Source of the DNA: Posidonia oceanica
Taxonomy: Eukaryota; Streptophyta; Magnoliopsida; Alismatales; Posidoniaceae
Direction of reading: 5' to 3'
NCBI GenBank assembly: GCA_037176725.1
Contig: JAZBRS010000026.1
Location: 64,210,501 to 64,274,500, forward strand
Length of the DNA stretch: 64,000 bases
The position numbers and the translations under genes were made by a program. This document shows, piece by piece, positions 1-64,000 of this stretch. How positions within the stretch are numbered: position 1 is the first letter of the stretch; each line of letters opens with the position of its first letter. The notes beneath the pieces are model-generated. The model was not told where the DNA came from and searched no databases. It worked only from the letters and a program-made list of their open reading frames with translations.

Positions 1-1
1 C

Positions 2-421
2 ACACTTGAAGAATGTTATGTGTTAAAAGATAGAATATAAGATTTAAAGGACAAGGGAGAAATAATGTGGTCAGCCCTCAAAGATAGGTTAAAAGAGGCC
101 AGGACGGGACAACACAAGTTGCAGATACACCAGAACCCTCTGCCCAACCACCCAGTGGTGCACCTGGAGGCAGAAGGCAATCCACTAGAGGCCGAGATCG
201 TCTCCATATGCCTACTTGAATCAAAGCCGGAGCTGGCTTCCTCCGCTGCGGAAAGCAATGAGGTCAAGGTATGATCTGAACAGGGATCCATAGAATGGGA
301 ATTTCCAATAGAGGCAGTACAAGACGAAGAAAGCAAGGCGAATGACCTAGAGCACCTCAGGTGCTTCAATTTCCTCCCAGGAGAGGGTCAATCCCAAGAG
401 CAGAATGGCGGGACAGACCCC
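2..421 (+). pseudogene. E1 gag C-terminus: end of zinc knuckle plus acidic linker
   Basis: The first codons read TLEECYVLKDRI, the end of the His/Cys knuckle followed by the LKDRI..DL..KG block typical of Tat Gag. A stop replaces a Gln codon at about 38, and a TGA (probably from CGA) lies at 272-274. The same frame then runs without a break into the first protease domain at 422. The upstream part of gag is outside the window. The linker is Glu/Pro-rich with no further domain that I recognise. Confidence 0.7.
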
Positions 422-1105
422 TTGGAACTAGCCCGAAAGATTATCAAAGAATATGAGCGGAGGAATATAGTCTTCAAGGACTCGGAACTACCCACTCCAG
501 AGAAACAGCTCTGGCCCTTAGTGATCACTGTAGAGGTCAACGGCTACCTCCTCCCTGGCATACTTGTAGACACAGGGGCTAGTCGCAGTGCGTGCTCTCT
601 GAACACACTCGACTACTTGGACGTCGAAGAAGAAGAGATCACCAAGGAGAAGATCTTCTGCAAGGGCTTTGATAACAATCAGACAGAGGTAATAGGGACG
701 GTCCAGCTAGCAATTACCATCGGCCCCCTCACCAGCATTACCAAGGTCATGGTGGTGGAGTGCGAACTAGCAGAACTGTTAATCCTGGGAAGAACTTGGT
801 TGGCAGAAATATGTGCAGTCGCGTCCCCAACACACCAGCTATTAAAGTTCAAATTCCAAGGGGAGATGATCACCATCAAGGTAGACCATGAAACAACTTT
901 GGAAATGATGTGGAGACCCTATCTGGCAGGATTTCACATGGGAGACCCATCACCAAATGGCACAGGCGGCTGGATCGATGACTGGGAGGATGAAGCCCCA
1001 AGCATCCAAGGATTCCAGGAGTTCACAGATGGTCAAGCCACCCAAGGGTATACCCAGGTCCAGAGGCCTACATTGTTAAGCTCATCTCAGCTGCCCATAA
1101 ATTAG
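422..1105 (+). pseudogene. E1 first retropepsin-like aspartic protease domain
   Basis: This is a retroviral-type aspartic protease of the kind that processes the Gag-Pol polyprotein. The active-site motif LVDTGAS is at about 564-584. The usual downstream motif of the fold appears as LLILGRTWL, followed by a basic HQLLKFKFQGE strand typical of Tat proteases. The domain ends at a TAG at 1,103-1,105, after an acidic Trp-containing tail. Just downstream lies a second, more conventional protease in another frame. The catalytic DTG is intact, so the domain itself could fold; the element around it is broken. Confidence 0.75.
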
Positions 1106-1290
1106 GGGCAATCTCTCCTCAGAAGACCTCTATCTTTGCTTAAGTCCGGCTACGCCAAGGGAGAACACAACGAAGCTCAGCAAGCCCCCATCACAAGAAC
1201 AGGGTGGATCTCCAACCAAGTCGCACCGCCTCCGCCTGATGCAGAACGAGCCGTTTCCCCGCCTCAACAAGAGTTCCACATACCCCGAGG

Positions 1291-2121
1291 ATAGAAGGCA
1301 CCTTCGACATCCTGGAGCAGCTCAGGAAGACACAAGCAAAGATCTCTATCTACGAGCTGATCAGGGCCTTGGAGAAGCACCGGGATATCCTGATGGAGGT
1401 ATTGAAGAAGGCCCAAGTACCGGAGGACATACCCGTTGAAGCTCTAGTAGCCGTTGCCGCTGCCGTGTTCATAGAGCCTACGGTCATCTTCACTGATTCT
1501 GAACTAGCTCATCCTGAGAGAAGGACCCTACCGTTAAGTGTTACTATTGTAATAAACAATTATAAACTTTGCGGTGTACTTGTGGATACAGGGGCAACTC
1601 TAAACGTATGCTCCCTAGAAACCCTGCAGTTAATTAGGCTAACAGAGTCTCAATTATGCCTAGCAGCCTCAACTGTATCAGGGTACGACAATAACAAGAA
1701 AGCAGCCTTGGGGAAGATCACCGTCAAAGTTACCATTGGCCCGCTCCAAATAGAAACAGAACTGATAATAGTCGATGCCCCAATCTCTTATCGACTCATC
1801 TTAGGGCGCCAATGGATCGAAGAGATCAAGGCAGTCACCTCCCCGCGCCACCAGTGCATGAAGTTCCCTTACCAAGGGAAGATCATCAAAATACGGGGAG
1901 ACGAGCCAGTAGAAGCTGAAGCCCACCTGGTGACAGTCCCAACTACCACGCCAGCACCATTGATCAGGGACTCAACTAGCAAGGCCATAAACAATGTCAA
2001 GAAGGTCTTTGCTCCCCAGAGTATTGATATAAATCAATACGATTACCCCGACCACATGAAAAGGCCTTGGGAGATTCTCCTCAAGATAGAGTACACCCTG
2101 GGGAAAGGACTTGGCCGCTAA
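1291..2121 (+). pseudogene. E1 second aspartic protease domain with glycine-rich tail
   Basis: This copy has the full context normally found in Tat elements. A helical lead (FDILEQLRKTQAKISIYELI, then a KHRDILMEVLKKAQ segment) comes first. Then come the active site LVDTGAT near 1,579-1,599 and LILGRQWIEEIKAV. The E0 element (24,888-25,950) has the same order, so this is the orthologous protease and the copy at 422-1,105 is the extra one. The end, LGKGLGR, resembles the glycine patch that follows some retroviral proteases and is cut by TAA at 2,119-2,121. It is in a different frame from the first copy, so a frameshift lies between about 1,106 and 1,290. Confidence 0.75.
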
Positions 2122-3050
2122 GAGCAAGGAATGAGGGACGTGCTCGAAACGCCTGAGGAGTGCAGTCGTACCGGGCTAGGGTACCTTGGGCATCCAGATC
2201 CAAGCAAACCTCTAGCATGATCACTTGCCAACCACTTCATATCAGTCGGGCTACAAGTGCACGACAAAGCAAGTGTCAGACACGGTTCCCAACCTCCCAG
2301 CAACAACAACAGCTGCAACTTCTTCTCATCGCCTTGAAGAAGCCCCTAAGCCCGTCATCCTCGGCACTCTTACAGATCCCGAGACGGCACCAACTCCTTC
2401 TCCCTGTCCAGAAGAAGTTCCAGCCATCCTCAATGCTCGGACGAAGCCCGAGGGAGAAGCCTCAACTTCTTGCATAGAAGAGGTTCCTGCTGCTCTCCCC
2501 ACGTCCCCAGAAGCTCCCTTACCTCCGAACATCCAAGCAAGCGACTCCCCCGGAACCCCCACCGAAGGCACTGAAGCAGAAGACTCCGACCTTGTCAACG
2601 AGCTCACCTATCTCTTCAACAACCTACGGCCTTGCCCCTCAAAGCAAGAAGGGGCCAGGGCCACAGACTAAACTCCCTTACCTCCGGACATCCGAGCAAG
2701 CGACTCTTCCTGAACCTCCATTGAAGGCACTAAAACAGAGGACTCCGACCCCGACTGCGAGCTCACCTGTCTCTTCAACAACCTACGGCCTTGCCCCTCA
2801 AAGCAAGAAGGGGCCAGAGCCACAGACTAAACTCCCTTACCTCTGGACATCCGAGCAAGCGACTCTTCTGGAACCTCCACTGAAGGCACCGAAACAGAGG
2901 ATTCCGACCCCGATTGCGAGCTCACCTGTCTCTTCAACAACCTACGGCCTTGCCCCTCTAAGCAAGAAGGGGCCGGGGCCACAGACTGAACGCCCGATGG
3001 CGAACCGCCTCCACCGCAGAGGCAAACCTAGGGGCAAACCCCCTACCCTT
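2122..3050 (+). pseudogene. E1 Pro/Glu-rich spacer between protease and RT, with tandem repeats
   Basis: From about 2,225 the open frame is rich in Pro, Ala, Thr and Glu and shows no enzyme domain. From 2,518 it enters an array of three 159-bp units. In the frame continuing from 2,225 each unit encodes an acidic stretch ending in FNNLRPCPSKQEG. TAA or TGA stops at the ends of the units (for example 2,669-2,671) have broken this frame. Spacers of this kind between protease and RT are usual in Tat and Ogre elements. Confidence 0.6.
2518..2994 (+). repeat. Three 159-bp tandem repeats in the pol spacer
   Basis: Units start at 2,518, 2,677 and 2,836 with CTTACCTCC or a close variant, giving a period of exactly 159 bp (53 codons), so expansion keeps the frame. 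Copies two and three are more alike than either is to copy one, which suggests stepwise duplication. Confidence 0.85.
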
Positions 3051-3228
3051 GTAAATAATTTCTTTCCCGTATTTAATTCCTGCATTTTGTTTTCGCATGA
3101 TTTACTTTCCAGCAATTTACTTCCTAGTTTAGTTAGTAGTGGGGAAGGTAGACGAGGGCAAGGTAGGGATGGCCTAACTGCCACCGTGTCCTCACAAAAA
3201 GTATCTAATCACTCTACTAAGTGTGCAG
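3051..3228 (+). other. E1 intron between protease and RT coding regions
   Basis: A T-rich, low-coding segment starts with GTAAATAATTT and ends with GTGTGCAG. Removing exactly 3,051-3,228 joins the single leftover base of the upstream frame (T at 3,050) to GT at 3,229-3,230, forming TGT and leading straight into the RT frame (CGG AAC AGG). Ogre-type elements are known to carry an intron in this part of gag-pol. Position, border sequences and phase all fit; splicing itself cannot be shown from DNA. Confidence 0.6.
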
Positions 3229-4395
3229 GTCGGAACAGGAAGGAGCTGATCACCCAAACTGTCAGAGTATGTCACTATACCACGGCATTACCACGGGAGC
3301 TAGCCATGTCTCATGCCATCTTCCTGGTCAAAGAAGTGTCAAACATTACCGGCAAAAACACAGGAAACTATGAAGTTTTCGAGCTGGTGGATACAGAAGA
3401 GGACCCAGATGAAGAATTAGTAGACCCTGCCATCTTCGAAGAAATGATGAAGAAGTACGATGAGCAGACCAAGGCTGCCGCTGAAGAAATGAAAGAAGTC
3501 AATCTGGGCACTGAAGACGATCCAACACCAGTTCAGATAAGCTCTACACTCAGCTCAGGTGAATGAACTAGAATGGAAAAACTACTCAAAAAATATATGA
3601 AGGTACTGATCTTCTCCTACGGAGAAATGCCTAGGCTTGATTTACTACTGGTGGAGCACAGGCTCCCTCTCAAGCCAGGCGCTAAGACAGCAAAGCAAAA
3701 GCTCCGCGGTCTACGTCCAGACCTCGCTCTAAAAGTCAAAGAAGAGATAGACAAGCTACACAAGGCAAAGTTCATTAGAGTTGTAGTATATCCAGAGTGG
3801 AATGCCAACATAGTTCCAGTGATGAAGAAAGATGGCAAAGTACGTGTGTGCATTGACTACAGGAACCTCAATGAAGCATGCCCAAAAGATGATTTCCCTC
3901 TTCCACATATAGACATCCTCATAGACAACACTGCAGGCCATGATATGCTCTCATTCATGGACGGTTTCTCTGGTTACAACCAGATTAAACTCACAGAAGA
4001 GGATCAAGAGAAAACCTCATTTACCACACTATGGGGGACCTACTGCTATGTAGTCATGCCGTTCAGATTAAAGAACGCCGGAGCCACCTATTAGAGGGCT
4101 ATGATGGCAATCTTTCACGACATGATACACGATTGCATGGAGTGCTATGTGGATGATTTGTTAGTAAAGTCAAAAATAAGAGAGGGACACTTTGAAGCAC
4201 TAGAAAGAGTACTTCGGAGAGCAGACCCGTACAATCTCAGAATGAACCCCAAGAAGTGTATCTTTGGGGTCACTACCGAAAAGCTACTCAGCTTCATAGT
4301 GAGCAAAAGGGGCATAGAAGTCGATCCCACCAAAGCTAAAGCTATAACAGCCATGCCACCGCCAAAGAATATCAAGGAGCTCAGAGGACTCAAGG
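3229..4395 (+). pseudogene. E1 reverse transcriptase
   Basis: The lead is acidic (ELVDTEEDPDEELVDP, then VNLGTEDDPTPVQIS, typical of Tat). The RT palm and fingers follow: VRVCIDYRNLNEACPKDDFP, the catalytic-Asp block SFMDGFSGYNQI, and YVDD at 4,146-4,157. A TAG at 4,092-4,094 replaces the Gln of the usual ATYQRAM. A one-base frameshift near 4,395 moves the continuation (RFISQHAEKCRPFYELLKGG) into the next frame. The protein would copy the element RNA into cDNA in virus-like particles. Key catalytic residues are still readable, but the frame is broken. Confidence 0.9.
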
Positions 4396-5016
4396 AGGCT
4401 ACAGTTTATCCACAGATTCATCTCTCAGCATGCGGAAAAGTGTAGACCATTCTATGAGCTCTTAAAAGGCGGCACAAAATTCAAGTGGGATCATACCTGT
4501 CAGAAGGCCTTTGATGAGTTAAAGCTCTACCTCCTCAACCCCCTAGTATTGACTACTCTAGTCCCCGAGAGGCCATTGCTACTCTACTTGGCCGTTACTG
4601 ATAACTTAGTGGGTGTCATCCTTGCACAACATGATGAGACTGGAAGGAAGGAGAAAGTGGTTTACTACCTCAGTAGAATGTTCATTGAATACGAGAGGAA
4701 GTACTCCCAGATCGAGAGACATTGCCTAGCCTTAGTATGGGTCTCACAGAAGCTCAGGCACTACTTTTTGGCACACAAAGTCTGCTACTTAGCCAAGATG
4801 GACACTATTAAGTACATGTTCGAGAAACCAGCATTGTCCGGAAGGCTAGCACGATGGCAAATGCTCCTTACTGAGTTCGACCTGCAGTTTGTCACTCAGA
4901 AGGCGATCAAGGGGCAAGCTATCGCGGGTCAACTCGCCGGGCTACCTGTGTCAGAGTATCAGCCAGTATCAACAGATTTCCCAGACGAGGAAATACTGGC
5001 AATCAATAGTGTCATG
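4396..5016 (+). pseudogene. E1 RT connection and first (RT-linked) RNase H
   Basis: The frame starting just after the shift near 4,395 reads FYELLKGGTKFKWDHTCQKA, the RT connection, then the Ty3-type RNase H core: YLAVTDNLVGVILAQHDETG, VYYLSRMF, YSQIERHCLALVW and KLRHYFLAHKV. It ends with the GRLARWQMLLTEFDLQF block. The domain degrades RNA in RNA:DNA hybrids during reverse transcription. It is open through into the second RNase H in the same frame. The Lys-Gly-Gln-Ala motif before the next domain (KGQAIAGQLAGLPV) is the normal linker KGQALADFLA in decayed form. Confidence 0.85.
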
Positions 5017-5523
5017 CCACTCATCAGAGAATGGACCCTCCATTTCGATGGAGTGCTTAATTCAAAGGGGACCGGGATAGGGGCAACACTCCTCACTCCG
5101 GAGGGTATTGTTCTCCCCGCTGCAGTCCAACTGCTCTTCTCAGCGAGTAATAATATTGCAAAATACGAGGCACTCATTTTAGGGCTCTAATTGGCTCTCG
5201 ATCTAGGGGCAAGAAGACTAAAAGTAGTTGGGGACTCACATCTTGTCATACAGCAAGTCCTCAACAAATACAAGACCCTCTCACCAAAACTGCAGGAATA
5301 CCGCAACCTAGCTAAAGCTTTACTGAAGAAATTTGACAGGGTTATGTATGTGCATGCACTTAGAAGCAACAACATCCTGGCTGATTCATTGGGCTCATTG
5401 GCATCCTCGCTCCCCTTCAGCTCAGAGACAGACAAGCAATCCATCATGGTGCGAAGAATCAGCGCTCCAACAGTGGAGTTTGCCACCGAATGGGTTCAAA
5501 AACTCAGAGAGGAACTAAACTAG
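5017..5523 (+). pseudogene. E1 archaeal-type second RNase H (aRH)
   Basis: WTLHFDGVLNSKGTGIGATL is the start of an RNase HI fold of the archaeal/plant type, distinct from the Ty3 RNase H just upstream. Candidate catalytic residues of the D-E-D-D set are all present: HFDG, KYEALILG, VVGDSHL and NILADSLG. A TAA at 5,188-5,190 replaces a Gln codon, and the domain ends at TAG 5,521-5,523. A second RNase H here is the signature of the Tat lineage. I read it as an intact fold with one transition-type stop. Confidence 0.85.
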
Positions 5524-6836
5524 GAAAGCTTAATGTGCATAGAGGTCTGTTATCAAGGAGCTACAGAAGTAAATGACGATGGCAACCAATGGTATTATGA
5601 CATACAGAATTATGTACAAGATCGCACCTTCCCGACCTATGCAACTCCCAAGGACAGAGAAGCATTGAGGAGGATGGCTACGAAGTACTACATCAGAGCC
5701 AACACACTCTTTCGGAGAACACCCCTAGGGATTGAACTCTGATGTGTGGATGCATCTGAGTCAGCCGAGATTCTCAAGGAAACACATGAGGGAGTCTGCA
5801 GGGGTCACATCAACTTTCAGTTCATGGCTAAAATGATCATCAGGAGGGGGTATTACTGGCCTATCTTGGATGCTGACTGCGCAAGTAAAGTCAAGCGGTG
5901 CAAGAGCTGCCAGCTGCATGCCAACAAGATTCATGCTCCAGCTTCAGCGCTTCACACTTTATCAACACCATGGCCTTTCTCCATGTGGGCCTTTGATGTG
6001 GTGGGACCCATCCATCAGGGAAAGGGCAACACTTTCATCCTAACGGCGACGGAATACTTCACCAAATGGGCAGAAGCAGAGGCGTTCGCGAACATCAGAG
6101 CCACAACCCTGTGCCGATTCGTATAGCAAAATATCATCGCAAGGTTCGGGGTGCCTAAAGCTTTAGTAGCAGACAACGAACCGATCTTCATCTCAGAAGA
6201 GTTCAAGTGGTTATGCCGAAAATTCGGTATCACTCTACACCACTCTTTCCCGTATTACCCACAAGGGAATGGTCAAGCAGAAGCTACTAATAAAACCTTA
6301 ATCAAAATCATTAAAAAGACGGTAGAAGACGCTACGGGATCGGATTGGTCAGATAAGCTTGTTAATGCATTGTGGGCATACCGCACCACCATAAGGACGG
6401 CAACGGGTTAAACCCCCTATGCTTTAGCCTTTGGTATGGAAGCAGTGGTCCCATACGAGATCCTGATCCCCTCATTAAAAGTTAAGATTGATAGGAGAAT
6501 GTCTGCTGAAGAAAAGAGGCAAGCTTTACTCCTTCATTTAGAACTCCTTGATGAGAAACGGCTGGCAGCCGCCGAGCATACGCGTGTCTACCAACAAAGG
6601 TTAACCAAGGCTTACGAAAAGAAAGTATCAACCGCAAATTTAAAATTGGTGATCTAGTGCTTAAAGTAGTGTTGCCTTACAATAAGCCCCACCTTAAGCG
6701 AAAGTTGAAGCCAAACTGGGAAGGGCCCTACATAGTGGTTGCTGCATATCCAGGGAATGCTTAACGATTGTCCCATAACGGAACAGATCTTCCTGACCCT
6801 TGGAATGCAATGCACTTGAAAAGGTACTACCCTTGA
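5524..6836 (+). pseudogene. E1 integrase with zinc finger, DDE core and GPY/F tail
   Basis: The His-His-Cys-Cys finger is visible as THEGVCRGH and KRCKSCQLH. The catalytic core has the first Asp in MWAFDVVGPI, the second in ALVADNEPIF and the Glu in NGQAEATNKT. The C-terminal GPY/F module reads LKPNWEGPYIVVAAYPGN. Stops occur at 5,740 (TGA), 6,124 (TAG for Trp), 6,409 (TAA) and about 6,763 (TAA). A frameshift near 6,635 moves the GPY module to another frame, ending at TGA 6,834-6,836. The protein would insert the cDNA. No chromodomain is seen, as expected for Tat. Confidence 0.9.
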
Positions 6837-8295
6837 TCAGCATACCTATATCATTGAAGAGACCTAGGGCCTAACACCAAGCCAGAAAGGAGAGAGATTC
6901 CCAAAGCCAATAGGAAGAGGAACACCTGGGGGACCCATACCTTGTCCTGTCTCCACATACACACTGCACGGGGTGGTAAGGGAAAAGTGGGCTCGGAGTG
7001 GAGGCTTAGAGTGCAAACTGCTTGTCAGGTAACCTAGAAAGCGTCAAAAAAGACGGCGACAAAAACTGCCCTAATAGAGAGGAAAGAAGGCAGCAAAGAA
7101 GTTGTCCAAGTAAGGAACAAACGAAAGGAGACAGTAAAAAAAATTGTTCAACTAAATAATGTCAGCAAAGAGCTGTCCAAAGAGCGGAAAAAAGCAAGGC
7201 AACAGCTGTCTGTGCATCTAAAAGTATAAACCATAGAAAGACGCATTAAGGACTAAAGAAAGACAACCAGGAGTCAAGGCCTAAGCCAAAATCGAGAGTT
7301 CACTGTATCCCGAAACCTCCCCTATCTTGTTCCCATTAACAGGCAAGGAGTAAGCAACCCCAGGTGGTCAAGGATTGAAAAGGCCCAGGGAGTAGCAACC
7401 CGAGTAAGGACTGGTGTGTGGACCAAAGTTTCTAAAAGGATACAGGCATGGCCTAAGGGACACGTCCACGAATGTAGGGCCCACTCATTTGGTTGAAACA
7501 GACCCCAAGGTTAATGCCTAAAGTAGGTACTCATCTTTCCCCATTAGAAAAACTAAAAATCCAAAAAAATCACATAAACTAAAAATCCAAAAAAAAAATC
7601 ACATAACCTAAAAATCCAAAAAATCACATAACCTAAAAATCCAAAAAAATCACATAACCTAAAAATCCAAAAAAATCACATAACTCAAAACACCAAAAAA
7701 ATTTACAAAACCCAGAAAAAAACCCAAGACATCCAACCTACCTGCAAGTGAGAACTTAGTTAGTAGGAAAACTGGAATTAATCTGGCCGATGATGCAACC
7801 ATCAACTCACTAGGATTCAGAGTTAGCGTCCTACTCAAGTGTGTCTCACGGCTTGGGTGCGCTCTCTCAACAAAGACATTACTCACATAATGATCTTTAG
7901 AACATCCACAGATGACTCACAATCAACGTCTACTGGGCTCTGATTTCCATCTCTTTAGCTGAGGCTAGAAGTTATTTCCCTCCACCCATTTTAAAATAAG
8001 CATGCTTTCTTGGCATTAACATCTGTTATGTCTTCTTCTTAATTAATTAACTTAGCCTAAACCTTTTCATTTGACATATCTTCTCTTCGATTAATTAATC
8101 AACTTAGCCAAATCTCTCGCCAAGGAAGGTATGCTTCGTGATTACTAACAAGAAAAGTAAGCATGTGCAGGAAACAAAGCAAAACAAAAACATTTCATAT
8201 GAATATTCACCAGTACAGACTCTGGCAAAAGAAAAGTACAGACTCTAGCAAAAGGAAAGTACAGACTCTGACAGAAACAAAAGAAAGGTACAAGC
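6837..8295 (+). other. E1 3' tail after integrase, non-coding
   Basis: No convincing gene. It holds several imperfect copies of AGCAAAGAAGYTGTCCAAG (about 7,085-7,240), an A-rich minisatellite at 7,551-7,690, and a run of CAGACTCTRRCAAAAG copies at 8,215-8,280 next to the end of the antisense PMD gene. The same order of parts is found in reverse orientation in E3 (59,049 down to 57,900), which ties the two elements together. Confidence 0.6.
7551..7690 (+). repeat. 26-bp A-rich minisatellite (AAAAATCCAAAAAAATCACA type)
   Basis: About five and a half copies of a unit near 26 bp, each containing CTAAAAATCC and AATCACATAA. A related array, reverse-complemented and longer, is at 57,925-58,285 in E3 in the same position relative to integrase and the PMD gene. 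Confidence 0.8.
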
Positions 8296-11200
8296 TCAAT
8301 GGCCAGACTCGCCGCTACCCATGCGTTCGCCGCCTGGGGGCCTCCGCACGGGCTGCGCCACGGAAGACGTCGCTCCGCTCTGGCTCCTCTCCCGAGACCT
8401 CCTCAGTAGAGAACAAAGCAGCCCAAGATGAGGGGAGGATCGTGCTCTCGCAATCTGCTGAGCTGACAGAACTCTGGAGTGTGCTGACACCGACGGGGCT
8501 GCAGCAACCGGACTAGGGAAGTCAGTGTCAGGAACAACCGCCGCGACTGCCGCCTGAGTCTCCGCCAACTGTGCCTCCAACTCCTGTATCTGCTGGCTAC
8601 GACCAATGCTCAGCTGTAGTAAAGAAGACAACAGTCCCAGGGTTAGAATAATTAAGCAAGAAGGCTAGCAGTAACCAAAGGTGCTCAAGTGGAAAAGGGG
8701 TTACCTTTCTTGTGGAGTCAGCCTCAAACTGAACCCTAGCCATGGCTGCGTCAAATGCAGCCACACGGGCCTCCAACTCCTGGATGCGGCTATCATGCTC
8801 CCGCTCCACCTGACTGAGACGCCCCTGTAGCTCCTCGGCATGCCCCAAGGCATCGTCTAGCTAGCTCTGAGCATGATCGATGGCTGGAGGTGTATGGATC
8901 AAATCCATCATTGCCTGAATCTGCACAATGAAGCTGTATGAGTTAGAGGATAGGTATTTACAAGAACCTAAAGCAAGAAAAGTGTGATAGTACCTCTGAA
9001 TCGCGAGCCCGGACCTCCTTAGCAAGTATGCCCTCGGCACGGGAAGTAGCTGGACCTGTGGTGGCAGCAGGGGCAGGCTCTGCACTTGTCGAAGCACCCT
9101 CGGCCTATATTAAAGCAAAGACAACAGTTAGACAAGTAGAAACAGGCACAAACAACTAAAAAAGGGAAACTAGACTCACTCGTGCTCGAAGCTCGTCCAT
9201 CTGGGACAGGAGCTCGTCCCTCTCCCGCACTAACTTCGCCACTCTCAAGGAGTGCTGCTCCTGCTGAGTCCTGAACGCCTCAGTCATCCCCTCTGAAGCG
9301 TCCATCTACGCAAACAAAGGAGATGTGTAAGCAAGTGAACAAGTAAAGGGACAGTAAAATAAGACAACACTAAAAGGAATTGCTTACCAGCTCCTCAATG
9401 CGGCTACGGGCAATCGCCAACTCATGCCGAAGGTCGCCAATGCTTACACTAGGACCAATGCCCATCGGTACGTTGGAGCAACCATAAAAGATGGTGCAAT
9501 GGAAGACAATCAAATGGCCAAACTTAGAATCAAACCAGGTCCTCCATGCCGCCTCTGTCTCTGCAGAACCACTAGAAAGGGGCGCTGTGCCACCTGAGTG
9601 CCAGTTCTCGAGCTACTCTCCAAACCGTTGAGGAGTATCAGTCCGACCTCCCTTAATAGATCCCCGAGAGCAATCCGCAGGACCTGACGCTGGAACAACC
9701 TGCCGAAGGCCAAACTGTCGCAGCACACGGCCCACCTGGCTATAGTGACATTGGATGAGGCTAAAGAGCCAGCACTCCCGAAAGAACAAGTGGGAACCGC
9801 ATGCCATGGGCTCCTCAGCAGCATGCTCATTCTCAGAGTAGGGTCTCCAAACAACCTGCAAGCACAAATCAGTCAGAAACTAATTAACTGTGCACGGAAA
9901 GAAGGGTCTAAGCACTGAAACTCACCCACTCCTCTAGGAGGATCTCTAACAGGAAGCGGCCCAGATGTCTCACAGGGCGAAGCCGTTCTGGAGCCAACTT
10001 CACATCACTCCACCGTCGAGCCCGGGGAAACTCGACGGGACCATCTCCTGGGACTCCGGGTCGAAGGTACACGAAGTACTCAAAAATCTAGGTCTGTCAC
10101 ACAAAGGAACAGTTCAAAGTCAGCAATAGTCAAACAAACAGAAGGCAAGCAAATAAATAAAGCACAAACCTGGAAAAGGGGCAGACAGCCCGAAAGAGAG
10201 TGGGTCTGGCCTGCAACAAAAGACTCTAGTCTAGAGATCAAATAGACCAACACGGCTGAACCCTAGGAACAACTACCAATCCTCTCCACATTCAGAAGGA
10301 GAGGGGCAAAACCAGCATGTAGCATCTGTGAAGACGTGCCGAAGAAGAGTCTATGAAACAGAATAGACAAAAAGAGCCGGAGTTGCAGATCCGCTATGTC
10401 TGGGGTCACGTCGTCAACAAGAAGAAGGTCGTCCAGTCGGTCCTTCAGCCACTTGACGTTGACGTGTGTATGGAAGCGACCAGAAGGGGGAGGTCGTGCA
10501 CCATAACAAGCCTCTAGCTCGTCGCCATAGTAGGGCTGCAAAATCGCCACCACGGGCTCTCCGTCAACCCTCAGGCCCACCAGCCGAACTACGTCCTCCA
10601 GGGTGATCATCATCTCACCCATGCGAAAGATGAAGCTGCCAGAACTACTATTGAACCTCTCGGCAAAAGAAACCAGAAGTCCAAGGTGAATATCGGAGGG
10701 CATGATCTCCAAAAAATGGCCGAAGCCCATCCTCGCAAGTCTCGCCCGCTGGAACTCTGGGAGGTTGATGTATGTCTCATGCAGGTCCTCCCAGCTGGAG
10801 TGCGCCCGGCTCGACAATGGCATCTGACATAAAAGAAAACATTAAAAATATTAGTAACTTAATAACAATCAAGCAAAGTAACTTGATAAAAGCCAAAAAC
10901 ACATAAAATAACCTCACCTGGCCTAGCTCTGCGAGCTCTATTGCTGTACAGGCTCTCCTAGCAGGAGAAGGGACCGCACCTGAACCAGGGTCACCCTCGT
11001 CGCCGCCACCAACCTCAGGCTAGACAGGAGATGGCGCACGTGGATGCCTCGTCCGAAGCTTGCGAGGACGAGAGGAGCTCGCCTCCGCAGTGGAAGGACT
11101 GGCCTCGTCCCTCCCCGTCTTAGCCTCCTCGTTAGAAGCCCTGAAATAGTGCCACGAGCAGAGCATAGTCAGTTAAAGTCATTAGTAATCCCCTTAATCA

Positions 11201-12458
11201 TTTTCTTGAACATTAGGTAATCCGCCTAAACATTAACTGACTAAAAAAACTCAAGACATCACTTTAACTAACCAATTTAAACTTAAAATCAATCCTTAAA
11301 AATTAATCTTTAAAGTTAATCAATCCTTAAAAATTCAATCCATAAAGTTAATCCCTTTAAATTAATCCTTAAAAATCCTTAAAATTAAAATTAATCCTTA
11401 AAATTAAACAACTTTAAAAATTCAACTTTTAAAATCTATCTTTAAAATCCATCTTTAAAGCTCACCTTTAAAATCCATCTTTAAAAATCTATCTCTAAAA
11501 ATTCATCTTTTAAAGTTCTAAAAATTCATCTTTAAACCCCGAACTTCAAAATTTAACTTTAATATCCTAACTTTAAAATTTAACCTCTAAAAATTAAAAA
11601 TCCAACTCTAATCCAACTTAAACCTTTCACTAATCCATTTAGGTAACAAATATACCATTAATTCCTTTATTCTAAATTGACAATACAATTAAAACTTAAC
11701 AGTGGAATCCTTTTACACGTTTAAATCCCAAAGTCAATTCCTCTACATTCAAAATCCAAAAATTAATCTAGATTCCATAAAATCTCTTAAATTTCTAGGA
11801 AAAATTTGCCATAACCTCCCCTATAATTTCAACTAAAAAATTTTCTATTTTCCTGCAAATCAACAATATGCATTCATATTTCCACAAAAAAGACTAAATG
11901 AACATTCAAATCTCCATAAAAAATGGATTTTCATCCACATATCACATTCACATCTAAATTTCCATTTCCCCTTCACATTCACATCAGAAAATTGACATTT
12001 AAAACATAACTTTGAATAATTGAATCCAATAACTGAATTAAAGCCTAAAAATTTAAATCAAATTTCCATGAACTTAAACCAAATTGAATTTTAATCTAAA
12101 TTTCCACAATCAAATTGAATTCACATTCCCATTTACATAAAACCTAAATTTCCATGTGCATTTAAATATCAAATGTCCACAATAAACTGAAATTATAACT
12201 GAATAACTAAAGTAAACATCAAATTTCCATTCCACAATAATTCCACAAACTAAAATCATTCTAAAAATCAACAGAAATTCTCCCAAAACCCACTGTCCCC
12301 TTTCCGGCCGTCCACCGCCGGCCCACCGTCGCCTCACCAAGCCCAGAGGAGGAGGGAGGAAACAGGAGGAGAGGAGGAGGAGAATACCTCCTTCGCCGGC
12401 AGGAATCGCCGTCACTGCCGCCGCCACTCGTGTCTCCCCCGCTGCCTTCACTCGCCAT
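8296..12458 (-). pseudogene. Antisense plant mobile domain (PMD) protein gene carried in E1, nine exons
   Basis: Proposed exons on the minus strand are 12,458-12,388, 11,140-10,918, 10,823-10,172, 10,093-9,926, 9,855-9,388, 9,305-9,180, 9,106-8,994, 8,920-8,705 and 8,613-8,296. Introns begin GT and end AG, and phases join where checked. The first protein segment (MASEGSGGDTSGG) is Ser/Gly-rich. Exon 3 holds the PMD core: RLARMGFGHFLEI, then FRMGEMMITLEDVVRLVGLR. Exons 4-5 continue it (FEYFVYLRPGVPG, VVWRPYSENEH). Exons 6-9 form coiled coils rich in Glu, Arg and Leu. PMD proteins such as Arabidopsis MAIN and MAIL1 act in the nucleus in transposon silencing and genome stability, and PMD is common in plant transposons. 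Five in-frame TAG stops replace Gln or Trp codons, so this copy is dead. The gene runs against E1. Confidence 0.75.
11141..12387 (-). other. Long AT-rich first intron of the E1 PMD gene
   Basis: Extremely A+T-rich sequence dominated by CTTTAAAATCCA-like words. The donor is AAGGAG|GTATTC at 12,388/12,387 and the acceptor is CTATTTCAG at 11,141. Joining AG to G GCT TCT keeps the frame. No other gene is seen in it. Confidence 0.6.
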
Positions 12459-12859
12459 CGAAGAATGAGGAGGAAGGGGAAGTGAAGCACCACATCACCG
12501 CCGCCGCACCGCGTCAGGAAGAACCACCGAAGCGCCGGAGATCGCCGCCGAGCGAAGGAGAGGTGGAAGAAAGGGTTTTGAAGGACTGAAACAGAGGGAG
12601 GGGCAACAGTCTAGTTTTGTTTCTAGACTTGCACCCTGGTCACCACGAGAAGCGGTGCCTCTTTCAGACGCCTTCTCCACAGGCGATTGACCCTTCAGCT
12701 TCTTCGCACGCTGACCTTCCCGCCTCAGTTTGAACCTTCTGAAGAGGCGCGACATTAGACGCCTTAAAAGGAGGCGACTGGGTTGGGCACCACTCTTCGC
12801 GGCGGCTAATTAGGGCAGAGGGTTTCATCCTTTAATTTTCCTCTAAAACACAGACCTAT
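12459..12859 (-). other. Upstream region of the E1 PMD gene
   Basis: GC-rich, CpG-containing sequence immediately upstream of the proposed ATG, probably the 5' UTR and promoter of the antisense gene. No clear TATA box. Short GGCGACT-type words occur at 12,660-12,790. The solo LTR inserted at 12,860 would separate this promoter from anything further upstream. Confidence 0.35.
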
Positions 12860-15800
12860 TGTAGACACTCCATTTTGACAGGCTGAATCAATGGAATCCT
12901 TCTGGTGGCTTCGAAACGTGACTTAGAAAACCCTCACCCAAAAAATCAGAAAAATTAAAAACTTTAGGACCTTGAAGCCAAGCCCAAACTTAACCTAGAA
13001 TCACACTCCTTTCCCAAGCCCAAAAACTCCCCAAAAACCATAGGAAAACTCACCCTTCCCAACTTAGCAAACCTACCAAAAAACCCTCAAATTTTCAAAC
13101 CAAAATCACTCCCCAAAATCCTGGAAAACTTAGGTAAAACTACCCTTTTTCTACACCTCAAAACCCTTCCAAAACCTTCCCAAATCCAAACCCAAACCTT
13201 AGGTCCAACACTAGAGATCCTAGGCCACACACTCTACAAATTTCACCTCTTTCCTAAACCTCTAACCCCTTCATTTCTTCAAATTATCCTTTTCTCTCTC
13301 CTAGATTATTCTTTTCTCTCTCCTCTCTCTCTCCTGATTATCCTCCTTCTTTTCACTCCCTTCTCCCTCTTCTTCTTGCTTGGCTGTGGGCCCACCTTGT
13401 GCATCTATCTTTCCTATATCTTATTTATATTTTTACTTTATTTTTAGCTTATTCCTTGATTTTTTAATATTTACTTTCCTTCCACTCCTCTTTTTCTTCT
13501 TTACTCTTTCATTTCTCCCTTTTCTTCTTCCTCTCCCTTTCCTTTTCCTTTCTCCCACTAAATCTTTAAAAAATCTTTAAAAAACCTTTTAAAACTTTAA
13601 GACAAAAGAAAAACTAATTAAAATCCTAACAAGAAGTAATTAAGAACATAAACAAGCAATTAAAAACAAAAACCTAACTAAATCCAACTAAAAAAGGAAA
13701 CCATGAAGGCAATCTAAAAAAATACAAAACAAACAAAAAGAAAATGCTATAAAATCAAGCAAAAACCAAAGTATAATCAAAACAAACCAAAAGTAAAAAT
13801 CCTATTAAAAATAATCAAAAAAACAAATCTTAAAAAGAAAGTAAACAATTAAAAACTCTAAGACAAATAATTAAGGGAAAACCTAACTTAACAAATCTAA
13901 AAAGAACAATTTAAAAACTTATTTAAAAAGAAAAAAAGAAACAATCAAAAATTTAAAAAACACTCAATTAGAAACTTAACAAGAAGAACTCAACTAAATA
14001 TAAAAAGAATTTAACAAACAAAATCGAATTTAAAAGAAGACTTAAAGAAAACTCTAAAAGATTAAAATCAAAAGCTAAAACTCACCCTAATTAATTTAAA
14101 AAACAATCTTTAAAAGGCCTAATCAAAAATCCCAAAGACTTAACAAGAAACACATAACTAAAAATAATTTTAAAACTCAACAAACATATAAACAAAATCA
14201 GAAAACCATTTAAAGAAAACCTAAACCCTAAAAACTCAATTCAAAACTAAAACTCTTTCTATTCCTAATTAACTAATAAAAAACAATCATTAAAAAACCT
14301 AATTAAAATCCTAGCTTAAACACAACTACTCTAAGAACTTTTTCAAGACTTTTCTATTCTCATTTTTATTTTTATTTTTATTTTTATTTTCAATTTTCTT
14401 CTTCTTCCTCTTCTTCCTTTCTTTTCCTTCCTTTCTTCCTTTCTTTTCTATTTCTTTTTCTTGCTTTTGGCCCGGCCCAGCCGCTGGCCTTCTCCCCCCT
14501 TCTTTCTTTTTTTCTTTTTTTGCGCAACCGGCCCACACCTCTTCCGCCTCCCCTTCTTTCCTTCTTTATTTTCATTTCATTTTTTCCCTCTCTCTCCTTT
14601 TCTTCTCCTCTCTTCTTCCAATCGCCAGCTGCCATGGCCGTTTTTCAAACTCGCCTGACACCCTCCGTCAGCGTTGGCTTCCCGCACCTCACAACCATCC
14701 CTTCCTCCATCAGACCCCCTTCTGTGGCAGCCGACCTAGACCAAGACCAAGCTCCAACGGCCTTCACATGCACCGGCAGACTTGAAAGAGGGAAAGAGAG
14801 TTTTTTTTTCCAACAACAGCCTCAGCATACACCCAGCTCCAGCTCCTGAATGCAACCAAGCCACTACTGCCTCTTGTCACCCAGAAAAAGAGCCATCAGA
14901 GAGTGTGAGAGCCCGGAGCAATCTCCTTCTTCCTCTGTCGAAATTCTGCATTTTTCTCCTCCTCCTTCCTTCTGAAAACTAGACCTGCAAGCCCCTCCAA
15001 ACCGATCCCACATTCATCCCCCAAACTCACCCAACACCCAGCATCCTTCACCACCCCTCCACGGCCAGTAAACCAACCCAAATCCACCCTCATTCATCTG
15101 AAATCCACCGCAGCAACCCAACTCCACCTCCATCTAGAATTCCCGCACCACAGACCACCAAATCTTCCCAAAATCCACCCAGCAACCCACTGAGACACCA
15201 CCTTCCCAAACCATCCAAGCTTTAGCCTTCACCCTCACCACACTTCAAACCCAACACCACAAACAGTTGTCCCTTCCTCCTGTCCAAAAATCCACATACC
15301 TGCAAACTCTTGAACCAGGCCTCTACGACCCAATTTGACCTTCCAGAAACACTCACCCAGCATCTAGAAGCCCACCGGACGCTTCCAATCGGCCTGAGGA
15401 GCAACACAGACCTCCCCCCACCTCCAGCTGTCACCAGTGCACCCAAAGTTGCAATTTCTTCCGCCGGTCATCAGAGCTTCCGTCCGAGCATCCAGCGAGC
15501 TTCGGAGGACCGTGTGGAACAGTTCCAGACGCTCGCGAGCTGCCGGAGACGCCCACACCAGTCAGCCCACCTTCGCCGGCCTCTGCTGAAGTAGCCGACG
15601 TCGGGGGGACGCTCCAGCCATCGAATCAGGTAGCTTTCCTCCCTAGTAGACTAGATTCCTCCCCTGCATGCTTCCCAGCCCCTTAGAATAGGATTCTGCT
15701 TCCCTTCGCGTCGAGTCAACCCCACCGCTGACCTTCCTTCTCCGGCGACGTCCGCACCCAAACCGCCGCTCCGGTTAGCAGAACTTGCTCCTGAACGTCG

Positions 15801-18800
15801 CCTGAGGACCGCACGAGCTCCAGGAGCACAGCCATGCCTCCGGTTTCCCCTGGTGTCACTCCAGCCGTTCGGTCGGCCTCCTCTTGGTTAGTCAAGCTCT
15901 GTCGTCGTCTCCGATCGTCGTCAGGCCACACCATGGCCCTCCGACATAGCTCAGGCCTCCGCACGCCTCCGGAGCACGCCACCCGCCGCCCAGTGCCTCA
16001 CCAGCAGCCCTCCTCCTCTGTCTCCGGTCACTGATAGCTTTGTGCTACAGTGTCCTCCTTTGCCTGCAAATCATTGTGCCTTTATTTCTCCTTAGCATGC
16101 ATTTTTTGCCAAATATTGCATTTTTGCCCTGCTGTTTTCTTTTATTACATTCTGGTCCTGCCTTTGTTTAACAATCATTTAAATTTGAATTTAAATCTTA
16201 TTAAATTGCATGAAAAACTTAAAAAACCAATTAATTGCTTTCCAGTCCTTCCGTTGTGTTTTCCTTTTAGATTTATTTTAGTTCAGGCCCTGTAGTTTTT
16301 TATTTTTTCATATCAGTCCTTTAATTGATAATCTGATTTAATGCTTGTATTTTACCTTAGTAAATTGCATTTTTAAACCCTGTTGTTTTCCCCATTTTCA
16401 CTTTAGTCCTCTGTTCTGTTAACTCATGCAATTATTTTCCAATTTTTCTTACTGCATTGCATCATTTCCCCCATACTTTCTAATTTTTGCATATAGGTCC
16501 TTCATTAATGCACAGCATACATTTAAATGCATATTTTGCTTATAAAATTGCATTTTAGACCCTGCATGTTTTAAAAATTGCACATAGGTCCTCTACATGC
16601 TTATAAAAGTCATTTAAATGCATATTTTGCTTATAAAATTGCATTTTAGACCCTGCATATTTAAAAATTGCATATAGGACCTCTGTTTGCATTCCCAAAC
16701 TATTAAGACCACTGTTTTGCTTACAAAATTGCATTTTAGACCCTGTATATTTCAAAATTGCATGTTAATCCCCCATATGATTTCAAAACTTGTCCTAATG
16801 CATGTTTACTTTGTAAAATTGCATTTTGAACCCTACATTTTGCAAAATTGCACTCAGACCCTCTAGTTTTCAAAAAACCTTGCATAAAAGCCCCTAACTT
16901 TTCAAAATCTTTGCACTTAGACCCCTTTTCTTGCATTTTTGCACACACCTGCCCTAATTAACCTTGCATTTAGTCCATGCATCCTTGCATTAGCACCCTT
17001 GCACACATTTGCACTCTTTTGCATGCATTTAGGGTTAATTTGCACATAATCCCCTGCACTCTTCCTATTTGCACATAGGTCCTCCCCCTTTGCATGTTTT
17101 GCATACATTGCACCCCTTTTTTACTGCACTCAGTCTCCTAGGACACTTTTGAGCACACCTAGCTCCCATTTACATGGGAGGACCTGTTTTGCACACCCCT
17201 AGGACCTCTTTTACACTTAGATCCTTTTTTTTCCCCTGTTCTGGCCCCTCTGCCTTGAAGCTGAGATATCTTCCGATCCGACCGTCAGATCTTCGCAACC
17301 AAGTTACCTAGACGACCCTGGTGGAGTGCTCTTCAGCATGGACCAAGCACTTCTCAGATCAGGCCTCAGATCTCCAAAGTAAGTCCTTCTGAACCCTTGC
17401 TCAGCATTCATTTGCACACCATTTGCATTTCATGCATTGTTTTCACGTCTCGTTTTCCGTGCATGTAGATTAGGACCTCCCCCTTCGTCTAGCAACTCTG
17501 TTCCCCCTCTTCGCGTACTCACAAGTGTTTTGGGTTGAGTTTTCCCTCGGATTCGCTACTGATTGCGGTCTTCTTCCCCCTTTTCCTTGATCCGATTGCA
17601 CAGCGAGCTTTGGGCAGCGTGCGAGACACATCATGGGACGGTTTAGTAGGAAACGATCACAGAATAGTGGCGATCCCTCCACTTGCTTCCTCTCCCCTTT
17701 GTAGGTCTTCACACCTGCATTGTGTGGTTCTTCCGATGTATTGTTCTTACACTCGCACCGCTTATCTCTCCTTTGCATCCGGGCTGGCAGCCCTAACTGC
17801 TCGGTTGACGCCCGTCATGTCGTCTAATCTTCCCCTTTGCTTGTTATACCCCGGCATTGCGTGGCCTTTTTTCGAGGTTTTGCTTCTACTTTTGCATCGC
17901 TTGTTTTTTCGCCTAGATTTGCTTTCGTCTTTGCTTGTCGTACCCCTGCATTGCGTGGCTTCTCCGATGTTTTGCTTTTACATTTGCACCGCTTGTTTTC
18001 TGCCCGGATTTGCTTTCGTCTTTGCTTGTGGTATCCCTGCATTGCGTGGCTTTTCCGATGTTTGTTTCCCTTGCTTCCTGCACCGTTTTGCGCGCCTGCC
18101 TTGTTTCTTGCATCGTTTTGCGCTCATGCTTTGTTTCTTGCGCTGTTTTGTGCGTACGCTCTGTTTTGGCACCGTTTCGCATGCCCATTTTGTTTTCTCG
18201 CACTGTTTTGCGTGCTTGCTCTGTTTTGGCACCTTTTCGCGTGCTCGCTTTGTTTTCACGCACTGTTTTGCGTGCTTGCTCCGTTTTGGCATCGTTTCGA
18301 GTGCCTGCTATGTTTTCTCGCACCGTTTTGCATGCTTGCTCTGTTTTGGCACCGTTTCGTATGCTTGCTTTGTTTTCTCGTACCGTTTTGCGTGCTTGCT
18401 CTGTTTTGGCACCGTTTCGCATGCCCGCTTTGTTTTCTCACACCATTTTGTGTGCTCGCCTTGTTTTGGCGCTGTTTTGCATGCCCGCTTTGCTTTCTTG
18501 CATCGTTTTGCGTGTCGCTCCGTCTTTTGCACCGTTTTACGTGTCGATCTTGTTTTCTTGCACCGTTTCGCGTGCTGCTTCCGTTTCCTGCATCGTTTTG
18601 CGTATTTTACGCTGTTTTCTCTTGCATGTCATCTGCATTGCATGGTTTTACCGTTGTTTTGTTTTATCACCTGCATTTGCATATAGGGCAGTGATGCTTA
18701 CTGCCTGGAGTTCTCACGGACCAGGGTTTCGCCTGGTTCGGAACACAGACAGCGCTGCTGAGCACTTAGATTGTACGTTTAATTCCTTGCATCGCATTCC

Positions 18801-19236
18801 AGCACTTAGAGCACACCCTTGAACATCCACTTAGGCATTCACGGCATTTAGGCATTCAAAGCATGCATTTCCCTTCAAAAGCAAGCGTAAGCCTAGAAAG
18901 ACCCCTTCTCGGGCGTGTCGGGGGTGCCTAACACCTTCCCCGCGCGTAACAGGAGTCCTTACCCTTTCTCTGGTCCGCAATGGCCCTTTTGCCCTCGTCC
19001 TTGGTACGAGATATCCACTTTGCATAGCATTTGCATTGAACTGCATCTTCTTGTGTGGTTTTGCATGTTCTTCATGCATCTCCCTGGTTTTCCTCGTCTC
19101 CCGATTGAATAGACTAGGTGGCGACTCCCCTTTTTTTTTCCTTTATCTTTCCCTCCTCCGTGTCGCTCCATCTGTGAAAACCTCTCTCTCTCGGGCGCTC
19201 TCCTGTCCGAGCCTTGAAGAGAAAGGCACATTCACT
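12860..19236 (+). mobile_element. Solo LTR 1 of an Ogre-like family, TSD CCTAT
   Basis: Starts TGTAGACACTCCATTTTGAC and is flanked by CCTAT at 12,855-12,859 and 19,237-19,241. The last bases read CATTCACT, so the terminal CA seems mutated or the end is ragged. Modules in order are: a start block; oligopyrimidine tracts (13,250-13,560 and 14,330-14,630); a GC-rich block (about 14,640-16,030); degenerate TTGCATTTTAGACCC repeats (16,370-17,140); a conserved block with GACCGTCAGATC (17,270-17,390); 60-bp repeats (18,060-18,650); and a U5-like end with GGTGCCTAACACCTTCCC at 18,920. No PBS, PPT or coding internal region is present, so this is a solo LTR. Its 6.4 kb is extreme but in the range known for Ogre LTRs. 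Confidence 0.75.
18060..18650 (+). repeat. 60-bp tandem repeats (two 30-bp halves) in solo LTR 1
   Basis: About ten units built around TTTTGCGTGCTTGCTCTG and TTTGTTTTCTCGCACCG. Because 30 and 60 are multiples of three, the array leaves long open frames on both strands; these are not genes. The homologous array in solo LTR 2 has a plain 30-bp period. Confidence 0.85.
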
Positions 19237-19355
19237 CCTATACATTAACAAATGACAAAACACAACTTAGAAACTAAAATGTAATTCAACCCAAGCTTGA
19301 ACTTAAAAGCTAAGACATGATTCAACTCAACTTAAAATTAAAATTTAAAACATAA

Positions 19356-20715
19356 TCAGCCATGCATTGCCATGCTCGAGCGGTTGAGCCCAAGCATCTT
19401 CAGGAATTCCCGCCTGTCATCAGCGCATTTCTGAGGAGTGGGGCAGCACCGTGCATACCACTTCACGTACTTCGACTCCTGGGACTCCCGAGCAGTTGCA
19501 GAAAGCCGAGGCGCACTTAGAGACACTTGCCTACCAATATGAACCCAGTGTGCTATGTACTCCAGGATCATCCTCTCATCTCGATCACTGTCTTCCCTGT
19601 GAATGTGGATTGGAGGGGTCAGAACTGCATTGGCCTGGACAACTAGCTCCTGATTCAGTAGACGTGGACAACGATGGATGGGATACAGCACTAATGATGT
19701 GGCACCCACCAGGACAAGCTCAAGGTCACTATGAACTGTGCTCATCACCCGCGCCTTATGAGCTCTAGGCAGCTTTGGGACAAAGTCAAAATCCTGCAGT
19801 GACAAGCATCCAATGCGGAGGACACAGTCATGGAAGCTTAGGCCAGCGAAATCTGTGTCACAACAACAATGAGACATGAACCACTTGTGCAGTAGCAGTG
19901 GAGAGCCAAAGAACTTCCTTGAACGAGAGGCACTGGTGAGCCCCTCCATGGTGTAAGCCAACACAGCAGGAGCCAAGCACAAGTCTGGACGAACAGCCAC
20001 CAACATTGGGAGATCCACATGGTGAAGATCCATCGTGAAATTTGCGTCTGCAAACAAGGCAAGGCCACTGACTGCTACAAACAAGCACTTTCTCAGCTCA
20101 ACCTCAGCAAATTGCCTGGTGCTAAGAACCTCCCACAGGCCTCGAAGAAAGAGTCTCCCCAAGTGCATCAAAGCCTTGCTAGCCTCCTGATCCATTGCTA
20201 AATACCCGCCTATCTTCTTGGAGCCCACTGTCTCCACAGAAATGGCGAAACGAACATCTGCCACTTCAGTAGATTCCACCGCCAACCCAAGCAAAGAGGA
20301 CACCTCCTTGCATGTGATCAACGTCTCCCCACAAGGAAGGTTGAAGGTATTGGAAGAGCCATTCCAGAAAGCCATCAAGGCATGCAACAATGGCCAAGGC
20401 ACAGGCGTGTGAATCAGATCAAGTAGCTTGTCAAAACCACTACACCCGAAGAGATGCTTGTTATCCTCTACTCGATCGATCAAGCCAGCCACCCACGGTA
20501 GAGTATACCGGAAAGAATTGTGGAAGTCTGGGCATCCCGTGAGGTTCACTACGGCTTAAACAAGCAACATTCAAAGACAAAGCCACAAAGAAAAGCATGC
20601 AAAGACAAAGAGGAGAACATACCTGGTCATCCCGGATAGCTTTCATCAAGTGGTTGGGGATATCAACCACCCTCTTCACTTGGAAGGTCGAAGAAGAGAA
20701 GGAAGGAAGCTTCAT
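19356..20715 (-). pseudogene. Second antisense gene of E1, PMD/DUF7745-like, main exon open
   Basis: Exon 1 (20,715-20,623) starts at ATG (MKLPSFSSSTFQVKRVVDIP) and ends CAG|GTATGT. Exon 2 runs from about 20,555 to TGA at 19,356 and has no stop in about 397 codons, unusual among these decayed elements. The core WPLLHALMAFWNGSSNTFNL followed by CGETLITCKEVSSLLGLAVE resembles the start of PMD and DUF7745 transposon-borne proteins. The family match is by eye and not certain. The acceptor in front of the frame reads TTTAA|GCC where TTTAG|GCC would join exon 1 in phase, so a G-to-A change seems to have destroyed it. Function unknown. Confidence 0.55.
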
Positions 20716-21733
20716 GGTCAAGATAAGGGGTTTGCTTATGCAGAATGCTTCTTGAAAAGCAAGGACGGCCGTCTTTTATCTCCCCTTATCAAAAGAATCA
20801 AGGTTTAAAACGATTTCTAAACTAAATAAGCCAGGAGATCACGCGTCGCCCTATCAATCGGCGACTAGCATAGCTGGCCAGTCAAGAGGCGACTAACTCT
20901 TCAGAACAGACCATCTACTACTGCAAAGCTGAGGAGTGAACTCTTGCCTTGAGTTCACGCACCGTCCACTGCAACCACTACAAACACCTGACGACTTATC
21001 GGATTGGCAAATGAAGGGTTCACTCCCTCACCCGGTTCTCCTTGCACGGAACCTCTTTACTTGCCAAATCGAGCTGTGGGACGACGGTCCTTTCTAGAGA
21101 GTGCTGGTCGCACTTGAGGACGGAAAGCACTTGACCACAACGAATTGCATTCATTCATTTTGCATATGTCCATATGGTTTGGGACCAACCGTACCCCGCT
21201 GGCCTAACCTAGTGTATGGACCATTCATTGCATTGCATGTTGACCTTGCATTATCATCGTATGTTTGAATCATGCATCCATGCATTTTCTCATATCATTG
21301 GAAGTGGAGCACGGATGAAGCATTGTTCTTCAAGAGTGTTAGAAACCCTTTAGGCATATGATTCTCCTAGAGCCAACCCAGTTCATACCTATCCTCTTAT
21401 CAATTCCAATCTGAGTGAAGTCTCAAACAAGATGTCACACTCTCTTTTCGATCGTGCTGGAATAATATCCCGTGATTACCTCCTTAGTGCTTGCCCGTTG
21501 GAACACTTCTACATGGTTGACCTGGTCTTGACTTCGGCTACGACACGAGTTCCGAAACTGACTTGACCCCTCCATGCCTGAGTCTCCAATTTGATGGCAT
21601 TTTAAACCCTCTTTTTATCTTTCCTTTGGCTACTTCAGTGGCAAATTGTTTGAGACGGAGCTCCACTTTCAGGAAATGCTCAATAGGACATCGTTCTTGC
21701 CTTGGACCCGAACTTGTTCCAAGATCAACTCCA
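20716..21733 (+). other. E1 3' untranslated region before the polypurine tract
   Basis: No gene seen. It is also the presumed upstream region of the antisense gene ending at 19,356. It contains CGGCGACTAGC-type words at 20,840-20,900. A TTGCATTTTGCAT-type stretch at 21,150-21,290 resembles sequence in the long LTRs. Confidence 0.4.
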
Positions 21734-21745
21734 AGAAGGGGCATC
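21734..21745 (+). promoter_or_regulatory. E1 polypurine tract
   Basis: AAGAAGGGGCATC lies directly in front of the 3' LTR. It is the expected primer for plus-strand DNA synthesis. The same arrangement (purine run, then ATC, then the LTR) is seen in E3. Confidence 0.6.
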
Positions 21746-23288
21746 TATAGATATCCTATTTTTCGCATTTCTGAGAGCTCTTCTGAGGATAGAAACCTTG
21801 GGGTGCCCCAAATCTCGTGCCTAAGTTTTGATAACACGTCTTCCAGATATTCCTTGACTTCTTTAAAGCATCACTTGATCCTACCTTGACTCAGGTTGTT
21901 GGCTGTGGCAGAGCTAACTCACTCAGGCTCGTGACAAGTCCGAGTACCCTAGGTATCCTTTACTTCTACTCAGATTCGTGGCAGATTTGAGTTAACAGAG
22001 ATGCCTTCTCGATTTCATAGACTATCTGTAGTTTCCTGGCCTTCTATCTTATTTTCTCTGACCAGAACTCGAAAAAAGGGCTGGAAATGACCTAAGCTTA
22101 CTAGTTGCCAGCTGGAGAGGCGACTCAGCTAGTTGCCTACTAGGGAGGCGACTTTGGCAGTTGCCCGCCATACAGCCGACTATGTCAGTTGCCAACACTA
22201 GAGGCGGCTAATTCAAATGTCATTTGAGGAGGCAACCCACTTAGACGCGAACTAACCAGGCGACTGGGCGATCGTGGGCTGCAGCGATTGCTTCCCACGA
22301 CCCCCTCAACCCTCAGGCGCCAGCTCATTCGGTGGCTGAGCGGTTGTGGACCTGCAGCGGTTATCTCCCACGACCCTTGATCATTAGGTGCCAGCTCAAC
22401 CGGCGACTAATGATCGTGGCTCCCTTGAACCGCTTTTCCACAGTTATTTCCCACGACCCCCTCGACCATTAGGCACTAACTCAATCGGCGACTAATAGTC
22501 GTGGCCTCGTTCCCGGGTCTTTCCACACTTTGACTGGGCGGTTGCTAGCCTTAGTCGCCAACTCAACCAGCGACTAACCTTAACTGCCACTTTTTCTAGA
22601 ATTTTCTGAAGTCCAACTGTCCTTACCCCCTAGAGTCTATAAATAGATCCCCTAGGCTAGTGGTTTGAGGGTTGGAATTTTTGGGAAAAGAATTTCCAAG
22701 AGAGGTAGAGCCCTGTCAGTTTTGTAAGCTAACTTCAGAGAGCTAGATTTCCAATCCAGAAACTCTATCTCCGATCCTCAAGAGACTACCAACCTAAGCT
22801 TCTATCTTCGATCCCAGAGATCCTCAGCTACGTCGGAGCTCCAACCGTGCTTCCTTCCAGCTTCATTGCATTCAGCATGAGGGTGAAAGGGAGTATCTTC
22901 CTCCAATCTAATTTCTCATCGCATTTCTACTTTCTTTAGCATAGTACCCATAGCATATGCATGCGGGGAACAACCCTCGGCTAGTATTTGTTCTTTTTTA
23001 GTCATGTTGTTTCATTTACTTCTGTTGCTGACTACTACACTTGAGCTAATCTAGATCTATGTCGTTTCGTTTTGAAGGGAAGGAAGGTGCTTACGTAACA
23101 CAAGGGAGCCACTAGACGACATCTAGCCGTCGATCTAGTGGTCCGAGGACCCACATCATCATAATCTCCCCCCAGGTGTCTTGTCTACCCAAAGGCGAGT
23201 GGCGATCACAACAAACTTGACGACATACGTGGAGGCGCCGACTTCTTCTTAAAACACCCCCACCCCCCCCCCCAAATTCCACACTACA
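21746..23288 (+). repeat. E1 3' LTR (same family as the E2 LTR)
   Basis: Begins TATAGATATCCTATTTTTCG, a decayed form of TGTAGATATCCCATTTTCG at the start of the E2 LTR (34,066), and ends ACACTACA. It is 1,543 bp against 1,780 bp for E2. The two align along their length, including the TATA box, the U5 block ending in TGGCGATCAC (23,200-23,209) and the C-rich end. It holds many GGCGACT/AGTTGCC words at 22,100-22,570. Confidence 0.8.
22638..22645 (+). promoter_or_regulatory. TATA box in E1 3' LTR
   Basis: TATAAATA in the context GAGTCTATAAATAGATCCCC, matched at the same place in the E2 LTR (35,125). Transcription would start about 30 bp downstream, defining the U3/R border. Confidence 0.7.
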
Positions 23289-24887
23289 CCTCCGTCTCTT
23301 CTTCGACATGGAGGTTAGGCCCCTTTGGGTCGTCATCGTAAGGCTGGAACTCAGGCAGTGGTTCATTATTCTCATTTACGCTTGTATCATCCTCCTCCTC
23401 ATATGCAATGAGTTCCGAGAGGATCTCCTTCTCAAATGTTGGGTCTGTGATGTCGAAGGAGTGAATGGGTTCCGCCTCTTGATCCTAATGACGCCCCAGG
23501 ATGGTCACACTCACCCGAGTATTTCTGTAAGCTCGGTGGATACTTCTGCTTGAGTGGCCTCTGGCCCTGTTGACTGATCCGGTTGCTCTGCCTACTCTGA
23601 CACTGCTAGGGGTGCCTGGACTGCTGGGACTGTTGAGTCTGCCTCCTCTGTTACTGCCTGTACTGTAATTACTGCTGTCTCCTCCTCCGTGTCTTCAGAT
23701 GTACTTGCGGGGAGTGTTGGGGACGGATGACTGCCTTCAGGGCGACTGATCTGTGTACTGTCGCCATATGTGCTACCCGTACGGGGCATGCGTTGCACGA
23801 ACCATATAGACCTGCCTTGTGGCTACGGAGTAATCAACTTGTCTAGTCTAGTGGGTGCTGCCTCTACTTCATCTCCCAAGACCATGATTGAGGAATGGTC
23901 TTGTTGCGGGGAGGGATCTGTGGCCACGGTTTTCCCTTTCCTCAACGCCTACTGCTCGGTGGCATCCTCTGCCAATGCCGCAAGTTGTTCTTGGAACAGC
24001 AATTCCAAGTCTGCGAGCGAGGCATCCACCTGGGCTTCTGCAGTCGCACCATCCTCGTCATCTGAGGGTGTGTCGACATAATAGCTGCAGACGGCTTCCT
24101 CAAAGTCTTGCTCGGCGATTCTTTCGCTTGCGGGGTAGACTCTGGCCACTAGGCATACCATTGGCTGGGGTACCTGCTCTGTTGCTGGCTGGCTAACCTC
24201 CTGGCGTGGTCGATCTTGGTACTGTGGCGATCAGGGATGCAAATAGGATGGCCAGGGATGCAACTGGCGGGCGCGCCGATAGGGTCAGTGCTGTGGCTAG
24301 ATGGGAGGCAGAGGCACTCTTCTGAGGGTCCGATAGTTGGGCGGCCGTGTAGGGGGACAAAACGCCGGCATCCGTGAGTAATGGTGGTTGTCTCACGGTA
24401 GAGGCCGCAAGGGCCCACCATGAGGTTGGACCTGCTAAAGCTGACGGCTGTGTGGCTGATGGAGCCGCCAGGCTTGCTCGTGGTGCTGCTGATGTGGCGG
24501 GCCGAGTCCCGATGTCGCCTGATTCGGTTGATGGCACCATCGAAAATGGTAACTTTTGTGTTGGTGCGACTGCGGCCACAGATGGACTGCTGACTAGTGC
24601 CTGAAGCTGTGCTCCTGACATTGGAGCTGTCAATGTAACTGTCGAAGGCACTGACAAAGCCGCAGGAGGGGGAGAAACTATCATGCCTGACACAGAGCTT
24701 GCTAAAACTGCCACTGTATCAGTATAGGGAAGGGCTAGGAAAACTGACCGAGATGTCGCAGGGTTGGACTCGACCTCCTTCCTGTCCAGGTTGCTTCCAT
24801 TGTGCCAGGCTGCTCCTCATCTGAGTAGTAGTCTTCTGCACAGACTCATTCCTCTGTTGGTAGTGGGGGGCTCTGGCACGGCACTGG
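23289..24887 (-). pseudogene. E0 spacer between protease and RT, with possible intron
   Basis: Read on the minus strand, this is rich in Pro, Ser, Thr, Val and Ala (about 24,714-24,193), then acidic (24,149-23,592, for example PSDDEDGATAEAQVD). It ends in a clearly acidic segment (EEEDDTSVNENNEPLPEFQP, about 23,405-23,345) that resembles the lead into RT in E1. A CAG|GTGTTC donor near 24,930 and a CATTAG|GATC acceptor near 23,490 could bound an Ogre-type intron; this is a guess. The segment stops abruptly at the E1 3' LTR. Confidence 0.4.
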
Positions 24888-25950
24888 CTAGGCTGCGGCT
24901 GGGCTCGTGTTCGAGTCAAGAACACCTGCACTGACAAAGTTAGTGTGGTCCTGAGGAATCACGAGCTTCTGATTCTTCAAACACGGGCGCTCACCATCGT
25001 GGGGCTGCCATTCATAGCCCAGACCTTCAAAATCTCTTCTCTCCTTAACTGCGATCGGCTCGGCGATCTCTTGGCCGTGACGCCCGAGTGGCGTCTCCTT
25101 CACTTAGCCCCACCTGCGGCAGATATTCTCGACCATCTGGGTGGGGTTGCAATGAACAGCTAGAGAGCTGACATGTTCCAGATCAGGGATATAGTTAACC
25201 GGCTCAAACGGATTAACATGGTACAAGACGTCTGATGGCTTAGGAGCAAATTGAACAGTCTGCTGGGAGACAGAAGAGACCGCCTTGACCGGCTCCTTAT
25301 CAAAATTTTCCGCCATGACAATGATAATGTCGTCGCTGTAGCGGAATTTGATCATGCGGTGGAGGGTCAAGGGGATCACTTGATGCTTGTGCAGCCAAGG
25401 GCGCCCAAGCAAGAGATTAAAAGAGGGCTCCAAGTCGACGTTGTAGAATTCTACCTCGAATACGACCAGGCCAATAGAAAGGGGAATAACCAAGATTTCC
25501 AAAGAATCATGGTGCGTGTTGTCAAAAGAGGTCATTTCCTTCACGGCTGGCATGATGTCCTCGGCTTTGAATCCGAGCTTCAGTGCTGTTCGCAAGGGGC
25601 AGACATTAAGGCCTGACGCATTGTCAACCAACGAGAGGGGAATGTGAAAACTTTTGTACTGCACTGTGATAAACAGGGGCTGATTGTGGTTAGTCCCCGT
25701 AGGAGGCAGTTCATCGCTTGAGAAAGAGATGACCTGCGACTCCGCGATCATACCCACCTTATTCTCCAAGGTAGTAGGCTCAATGGATTGGGACACATGG
25801 GCGGCCTGGAACACACGGAGGAAAGCCTCGCGGTGTTCATGGGATGAGTGTATTAGGTCCCAAATGGAGATGTCAGCCTTCACTTTTTTCAGCTGGGCCG
25901 TGATATCAACTGAAGGCTGGTCTTTTTTGGAGGGGGTGGGAGTGGCTCTG
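24888..25950 (-). pseudogene. E0 aspartic protease
   Basis: The helical lead reads VDITAQLKKVKADISIWDLI. The active site is LVDNASGLNVCPL at about 25,630-25,600: the first Asp is kept, but the usual Thr-Gly is Asn-Ala, a form that may not be catalytic. LLLGRPWLHKHQVIP and HRMIKFRYSDD follow. A TAA near 25,102 precedes an in-frame continuation (ETPLGRHGQEIAEP, then DFEGLGYEWQ) down to 24,888. It belongs to the Gag-Pro reading frame that starts upstream. Confidence 0.75.
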
Positions 25951-28741
25951 GTAGCGGGTTTTGCAGTGGTGGGACCAGAGGATTGGTCTACTGTCTGGGG
26001 TTGGCTTGTTGGCTCTGGTGGAGTAGGTTGGCTCACTGGTGGTGCGGGTTCTGGGCAGCTGGCCCTGGTTGCTAGGGCGGCAGGTCTGTACACCCTCCCC
26101 GACCACGTGACCTCCGTGCACATTTCTGTGGCATAGTCGTAAGGAACGTAGTGGGTATCCTTGGTCAGGTTGATTACCAAGGGAGCACGAGCTGTGAGCT
26201 CGAGCGGGGCCGCCGAGGTGTTTGTTGTGTGGTGGATGGATATGGGATGCTGCTGGGGAGGCTGCGATAGCTCTGGTTGGGGCCTGGCTTGCAGGCTAAT
26301 TTGGGGTTGAGCCTTAGATTGTATGGTGGGCCTCGTGGCAACGCGCTCCGACTTGGCATCCAGTTGGATCATGTGAATCCCTAACTCGAAGCCAGCAAGT
26401 GCTGTGCGATAAAGAGAGGAAGAGATAGGTACAGAAATGGGCTGGATAAGATTAGAGGGGTCCACTACGGATGTAGCGGACCCAGAGTGGAAAAGAGAAT
26501 GTACACCTGAGGTCTCCCAGCTTCTCAGGCCAGAATGCTCCGGTAGAGGCTGGTGGACGATGCTGGGATTGGGGGATGCTGTTTCTAATACAGAGGGGGA
26601 TGCTGATGGAGAAGTGTGTGCAGATGCTGTCTCCTGTGTGTTGATAGCGATGACCTTACGGTCGATCAAGTCCTGCACGGCACCCCGCAGTATAAAGCAA
26701 TTGTCCGTCGAGTGCCCCATGGCTCGATGGAAATCACAAAAAAGATTCGCGTAGTACCACTCCAGAAGAGGGTTCGGCGGTGGGCGAATCTTGGGGAGCT
26801 TGAAGAGCGACACCACTTTGGGGAGGACGGCACTCAGTGGTTCCACTAGTGGAGTGAAACGACGCTGAGCATGGTGGGGTTGTCTTTGCCCTTGGTTTTG
26901 TCCTCACTGGACCAGTGCGGCAGGGTTGACCGGTCAGGCGGTGGTGGTGATCTGTGGTGTGTGGGGTGCATACACTACCTGATTCGGGCTAGGCGGAGCT
27001 AGCATGTGGACAGGAGCGGCGGGAGAATCGACGTAGGCGATGGCGGTCCGCGGGGGATCCCTCCTGCTGGGGTTGTTGTTGTTGCCGCCGTTGTTGTTGG
27101 TGTTGCTGCTACTGCCGCCATGGTCGCTGCTGGAGGTGGTGGCCTGCTTGGCGAAGGCGGAGAGTGCCGAAAAGTTGCCGCTCTGCAGGGAGCTCTCCAT
27201 ACGAGTGCCAGCCTGAATCAGTGATGCAAAAGTGGTGACAGGCTGGATGGCAAGCAGAGTGCCAGTGGACAATTGCACGCCTTGGATTTCGATCTCGATA
27301 GAATCCTCGTCGGAGGGTCTATCGCGGACCTGCGAGGCAAGGGCGCGCCAACGGCTGACGTACTCCCCAAACGGCTCGTTGTTCCTCTACTTGATTGCGA
27401 CAAGGTCCTCCTGCTTAGGGACCAAGTCGAGGTTGAAGGAGTACTGTTCCAGGAACGCCCTGCTAAGGTCGTCCCAAGTCCTAATGGCGGCCATATCAAG
27501 TGATGTAAACCACTTGAGGGCTGGACCAGTAAGACTTTTCTGGAACAGGCGAATGAGCAACCTGTCGTCAGCCTGAAGCTGAGCGAGGTTTCCGTAATAT
27601 GCCTTCAAATGGGTGATGGGGCAACCCCTACCATTATACTTCTCGAAGTCTGGGATTTTGAACTTTGGTGGGAGTACCGCCTCTGTAAAATAGCAGAGGT
27701 CCCGGAACTGGTAGGAGTGGAGGCCCGTGTCCTGCTTTTGATGAAGTGCTTTCTCTAGTATGGCAAACCTGTTGTCGTAGGGATCTGGATTAGCTGCCAA
27801 AGGAGATGGAGTAGCAGGGGCATGGGCCACATACGCCGTATGGGTTGCATCGAGGTGCTCCTCCAGATCCACCATCGCGTCGTATGGTGGCACGACGTGA
27901 TGGCCGGCGTATCCGTGCAAGTGTGCAGTGGGTGGTGTAATGTATGCAGGGGAAGAAACCTGATGATGCACAGGGTAGTGGTAGGCCTGTTGCTATGCAG
28001 TGAGTAGTGGAGAGTGTGGGAGCAACAGCAGCTGCACTGGCACGGTGCCGGGCTGCGGGCCAGATGGGTGCTGCGCTCCAGCCAGCCCAAAGGGCTAGCC
28101 ACTAGGTGGCGGAGGGGTATGCTGTGCAGTGAGTACTGTGTATGCAGAGGGCGGAGGCTACGCCCCTATCACCGAAGCAGAGAGCAGCTGAGGTGATGGC
28201 TGGGGCAGCAGTGCAGTGGGTAATGCCTGAAATGCCGGAGCAGGATGCAGGGAGACCTTAGGAACAGAAGGAGCCAAAGAAGGGCGAGCGGATAGAGCCA
28301 TGCCCTAGATAGTTTGAGCAAGCTCCATGAGATGCTGGTACCGTACCCCAGGAGGCCCGTCAATGGGAATACTAAGATGCAGTACCGACGGGGGACCGGA
28401 TCCAAGAGGAGAGGACATAGACTGTCCAAGAGGTAGGGATCCTACATAAATGGTCACCGTAGCGGGGCCAGTGCCATAGATGATATGGCCCTGGGGGTCA
28501 GAGGCGATCGGGACATTCTCCGGGATGCGGGTGGTAGTCACCAAGGTAGCCTTGATGACAAGATCCGGAGGGGCATAGACCTGCCCAAGCCCTGCGGGAT
28601 GCAGGGGTGCCCTAGACACAAAGGGGGGAACCCCAGTGTCGCGAGGGGCACAGAAGGGGTCAAGACGAGAGTCGGAGGGACCGAAGTGGAAACCCCCTCC
28701 GTGATTGCTGTAAGCGGAGGCTCAAGAGTGCGTTGGGCCAT
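25951..28741 (-). pseudogene. E0 Gag with zinc-knuckle-like motif and Pro-rich linker
   Basis: ATG at 28,741 (MAQRTLEPPL) is the probable start. A frameshift near 28,630 leads to one frame that continues to 24,888 with about seven stops in gag, five of them TAG. The Pro/Ala/His-rich N-terminus is followed by the Gag core LPPKFKIPDFEKYNGRGCP, then LIRLFQKSLTGPALKWFTSL and EPFGEYVSRWRALASQV. An Asn/Gly/Ser-rich stretch follows (about 27,130-27,060). The metal-binding motif CDFHRAMGHSTDNC is at about 26,740-26,700. A Pro/Thr/Ser linker leads to the protease. Gag would form the virus-like particle. Confidence 0.8.
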
Positions 28742-29940
28742 GGCTGACCGCGAGCAAGTAAAAACAGGGCTACGACGCAAAGGTGAAGGACGACGCCTAG
28801 GGGGAGCTATCGTCGCAAAAGTGAGTAGCTTGAGAAAGGAAGGTCGAGAGCCGATGTCGCAACAGGGATGCCAGTGAAGAGAAGGACTCAAGCTCCAGCT
28901 AGGGAACTCACTCACTGATCTCTCTTGCAAACAAGGCAAAACAGGTGTTTGAACCTGAAAGAAAAATGCAAATGTTTTAGTGGTGGCATGGATGCCTACA
29001 TGCAAATGGTATGCTATCTAGCATGCTCTCTCTCACTAATCTAGTGTGCCCTTGTAGGTTGTCTACTTCAGACTCCCACAAGTGTACGGGTCACTAACTT
29101 GGTCAGAAAGTAAGGCTCCTGTCTAGACCCTGGTCAGAGCTCAAGTATAACGGGTGGTGCGGTAGTGGCCTTGACCCTGCCTGAGCATGGACTGTACCCT
29201 CTAGTAGCACTGACACGACCCCTGACAAGGGGGATAGACCGACCAACTCGCCTTGTGCCAAAGCAACCGGATGAGAGACCGGGACTATCCTTCTCAAACT
29301 GGTAGGTAGACTTAGGGATGAGAAGATGCATGCCCTATATGATGCTTCATGCAAATGATTAGTGTTTTTTAATCATGCACGTTTTATTAACACCAGGGGG
29401 TGAATGTGTGTTTGCGTCTCTAGTTGCTCCTAAATTTGACTTTTACTTGCTGATTTTAATTTACCAAGGGGGGAGCAACCAGTCTCTAGTTGTCCTTAGG
29501 CCTAATGCAAAAGGGGAAGAAAATCACCCAAGCATGGCAAGCATACAACACACAACATCTCAAAAAGCATGCTCATGGTATGTGCTAAGTGTTGTGTCAC
29601 ATGGATAGTGAAAACAAAGACAATCAGCACATCAAAAGGCATTTATAAGCATGGCATGTGTGTAAATGAAGTGGCATAGCATGTTTGTGTAAACGAAGCC
29701 AACCACAAAGCAAAAGGCATGGATTAATGCGGTAAATCAAACAAACATGGCAATTATACGCTATGGTAAGCGAAATGCATGAATTAACGCAATAATCAAG
29801 CAGTTAAAGCAAGTAAAATGCTAAACTAAGTAAGAGAAGCAAATTAAATGCAATAAGTAAACAAGCAAGGTAGGTAAGTGCTAATCTAGAAGATAAGCCA
29901 TGATGAAAATGGAAAAGGCGGAAACAAAAAGCCAAAGTCT
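28742..29940 (-). other. E0 leader between PBS and gag
   Basis: About 1.2 kb without a convincing gene on the minus strand. The part near 29,640-29,900 is A-rich with many GCAAATTAAATGC-like words. Confidence 0.5.
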
Positions 29941-29964
29941 AGTATCCCCAGCGGAGTCGCCACC
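29941..29964 (-). promoter_or_regulatory. E0 primer binding site
   Basis: On the minus strand GGTGGCGACTCCGCTGGGG begins five bases after the LTR end. This is the primer-binding sequence I associate with Ogre/Tat elements, complementary to the 3' end of a host tRNA (recalled as tRNA-Arg, not checked). It fixes the orientation and the LTR border of E0. Confidence 0.75.
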
Positions 29965-29968
29965 TTCC

Positions 29969-32900
29969 TGTGACTGTCTCCCGCGCCTGGCCACGGTGGT
30001 TCTCGCAACGCTGCTATAGCTCGCGATGCGATCGTGCTGTGAGAGAGAGGGGAGAAGTCGCGGTCAGTGGTGAATCCAGGGAGAAACTCGACTTGAAAAC
30101 ATCAGGAAATCAGCGAAAACTGCAAAGGAAAAGGGAGTCGCCACCTAATCTATAAAAACGGGAAGACTAGGAAAACCGAGAGAAAACATGCGAGTAAAAC
30201 TCAAGCAATGCGAAAAACATGTCAATCCAGCCCAAATGGATATGACACAAGGTCAATGCGGGTCAGAGAAAGGCTAAGGACTCCTGTTACGTGCGGGGAA
30301 GGTATTAGGCACCCCCAACACGCCCGAGGAATCGGTCTTTCTTTGTTTTTCCGCTCTTGTGTGGCTAAATGTTGGCAGGTTAGTGCCGGTTTATATTCGC
30401 CCAGAGGCGGCATGCAGGATGCAATTATAAACCATGCAAGTTTAGCAAAACCATGCTTGAAAACGATTGATTAAGTCAAAGCCTCGTAAAAGTGTGATAA
30501 ACATCATCAGAAAGCAAAACAGGTGTCAAAAAAATAGCAAATCCAGCAAGCGAGAAGCAATGATATGGTGGTTGAACACTCTATCTGGATCAAGGCATGA
30601 GTCGCCGGTCTCAGGGGCATCTGGGCTGGTCGCCGGTTAGGGGGCGCCAGAGAAAGAGACTCTGCTCCCCACACAATAGTATTCGTGGCCACGAAAGGGG
30701 GGTAAAAACGATGCAATATTAAAAAGTCAAACTTGAAAACCACAGATCACATGCATGACAGCAGAAATAATGCAGAAACAAGTCATGCAAATAAGGCGAC
30801 AAAGCGGCAAGGCGGCGAATGGGTGGCTGAACACTCTCTCCAGATCAGGACAAGAGTCACCGGTCTTAGGGGCGTCTGGGCTGGTCATCGGTCAGGGGGC
30901 GTCGGAGACAGAGACTCTGCTCCCTACATAGTAGCATCCGTGGCCATGAAAGGGGCGATAAAGCGAAGCAAAGTGGAAAAATCAAACTTGGGAATCACAG
31001 AGGAGATGCATGATAACAAACGTAGCTCAGAAACAAACCATGCAAACAAAGCGACAAGGCGGCGAGGCGGCAAAGCAGGTGGCTCACCCTTTGTTGAAAC
31101 TGCAAGTTAAGTCACCAGTTCAAGCAGCAGCCAGCCCAGTCGCCGCACTTGGGGGCGCCAGGGCTGGTAGCCTCTGAAGCAGGCGACGGCCATGCACATG
31201 ATCCCAGACAGTGGGTTTCATCGCCAAATTTGAGATGGAAATCGAATGCGTAAAAGAGATCCAAGCATACAGACATGAAGCCAATACATACAGGAATCGA
31301 AACATGCATTCAGATCTAAAAAATATTAAGTGAGTCACAAGGTATGACGGCCTGAAATTGGTTGGAGGGCTGACTAGAGTTGCAGACCAGTTGCCCTGTT
31401 GTGGAGGCGATGGACCTACAACTCCGGTAGCCCAAACAGCAAACTTCCAGGCCTCGCCAAGAACTCAAAACGAAGCCAAATGGAAATTTAAAGTTACAGG
31501 CATGCAGATCACAGTACCAGGAATACAAGCATATAAACATTATACAAAATGGAGCCTCGAGTCGGCCGGAGCAACGACTCAAAGTCCAGCCGGTAGACAG
31601 AAACGGTTGCAAGTCAGTCGCTGGTCTCGCCGGTGGCTGACCTGGCAGTTCGATTACCGGACTTCAACAGCTGATTTCGCCACGTGGGCGAAGCTAGAAA
31701 TGCCGGAGAGGGTCGGGGAAGCACGCTGGCGTTCCCACGAATCCAACCACACCTTCGGTGTGGGAAATGGTGGACCGAGGTGGTCCACCCACCTCCTCCT
31801 CGTTTCGCCGCCGGAGCTCGCCGTTTTCCAGCCGCAGAGGTGACCGAAGGGGCGTAGCTCCAACTGGGAAGCACCGAGGTGTCAAGGAGGATGCAAGGGG
31901 GCAGTTACGGGCGAAAGAAGGAGGCTGGAACCTCCTTCCCGCCACCGCCGATGGCTCGCCGGCGTTGTCGCGCATCGTCGGCCGTTGGGTCGGCCGAGAG
32001 CGCCTCCATGCAAAGTGAATGTGGGGAAAGAGAGGGGAGGTGCCTAGGAACCTCTCGGACCCTCAAACATGCAAGGTTAGAGTGGGCTTACCTCTTGTGA
32101 CTTGCCGGTGCAACGGGTGTCACCGGAGAAGATGCCGGAGCTGGGGAAGACGACAACGGCGTGGCTCGGGGAGGCCTCTGGGATGTTCGAACACACACGG
32201 GAAAGGCTCGGGGATGCTCTGGGATCATTCACGAATTCACTCTGGAGGGAATTGGGTGCTTGGAGTGAGTGGAAGGAGAAATTGCTCTTGCTTGAGTGTG
32301 TAGAATGGCCAGTCGTCCCTTGGGTTCTGCACAAGGAATGGTTTTGTTCGTTTGGGTGGCACTGGGCCCGAGGAGGGAGCGGCACAGTGAGAGAGCGTGA
32401 GAGCGGGTCTCACGGGCCGAGGGAGTGGCGAAGGAGCTGGAGTCAAGTTCGGTAGTAGGCGTTGACGCCGAGGAGAGCTAGGTGGGAGGTCGGCGAAGTG
32501 GGCGTGGTCGGCGAGGAGATGGCTTGTGAGAGCGGGAAAGGTGGCGACCGGGGGTGCTGAGTTAGTGGATTTGTTGCGTAGCCGGTGTAGCACATGAGTG
32601 CGGACAGGTCGAAGGTGAGAGGCGGCCAGCAGCAGCCGCGTGAGATGGGTTCAAACGGCGCTCTGATTTGTAGGTTTAGTCGCCTGGTGCTGTGGCGCCT
32701 AACCAAGTCGCCCTTGAGAGTGGTGACAGGTCTGAGTAGCCTCTGCATGCGGCGACCAACCGTGCAGCTCAGTGGGCTGGGCTTTTGGGCTTAGGTTTGG
32801 CTTGGGTGTTGCGTAAGGTTTTTAGGTTAAGTTTTTAAAAAAAGGGGAGATGGTTTGGTTTTGGGCTAAATCTAGGTAGGTCTTGGGTAGGGTTTTTGGG

Positions 32901-33003
32901 TAGGTCTGGGACAGAATCCTCTGAGCCACCTTCCGAGCAATCTTCTAAGCAAACTTCCAGAGATTCTCCAACTGAAAAGCCCCATCAAAATGGGGTGTCT
33001 ACA
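29969..33003 (-). repeat. E0 5' LTR, Ogre-like
   Basis: On the minus strand it begins TGTAGACACCCCATTTTGAT and ends GACAGTCACA, 3,035 bp. It shares its first bases and its U5-like end (GGTGCCTAACACCTTCCC form at about 30,280-30,328) with the three solo LTRs, but lacks their oligopyrimidine and GCATTTT-repeat modules and is about half as long. A GC-rich block spans 31,560-32,700, and tandem repeats lie at 30,567-31,160. Confidence 0.75.
30567..31160 (-). repeat. About 255-bp tandem repeat in the E0 LTR
   Basis: GGTGG(C/T)TGAACACTCT starts at 30,567 and 30,822, with a third, degenerate start at 31,078. Each unit carries GCCGGT and GGGGCG words and GAGACTCTGCTCCC. About 2.3 copies. Confidence 0.75.
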
Positions 33004-34065
33004 CCAACAAGCCCATCAATAAGGAAAAGTGCTATTTCTACAAAAAATCTGAGCATCTAAAGAATGATTGCGTGAAATACAAGAAATATATTAAAAATAA
33101 AAATTCAGGTAATATTATATCTATTGTATGCCATGAATTAAATCTAACTTCTATTCTTAGTACTAGCTGGTGGATTGACTCGGGTGTCACTGTGCACATT
33201 TCAACCACCTTGCAGAGGTTTCTGATAAGGTAGCTTCTAAATGAGTGCGAAAGGTTCGTTATTCGGGAAACCAGATGTGATCGCATGTAAAGTCAGTGGG
33301 AGACTACATAATCACCTTGGAGTCTAGAGAACTATTGATTTTAAGAGATTATTTTTATATTCCATCTTTTAAGATAAAATTAATATCTGTGATAAAGTTA
33401 GTTAAAGACAATTATATCACTTTGTTTAATGCTTCAAGAATGTCTTTAATAAAGGAAAATGTTCCCATTGCTACAACTATTATTGATGGATTATTTAAAT
33501 AAAATGCTTCTTCTAGTTCTAAATCTGCAGTATCTCTAGTATGTACTAATAAGAGGAATAGGGTAAGTGACACTTCATGTATTTTGTGACATAGAAGATT
33601 GGAATATATATCCCAAAAGAGAGTGGAAAGATTGGTGAAAGATGGTATTTTGGGATCATTGGACTTCACTGATTTTGAAACTTGTGTTTACTATATAAAT
33701 CCCAAAACAACCAACACATATAGGAAATATGCTACAAAATGTCAAGTTACTTTAAATTTGATTCATACTGATGTTTTTGGACCCTTTACCCTATGTTTTA
33801 TAGGTCAGATCAGATAGAGGTGGCAAGTACTATGGCAGACGCACCGAGATGGGACAAATGTTAGAACCATTTGCGTAGTTTCTTAAGGAAAATAGCATAG
33901 TACCTTAGTACACAATGCCAGGCAAACTCAACATGAATGGGATTGCTGAAAGACGTAACAAAACGCTTAAGAAAATGGTTAGGACTATGATGAGTTACTC
34001 GACTTTACTAGTCTCAATGTAGGGTGAAGCTTTAAAGAAAGCAGTGCATATTCTAAACAAGGTTC
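33004..34065 (+). pseudogene. Ty1/copia gag-pol remnant
   Basis: The remnant starts in a decayed zinc knuckle (CYFYKKSEHLKNDC). Protease WWIDSGVTVHI follows, then the pre-integrase block ending RRLEYISQKRVERLVKDGI, the start of the integrase core (LIHTDVFGPF), and its end (MPGKLNMNGIAERRNKTLKK, then EALKKAVHILNKV). Most of the integrase core between GPF and the later parts is missing, and many stops are present. It is flanked left by E0 and right by E2, so it was already in place when both inserted. No RT is present in the window. Confidence 0.85.
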
Positions 34066-35845
34066 TGTAGATATCCCATTTTCGCATTTCTAAGAGCTCA
34101 TAGAGGATAGGAACTTCTGAGGCACCCCAGATCACATAACTAAGGCTTAATAACACATTTTCCAGATTTTCATGATTTGCTTAAAAACAATGCTTAATCT
34201 TACTTCCCTCAAGGTCGTTAGCTGTGGCAGAGCTGACTCGCCCAAACTAATGGCAAGTTTGGGTACCTTGAGCACTCTTTATTCCTCTCAAATTCGTGGC
34301 AGATTTGAGTTAAAGAAGGTGTTTTTACGATTTCATGAGATCTCTGAAGTTTCCAGGCTTTTATCATGTTTCTCTAGATCAAATTAAAAGACAGGGTTAA
34401 AAATGCAAATAGACTAGCTAGTTGCCTCCCAAAGCAGCAACATAGCCAAGTGCCACTTAGAGCGGCGACTGGACTGTGTAGGCGCCAGGTATACAGGCGA
34501 CTAGCCTTAGAACACTCTCTCTAGCTTAATATCAATATCCTGGGCATTAATATAACATACGGGAATTTTATAATCTATTATAACATAAATTATTGATATT
34601 TATATGATTTTCTTGCATTTAATATATGATATAAAACATATATCATAATTAATTAATCAAAGAACAAGCTAGAAAATCCTAGGTGGCATTAGATTAATAT
34701 CTTGATTTTAGCATGTTTTTAATATGCTAAACCACCCCCTTAAAAATTGAAACCCACCTATTATTTGGCTTGGAATGATGCAGCAGCTAGGCGCTAGTGT
34801 AAGTGGCGACTAGCTGATGTGGACTCTGTTTGACCCGGTCTTGCGGGAGCAGCAGAGGCTTAGGCGCCACCACCCGCGGCGACTAGCTGACGTGGACTTC
34901 CTTTGACTCGGTCTTGCGGGAGCAGCTGAGGCTTAGGCGCCACCAATAGCGGCGACTTGCTTACGTGGACTCCTCCTTTGTCCCGGTTAGCAGACCTCCA
35001 TGCCATTTCCACGTCTTTTCTGGGAGATATTTGTGCTTGTCGCCGGTACCTCCAGCGACTTGTTATAAATATCTATTTTTTTCTAGAAGCTTCCTAGATC
35101 TGATCCACCCATATCCCACGAACCTATAAATAGACCCCGTGAGTTAGTACTCAAAGGGAGGCATTTTTTAGGGTTTGGGAGAGGCACTTTTAGGGTTTAG
35201 AGGAGGCCAATTCATTAAAGGAGGCACTTTTAGGGTTTGGGGAGGCATCTTGAAAAGAAAGATCATTCTCTAAGAGCCAAATTCATGAGTGAAAGAAATT
35301 ATCTGAGAGAGAAACCTTAGCCTCCACTATCAATCCAGAAACCCTAGATCCCAGAGATCACTATATCCTACCTTAGATCCCAGAGATCTCGAGTATAGCC
35401 GGAGCTCTAACTGTGCCTCCACTTCCTCACTCCACTACATTCAGCACGAGGGTGAAGGGAGTATCGTCTTCCAATCTACTTTTTTATTTAATTATTGCAT
35501 TCCTTAATTAGGACCCATAGCATATGCATGCGGAGAATAACCCCTAGTTAGTATTAGTTGCATTTATCTACTTTATTTCTTATTTATCTGATCTGTTTAC
35601 TGCACCCGAAGTTACCTAGATCTATTTTTATTTATTTTGAAGGAAAGGAACACGCTCACATAGCATGAGGACGCTGCTGGACGACACCCTGCCGTTGATC
35701 CAGTGAGTCGACTAACCACATCCTCCACATCTTCCCCTAGGCGTCTTGTCAGCCCATCGACGAGTGGCGATCACATCAAGTTGTCGATGTCGTGGAAGCA
35801 CCGACTACTTCATCCATCTACACACCCCCATTTTCCACATCTACA
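34066..35845 (+). repeat. E2 5' LTR
   Basis: 1,780 bp, TGTAGATATCCCATTTTCG to CCACATCTACA. U3 contains clusters of GCGACT/TTAGGCGCC words (34,430-34,990), the TATA box is at 35,125, and U5 ends in a Thr-codon-like CACCCCCATTTTCC stretch. It is closely similar in order to the E1 3' LTR. Confidence 0.85.
35125..35132 (+). promoter_or_regulatory. TATA box in E2 LTR
   Basis: TATAAATA in CGAACCTATAAATAGACCCC, the same position and context as in the E1 LTR. It supports transcription of E2 in the plus direction. Confidence 0.75.
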
Positions 35846-37255
35846 GAAAATTGGCGATCACGGTGGGACCGACTTTAGCCAACCCTCTGTGCCACGTGAG
35901 CATTTTTTATTTCCTTCATTTATTTTCCTAGATCTAGTTTGTTTCGGTTTAGGAGGCCGTGTGCTTAGGTTTTTTCACGACTCTTAAACCCCATTGTGTT
36001 TTCTGATATTAAAATAGATCTCTTAACCTAATCATCTTGGCTTAAGGCAAGAGGTCTCGTTAGCACTCTGAGGCAACGACTAACTTCACGTCTTTAGTTT
36101 TAGAGGATCAGGTTACTTCTATTCTGAAAACAGAAAGCTTCTGTACCCAGTCGCCTATATATCTGGTGCCTAAGCTGGTCACACATCACTATGGCGACTA
36201 GACTGGGCACACCCATTACAGGCGACTGGATTTGGGTACTGTTTCAGTGTAGATCTTTTATTTTTTTCAGTAGCTTGTGTCATTTTTTTTAGATCTGCAG
36301 TTGCTTAAAAAGTAGATTATATCCTGTTCACTGCATCTTTCTTGTTTTTTCTTCGGATTCTAGGCTTGCATGTGTCCGCCATTAAGGTGGAAACTATTTC
36401 ATTGATATTAGAGGTAGAGTTCCTTGAGAGAATCTTTCTCTAACTAAAACAATCAAACAGAGCGAACCGGGCCAGTGCAAGTCGCTCACCCATACTTTGT
36501 TTGATTGGGATAGTTAGATTAAGAACTCAAGGTGTCCTAAGGTTTTATTTTTGACTCCTTCTCTTCCTTGAGTCAAAAATAAGGAGTCAAAAATAATCCT
36601 TGGTAGATACTTGATACTTTGATATTTCATGTTTATTTACTGCTTTATGGTTTGCTAAGAAACGATCTTAAGGACAGAATCCTGGGTTGTGGGCCCCTCT
36701 TTAGAGAGACAAACCCGCTACCTAGGCCCTCTTGGTGGACCCTGAAGAAGGTCAAAGAGTGGTACCCAAAAAAGACAAAATCCCATTTGAGTGACACACA
36801 TGGTTGTTCTTACTCTGGCCTAGGAACCCATTCCTTGTGAGCATGCATGATTAAATTAATCGATTAACTAATCACTTGGACAAGTAAAAATATGCGGTCT
36901 ATTTGAAACCTGCACTGATTTTCTTTTTTCCTGCTTGTTGCGTGATCTGTCTAGAACAGATCCCAGTTGTTGGAAGAATAGGGTGCTAGTCGCTTGTTCA
37001 GTAGGCGCCTCGCTTCGCCGTCGTTTAAATCAGCGACGTGTTTCGTCGCCTGAGGGACCGGTGACTACAGGGAAACGCTTTGGTGTGCCTTGTTTGCAAG
37101 AATCCGATCATCACCATTAACAGGTTGCAGAAATGCCAGAATAGCAGCTGTTTATTTTCTTTACTTTCATTTAATCGAGTCTATATTAGGTAGTGTAATA
37201 GAGTCTGTAATTTCCTTTCCAAGTATTTTGTAATAGCTTAAAGAACAATCTTGCA
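35846..37255 (+). other. E2 leader with two strong hairpins
   Basis: Non-coding leader of 1.4 kb. Two inverted repeats follow each other. At 36,422-36,458 and 36,499-36,532, CCTTGAG to CAATCAAAC pairs with GTTTGATTG to CTCAAGG, with bulges. At 36,545-36,560 and 36,581-36,596, TTATTTTTGACTCCTT pairs perfectly with its complement. They may be RNA packaging or dimer signals. Confidence 0.6.
35850..35870 (+). promoter_or_regulatory. E2 primer binding site
   Basis: ATTGGCGATCACGGTGGGAC starts four bases after the LTR end. It resembles the Tat PBS form TTGGCGCC-ACCGTGGGGCC with changes. The tRNA partner is not identified. Confidence 0.55.
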
Positions 37256-38743
37256 ATGGAGCACATCGGTCTATCTTCCGCCTCTACTTCCATGGCACAG
37301 ACAAGAATGGGCCAGAATGAGTTCTTATTCAGAACTCCGACTTCATAGGCAGAAGAGCCGGAAACTCCCAACTCTTCACAAGAAGTTGAAGGGGAGAGAG
37401 AAATAAGCCACTCCCGATCATGGAGTACCCCTTTTGAACACACATTTCTCGAGGTAACCTCCCACATTATGCCGCCTACATCGACCGCTTCCTATCTATT
37501 TGAGGAAGTGACTAACGAGATCTACCAACAACTGGCACGGCACCACCCCCTATTTAGGAGTCCACAAATTCCATTCGTCCACCAACCTTCTTTCCTAAAT
37601 CCTTACCAAAATCCGTTAATCCCTCCCACTCACACATACACCATACCACCAAACCCCACTGTAAACTCCCTTACCCAAAGTCCATTCGCACAATACCACA
37701 CAATGCCAACCTATCCTTCCATACATCAAACCATGCCATCACACACAATGAAAACCTATCCTTCCATACACCAAACCCTACCATATACGACCAACTACTT
37801 CCCACAATATCCCGGAACATCACACTCACCACAATCTCCCACTAACATACAGTGCTACCACACTCCACCTCAATCCCTACCCTTTTCTCCACCATACAAC
37901 CCTCTATCACCACCGTTCCATCAAACACACAAGCACCTAAGCTAGGGGCAATGGGCCGCTCCAGGGCCGGACCTTAAAAGAATGATCTCTAAGGCACTGA
38001 CAAAGGCAGGGGTTACATCTAATGCACCAGTAGGGTTTGACACATCCAAATTCCCTCATTTTGTTCTTCCACCTGGATTCAAAATGCCAAAAATGAGGAA
38101 ATACAATGGAATAGAGGATCCAAGAGGCCATCTAGCCACCTTCGCTATGGATGCTCTACCCTATCAGTATGATAATGGGCTTACTATCTACCTCTTCTTC
38201 AAGAGCCTGGAGGGAGATGCACTGAGATGGTTCAACACACTCACAGCATATGATCTCAATAACTTCAAGATGGTCCAGGAAAAATTTCTGCTCCAATACG
38301 GCCATCGCATCCAGCACGAGCCCACAATGAGTGACCTCCTCGTTGAAAGGATGAAACCTGATGAGGAGTTTGCCACTTTCGCAAGTAGATGGAGAGACAT
38401 GGATGCAATGTCCAAATGCTACATTCCTGAAAGGCAAGCAGTTGAGGTCATTTCCCGAAACACTACAGGAGCACTCAGAACAGGGCTACTAATTAGTGAC
38501 CTCCAAACATACCATCAACTGTACGAGTGTGCTACAAGAGTCCTCCATCACAAAGAAGAGTTACCATTCTTAGAGCTTGAGGGATGGGGCAAGAAGAAGA
38601 CCGCCAGCTATACATTTGAAGGTGTCACTAGCGACATAGCACAAATCTCGACTAAGCAGAGGCGGAAAGAAGGGAGGAATCCCCAATACCAGTTTGAGCA
38701 ATCATTTCTGGCCCAAGGGCAACTGACCCAGTATCAGCCATAG
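37256..38743 (+). pseudogene. E2 Gag, nearly open
   Basis: ATG at 37,256 (MEHIGLSSASTSMAQT) is in frame with everything downstream. Three TAG stops interrupt it (about 37,346, 37,943 and 38,741), each at a probable Gln or Trp codon. The N-terminal half is very rich in Pro, Tyr, Thr and Ser (QIPFVHQPSFLNPYQNP and later YPSIHQT repeats). The Gag core follows: FVLPPGFKMPKMRKYNGIED, LTIYLFFKSLEGDALRWFNT and EEFATFASRWRDMDAMSK. A further TAG follows at about 38,789, before the E3 border. It has fewer defects than E1, consistent with a younger age or a shorter stretch. Confidence 0.85.
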
Positions 38744-38799
38744 CAGTATTTGAGCCAACCATATTGTGGATATGAGGTTTTTGGTTAGGAGAAGCTTGT

Positions 38800-39917
38800 T
38801 GTGTCTATATGTGCTTTCTCGGTGCCCCTTTTTGTATCCAACTCCGTCACTTCACACATGACGGAATCGGTGTGATCGCCACTCTAGGTTTGCTTTCGCC
38901 GGCCCTCGAGACGCCTAGGGAGATGTGTGATGGTTGTGGGTTTAGCTACCTTGGGACAACGCCGATGTTGCCCAGGGGTGCCTATGTTTGGTGAGTTTAT
39001 TCTTCTTTTTCTTTTCCTTGCAAAACAGATTTAAAGATGCGGATTAGATATTGTGTAGTAAGTGATCTAAGATAAACAAAAATGACATAAAATAAGCAAA
39101 GAGAAACACTTACTCGAGGGGTTTTATCCCCCCGGTTGCAACTATGAATGAATGCCTAGCTACAACATGCAAGAAATGAAATATGGTATGCAAACTATTA
39201 AATGAAAAACCCCCTTTCGATATGGATGGTATGTGTAGAATCCAAGATGCAGTTGGAGTGGTTGGAGACAGAAGAAGACTCTCTCTCTCTTGAAATTCCC
39301 TCTTGGTAGACCCTCACTCAAATTCTATTCAAAATTGTGGCCACCTTACTCAAATTTCCCCCCATCCGTCGTCCTTTGACCTAGTGGGGGTAGCCCGGCT
39401 TTTATAGAAGCAGGGGAGGAACAAAAAAGGACACAAGGGCCACGTCAGTAAACTTTCCTGTTTCAGAAGTGTTGGACGCTGGACGTTACAACGTCCAACG
39501 TTGGACGATGGCACACAAAGCGTCCAACGACCCTTCGAGGCAAAGATGCCAAGATCAAAGAATATTCCTCAATAAAAGGTTGATTAATGACCATTAAGGC
39601 CAATTAAAGCCTTGATTGGTCAAAGGACCTATAGTGGAGGCAAAACACGAATTTTGACTTTAGCCAAATAAGGCAAGTTTGGGGAAACACAAAACCAGGT
39701 TATTGGACGCTATGAGTCACAGCGTCCAACGTTGGATGCTAGGTTATCCAGTGTCCAACACACTCAAATGCAAACTTGCCAATTTTGGTCACTCAATCAA
39801 GGGGACAAGTGTCAATCATTAAATGAAGTAATTGCCAATGTGGAAAGAGCTTCTAAAGGTGCCCTAGTGAAAAAGATTACACTACCATGAAGGGAGTGCC
39901 AAAACGGGGTATCTATA
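38800..39917 (-). repeat. E3 3' LTR
   Basis: On the minus strand it starts TATAGATACCCCGTTTTGGC (a decayed TGTAGATA start like that of E1/E2) and ends in ATATAGACACAA. Directly outside its start is the purine run AAGGAGGGGCAATC once the solo LTR is removed. It is about 1.1 kb. It contains two TTGGACGCT-AGCGTCCAA blocks (39,468-39,530 and 39,691-39,760) that recur near the PMD gene. Confidence 0.6.
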
Positions 39918-39928
39918 GATTGCCCCTC
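39918..39928 (-). promoter_or_regulatory. E3 polypurine tract, split by solo LTR 3
   Basis: GATTGCCCCTC here continues as CTTGAAG at 45,348 when solo LTR 3 and one CCCTC copy are taken out. On the minus strand this gives CTTCAAGGAGGGGCAATC in front of the LTR, like the E1 tract AAGAAGGGGCATC. Confidence 0.6.
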
Positions 39929-42900
39929 TGTAGTAATCCTGAAATATCAAATCCATGCACGATGCCAAAGCTCGCGTGCATCGATCGACATTAGGCTCAC
40001 TATATGCGACGGAATCCGCGGAAGGAAACTTGACTCAGAAACGCTGGCAAAAAGAAGAAAAAGAAATGATAAGACAAATCAGAGTCGCCACCATGTCTAT
40101 TAAGTTGGGAGACAAAGAAAACCGAGGGTAATGCATGAAAAGGCAAGCAAAACCGGATGCAAAGAGATGCGATGCAACACAATGCGATGCTATGCTATGA
40201 CTCATGCCTAGGATGAAGGAATGGTCATTGTGGGCCAAGAGAAAGAGCAAGGACTCCTGTTATGCATGGGGAAGGTGTTAGGCACCACTGATACGTCTGA
40301 GAATCGGTCTTTCTTAGGCTATCTTGCTCGCAAATGCGGGGAAATGCTTGCCTAATGCCTAAATGCAATGAATGTCTGAATGCATGCTCCAATGCATGCT
40401 CTAAGTGCTAAGATGCATGCAGGGAATTAAACGTGCAAGCTATGTGCTCAGCAACACTGCTAGTGTTCCAAATCGGGCGAACCTTGGTTCGTGAGAACTC
40501 CTATGCAGTAAGTATCATTGCCCTAATGCAAATGCAGGCGATAAAGCAAAACAGCGGGAAACAATGCAATGCAAGCGACATGAAAGGGAAAAGCGAAAGT
40601 AGGTGCGGAAAACGGTGTAAAGTAGGAGAAAACGCAAGTAGGCACGTAAAACGGTGCAAAATGTAGGCGATAAGCAAAGAAAAGCAAAGTGGGCATGCAA
40701 AACGATGCAGATGCAGGCGATATGCAAATAAAACAAAGCGACATGAGAAACGAGGCGACATGCAAAAGAAGACAAGGCGAGCACGCAAAACGATGCAAAA
40801 ATGCAAGTGATATGCAAATAAAACAAAATGGCATGCAAAACGAGGCGAAATGCAAAAGAAAACAAGACAGGCAAGCAAAACAATGCAAAAGCAAAAGAAA
40901 ACAGATGCATGCACGCTAAATGAGGCAAACGCAAGTGATGTGCAAAGAAAACAAATGAGGGTGCGCAAAACGATGCATGCAATGCAAATGGGAATGCAAT
41001 GAATGCTATGCAGTGCTTCAGTGGGCTTATCCTGAGAATCTGAGGCCTGATCTGAGATAACTTTGGTTAGAATGAAAGATCATTCAACCGAGAAGACCAG
41101 GATAGTCGGGTTGCAAAGATCCAACGGTTCGATCAAACGTTATTCAGATCGCAAGTCAGAAGGCTCAAGGGCTAGCAAAAGTGAGCTAGGCAGGGGTCTA
41201 AGTGCAATTAGCCCCTAAATACATGCAATGCTGGGTGGCTTACATGTTAGAAGGCTAACGATGCCCAAATGAATGCATGGGACCTATATGCAATGCTAAG
41301 GGGATGCTATGCATGCAAGGGTGCAAGTGCAGGGACCTAAGTGCCATTTGAGGAAACTATAGGAGCCTATGTGCAAAATGTTCTTAGGTGTGTGCAAAAC
41401 AGGATAAATGCATGCAAGAATGCTAATGCAACAATGCATGGGTGAATGCAATGCTAAATGGAAGGTATGCATGCAAAAATGCAAGAAAAGGACTTAAATG
41501 CAATTTTTAAAACATGCAGGACCTAAATGCAATGCAAAGGAACCATGCAAACATGCAAGAGTTGAAAACAAGGACTGACATGCAATTTCAGAAAACAGTT
41601 GGGCTTTAATGCAATGCGAATTGGTTTAAAAAGATGCCATTTAAATGATGCATGTATGCAAAAAGGACTGATATGCAATTAAAACATTTTTATGGATTTT
41701 TATGCAATGCAATAAGGTTTAAAATAAGAATTAAATGCATGATATGCAATCTGATGGACTTAGATGCAATTAAAGTATTTTCCAGATTTTTTGATGCAAT
41801 GCAATAAGGTAAACATGGCATTTAAATGATGTGAATGCATGCTCTGGACTAAAATGCAATAAAAATAAAACACAAGAAAAAAAATGCAATGCAATATGGT
41901 AAATATGCAATTTAAATGATTCTGATAACATGCAGAGGACTTATATGCAAATAGAATAAAATGCATGATTTAAAATGCAATGCAATATGGTAAAAATGCA
42001 AATTAAATGCAATCCTAAACAGGTAGAGGACCTATATGCAAATAAAGTATAATGCATGATTTAAAATGCAATGCAATATGGTAAAAATGCAGATTAAATG
42101 AAAAAGCTAAGCATACAGTAGACTCACATGCAATAAAACAAAATGTAGAATAAAAAAATGCAATACAATATAGTTTTAATGCAAATTAAATGACATTCTC
42201 AACTAGCACAAGACCTAGATGCAAATAAAACATTCCCAGGGGCTAAAATGCAATGCATGCATTAAAAGTAAAGTAATGGGCCAAACAGTAATGTAATATG
42301 GTTTTAATGCAAACTTAAAAGAAATTCAAATCACAGTAGGACCCAAACGCAAATAAAATAAGTTGTAGTAATTTATTTCAATGCATCAAACCAGCATTAA
42401 ATTAAAACTATATCCAGCTACAGTGTCGCCCGACACTGCAGCACCGCAGCTGGAGAAGAAGGCGTGCACGGCGGTGATCCGGAGGCTGGCGGTTGAGGGC
42501 CCAGGAGGCTGGAGCGGGTCCATGCGAGTGCGCCGGAGGCTTTGGCGGCGATCAACGGTGCTCGGAGCGTGCTGCTGGCCTAACTGGCTTGCTGCAGGTG
42601 AAGCTAGAGGTGCGCCAGCTACTGGAGGCTGCGGAGGCCGGCGGGCGAGGTCTAGGAAGCATCCCGGAGCTCAGGCGAGTGCAGCGGTGTTGTTGCGGAG
42701 GGGCTGTGGTGGCGGAGACGTCTGGACGATCCGGGCGGCTTCAGCAGAGGAGGAGGAGGTTAGGACAGGTGCTGGAGGTGGCAGAAGAGGCTGGGCAGCG
42801 TTGATCCAACTCCCTGGAGGTCCAGCGAAGGTGCGGAGAAGATCTGGAGCGGCGGAGGAGGCCGAGAGGGCTCTGGCGTTGCAGAACGTCACTAGAGAAG

Positions 42901-45342
42901 ACGACTCCTGCGCGGCGGTTCTGGCGGCTTGCGATTGCTGGGGAGAGGTCCGGAGGGCACGACAACAGTGTCGCGGAGGTGCCTGAAGCTTGAGCGGCAC
43001 GGTGCGGCAGCTAGAGTGGTGCTGCGGCCTCTACATGTTTTGTAGAGGTGTCCGGCATGCTGCGAGGTTTGGAAGCTGTTGCTGCTGCTGCGGGCGAGGC
43101 CAGAGGCACGAGGGAGGTCCTACGGTCGTGCCCGAGGCACATGCGGCACAGGGGAGGCAACGGAGCAGCCGGCCGGTTTCTACAACTTTTGCAGAGAACT
43201 CCGGCGAGGCTTGAGGCTGGGGGGAGATGCTGCTGCTGCGGCAAGGCGTCGGAGAGAGCCGCAGAGGGGAGGAGGAGCTGCCGGGGGGCAGCGGAGGGAC
43301 GATGAGGGCCTAGAACGTCGAACGGGCGTCGGCGAAGACCTGCCATCGTCGTGGAAGACAGAGCCCACGGTGGGGCTCAAAAAGTTGATAAAGCAATAAA
43401 AAGTGGAAATTTAAAGCTAGAAAGCATCAGAGGGATGCAAGGAATTTAAAAACACATTTAGTTACCTGTGACGACGTCTGAGATGCACTAGCAACGTGCG
43501 GTGGGTTCGCTGCTACAGTCGGAGGTCGTAGAAGCAAGCGGGAGACCGGGAAGCGTGCGGCGAGGCGCGGGTTAGTTACCGGCAATTTGAGGCTGCTCCT
43601 GATGCTTCCAGAAGTTGGTTTGGTGCACTGTGGCTGAGATGCGGATTTTTGGGTGGTCTATGCTCTTTTTTGGCTCAGTTCCAGCTGGTGGAACTCGGGC
43701 TCTCTCTGAGTGGCTTCTCGGGTTGGTGGAGGTCAGTGGAGGGAGATGGAGAGGTTTGGAAGGGGTGAAATGGGGTCTGGAGTGGATTGTAAGTTTTTGG
43801 AGTGGAATGGGTTGAGGTGGCACGTAGGTGTTTGTGGTGGAGAGATAGGTTTACTGGGCGTATGGGGGCGAGCTGAGGCTTGGGTGAAGAAGCTGGGTGT
43901 CTGGTGAGTGGGTTGGTGGAATTTGGGGAGCTGGGGGCGACTGTGTGAGGGTATGCGTGAGCTTGAGAGTTGCAGGTTTGCAACGGGTGCTCTCTGGTTT
44001 CTCTCTTGCTCTCTCTGGTTCGCACAAGTGTGGTGGTGAGGAAGGAGAAGGACGGGTTGGTTTTGTTCTTCTAGGTGCCCTCGATTGGGCATGGGCGTGC
44101 AGGAGGCTTGGGCAGGGCAATTGGCATGACACAGAGCAAATGGCAGGGGTGTTGGCAGTGCTGGCAGTGACTGGGAGAGGCCGGCAGGTAGGTGAGCTTG
44201 TGAGGCTGGCTCCGCCGCACGGTGGCGTGAGGAGGAGGTGGAGTGTTCGGCGGTGGGCTGCGGCTTGTGAGAGGTTGTATGTGCCGGAGGAAGAGTGTTA
44301 AGTTTGAAGTAAAGGATGGAGGGAAAGAAGAAGGAGGAAGAAGAGAGGAAGGTGCTAGTGCGGGCCTGGGCTAGTGTGAAAAAGAAAAAGAAAGGAACAA
44401 AGAAAAAAGAGAGAAGGAGGGAGTGCTAGGCTGGGCCTGCGGGAGGAGGTGAGAAAAGAAAAAGAAAATGGAAAGAAAGGAGGGAAAAGAAAAGGGTGGG
44501 GGAAAGGAGAAAAAGGAGAGAAAAATGGGGGAGAAAGAGGAAATGGGCTGGACCCAAAAAAAGGAAAACAAGAGGGGGAGGAGATGGCAGTTGGGTTGGG
44601 CTAAGAAAAGAATTGGGAAGAAAAAGAAAAGAAAGAAAGGAAAAAGAGGGAAATAAAGAAAGAGAGGAGGAGGAAAGAAGAGGGAAAAGAAGGGAGGAAA
44701 AAGAGAGGGAACTTGGTGGGCTTGGGCCTTAGAAAAGAATAGTTGTGGGAAAAGAAAAGGAAGGGAGATGGATTGGGCTTTGGAGAAAAAGAAATGGGAA
44801 AATAGAAAAGAAAGAAAGAAAGAAAGAAAGAAGGAAAGAAAGGAGGAAAGAAAGGGAAAAAGGAGATTAAAAATCAAATAAGATGGAATAAAATAAAAAT
44901 AGAAATAAAATAGAAGGAAGGAAGGAGAAGAAGTGAGGAGGAGCAAGAGTGGGCTGGACCCATTGGGCCCATGGAGAGCAAGAAAAGAAGAAAGAAAGGG
45001 AGGAAAAGAAGGAGAAAGAGAGAGAGGATAGAGAGGAGAGAGAAAAGGATAATGAGGAGAGAGAAAAGGATAATCAGAAAAGAAAGAGGGAGAAGGACTT
45101 GGGTTTGTGCATGCATGGGAGTGGCCTATGCTAACCTAGGGTTTAAATGCTGACCTAGGGTTTAAGAGATGCTATCCTAGAGCTTTTCTAGGATTTTAGG
45201 AGAGATTTACCTAGAGCTTTTCTAGGGTTTTGGTGAGTGCAAACCTAGAGTTCTTCTAGGGTTTTCTAAGGTTAAAAAAAAAGGTTTTGAAGCCACCCGA
45301 GAGAGAACTACCAAATGAGCATGTCAAAATGGAGTGTCTACA
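39929..45342 (-). mobile_element. Solo LTR 3 of the Ogre-like family, TSD CCCTC
   Basis: Minus orientation: starts TGTAGACACTCCATTTTGAC at 45,342, ends GGATTACTACA at 39,929, with perfect CCCTC copies at 39,924-39,928 and 45,343-45,347; 5,414 bp. Modules on the minus strand are purine/pyrimidine tracts (45,110-44,300), a GC-rich block (43,520-42,420), degenerate ATTGCATTTTA repeats (42,370-41,280), a conserved block (41,170-41,040), short repeats (40,990-40,510) and the U5-like end (40,330-39,929). The purine tracts and GC-rich block leave long shadow frames but no gene. Confidence 0.85.
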
Positions 45343-45479
45343 CCCTCCTTGAAGATGGCTTCGGCACGAAGCTATCTACAAGGCGAGACGATACCCCCGT
45401 GTGGCGCTACCTAGAGATCCTAAATGAAATCCAATGCTTGCTGCCACCAGACTTGGACGAGACACAATGAGGGTTGGCT

Positions 45480-45770
45480 AAAGAAACACAACTAAGGGAT
45501 TGCCCAAGGAGAACAAACTAAAGACACAACCGCGGGGGTTGCCCACGGGGGTCGGACTAAGAGACATTGCCACTGGGGTTGCCTGCGGGGGTCGAACTAA
45601 GAGACACTACTACGGGGGTTGCCCACAGGGGTCAAACTAAAGACATTGCTATGGGGGTTGCCCGCAAGGGTCAAACTAAAGACACTGCTACGGGGGTTGT
45701 CCGCAGGGGTCAAGCTAAAAAGACATGGCCACAGGGGTTGCCTGTGGGAGTCAAGCTTAAGGGATGGATA
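45480..45770 (+). repeat. Array A: about 39-bp tandem repeats
   Basis: Six to seven units of the type GGGGGTTGCCCGCAGGGGTC followed by AAACTAAAGACAYTGCTA. A single related unit recurs at 46,680-46,720. Confidence 0.8.
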
Positions 45771-45992
45771 GCTAATGTTTCCGACAACCACTCTGTGAAT
45801 GCAGAACAGTGCGTTATGCATGGATGCGTGCTGGCGGGAATGCGAAGGAAGTGATCATGATATTCAATGCATGACCCTAGATAACAAGGTTCCTCCATCA
45901 CTACCGGCTTCAATTTGTATACCGGGTTGGCTTAGGAATTTTTCTCACCACCTAAGGCAAACTGACATATGTGTGAATGCAATTTGTCATAA

Positions 45993-46588
45993 TTAGGTGC
46001 CCTTTCATAGAGTGTAGCCTATACTCTTCATAGAGACCGTCGTCTTATGACACGCGGGTTGGTGAGTGGGAGGTCCATGATGTTCCCAGGTGTTGGGAAA
46101 AAAGGCGGTTTACCTCTTCTCTGCTAGCCGCATTGGCTCTATTTGTCACAATCAGGTGTCCCTTCATCGAATGTTGCCTACATTCTTGACAGAGGCCGTC
46201 GTCTTGTGACCCAGAATTAATGAATGATGGGTCCATTAATACCGTTGGCTTAGTTGTCAGAATCAGGTGTCCTTTCATCGAATGTTGCCTACATTCTTGA
46301 TAGAGACCGTCGTCTTCTAACCCAGAAGTTAGTGAACGATGGGTCCACTAATACCGTTGGCTTATTCGCCAGAATCAGGTGTCCTCTCATCGAATGGTGC
46401 CTACATTCTTGATAGAGACCGTCGTCTTTTGACTCGGGAGTTAGTAAACGATGGGTCCACTAATACCATTGGCTTATTCGCCAGAATCAGGTGTCCTCTC
46501 ATCGAATGTTGCCTACATTCTCGATAGAGACCGTTGTCTTCTGACCCGGGAGTTAGTGAACGATGGGTCCACTAATACCGTTGGCTTT
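45993..46588 (+). repeat. Array B: about 112-bp tandem repeats
   Basis: Five units. The CAGGTGTCC word starts at 46,153, 46,264, 46,376 and 46,488, with a decayed first unit from about 45,993. Each unit contains ACCGTCGTCTT and GATGGGTCCACTAATACCG. Confidence 0.85.
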
Positions 46589-46719
46589 GCTTTGTTGACC
46601 TGGTGGTGCTCCAGGGTACCTGCTTTTTGATTGGTTTGCTTTGTTTATCTGGTTGTGCTCTGGGTTTGCTTTGGGGACACGGCCACAGGGGTTGCCCGAG
46701 GGGGTCAAACAGAAAATTA

Positions 46720-47310
46720 AAGCCTGAGATGGATCAGTGATCCAACACTCAGAAACAACGAGCTGGATCGGTGATCCATCACTCGGAAATCAACCTTTAG
46801 GCGTTACCCAAAGGGAAAGCTAAAATAAAAAGACTGAGCTGGATCGGTGATCCAACACTCAAGGACAACGAGCTAGATCAGTGATCCAACACTCGGAAAT
46901 CAACATTTAGGCGTTACCCAATGGGAAAGCTGAAATAAAATAGACTGAGCTGGATCAGTGATCCAACACCCAGGGACAATGAGCTGGATCGGTGATCCAA
47001 CACTCAGAAATCAACCTTTAGGCGTTACCCAAAGGGAAAGCTGGAATAAAACAGACTGAGCTGGATCGGTGATCCAACACTCAGAGACAACGAGCTGGAT
47101 CGGTGATCCAATACTCGGAAATCAACCTTTAGGCGTTATCCAAAGGGAAAGCTGCAATAAAACAAACTGAGCTAGATCAGTGATCCAACACTCAGAAATC
47201 AATCTTTAGGCGTTACCCAAAGGGAAAGCTGAAATAAAACAAACTGAGCTGGGTCGGTGATCCAACACTCGGAAATCAACCTTTAGGCGTTACCCAAAGG
47301 GATAGCTGAA
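46720..47310 (+). repeat. Array C: 111/77-bp repeats with GGATC-GATCC palindromes
   Basis: TTTAGGCGTTACCC recurs at 46,796, 46,906, 47,017, 47,128, 47,205 and 47,282, giving periods of 111 bp (two palindrome modules) and then 77 bp (one). Each module carries GAGCTGGATCGGTGATCC, an imperfect palindrome. Confidence 0.85.
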
Positions 47311-47690
47311 ATAAAACACTGAGGGGGTTGCCCAAGGTAAAGCTGCCATAAAACACCGAGGGGGTTGCCCAAGGTAAAGCTGCAATAAAACACCGAGGGG
47401 GTTGCCCAAGGTAAAGCTGCAATAAAACACCGAGGGGGTTTCCCAAGGTAAAGCCGAGATAAAACATCGAGGGGGTTGCCCAAGGGAAAGCTGAAATAAA
47501 AATCACCGAGGGGGTTGCCCAAGGGAAAGCTAAAATAAAAATCACCAAGGGGGTTGTCCAAGGAAAATTGAAATAAAAATCACCAAGGGGGTTGCCCAAG
47601 GGAAAGTTGAAATAAAAGTCATGCCAAGGGGGTTGCCCAAGGAAAACTGAAATAAAAATCACCAAGGGGGTTGCCCAAGGGAATAAAAGG
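47311..47690 (+). repeat. Array D: 37-44-bp tandem repeats
   Basis: About ten units of CACCGAGGGGGTTGCCCAAG followed by GTAAAGCTGCAATAAAA. It shares GGGGGTTGCCC with array A and AAAGCTGAAATAAAA with array C, so the arrays seem to be built from common modules. Confidence 0.85.
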
Positions 47691-47734
47691 ATACTTCTTT
47701 GGCTTTGTTTGCCTGGTTGTGCTCCGGGATTCTG

Positions 47735-48010
47735 AGCAGTCCGAGAGTTCAAAAATCATGATGGCCTCATTTCCATGTGCATTCGAGCTTGTAGAAGCCT
47801 TTGGAATTGGAAAAAAAATGATGTGGAGGCTTCCTGGCGACATTCAACATTTTAAATTGCTCTAAAGTATTGGACGCTGTATATTCCTGCGTCCAACATA
47901 TGATGCTAGAACTGATGGCATCCAATGTCTAAACAGTCTTTTTGGTGTACGACGCTATGCTTCTTTGCATCCAACGTATGACGCTAACCTTTCTAGCGTC
48001 CAACGTGTGG
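47735..48010 (+). repeat. Left copy of a direct repeat flanking the PMD gene
   Basis: GAGCTTGTAGAAGCCTTTGG and, further on, TTGGACGCT...GCGTCCAACATATGATGCTAG align with 57,245-57,560 (AACTTGTAGAAGCCTCTGG and TTGGATGCA...GCGTCCAACGTAGGATGCTAG) in the same direction. It lies just upstream of the PMD gene and may hold its promoter. No TATA box is obvious. Confidence 0.6.
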
Positions 48011-50998
48011 CCTTTAACACAGCCCGACTCCATAGCTTCCTCATTTTCCTGCTTCCACCTCTCTTCTCCTTCTTCTTTGGCGATATTCAGCTCTCCTCCA
48101 CCTTCGAATCATCCGGCGTGAGGCAGTGGTCGGCGTTGGCGCACGTGCGGCGACTAGGGCACGGACGGCAGTGCACCCAGCGTGAGGTGGTTTCTGACTG
48201 TCCGGTGACTCCGACGATGGCATGCAGGTATGCTCTCCTCCTCCCCTGCCGTTCCCCCTTTTCCAGTGACAACAAACCCTGATGGAGTCTATTCCTCTTT
48301 CCCTCTTTTTGTTCATTCAATTGATGCCGAGATTTGGCCAAGCATATATGAGGCCGAAGAAGTTGGCCCGGAAGGGGGAAGGCACGTCGATGTTCGGTGG
48401 GTCTGAGCCGACCCTGGTGGCGGAGGTGGTTGTCCCTAAGGTGGCGGAGCTAGCGGTGGCGGAGTCGGAGGCGGTGATACCAGCGACAGATGAGGCCGAG
48501 GTGGCAGCATCGGCAGACGTGCCTGAGGTGGTGGCACCGGCGGATGTGCCCGAGGTGGCGGCATGCGTCGTGGAGTATGAGGCGGTAGTCGTTGAAGAGA
48601 TTGAGGCGGCAGTCGTCAAGGAGACTGAGGCAACGAGCGCTTCTGTTGGCTTGGAGGGTTCCAACTCTTCAGCCATTTTGGCGAGGACTCCGAGAGCACG
48701 GGGTCAGATAGCGAGGACTCTGGTCCTGCAGAGGAAGCAGCCGCACCAGTAGTTGAGGATGAGTCTTGGTACCAGAGGATCCTGGAGTTTGTCCACCGGG
48801 AGGCAGAGGGCGACGCTGGCACTCCTCCGGACTTCACGCGGGCTCACATACCCCGTGACGAGGTGTAGGCCTCGGGTCCGCATAGGGATGCGACCTGAGC
48901 CGAGCTCACAGTAGCCACGTTGGCGGCCAGGTAATCACACTTCCCATTCAAATTCAATTTATTATCATATTTTTGACTTGATCTGACAATTTTCCTTTCT
49001 TTGCAGAGTCGGGCTCCCCCCGTCGTACGTTGTCACTGGGGCCCAGTCGTTAGGTGCTACAGGATGCTGGCGCCCTTTCAGTAGGAGCGGCTCCGACAGA
49101 TGGGGTTTGGGCACTTCCTATCCCTCCCCATCTTCCAGATTGATATGGAACTCCTGGAGTCTATGGCTGAGCGTTACCACCACCACACAAGCTTGTTTGT
49201 GACCAGAGTCGGCAAGTTCATCATTTCTCTGGAGGACATGGTGCGCAAGACCAGACTTAGAGTGACAGGACGTCCGGTGACTGGTTCTGTACACTCCGAC
49301 TACTCTTCTATGATGGCGAAGCTGGTGGGGAGGAGAGTCGTCATGTACGGGCCACACCTTTTTGTGACTTCTTCGGCGGTTCAACGTGTCGAGGACTCCC
49401 AGGAGACTGCTACAGAGCCTGGATAGGACGCGGATCAGTAGCTCCGTGCTTTTCTTTTAGTTTTGTTCAGGGACCTGCTCTTCAGCCATGCCACTTCGTG
49501 GGTTTCGGTAGTGTTTTGGCCCCTGCTTGCCGACTTAGACCGAGTAGGGGAGTATGCTTCTGGAGTCGCGAGCTTGTCTTTCTTGTATACCATGCTCTTC
49601 AAGTTTTCTGATGGTTGTTCCCGTCAGTTTGGTGGGAATTTGCCATTTTTTTAGGTATATCGACTTTCCCTGCTTATTTAAGCTTTAATATCCTTTACTT
49701 TGCATGCTTGACTGATGATTTGCTTTTTTTACTTGCAGATGTGGATATGGGACCATTTCACGTTCATGAGGCCCATCCCACCTTCTGTTCCCGAGGCGGG
49801 GATGCCTTTCCCGCGGGGACTATATTGGAGCGAGGCGAATTGTGCACCTGAGGCGATCGCTGGCCATCGCTATGTAAGGCGTCTCTTTTTTGAGATGCTT
49901 GTTCCTGCCTAGGTAATCTTCTTTCCATATGCTCTCTTCTGATATTCTATTAATATATCTGCCTTTTAGTTTTACAGATTCACTGTTTGCTTCTTAGGTG
50001 ATCTGGCGTCCATACGCCGAGGGGGAGCATGAGGATGTCCCCGAGATAGCTTGGGACCGAGTTGTTTTCAACTGGGACATCTGGCTCCACTGCTGGAACC
50101 ACTGCCACTTCCAGTAGATCAGTCGGGCACTCAAGCAGCTAGGGCGTCGTCAGGAGCAGCCCAGAGCTCACCCATTCAGGGTTTGGCGAGAGATACGGGG
50201 AAGAGGTGGACGCACTCGCCACTGGGTCGACACTTACGATCCACAATTGCTGGACTGGGTTCGAGGTGGCTCCACTACCCCTGTTGATGCGTCCGCTGAG
50301 GATGAGTTGGCTTGGGCCAGGTGGATGGACGACCAGTTTAGCGGGCTCATGGTTTTCCATCACTCCCATTTTCTAGGGCGATCGAACCTTCCCATGGGTG
50401 ACACCGCTCCTGATGTGGCAGCGATGACTGTGGATGAGCTGTGGGAGTCCATCCGCTCTCATAGGATATAAATGGAGATAACAGTGAGTATTTAGCTTTA
50501 TGTTTCAATTTGTATTGCTTGCATTTCTTGACAGCTAACTTGTTTGGAACTTGCCCCATGCAGCTGAGGACTACTGACGAGTATAGTCAGCGCGAGCGTG
50601 ACCTAGTGAGGCGTGTTGCTGAGCTGACCAAGGAGGTTGAGCGTCTGCGAGCCTCTGCTTCTCAAGTTTGCATTTATTTTTATTTTTATAGCATAGTTGT
50701 TTGTCTTGAAAACTGTGCTAATCACGCCTTCTTTGCTTTTGCAGCCCTTGACCAGCTTTGCCCCTCCACCGGGTCATGCCGAGGAGATTTCCCACCTTTA
50801 GAGTACGGTAAGTATAGCAGTATACTTTCCCTTTTATATTCTTTATTCAGTTCTGACTAGGGTTCTGGCCTTTGCAGATTGATGATCTTCAGAGGGAGCT
50901 GTCTTTTCGGGCTAGTGACCAGGCTTCCCAGCTTGCTCGTCGGGATGCGCGAGTTCAGGAGCTGGAGCAGTAGGTACAGGCTGCTGTTAGTGACTTGG

Positions 50999-53900
50999 TG
51001 TTGACACCCCATTTTGACAGGCTGAATTAACGGATCTATCGGGCGGCTAGGAAAAACCTAAAACCACACCCTCCCTTTCAACCTAAAGCCATCCAAAACT
51101 TTAGCCTAAAACCATCCAAGACCTTAGCCTAAAACCATCCAAATCTAGGCTCAAACCCACACCATTCTCTTCCTCTTTTCCCTCAAAACAAGCCCAAACT
51201 CAACCTAGGATGGCACCCCTTTCCCGAACCCAAAAACTACCCAAAAACCATAGGAAAACTCACCCCTCCTGACTTAGCAAACCCACCAAAAAGCCCTTAA
51301 AATTTCAAACCAAAACCACTCCCAAAAACCCTAGAAAACTTAGGCAAAACTACCCTTTTTCTACACCTCAAAACCCCTCCAAAACTTTCTCAAAACCAAA
51401 CTGAATAGGACTAAGACTAGAGACCCTAGACCACACACCCACCAAATTTCACCCCTTTTCAAAACCTCTAAAACCTCCTTTTGGCCAAATTATCCTTTTC
51501 TCTCTCCTGGATTACTCTTTTCTCTCTCCTCTCTCTCTCTCCTGATTATCCTCCTTCTTTTCACCTCCTTTTCTCCTTCTTTTTTACCTGGTAGTGGGCC
51601 CCCCTTGTGCTTCCATCTGTCCTCAACCTTATTCCTATTTTTATTTTATTTTTACCATTTTCCCTGATTTTCTAATATTTATTTTCCTTCCACTCCTATC
51701 TTTCTCCTTTCCTCCTCCATTTCTTCCTTTTCTTTTTCCTTTTCCCCTTCTTTTCCTCCCTTCCACTAAATCCTTAAAAAACCTTTAAAAACCTTTAAAA
51801 CTCTAAGACAAAAGAGAAACAAATCAAAATCCTAAAAAGAAATAATTAAAAAACTTAAACAAACAATTAAAAACAAAAACCTAACTAAACCCAACTAAAA
51901 AGAGAAACCAAGAATGTAAGCTAAAAAATGCAAAACAAACAAAAAGAAAATACTATAAAATCAAAGAAAAAACCAAAATATAATCAAAGCAGGCTAGAGT
52001 AAAAATCCTACTAAAAATAATCAAGAACAAATCCTAAAAACATTAAGACAAGTAATTAATTAAAAAACACTTAACAAATCTCAAAGAAACAATAAAAAAA
52101 AAACTCGAAACAATTTAAAAACATTTAATTGAAAAAGTTAACAAGAAAAACTTAACTAAAAAATATTAAAAAGAATTTAACCAACAAAATAAAAAAAAAC
52201 AATTTAAAGAAAACTTAAATCCTAAAAACTTAAATCAAAAGAGAAGTTTAAACAATTAAAACAATCAAAAAAAAAAACTTAAAAGAAGGAAACCATTAAC
52301 AAATTCAAAAGAGTAATCAAGAAAAAAGAGAATTAAAAAAAAAACATTATGCTTTGAAACAAATCCAAAAAAAGGAGAAACGAAAACTTAATCTTTTCTT
52401 TCTTTCTTTTCTTCTTTCTTTTTCTTTCCTATTTCTTCTTCTTCTTTTTTATTTTAATTTCTTTCCCTCCCCCCTCTGTTACAGCACACTTCTTTCTCCT
52501 TCTCCTCTTTGTCTGCTATCTCTTTTTTCAGCCAACACCTTCACCTACAATCGACAACACACCACCAGACCTGACCGTCCTTCACACCTGCACCTGTCCA
52601 GACCGACATGCGCCGCCCACCGCGGCCGTGCCACCAGAGACCTGCCACCACCCCTCCTTGGCACTCAAGTGCACGAACCCAAGCCATAACCCAAAGACCA
52701 GGGGAACCAAAAGAAAAGACAAGAGAAGACATCCAGAACCCATCCACAGACCTTCCTCTCTCCCTTGTGCACTCCACTAGAAGAAAGAAGCCAAGCAACC
52801 CAAGAATTCACGACCGGAACAGACCATTTGAACCAATTTTTTTCTCTCCAAAAGCTTCCAACACACATACTCCACTGAAGAACTTCCACTACAGGCATCC
52901 AAAAATTCCCAAACTCCACCATCCTACTCACCAAGCTCCCACCTTCACAACCCACCCAACATCTCACCGCGAAACGCCCCACAGTCCATACACTCCACTA
53001 CAAACACCTTTACCCCTTTTTTTCTTCAAAACTTCAAACGGCCATAACTTCCTCCACACTCAGTGGAATTCACTTCTGCTTCTTCCCACACGTCCCTCGA
53101 ACAACCACCTAGCCGCCTGTGCACTTGCCTCGGCCTGGAGGGCCATACACCGCTGTACCCACCTCAGCCTTCACAGCAAGAGCTCGGCCGAACCAGATCT
53201 TACCCCGGGCTGTAGAACTCACTTCTGGAAGCTCCGTCGTCTTCCTCGGACCTCCGGCGACGCCCCCGAACCCCCCAGCACCAGCAGCCGCCGCCACGTG
53301 CTGTCACCACTCCTCCCCGGCCGGCCAAAAGCCACCTAGGTGGGTGGCCCTCTCCAACGTGTGAAGCAGGTGAAACCACTCTCCTCCGGTTTCCTCTCCT
53401 TCCCCTCTCTCTTCTCGGCTTTTCCCCAGGCCGTTTCGACCACCATGCTGCCCGCACGAGGTCGCCGGAGTAGTCGTCTTCTCCGGCACCGGCAGCTCCA
53501 GCCGCGAACCAAGCCGCCGTCCGACGCCCCCACGCACCGCCGCATGCCGCCCGCTGCTCCGCCACACCGCGCCGGTCCCCCCCGCACTCTGCCTGCACCG
53601 CACCGACCACTCTTCCACCGTTCCAGGGAACTCGCCGGCGAGCCACGGCAGCCGCTCCTGTAGCCCCCCATTCGGCCTCCTTTTTATTTTTTTTGTTAAC
53701 TTAGTTTATTTTCCTCGCATTGCATTGCCATCATATTAAGTTTCTAATATTGCATTTAGGTCCAGATTAGTTTAAGACTTATTTAATTCTGATTTAAAAT
53801 CATATTGAATTGTGGTTAAAACCTATAATCTTGCCTATTTGCACTTTCATCCCTATGCAGTTCATTTTCTTTAGTTGTCTTTTAAATTAAGTCCTGCATG

Positions 53901-56355
53901 TTTCTTTTATTACATGATGGTCCTCTGCTGTTGTGGTTCTAATTTTATTTCTTAAATCTAGTCCAGTTAGTTGCCTTATTTGCATATCAGTCCAATCCTA
54001 GCTCAACATAGCTTGCTGCGCTTTACTATCTGCTCCAGCACCTTTTTATTTTTGCAATCAGGTGCTTTAGTTGTTAAATGCCATTTAAATGCTTGCTGTT
54101 ACCTTATTAAATTGCTGTTAAGTCCTGATCTTTACCTTATTTGCAATGTGGTCCTCTGATCTGTTATCGAGCATTCAATTTTCATCTTTTCTTTACTGCA
54201 TTGCATTTTTAGTCCATGCTTCCTGATTTTTGCGCATAGGCCCTCTGCATGATGCACAGCATGCATTTAGCTTGCATTTTTCTTACAAAAATTGCATTTC
54301 AACCCCTGCATGTTTTAAAATTGCATATAGATCCTTTGTATGATTGCAGAGCTTATTCCAATGCATGTTTACCTTATTAGATTGCATTTTAAACCCCGCA
54401 TCTTGCAAAATTGCATTCAGACCCCCTAATTTCCAAAAACCCTGCATAAGAAGCCCTGAACTTTTCAAAATCTTTGCATTTAGACCCCCATTCTTTCAAA
54501 AATTGCATATAAGTCCCCTTTTTCTGAAAAGTCATCCCTAAGTCTCTTCTTGCATTCCGCACGCATTGCATCCTTGCATCCGGCATCCCTTGCACACACT
54601 TAAGTATGTCTAGCTCCCCTGAATATGGGAGGACCTGTTTTGCACACCCCTTAGGTCCCTTTTACACTTAGATCTTATCTTCTCCCCTGTTCTGGCCTCC
54701 TGCCTTGAAGTCTGGATATCTTTAGATCTGGCCGTTGGATCTTCTCAAATAAGCTGCCAGGACGACCCCAGCGGAGCGCTCTTCAGCATGGACAATCAGA
54801 TTTCAGATCAGGCTTCAGGTTTCCAAGGTAAGTCCTCTTGAACTTCGGTAGCATCGTTTGCATATCATTCGCATTGCATGGCTTTTGCGCACTCCTTTTC
54901 GCTTTGTTTTCTTGCACCGTTTTGCGTGCCGCTTTGTTTCTCGCACCGTTTTGCGTACCGCTCTATTTTCTCGCACCGTTTTGCATGCTGCCTTGTTTTC
55001 CTGCACCGTTTTGTGTGCCGCTTTGTTTTCCTACACCGTTTTGCGTGCCGCTTTGTTTTCTTGCACCATTTTGCGTGCCGCTTGGTTTTATTGCATCGTT
55101 TTGCGTGTCGCCCTGTTTTCCTACACCGTTTTGCGTGCCGCTTTGTTTTCTCGCACCGTTTTGCGTGCCGCTCTGTTATCTTGCACCGTTTTGCGTGCCG
55201 TTCTGTTTTCTTGCACCGTTTTGCGTGCTGCTTTGTTTTCTCGCACCGTTTTACGTGCCACTTTGTTTTCTCGCACTGTTTTGCGTGCCGCTTGTTTTCT
55301 TGCACCGTTTCGCGTGCCTAGCTTTATTTCTCGCACCGCTTTGCATGCCGCACTGTTTCTTGCATCGTTTTGCATGCCGCTCTGTTTTCTTACACCGTTT
55401 TGCGTGCCCTGCTTTGTTTCTCACATCATTTTGCCTGCCGCTTTGTTTTCTTGCACCGTTTTGCGTGCCGCTTTGTTTTCTTGCACCGTTCTACATGCCG
55501 TTTTTGTTTTTCGCACTGTTTCGTGTTCTTGCTTCGATTCTCGCACCGTTTTACGTTCTTACTTCGTTTCTCGCATCGTTTTGCGTATCGACCTCGTTTC
55601 TTGCATCGTTTTGCGTTCTTGCTTCGTTTCTCGCACCGTTTTGCGTGTTTTACGTTGTTTCCCTTGCATGTCGCCCGCATTTCCTGTTTTCACCGCTGTT
55701 TTGTTTTATTGCCTGCATTTGCATATAGGGCAGTGATACTTACTGCCTGGAGTTCTCTCGAGCCAGGTTTCGCCCGGTTCGGAATACAGACAGCGTTGCT
55801 GAGCGCTTAGATTGCATTTTTACTTTCTTGCATTGCATTCCCTCACTTAGAGCACACCTTTGAGCATTTAGGTAGGCATTCATTGGCACTTAGGCATTCA
55901 AAGTCTGCATTTCCCTACGTATGCGAGCGTAAGCCTAGAAAGACCGATTCTCGGGCATGTCGGGGGTGCCTAACACCTTCCCCGCACGTAACAGGAGTCC
56001 TTGCCCTCTCTCTTGGCCCGTAATGACCATACTGCCCTTATCCTAGGCACGAGTCACATCATTTGCATTCATTTGCATCTCATTCCTTCTGCATTGCCTT
56101 GCATTGCATCTTTTGCTTGGTTTTGCGTGGTTATTCACGCATTTCCCCGGTTTTCCTTGTCTCCTGATCTAATAGACTTGGTGGCGACTCCGATTTTGTC
56201 TTATCTTCTTCTTTCCTTTCTCTTTTCCATTTTTTAAATGTTTTCGAGTTAAGTCTTCCTTCTCGGACATAGCCGCTAATAGTGAGCCTGATTCTGATCG
56301 ATGCACGCGAGCTTTGGCAGTGTGCATGGACGATCTGAACACCGGGATTACTACA
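50999..56355 (+). mobile_element. Solo LTR 2 of the Ogre-like family, TSD CTTGG
   Basis: TGTTGACACCCCATTTTGAC to GGGATTACTACA, 5,357 bp, with CTTGG at 50,994-50,998 and 56,356-56,360. It is most similar to solo LTR 1; long stretches such as CCATAGGAAAACTCACCC are shared. Modules: oligopyrimidine tracts (51,490-51,770 and 52,390-52,530), GC-rich block (53,100-53,680), TTGCATTTT repeats (54,180-54,560), conserved block (54,715-54,835), 30-bp repeats (54,890-55,660), U5-like end (55,935-56,355). It interrupts coiled-coil exon 7 of the PMD gene. Confidence 0.9.
54890..55660 (+). repeat. 30-bp tandem repeats in solo LTR 2
   Basis: About 25 units of TTTTGCGTGCCGCTTTG plus TTTTCTTGCACCG. The period is divisible by three, so several long frames are open without being genes. 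Confidence 0.9.
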
Positions 56356-57244
56356 CTTGGGATCTACTCGTCAGCTTGCTGATGAGAGGGTAGCTGAGAT
56401 TGCCTGGCTTGCTGCGCAGCAACAAGCCCCACTAGCGATTGGTTCGGCTACGGAGGTTGCTGTGTTGAAGAGGCAACTGGAGGCGACTTAGGAGGTATAA
56501 CTTGCTATTCTTCTTTTAAATTCATATTTCTACTTATGCTAATGGGTTGCTGTTTCTTTTCGGTCCCTTCTTGCAGGATCTAGCAATGAGCCGTGGCATG
56601 GCAGCTCAGCTTAAGGGCGAGGTGATGCATTACCGAGCTGAGGCCGTGCATGGTAGTCTTGCCACTGGTCGCCCAGTCCCTCTTCCTTCGTTGTTCATGT
56701 CGAGGCATCGCTCCGACAGTTGTCGTCCACCAGGTGGGGGGTCTCAGGTTGTGTCCCAGGCTTCTTCAGGCGGTTCGACACGTCAGCCGGTTCGGCCTCC
56801 TACAGTTCCTTCTTCGGCTCCTCCTTCGGTTCCTCCTTCAGCTCTCGAGGGTGAGGGGGAGAGTGCCCCGTAGCTACTGTTGTTTTCTTTTTTTCTTTTC
56901 AGCACTTGTAGCTCAGGGGTATGCCCCGGTGATATTGTACAAAACTCAGATTTATAAATGATAAAGATTTTCTGCACACTTAGCAAACTTGTCAAATGTT
57001 TTCTTTTATCTTTAACTTTCTCTAAGTTGAAAATGAACTAAAATAACCAATAATGGGGGAGCACCTCCAAATAATGGCTTTTAATTCAATTTAACTTGAA
57101 ACAAGCTTAATTACGTGTAATAATATACAAATGACAGAGTTATGAAGAAAAGTTTCACCTACGAGCTTTAATTCTGAATTCCGCGACCGTTGGCGCTTTA
57201 ACAAGTTAATAACTTAATGTAAACTACAACAGGTGATTCTGGAT

Positions 57245-57560
57245 AGCCCGGAGGTCCAAAAAATATGAAACCAATGTCCACACGTGTATTTCAACTTGTA
57301 GAAGCCTCTGGAACTGGTAGAAATTGGTTTGGCATTTTGTCCACGGATTTGGAGCGCCATGAGCGAAGTTCAGCGACTTAAGCTGTTGAAAAGCGTTGGA
57401 TGCAACTGTGTGTGCGTCCAACGTAGGATGCTAGAACAGATTGCGTCCAATCAACTCTTATTTATTTTTTTCTTTTTTTGCTGTGTTGGACGCCAGAATA
57501 GGTTGCTCGAATGTATGCCGCATTATTTTGCAACGTCCAACACATATCAGTATTTTTCTG
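57245..57560 (+). repeat. Right copy of the direct repeat flanking the PMD gene
   Basis: It aligns with 47,735-48,010 (see there) and contains three TCCAACG/TTGGACGC-type sites. No gene follows it in the plus direction, so it looks like a promoter region without its gene. Confidence 0.55.
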
Positions 57561-57924
57561 CAGAGAAACTTGAAAAATAATCATATTAGACCATCTAGGG
57601 TGCCCCTTGTCCCTAGTCCAAAGAAAAATAATAAACAAATATGTACATATATTGCTTGAAATAAACTTAGGTGGAGGATAATAAATCTGGCCTCAAATTT
57701 GTTGTCTAAATGAAAATGGTATACTTAACAAGGGGTTGTTTCTTCTCGCCTCGTAAGCGGATACCAAGTGACTGTCCTGAATGGGAGAAGTCAGAATGCG
57801 ACGTGGGGTCGCTAATGCCCGAGATTTTTTATCATTGGCCAGATTTGTTATCAGTTTCATGAAGTTATGTTGGTTGGGTAGATTTACCCTACTTTCTATT
57901 TTTCTGGATTTTTGATCTTTTGCT

Positions 57925-58285
57925 CATCATTTTGTTTTTTTTTTTTTGGGTTTTTTTCTTTTTTTTTTGGATTTTATCATTTTTTGGCTTTATCTTTTTT
58001 TTTTGGATTTTTGGTTTTATGATTTTTTGAATTTTTGGTTTTATCATTTGGATTTTTGGCTTTATGATTTTTTTGGATTTTTGGTTTTATCATTTTTTTT
58101 TTGGATTGGATTTTCTGGATTTTTGGTTTTATGATTTTTTTTTGCATTTTTTGTTTATTTTTTTTGGATTTTTGGCTTTATGATTTTTTGGATTTTTTGT
58201 TGTATCTTTTTTTTTGGATTTTTGGTTTTATGATTTTTTTGGATTTTGGGTTTTATGTTTTTTTTTTTTTTGGATTGAATTTTCT
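57925..58285 (+). repeat. T-rich minisatellite, counterpart of the array at 7,551-7,690
   Basis: Roughly 12-14 irregular units of TTTTTGGATTTTTGGTTTTA with ATGATTT or ATCATTT. It is reverse-complementary in style to the E1 array. Confidence 0.75.
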
Positions 58286-59049
58286 GGGAGAAGAAGAATC
58301 TTCCAAGGAGTTGGGAAACAAGAAACCTCATGGTTGGGAAAATGTTGATAATTGGGTCCCTTGTGCATCTTGGAGCCAAAAGATACTACAGGCTTGCTTT
58401 GGCACCCGACTGCCCCTAGACCTTGGCTCCTATCCCTTGCCTCTCAATGTGTAGTGCAGGGTGTGGGGAAAGAGGTAGTGACCTATCCTGAGGCTTTGGC
58501 TAGAGATTTAGAATTCTACCCCTCCTAGACCAAGGTCAAATCCTACTGTGCTTTTCCAATCCCTGATTTTTTTAGTTTTGACACATGCACAGCTTCTTTG
58601 TTGTCTTCTTTTCTTGGACAGCTTCTTTGCTACCATCTTTTCCCCTCTCTTTCTTTTGTTTGATGGATAGCTTCTTTGCTGCCCTCTTTTCTTTTTTCTG
58701 ATCTTTTGGTAGGCATTAGTAGTCTCACCCCCATTTTGAGTGTTCGGCCAACAAATATTTATTTGATGGAACGACACACTCCTTTCTTTTTTATTTGGTA
58801 CATACCCCTCTTTTGCGCTTCTAAGCTTGGCTTTGGGCATCTACCAAAAGCATTTCTGCCTTGTAGGAAGTGTGTGGACTCGTTTATTCAAGGACTGGAA
58901 AGGGAACTCATAAAGGTCTGCCTCTGTCTCTGTGATACTTCCTCCCCACAAAGTGTTTGTGAGATGAGGTTAGAGGCAGTATTCCTAGGCTTTAGGAATA
59001 CGGAGTTCACAAGCACGGGTATTCTATTGGCTCGACGTGTGGTTCAAGG

Positions 59050-59205
59050 GTAGCATTTATTGTAATGCAGGAATGTTCGGGCCTAGTGCCATCCTTTTGG
59101 CCAACCATAGGTGTTGCCTAGATATGCCTCAACTACCAAGTATGGTCCGTCCCATTTAGTTCTCAACTTCCCCTGCTTGGGTGGTGAATCTTCTTCTCAT
59201 TAGGT
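59050..59205 (-). pseudogene. E3 integrase C-terminal remnant (GPY/F)
   Basis: The minus strand reads KLRTKWDGPYLVVEAYLGNT and later NKCYP, aligning with KLKPNWEGPYIVVAAYPGN and KRYYP at the end of the E1 integrase. Only this tail of pol is left. About 200 bp of unassigned sequence separates it from gag. Confidence 0.75.
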
Positions 59206-59411
59206 TTATATGTATTTTTGTTATATGGAAGGAAATGATATTTTTATTTAGGTATTTTTCATGCTCAAACAAAACAAGATAAAAGAAAAACAGGAAAGTA
59301 AAGATGAAGTCTATTCACAATAACTAGGGGGGATGCCCCTAGTGTAGCCTCCTTCAGTAGAGGCTCTTCGCTTCCAGTTCTCTAACCAGTGTCGAACGTG
59401 AAGTTGGTGCC

Positions 59412-61086
59412 TCATCCTGAGAGAGGAGGGCAGCCTGATGGATGAGCATGGTGCTCTTCCCCTTGCGTCACAAGCTGTATTCTTCTGAACTTTGGCTTGC
59501 AAGCATGGTTAACCCCATTGATGCATGGAATCCACTTCTTTGGCGTGTGCTTGATGGACTTCCATGGACACCTCCTCACTGCAGGGATAGACTTTCCACA
59601 AACTGATATGTCTAGAGGCCTAGGTGGATGAGGCAGCAGTTCCTTGATGTAGGAAGGTGTAGTAAGCTCATTTTCTGCCCCTAGCTCAGCTGTCACAACA
59701 TCTGGGTTGGATGCTCCGGGTGGCACTGACATCATCTCTTGGTCGGGCTCGGGTACTAGCTCTAGCATGGGCATGGGCTCTAGTACAGGTGCTGGCTCTG
59801 GCTTAGGTACGGGCATTGGCAATGGTTCTTGCTCAAGCTCGAGTGCTGGCTCTGGCATTGGCTCTGGCTCAAGTACGGGCATTGGCATTGATTCTTGCTC
59901 TAGCTCGAGTGCTGGCTCTGGCATTGGCTCTGGCTCAGGTACGGGCATTGGCATTGATTCTTGCTCTAGCTCGAGTGCTAGCTCTGGCATTGGCTCTAGC
60001 TCAAGTACGGGCATTGGCATTGATTCTTGCTCTAGCTCAAGTGTTGGCTCTGGCATTGGCTCTGGCTCAGGTACGGGCATTGGCATTGATTCTTGCTCTA
60101 GCTCGAGTGCTGGCTTTGGCTCAGGTACGGGCATTGGCATTGATTCTTGCTCTAGCTCAGGTGTTGGCTCTGGCATTGGCTCTGGCTCAGGTACGGGCAT
60201 TGGCAATGGTTCTTGCTCTAGCTCTTGTGCTGGCTCTAGCATTGGCTCTAGCTCAGGTATGGGCATTGGCAATGGCTTGTTTTTCTTGAAAATGCCCCAC
60301 ATATTTCGACTGCCTTGCGAGAGTACTGTCTTGACCTCCTCCGTATATTTTATTGGCTTGCTTGAGTGTGTCAGAGGTCGATGCCTCCATATTGGTTGAG
60401 CTTGCTATATTCTTAGCACCTGTGCAGCTACTGGCTCTTGGTGCAGTGTTGGCTGTGGCACTTGATGCAGTGCCAGCTGGACTGGAGTTTGCCACAGACT
60501 TGAGATAGGTTGTGGTTGCCTCAATTGTTGCCTTTTATTGCCATAATGGGTGTTGCATCTTCCTTGAATTTGATGAACTGTGGTTTGATCGATGTCATCT
60601 TCAATATCATCTTCAATTGGTTGTGGTTCTTCAAATTCATGGATATTCTCCTTGATTGATGCTACCACCTCATATAATGCTGAGTTAGATGGGCAGTAGG
60701 CGCTAGCCAGTCCTTTCTTCATTGGTCCCGTGGTGTTTGCTATCAGCTTTTGGACCATTTGTCTCTCTAGGATTTCTAGGCCTGATCTCGTAGCCATGTC
60801 TCTCCACCGATTGGCATAAGTGAACCAGTCTTCCCTAGGTTCCATCATTTCCTTTGCCAAGTCGAGGAAGGTTGGCTTGGGCTCCACCTTATACTAGTAC
60901 TTGAGCAGGAAGCTTTCTTGAATTCGCTTGAAGCTGCTTAATTCTTCCTTGCTTAGTGACATGAACCACTCCATGGGCTCTCCTTCAAGGAAATAGAAGA
61001 ACAGGTGGATAAGGAGCCCAAAGTCATGGTAGTAAGGCGCAGCCTCCATTTGGAATCTTATGATATGACTTTGTGGATTTGTAGTT
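59412..61086 (-). pseudogene. E3 Gag with Pro/Glu repeat tail
   Basis: One frame is followed from 61,086 down to 59,412, broken by TAG near 60,890 (LLKY*YKVEP, a Gln codon lost) and 60,405. The Gag core reads SHIIRFQMEAAPYYHDFGL, FFYFLEGEPMEWFMSLSKE and WFTYANRWRDMATRSGLE, then KENIHEFEEPQPIEDDIEDD. A repeat region of Pro, Met, Val, Leu and Glu follows (60,290-59,740), then an unrecognised segment containing CGKSIPAVRRCPWKSIKHTP. The N-terminus is lost to the insertion at 61,087. It could supply particle protein in principle if it were intact; here it is not. Confidence 0.8.
59740..60285 (-). repeat. 66-bp in-frame tandem repeats in E3 gag
   Basis: About eight units encoding PMPVPEPEPMPEPALELEQE-like peptides, 22 residues each. 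Some units are shortened (for example PKPALELEQES), which keeps the frame. The plus strand of this array is also open, giving false Gly/Ser-rich frames. Confidence 0.9.
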
Positions 61087-62454
61087 TGTAACACTCGGGA
61101 ATTCATTTCCTTGTAATTATGCTTGTTTAATGAATTCCTTGGCTTTGGTCGGGTGTTAGTGGCCTTGCGGGCCCCACTTGAGTTGTTGTGGGCCCCATCT
61201 GTGGTTTGTGTGGGTCTCCACCTGTATTGTTGTGGTGGACTCCCATATGTGGTGGTTGGTGGGACAGATTGTGGCCTGGTCCCTGTGTTTCTCTCTCTTT
61301 TTCTCCCTCTCTCTTTCTCTCCCTTCCTCTCTCTCTCTCCCTCTCCCTCCTTCCCTGTCTCTCTCTCCTTCCCACCCTCTCTCCCTCACGTGCCCCCTCT
61401 TTCTCTTCCCCTCCCCCCCCCCTCACGCACGTATCCCCCTCCTCCCTCGCATGTGCGGCTTCCTCCCCCTCTCCCCCGCTCGTGCCCGCTCCCTCCTCTC
61501 CTCTCCTCCCCGTGCCCTAGCCCTAGCCGGTGGGCACCTCTCCTCCTCCTCCTCCCCCTCTCCCCACCGATCTCTCCCCCTCCTTCCTTTCCCCTCCTCC
61601 TCCTTTCCCCCTTCTTTCCCCTCCCATCCCCTCCTTCCTCCTCCTCTTCCTCTCCTCTGCTGGTGGTGGTGGGTGGTTGCTGGTGGTGGCCAGTGTGCGG
61701 TGGCAGCCGGTGGTGCGGCGAGCGAGCTCCGATCAGCGTCTTGGTGGAGCGGCGTGCTCGGTTTGCGTGTGGATCGCTGGTGGATGGAGGTTGTCCCTCT
61801 GTCCCAAGGTACACACCTTGCCCTAGGAGCCTAAATGTTTAGATATTTGCCTTGTATGTGTCCCTTGCCATGTTTTGTATGTTATATGTGAGTTTGGCAA
61901 TTTGTAGGGATTTATATGCATTTAGGCGAATTTATTTGGCTTCAGTAAGTTTATAGCTTGAATGTGGTTTTCCGCCGTTTGATGAGGGTGTATGCTCTCA
62001 AATGGCTTGAATATGATTTTATTGTGTGCCTTGCCATGTTTATATGCTATGGTAGAGGTTTGGTAATTTTTAGAGATTTATTGTGGTTTCTGGCCGAATT
62101 TATGGCCCAGATGGCTTAAATGCTTGAAATGTGGTTTTCCAGTGGATTCCAGTGTTTTGGGCCTCGGATTGAGGCGATTGTGATATATTTGTGTTGCTCG
62201 AGCTGAGACGCTTGTTTGCATGTGTTGTGCGCCCGGTTTGGCGCGAATTTGATATTGGTTCGGGGTTTTTATAGAAATTGACTTGAGTTTTGGATTTTCG
62301 GTGTTTTCTTATGTTGCGTGCCCCAGAATGCCATATCAAGGGTATGGTTGCATTCCTTGTTTTATTTCGGAGATTCCGGTATACGGCACGCTCGTTTTCG
62401 AGTTTGTTTCGGGTGATCGGGGGTTTAAGTCGGTTCTTTAAGTTTTCTGAACTG

Positions 62455-62640
62455 ACCTGGAACGGAGCCCTGTTGGTGGAACGGAGCCCTGTTGGTAGAA
62501 CGGAGTCCCGTTTTCCCCTGGTCTGGAGTTCCGTTTTTGGAACGGAACCCCGTTTTCCACTGGTCCAGAGTTCCATTTTTGGAACGGAGCCCCGTTTTCC
62601 CTTGGTCCGGAGTCCCGTTTTTGGGCGGAGCCTCGTTTGC
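62455..62640 (+). repeat. 42-bp tandem repeats
   Basis: About four units of the type GGAACGGARCCCCGTTTTCC followed by MYTGGTCYRGAGTYCCRTTTTT, the first ones shortened. AACGGAGCCCCGTT-like words form small palindromes. Confidence 0.75.
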
Positions 62641-63117
62641 TGTAGCAAAACGGAGCACTGGTCCAAGACGGAGCTTCGTTCTAGTGCTGAGTTGTGAACC
62701 TCAGCCTTGATCCCGCATTCTGGTGATTTTCGACGTGATGAATCGGAGGCTGAGTGTTTTCTCAGCGAGTGTTTTCCAGTGTGGTTTCCTTGGTTGGCTT
62801 TTGGGCTTCTTGTGCTTTAGCCCATGATATTTGATAAATGTTTTCAAAGAGATTTCTGAGGAAAAATATGAATGGTTTGCAAATGGTTTTGCCGAGGTTT
62901 TCCGTAGCCGAAAACCTGGGAGTTGTGTTGGCTGGACCTGGGGATGTGACGGCGTTCCTGGTGTGTTGCACACTTCGCCTGGGTTGAGATTTGGCGGGTC
63001 GGGGTGCCGGCCGTACCTAGCGGTATCGTAGCAGCGAACTTGGGAGGTATGATACTTCTGTGTAGCTGGGCGTGATACCGTAGTTGTTACGGGCATCGGG
63101 ACTCGCCTGGTTTTGTG

Positions 63118-63213
63118 TGCTGGCTGAGCCTAGGGGTTGGAGCCTTTAGTAGTTCGGAGCACTGGTGCTGGCTAAGCCTAGGGGTTGGAGCCTCTAGTGG
63201 TTCGGAGCACTGA
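63118..63213 (+). repeat. 48-bp tandem duplication
   Basis: Two copies of GTGCTGGCTRAGCCTAGGGG...TTCGGAGCACTG differing at three or four bases, so a recent duplication. Confidence 0.85.
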
Positions 63214-64000
63214 GTTGAAGTCACTGTATATTAGGCGTGCCCTGTGGTTTGTCCTGAGTGAGGACAGCTTGCCCAATTGGGGTGAGTAGCTTTCCCTGGT
63301 GGGGGATCGCTTTTGAGGCGTCTCTAGTGACGAGATGCTGGGACAGACACGCTCCTCCATAGGACGGGTGTTCGTGGCAGTGCAGTGAGCTGCAAGGGTG
63401 AGTCCCTGGCTACTGCTTGAGGCCAGATCGTTTGCTTGGCGCTAGGCAATACGATCAGTTGTGGTTTTGTGCCTATGGGGCTGTGTTTTGGTTGTTGTTG
63501 GCCGTATTAGGCCTTGAGCTTTGCCTGAGTTTGGGCCAGTTGCTTTTCCACCTGTGTATGGCGTGAGATTTGTGTTTTGGGCCGTAGTAGGCCAGTTGTT
63601 TTCCCACCTAGTTATGGCATGTGGTTTTGGTTTGAGATTTAGCTTTGCGGGGTATTTCCGCCTTGTCTTATCCAGTGGGCCGAGTGTTTTCCCAGCCTGA
63701 GAGGTTGGAGGGTTTTGAGTGGTTTTGAGGTTTGGGTCGGTGGGCCGTGGCTTTGTGATTATATTTTGTAACACCTGTCTTCCCCGATTTTAGCTTGTGG
63801 GTTTTGGGAAGGGTGTTTTATTATTTATATTGCTTGTTGTAGACCAAGATTTTGGGGTTTTGCCGGTTGTGCCGTATTTGAGGTTTTTTGTCCGTTTCTC
63901 GCGTGGTTTTTGCGAGGTGTGTGCTGGGTGACGATTTCTAGGTCACTCACGTGTGCTTGTTTGGTTTTCAGGTGCTGATGATTAGCTGATTTGGAGTATA

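Follow-up and report, generated by a model that had tools for sequence, protein, structure and literature searches.

The window analysed here, a stretch of 64,000 nucleotides from Posidonia oceanica (contig JAZBRS010000026.1, positions 64,210,501 to 64,274,500), carries a gene for a plant mobile domain (PMD) protein, gene A, inside one complete Tat-type retrotransposon, element A, where it lies antisense between pol and the 3' long terminal repeat (LTR). The window also holds a diverged second case, gene C with element C. The features, in their order along the window, are:

422..2121 (+): two retropepsin-like domains in tandem, the protease region of element A
3567..6408 (+): stop-interrupted pieces of the element A RT, RNase H, second RNase H (RVT_3) and integrase
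7550..7702 (-): tandem array 3' of gene A, unit GATTTTTTTGGATTTTT..., with five exact T6GGAT5 words
12458-8296 (-): nine-exon PMD gene A, with five in-frame TAG stops
12458-12388, 11140-10918, 10823-10170, 10093-9926, 9855-9388 (-): exons 1-5 of gene A
9305-9180, 9104-8994, 8920-8705, 8613-8296 (-): exons 6-9 of gene A
9595..10724 (-): plant mobile domain in exons 3-5 of gene A, product residues 132-459 (span from the exon table)
12860..19236 (+): L1, nested in element A and probably a solo LTR from another family
19356..20549 (-): frame B, a PMD-like reading frame of 397 aa, open, diverged and antisense, between L1 and the polypurine tract
21733..21745 (+): AAGAAGGGGCATC, region of the polypurine tract that precedes the 3' LTR of element A; element C has a similar one
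21746-23288 (+): 3' LTR of element A, then CCTCC at 23289-23293 (ends read from the sequence)
48348..56874 (+): gene C, a homologous PMD gene interrupted by L2, first exons uncertain; element C is on the minus strand
50999..56355 (+): L2, solo LTR that interrupts a coding exon of gene C and is flanked by the duplication CTTGG; empty site in frame
57999..58264 (+): tandem array 3' of gene C, with the T6GGAT5 word common to the gene A array
60408..61079 (-): element C gag region, which resembles the gag at 37946-38740

The plus strand of element A reads gag (about -1078..-359, left of the window), protease, RT, RNase H, an RVT_3-type second RNase H and integrase. The two retropepsin-like domains (464-886 and 1480-1902) are 42% identical to each other, and stops and a frame change interrupt pol, as read from reading-frame pieces. 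RVT_3 is matched weakly at the end of 4549-5190 (E 0.1) and again in 5191-5520 (E 8.6e-10), so that the second RNase H sits between RT_RNaseH and integrase, in the Ogre/Retand order that marks Tat elements (Neumann 2019, PMC6317226). A search of the 10 kb left flank located the 5' LTR at about -4787..-3252; the two LTRs are 93.4% identical over 1540 nt, and the target duplication CCTCC stands at both outer ends, as in a complete copy. Because this LTR pair and the duplication enclose gene A, the gene belongs to a single complete element, which measures about 28.1 kb, or 21.7 kb if L1 is subtracted, and the earlier note was right to place it in the 3' region of a Tat element on the strand opposite to gag-pol. 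LTR divergence was computed with the 3' LTR taken as 21749-23293; the resulting K2P of 0.068 is slightly high since the alignment ran about seven bases past the LTR, and at substitution rates of 1.3e-8 and 7e-9 it dates the insertion to 2.6 to 4.9 million years ago.

The polypurine tract of element A aligns with that of element C at a score of 39, against 23 for the best of 300 shuffles. At the primer-site position, GAAAATTACCGATCACGG follows the 5' LTR of element A and a sister LTR copy has GAAAATTGGCGATCACGG, while TGGCGACTCCGCTGGGGA, which we take to be a match to tRNA-Arg (primer site), occurs at 29964 (-) within another element. The Ogre primer site is complementary to tRNA-Arg (PMC9289625). 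L1 lies directly beside gene A, between it and the 3' LTR, with a candidate duplication CCTAT (12855-12859 and 19237-19241) and a decayed 3' end from which the terminal CA is absent. Its family is also present in the window as two clean solo LTRs, L2 and L3, the latter in the polypurine tract of element C with the duplication GAGGG. L1 was considered as the 3' LTR of element A and ruled out, both by the LTR at 21746, which has a 5' partner and the common CCTCC, and by the solo state and clean duplications of its relatives L2 and L3; purines before the LTR starts (9 of 20 for L1 versus 11 of 20 for 21746) discriminate little, and the aligned tract of element C says more. The GGTGGCGACTCC motif of L1-L3 was likewise rejected as a primer site, as it lies some 150-170 nt inside the LTR end in L2 and L3. 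If L1 is a solo insertion, frame B too is part of element A; protein searches with frame B found no credible relatives.

All eight introns of gene A run from GT to AG, the first in phase 2 and the other seven in phase 0, which bears out the nine-exon antisense structure first proposed from the sequence, and the GC content is 0.53-0.69 in the exons and 0.24-0.43 in the introns. The spliced product, with X at stops, matches PF10536 over profile positions 2-320 of 347 at 132.3 bits (E=3e-38), above the Pfam gathering score of 34.9. The placing of the PMD core in exon 3 was correct in that the open part of this exon, up to its stop, scores 65.7 bits by itself, but the domain extends over exons 3-5. 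Coiled coils had also been read in exons 6-9 and find little support: the coiled-coil Pfam matches of the product are below cut-off, and a heptad test gave p values for gene A (0.09 in exons 5-6, 0.18 in 7-8, 0.11 in 8 and 0.82 in 9) that are no better than that of the PMD itself as control (0.17); for gene C the values were 0.0075 in exon 6 and 0.49 in exon 8. The window copy of gene A is a pseudogene, unable to make the full protein, because it has five in-frame TAG stops (at 11022, 10265, 10090, 9615 and 8863), two of which replace tryptophans that are invariant or nearly so among 27 homologues. The first reading of the gene did not report these stops. Decay after insertion would lead one to expect a mean of 2.0 (95% 0-5, P(>=5)=0.04), and since five exceed that expectation, one or more of the stops may be older than the insertion.

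Searching the 2.96 Gb genome with PF10536 gave at least 231 matches (a lower bound, with 116 of 80731 first-look candidates scored), and searching it with exon 3 of gene A gave at least 150 (150 of 20102 candidates scored). The exon 3 matches listed, the window's own apart, are 86-92% identical to gene A, and 26 of the first 50 listed, own row included, have no stop in the matched part by eye count. In the first six copies after the window's own in this list, exons 3-9 always lie on one strand, GT..AG is kept in 33 of 36 introns, and integrase lies opposite to the PMD exons in five; near the sixth, L035, no integrase was found. With this recurrence and a complete element bounded by a target duplication, the gene is the element's own, as had been suggested, and the multi-exon antisense PMD gene belongs to a Tat-type family. 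That a host PMD gene older than the element, or a chance juxtaposition, accounts for the arrangement is hardly conceivable: PMD genes do exist in plants, and nothing further speaks for it, whereas the element ends and duplication that enclose gene A, the same layout in five of six other copies and the second case in element C refute a gene that predates the insertion.

Exon 3 has a dN/dS of 0.27 (range 0.17-0.52; 21 pairs among seven copies), with one stop in the window copy and 0, 3, 1, 3, 0 and 3 in the six family copies. As these figures include post-insertion decay, the gene has been under purifying selection in active lineages, and this selection suggests a protein-level job of the PMD for the element. 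Gene C, antisense to the minus-strand gag of element C (of which the piece 60408-60893 has no Pfam match), extends the comparison much further, as the PMDs of genes A and C are 36% identical over 413 codons. Identity by codon position is 0.50/0.57/0.31, and synonymous sites are saturated (pS 0.79), so that no dN/dS is given for this pair. Introns 3 and 4 of gene C occupy aligned positions identical to those of gene A, so that elements only about 36% identical in the domain have intron positions in common; intron 5 is close to where the alignment gives out, and intron 2 sits where the two genes align poorly. Both genes have GT..AG borders at introns 2-6, and the intron sequences of the one are not significantly similar to those of the other (best E 0.009, for an 11-nt word). 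Nine in-frame stops (eight TAG and one TAA) interrupt exons 3-8 of gene C, and the exon that harbours L2 keeps its frame when L2 and one duplication are taken out, with two TAGs. An antisense transcript overlaps the 3' region of the genomic RNA and could, as double-stranded RNA against the sense RNA, itself be the functional product, a possibility raised in PMC7264820; the dN/dS of 0.27 and the codon-position pattern are marks of selection on a protein, and we consider this explanation very improbable.

A tree that combines the two genes with frame B and 28 database PMD proteins places A and C in a separate clade (support 1.0), which joins two Daucus proteins only weakly (0.42); none of the 28 exceeds about 26% identity to gene A. 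Searches of viral contigs, of PDB by sequence and of NCBIfam gave no credible relatives. The tree makes it doubtful that gene A should be called a host gene, as it was at first; the available passages of Ikeda 2017 lean to host domestication of retrotransposon PMDs and leave the direction open (PMC5418596). The host genes MAIN and MAIL1 resemble gene A in their PMD and differ in that they support silencing and are not element-borne, and the identities measured here are those to the 28 database PMDs. In the host, MAIN and MAIL1 work with PP7L to silence elements (PMC7156037), and MORC1 expression depends on them (PMC9899485). With a domain in common, the product of gene A might interfere with host MAIN/MAIL1/PP7L complexes, as a decoy or a dominant-negative partner, instead of being a DNA-binding anti-silencer; the low identity to database PMDs and the separate branch argue against this reading, which we judge unlikely.

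One of the introns probably reaches further back than this family. A second sample, the first-listed PMD copy on each of 20 contigs (L009-L028), represents a different PMD family, whose members have 23-29% identity to gene A exon 3 (copy L027 has no match). No pol match was found within about 9.5 kb of 19 of these copies, the exception being L024, whose opposite strand matches RT and RNase H. Because exon 3 ends at the same place, directly before GT, in 20 of 20, the intron at that point is probably older than the split of these families. One copy among the PF10536 matches listed (L001) is a full-length single exon, a frame of 704 codons with an intron-free domain.

PMD extra reading frames of Ogre (Tat) elements are reportedly described in Steinbauerova 2011, and element A has a PMD-type extra reading frame of the kind found in Ogre. 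PMD is found in 57% of Ogre elements (Neumann 2019, PMC6317226) and, among the unusual domains of Gypsy consensus sequences, is the commonest (PMC9289625), and the clades PMD-A1/A2 are exclusive to Gypsy elements (Ikeda 2017, PMC5418596). Gene A and these frames are alike in being PMDs (pfam10536) encoded by Tat/Ty3-gypsy elements; gene A differs in its nine exons, its antisense orientation and the intron positions common to diverged elements. Neumann 2019 counted uninterrupted reading frames of >=250 codons; the orientation of the published Ogre PMD frames is unstated in the passages available. Antisense frames in Tat/Retand elements are described in PMC7264820, PMC11963269 and PMC4093653, in none of which does the word 'intron' occur, and those of Retand in PMC11963269 encode TRP28 (Transposase_28), a different domain from PMD. 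PMC7264820 states that antisense frames 3' of pol have no clear similarity to other proteins, which fits poorly with an antisense PMD. Earlier papers thus already report PMD frames of Ogre elements and frames on the antisense strand, and raise the idea of counter-silencing; the multi-exon architecture of the antisense PMD gene goes without mention in the passages of literature consulted; by title and abstract start, none of the matches listed joins antisense intron-bearing genes with Ogre-type elements. Surveys by uninterrupted reading frames may miss such intron-bearing element genes.

The arrays beside the two genes offer a further point of comparison. Exact T6GGAT5 occurs ten times in the window, five times beside each PMD gene, where 0.02 are expected, and with one mismatch allowed it occurs 19 times, against at most four for 60 permuted words of equal composition. 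The A and C arrays are 79% identical over 154 nt with the low-complexity filter off; with the filter on they are absent from the A-C comparison, and the best remaining block is 58 nt (E 1.8e-7). The word stands on the PMD strand in all six family copies (1 to 4 words each) and in none of L009-L028. Agreement among the family copies is not independent evidence because the array is inherited by descent, unlike the comparison of A with C, which is independent. Other possible readings of the array are a terminator between convergent genes, simple T-rich drift or common descent.

A lead to function comes from predicted structure. For the model of a full PMD homologue (P0009, pLDDT 83.5), PDB gave 86 matches with E<=10, of which a single one reaches E<=0.001: 9lnj_A, which is VANC21 with its target DNA (E 6.3e-5, probability 1.00, low TM-scores of 0.37/0.44, rmsd 6.2, 10% identity). 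The viral structure library gave the P0009 model no match with E<=0.001. The model of gene A exon 3 (pLDDT 81.0) had no PDB match with E<=0.001, and VANC21 was absent among its 28 matches, as it was from profile searches of PDB sequences with PMD. VANC proteins carry DUF1985 (PMC5735166), to which 8 of the 27 PMD proteins show weak similarity (best E 0.0015) and frame B none; those scored singly reach 14.0 and 15.3 bits, far below the cut-off of 35.1, and PMD is therefore not classed as VANC. VANC21, of the Arabidopsis DNA transposon VANDAL21, resembles gene A as an element-encoded, intron-bearing gene, with a DNA-bound structure that one PMD model matches. It strips methylation from its own family via short motifs repeated in tandem arrays of the element's non-coding DNA (PMC5735166). 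It differs in belonging to a DNA transposon, in its DUF1985 and in an anti-silencing action shown by experiment, whereas the PMD is known here from sequence and models. The P0009 match and the weak DUF1985 matches lend some structural support to an anti-silencing action of PMD and leave a VANC-like reading as a lead, one that makes the counter-silencing idea directly testable. Counter-silencing by element PMDs was suggested earlier in the same paragraph as VANC21, with no structural link in that passage (PMC8616336), and PMC6419827 names VANC21 and PMD as separate talks; by title and abstract start, the matches listed, which cover few subscription journals, contain nothing that joins the two.

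Passages of PMC8616336, PMC7264820 and PMC11963269 describe as unknown what PMD and antisense accessory genes do in plant retrotransposons. We regard it as an evenly balanced proposition that the selected antisense PMD gene of this Tat-type family makes a VANC21-like anti-silencer of its own element. The introns would be kept because the genomic RNA is the complement of the gene, which would be transcribed from its own antisense promoter and then spliced; such a gene, spliced and under selection, suggests that the retrotransposon makes use of splicing on its antisense strand. The earlier argument that retained introns require antisense transcription holds in that antisense introns stay in genomic RNA, but it is not absolute, as Ogre retains a sense intron through partial splicing (PMC6317226). 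The product would be a nuclear DNA-binding PMD protein that binds repeated motifs in the element's non-coding DNA, with the T6GGAT5 array beside the gene as a candidate target, and opposes host silencing, making gag-pol expression possible. The antisense gene might instead regulate the element's own expression or nuclear import with no anti-silencing role, as earlier authors proposed for other antisense frames; we rate this as improbable, even though the nuclear localisation of the Grande protein, an antisense promoter and the analogy with accessory proteins favour it (Vicient and Casacuberta 2020, PMC7264820), and it leaves unexplained the fold match to VANC21, a match that was itself not reproduced with the exon 3 model. 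Beyond the anti-silencer proposal, we venture with much doubt that PMD and VANC may be one DNA-binding fold, so that a Tat antisense PMD gene and its cognate array would make a self-contained anti-silencing module; if so, a transposon anti-silencing protein and the host factors MAIN and MAIL1 would have one fold in common. A point against the anti-silencer proposal comes from the 'DOWN' motif, which has been linked to MAIN/MAIL1: it had no exact match in our search and 11 matches at <=1 mismatch, against 6.1 expected, a number reached by 3 of 100 shuffles.

In element A, the Tat-type LTR retrotransposon with gag-pol on the plus strand, domain comparison resolved a tandem protease region, and a second antisense PMD-like reading frame (frame B) lies within the same element if the LTR L1 is a solo insertion:

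464-886 and 1480-1902, plus strand: two tandem retropepsin-like domains
19356-20549, minus strand: diverged PMD-like frame B, 397 codons, open

The two domains share 42% identity and both carry a DTGA motif. All 397 codons of frame B are free of stops, and the adjoining antisense PMD gene and pol are broken; a protein search with frame B found no relatives.

At 57000-61100, the diverged minus-strand element C has gag and an antisense PMD, and between the two the pol pieces of element A found no matches; element C is possibly a non-autonomous derivative. Its polypurine tract is the insertion site of L3, a member of the L1-L3 LTR family, in which a primer-site-like motif recurs close to the LTR 3' end:

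39929-45342, minus strand: solo LTR L3, duplication GAGGG
19117 and 56180, plus strand: GGTGGCGACTCC-type motif
40092 and 30145, minus strand: GGTGGCGACTCC-type motif

Elsewhere in the genome (G000), the matches listed from the PF10536 search include a sole full-length single-exon PMD, perhaps a host gene, with a charged, helical-looking tail:

L001:778-2889, minus strand: single-exon PMD match, 704-codon frame

PMD copies are also numerous among these matches at ~0.4-1.86 Mb of contig C62 (loci L004-L008), a good part of them spaced ~25.4 kb apart on one strand, and the region appears to consist of PMD-carrying units repeated in tandem.
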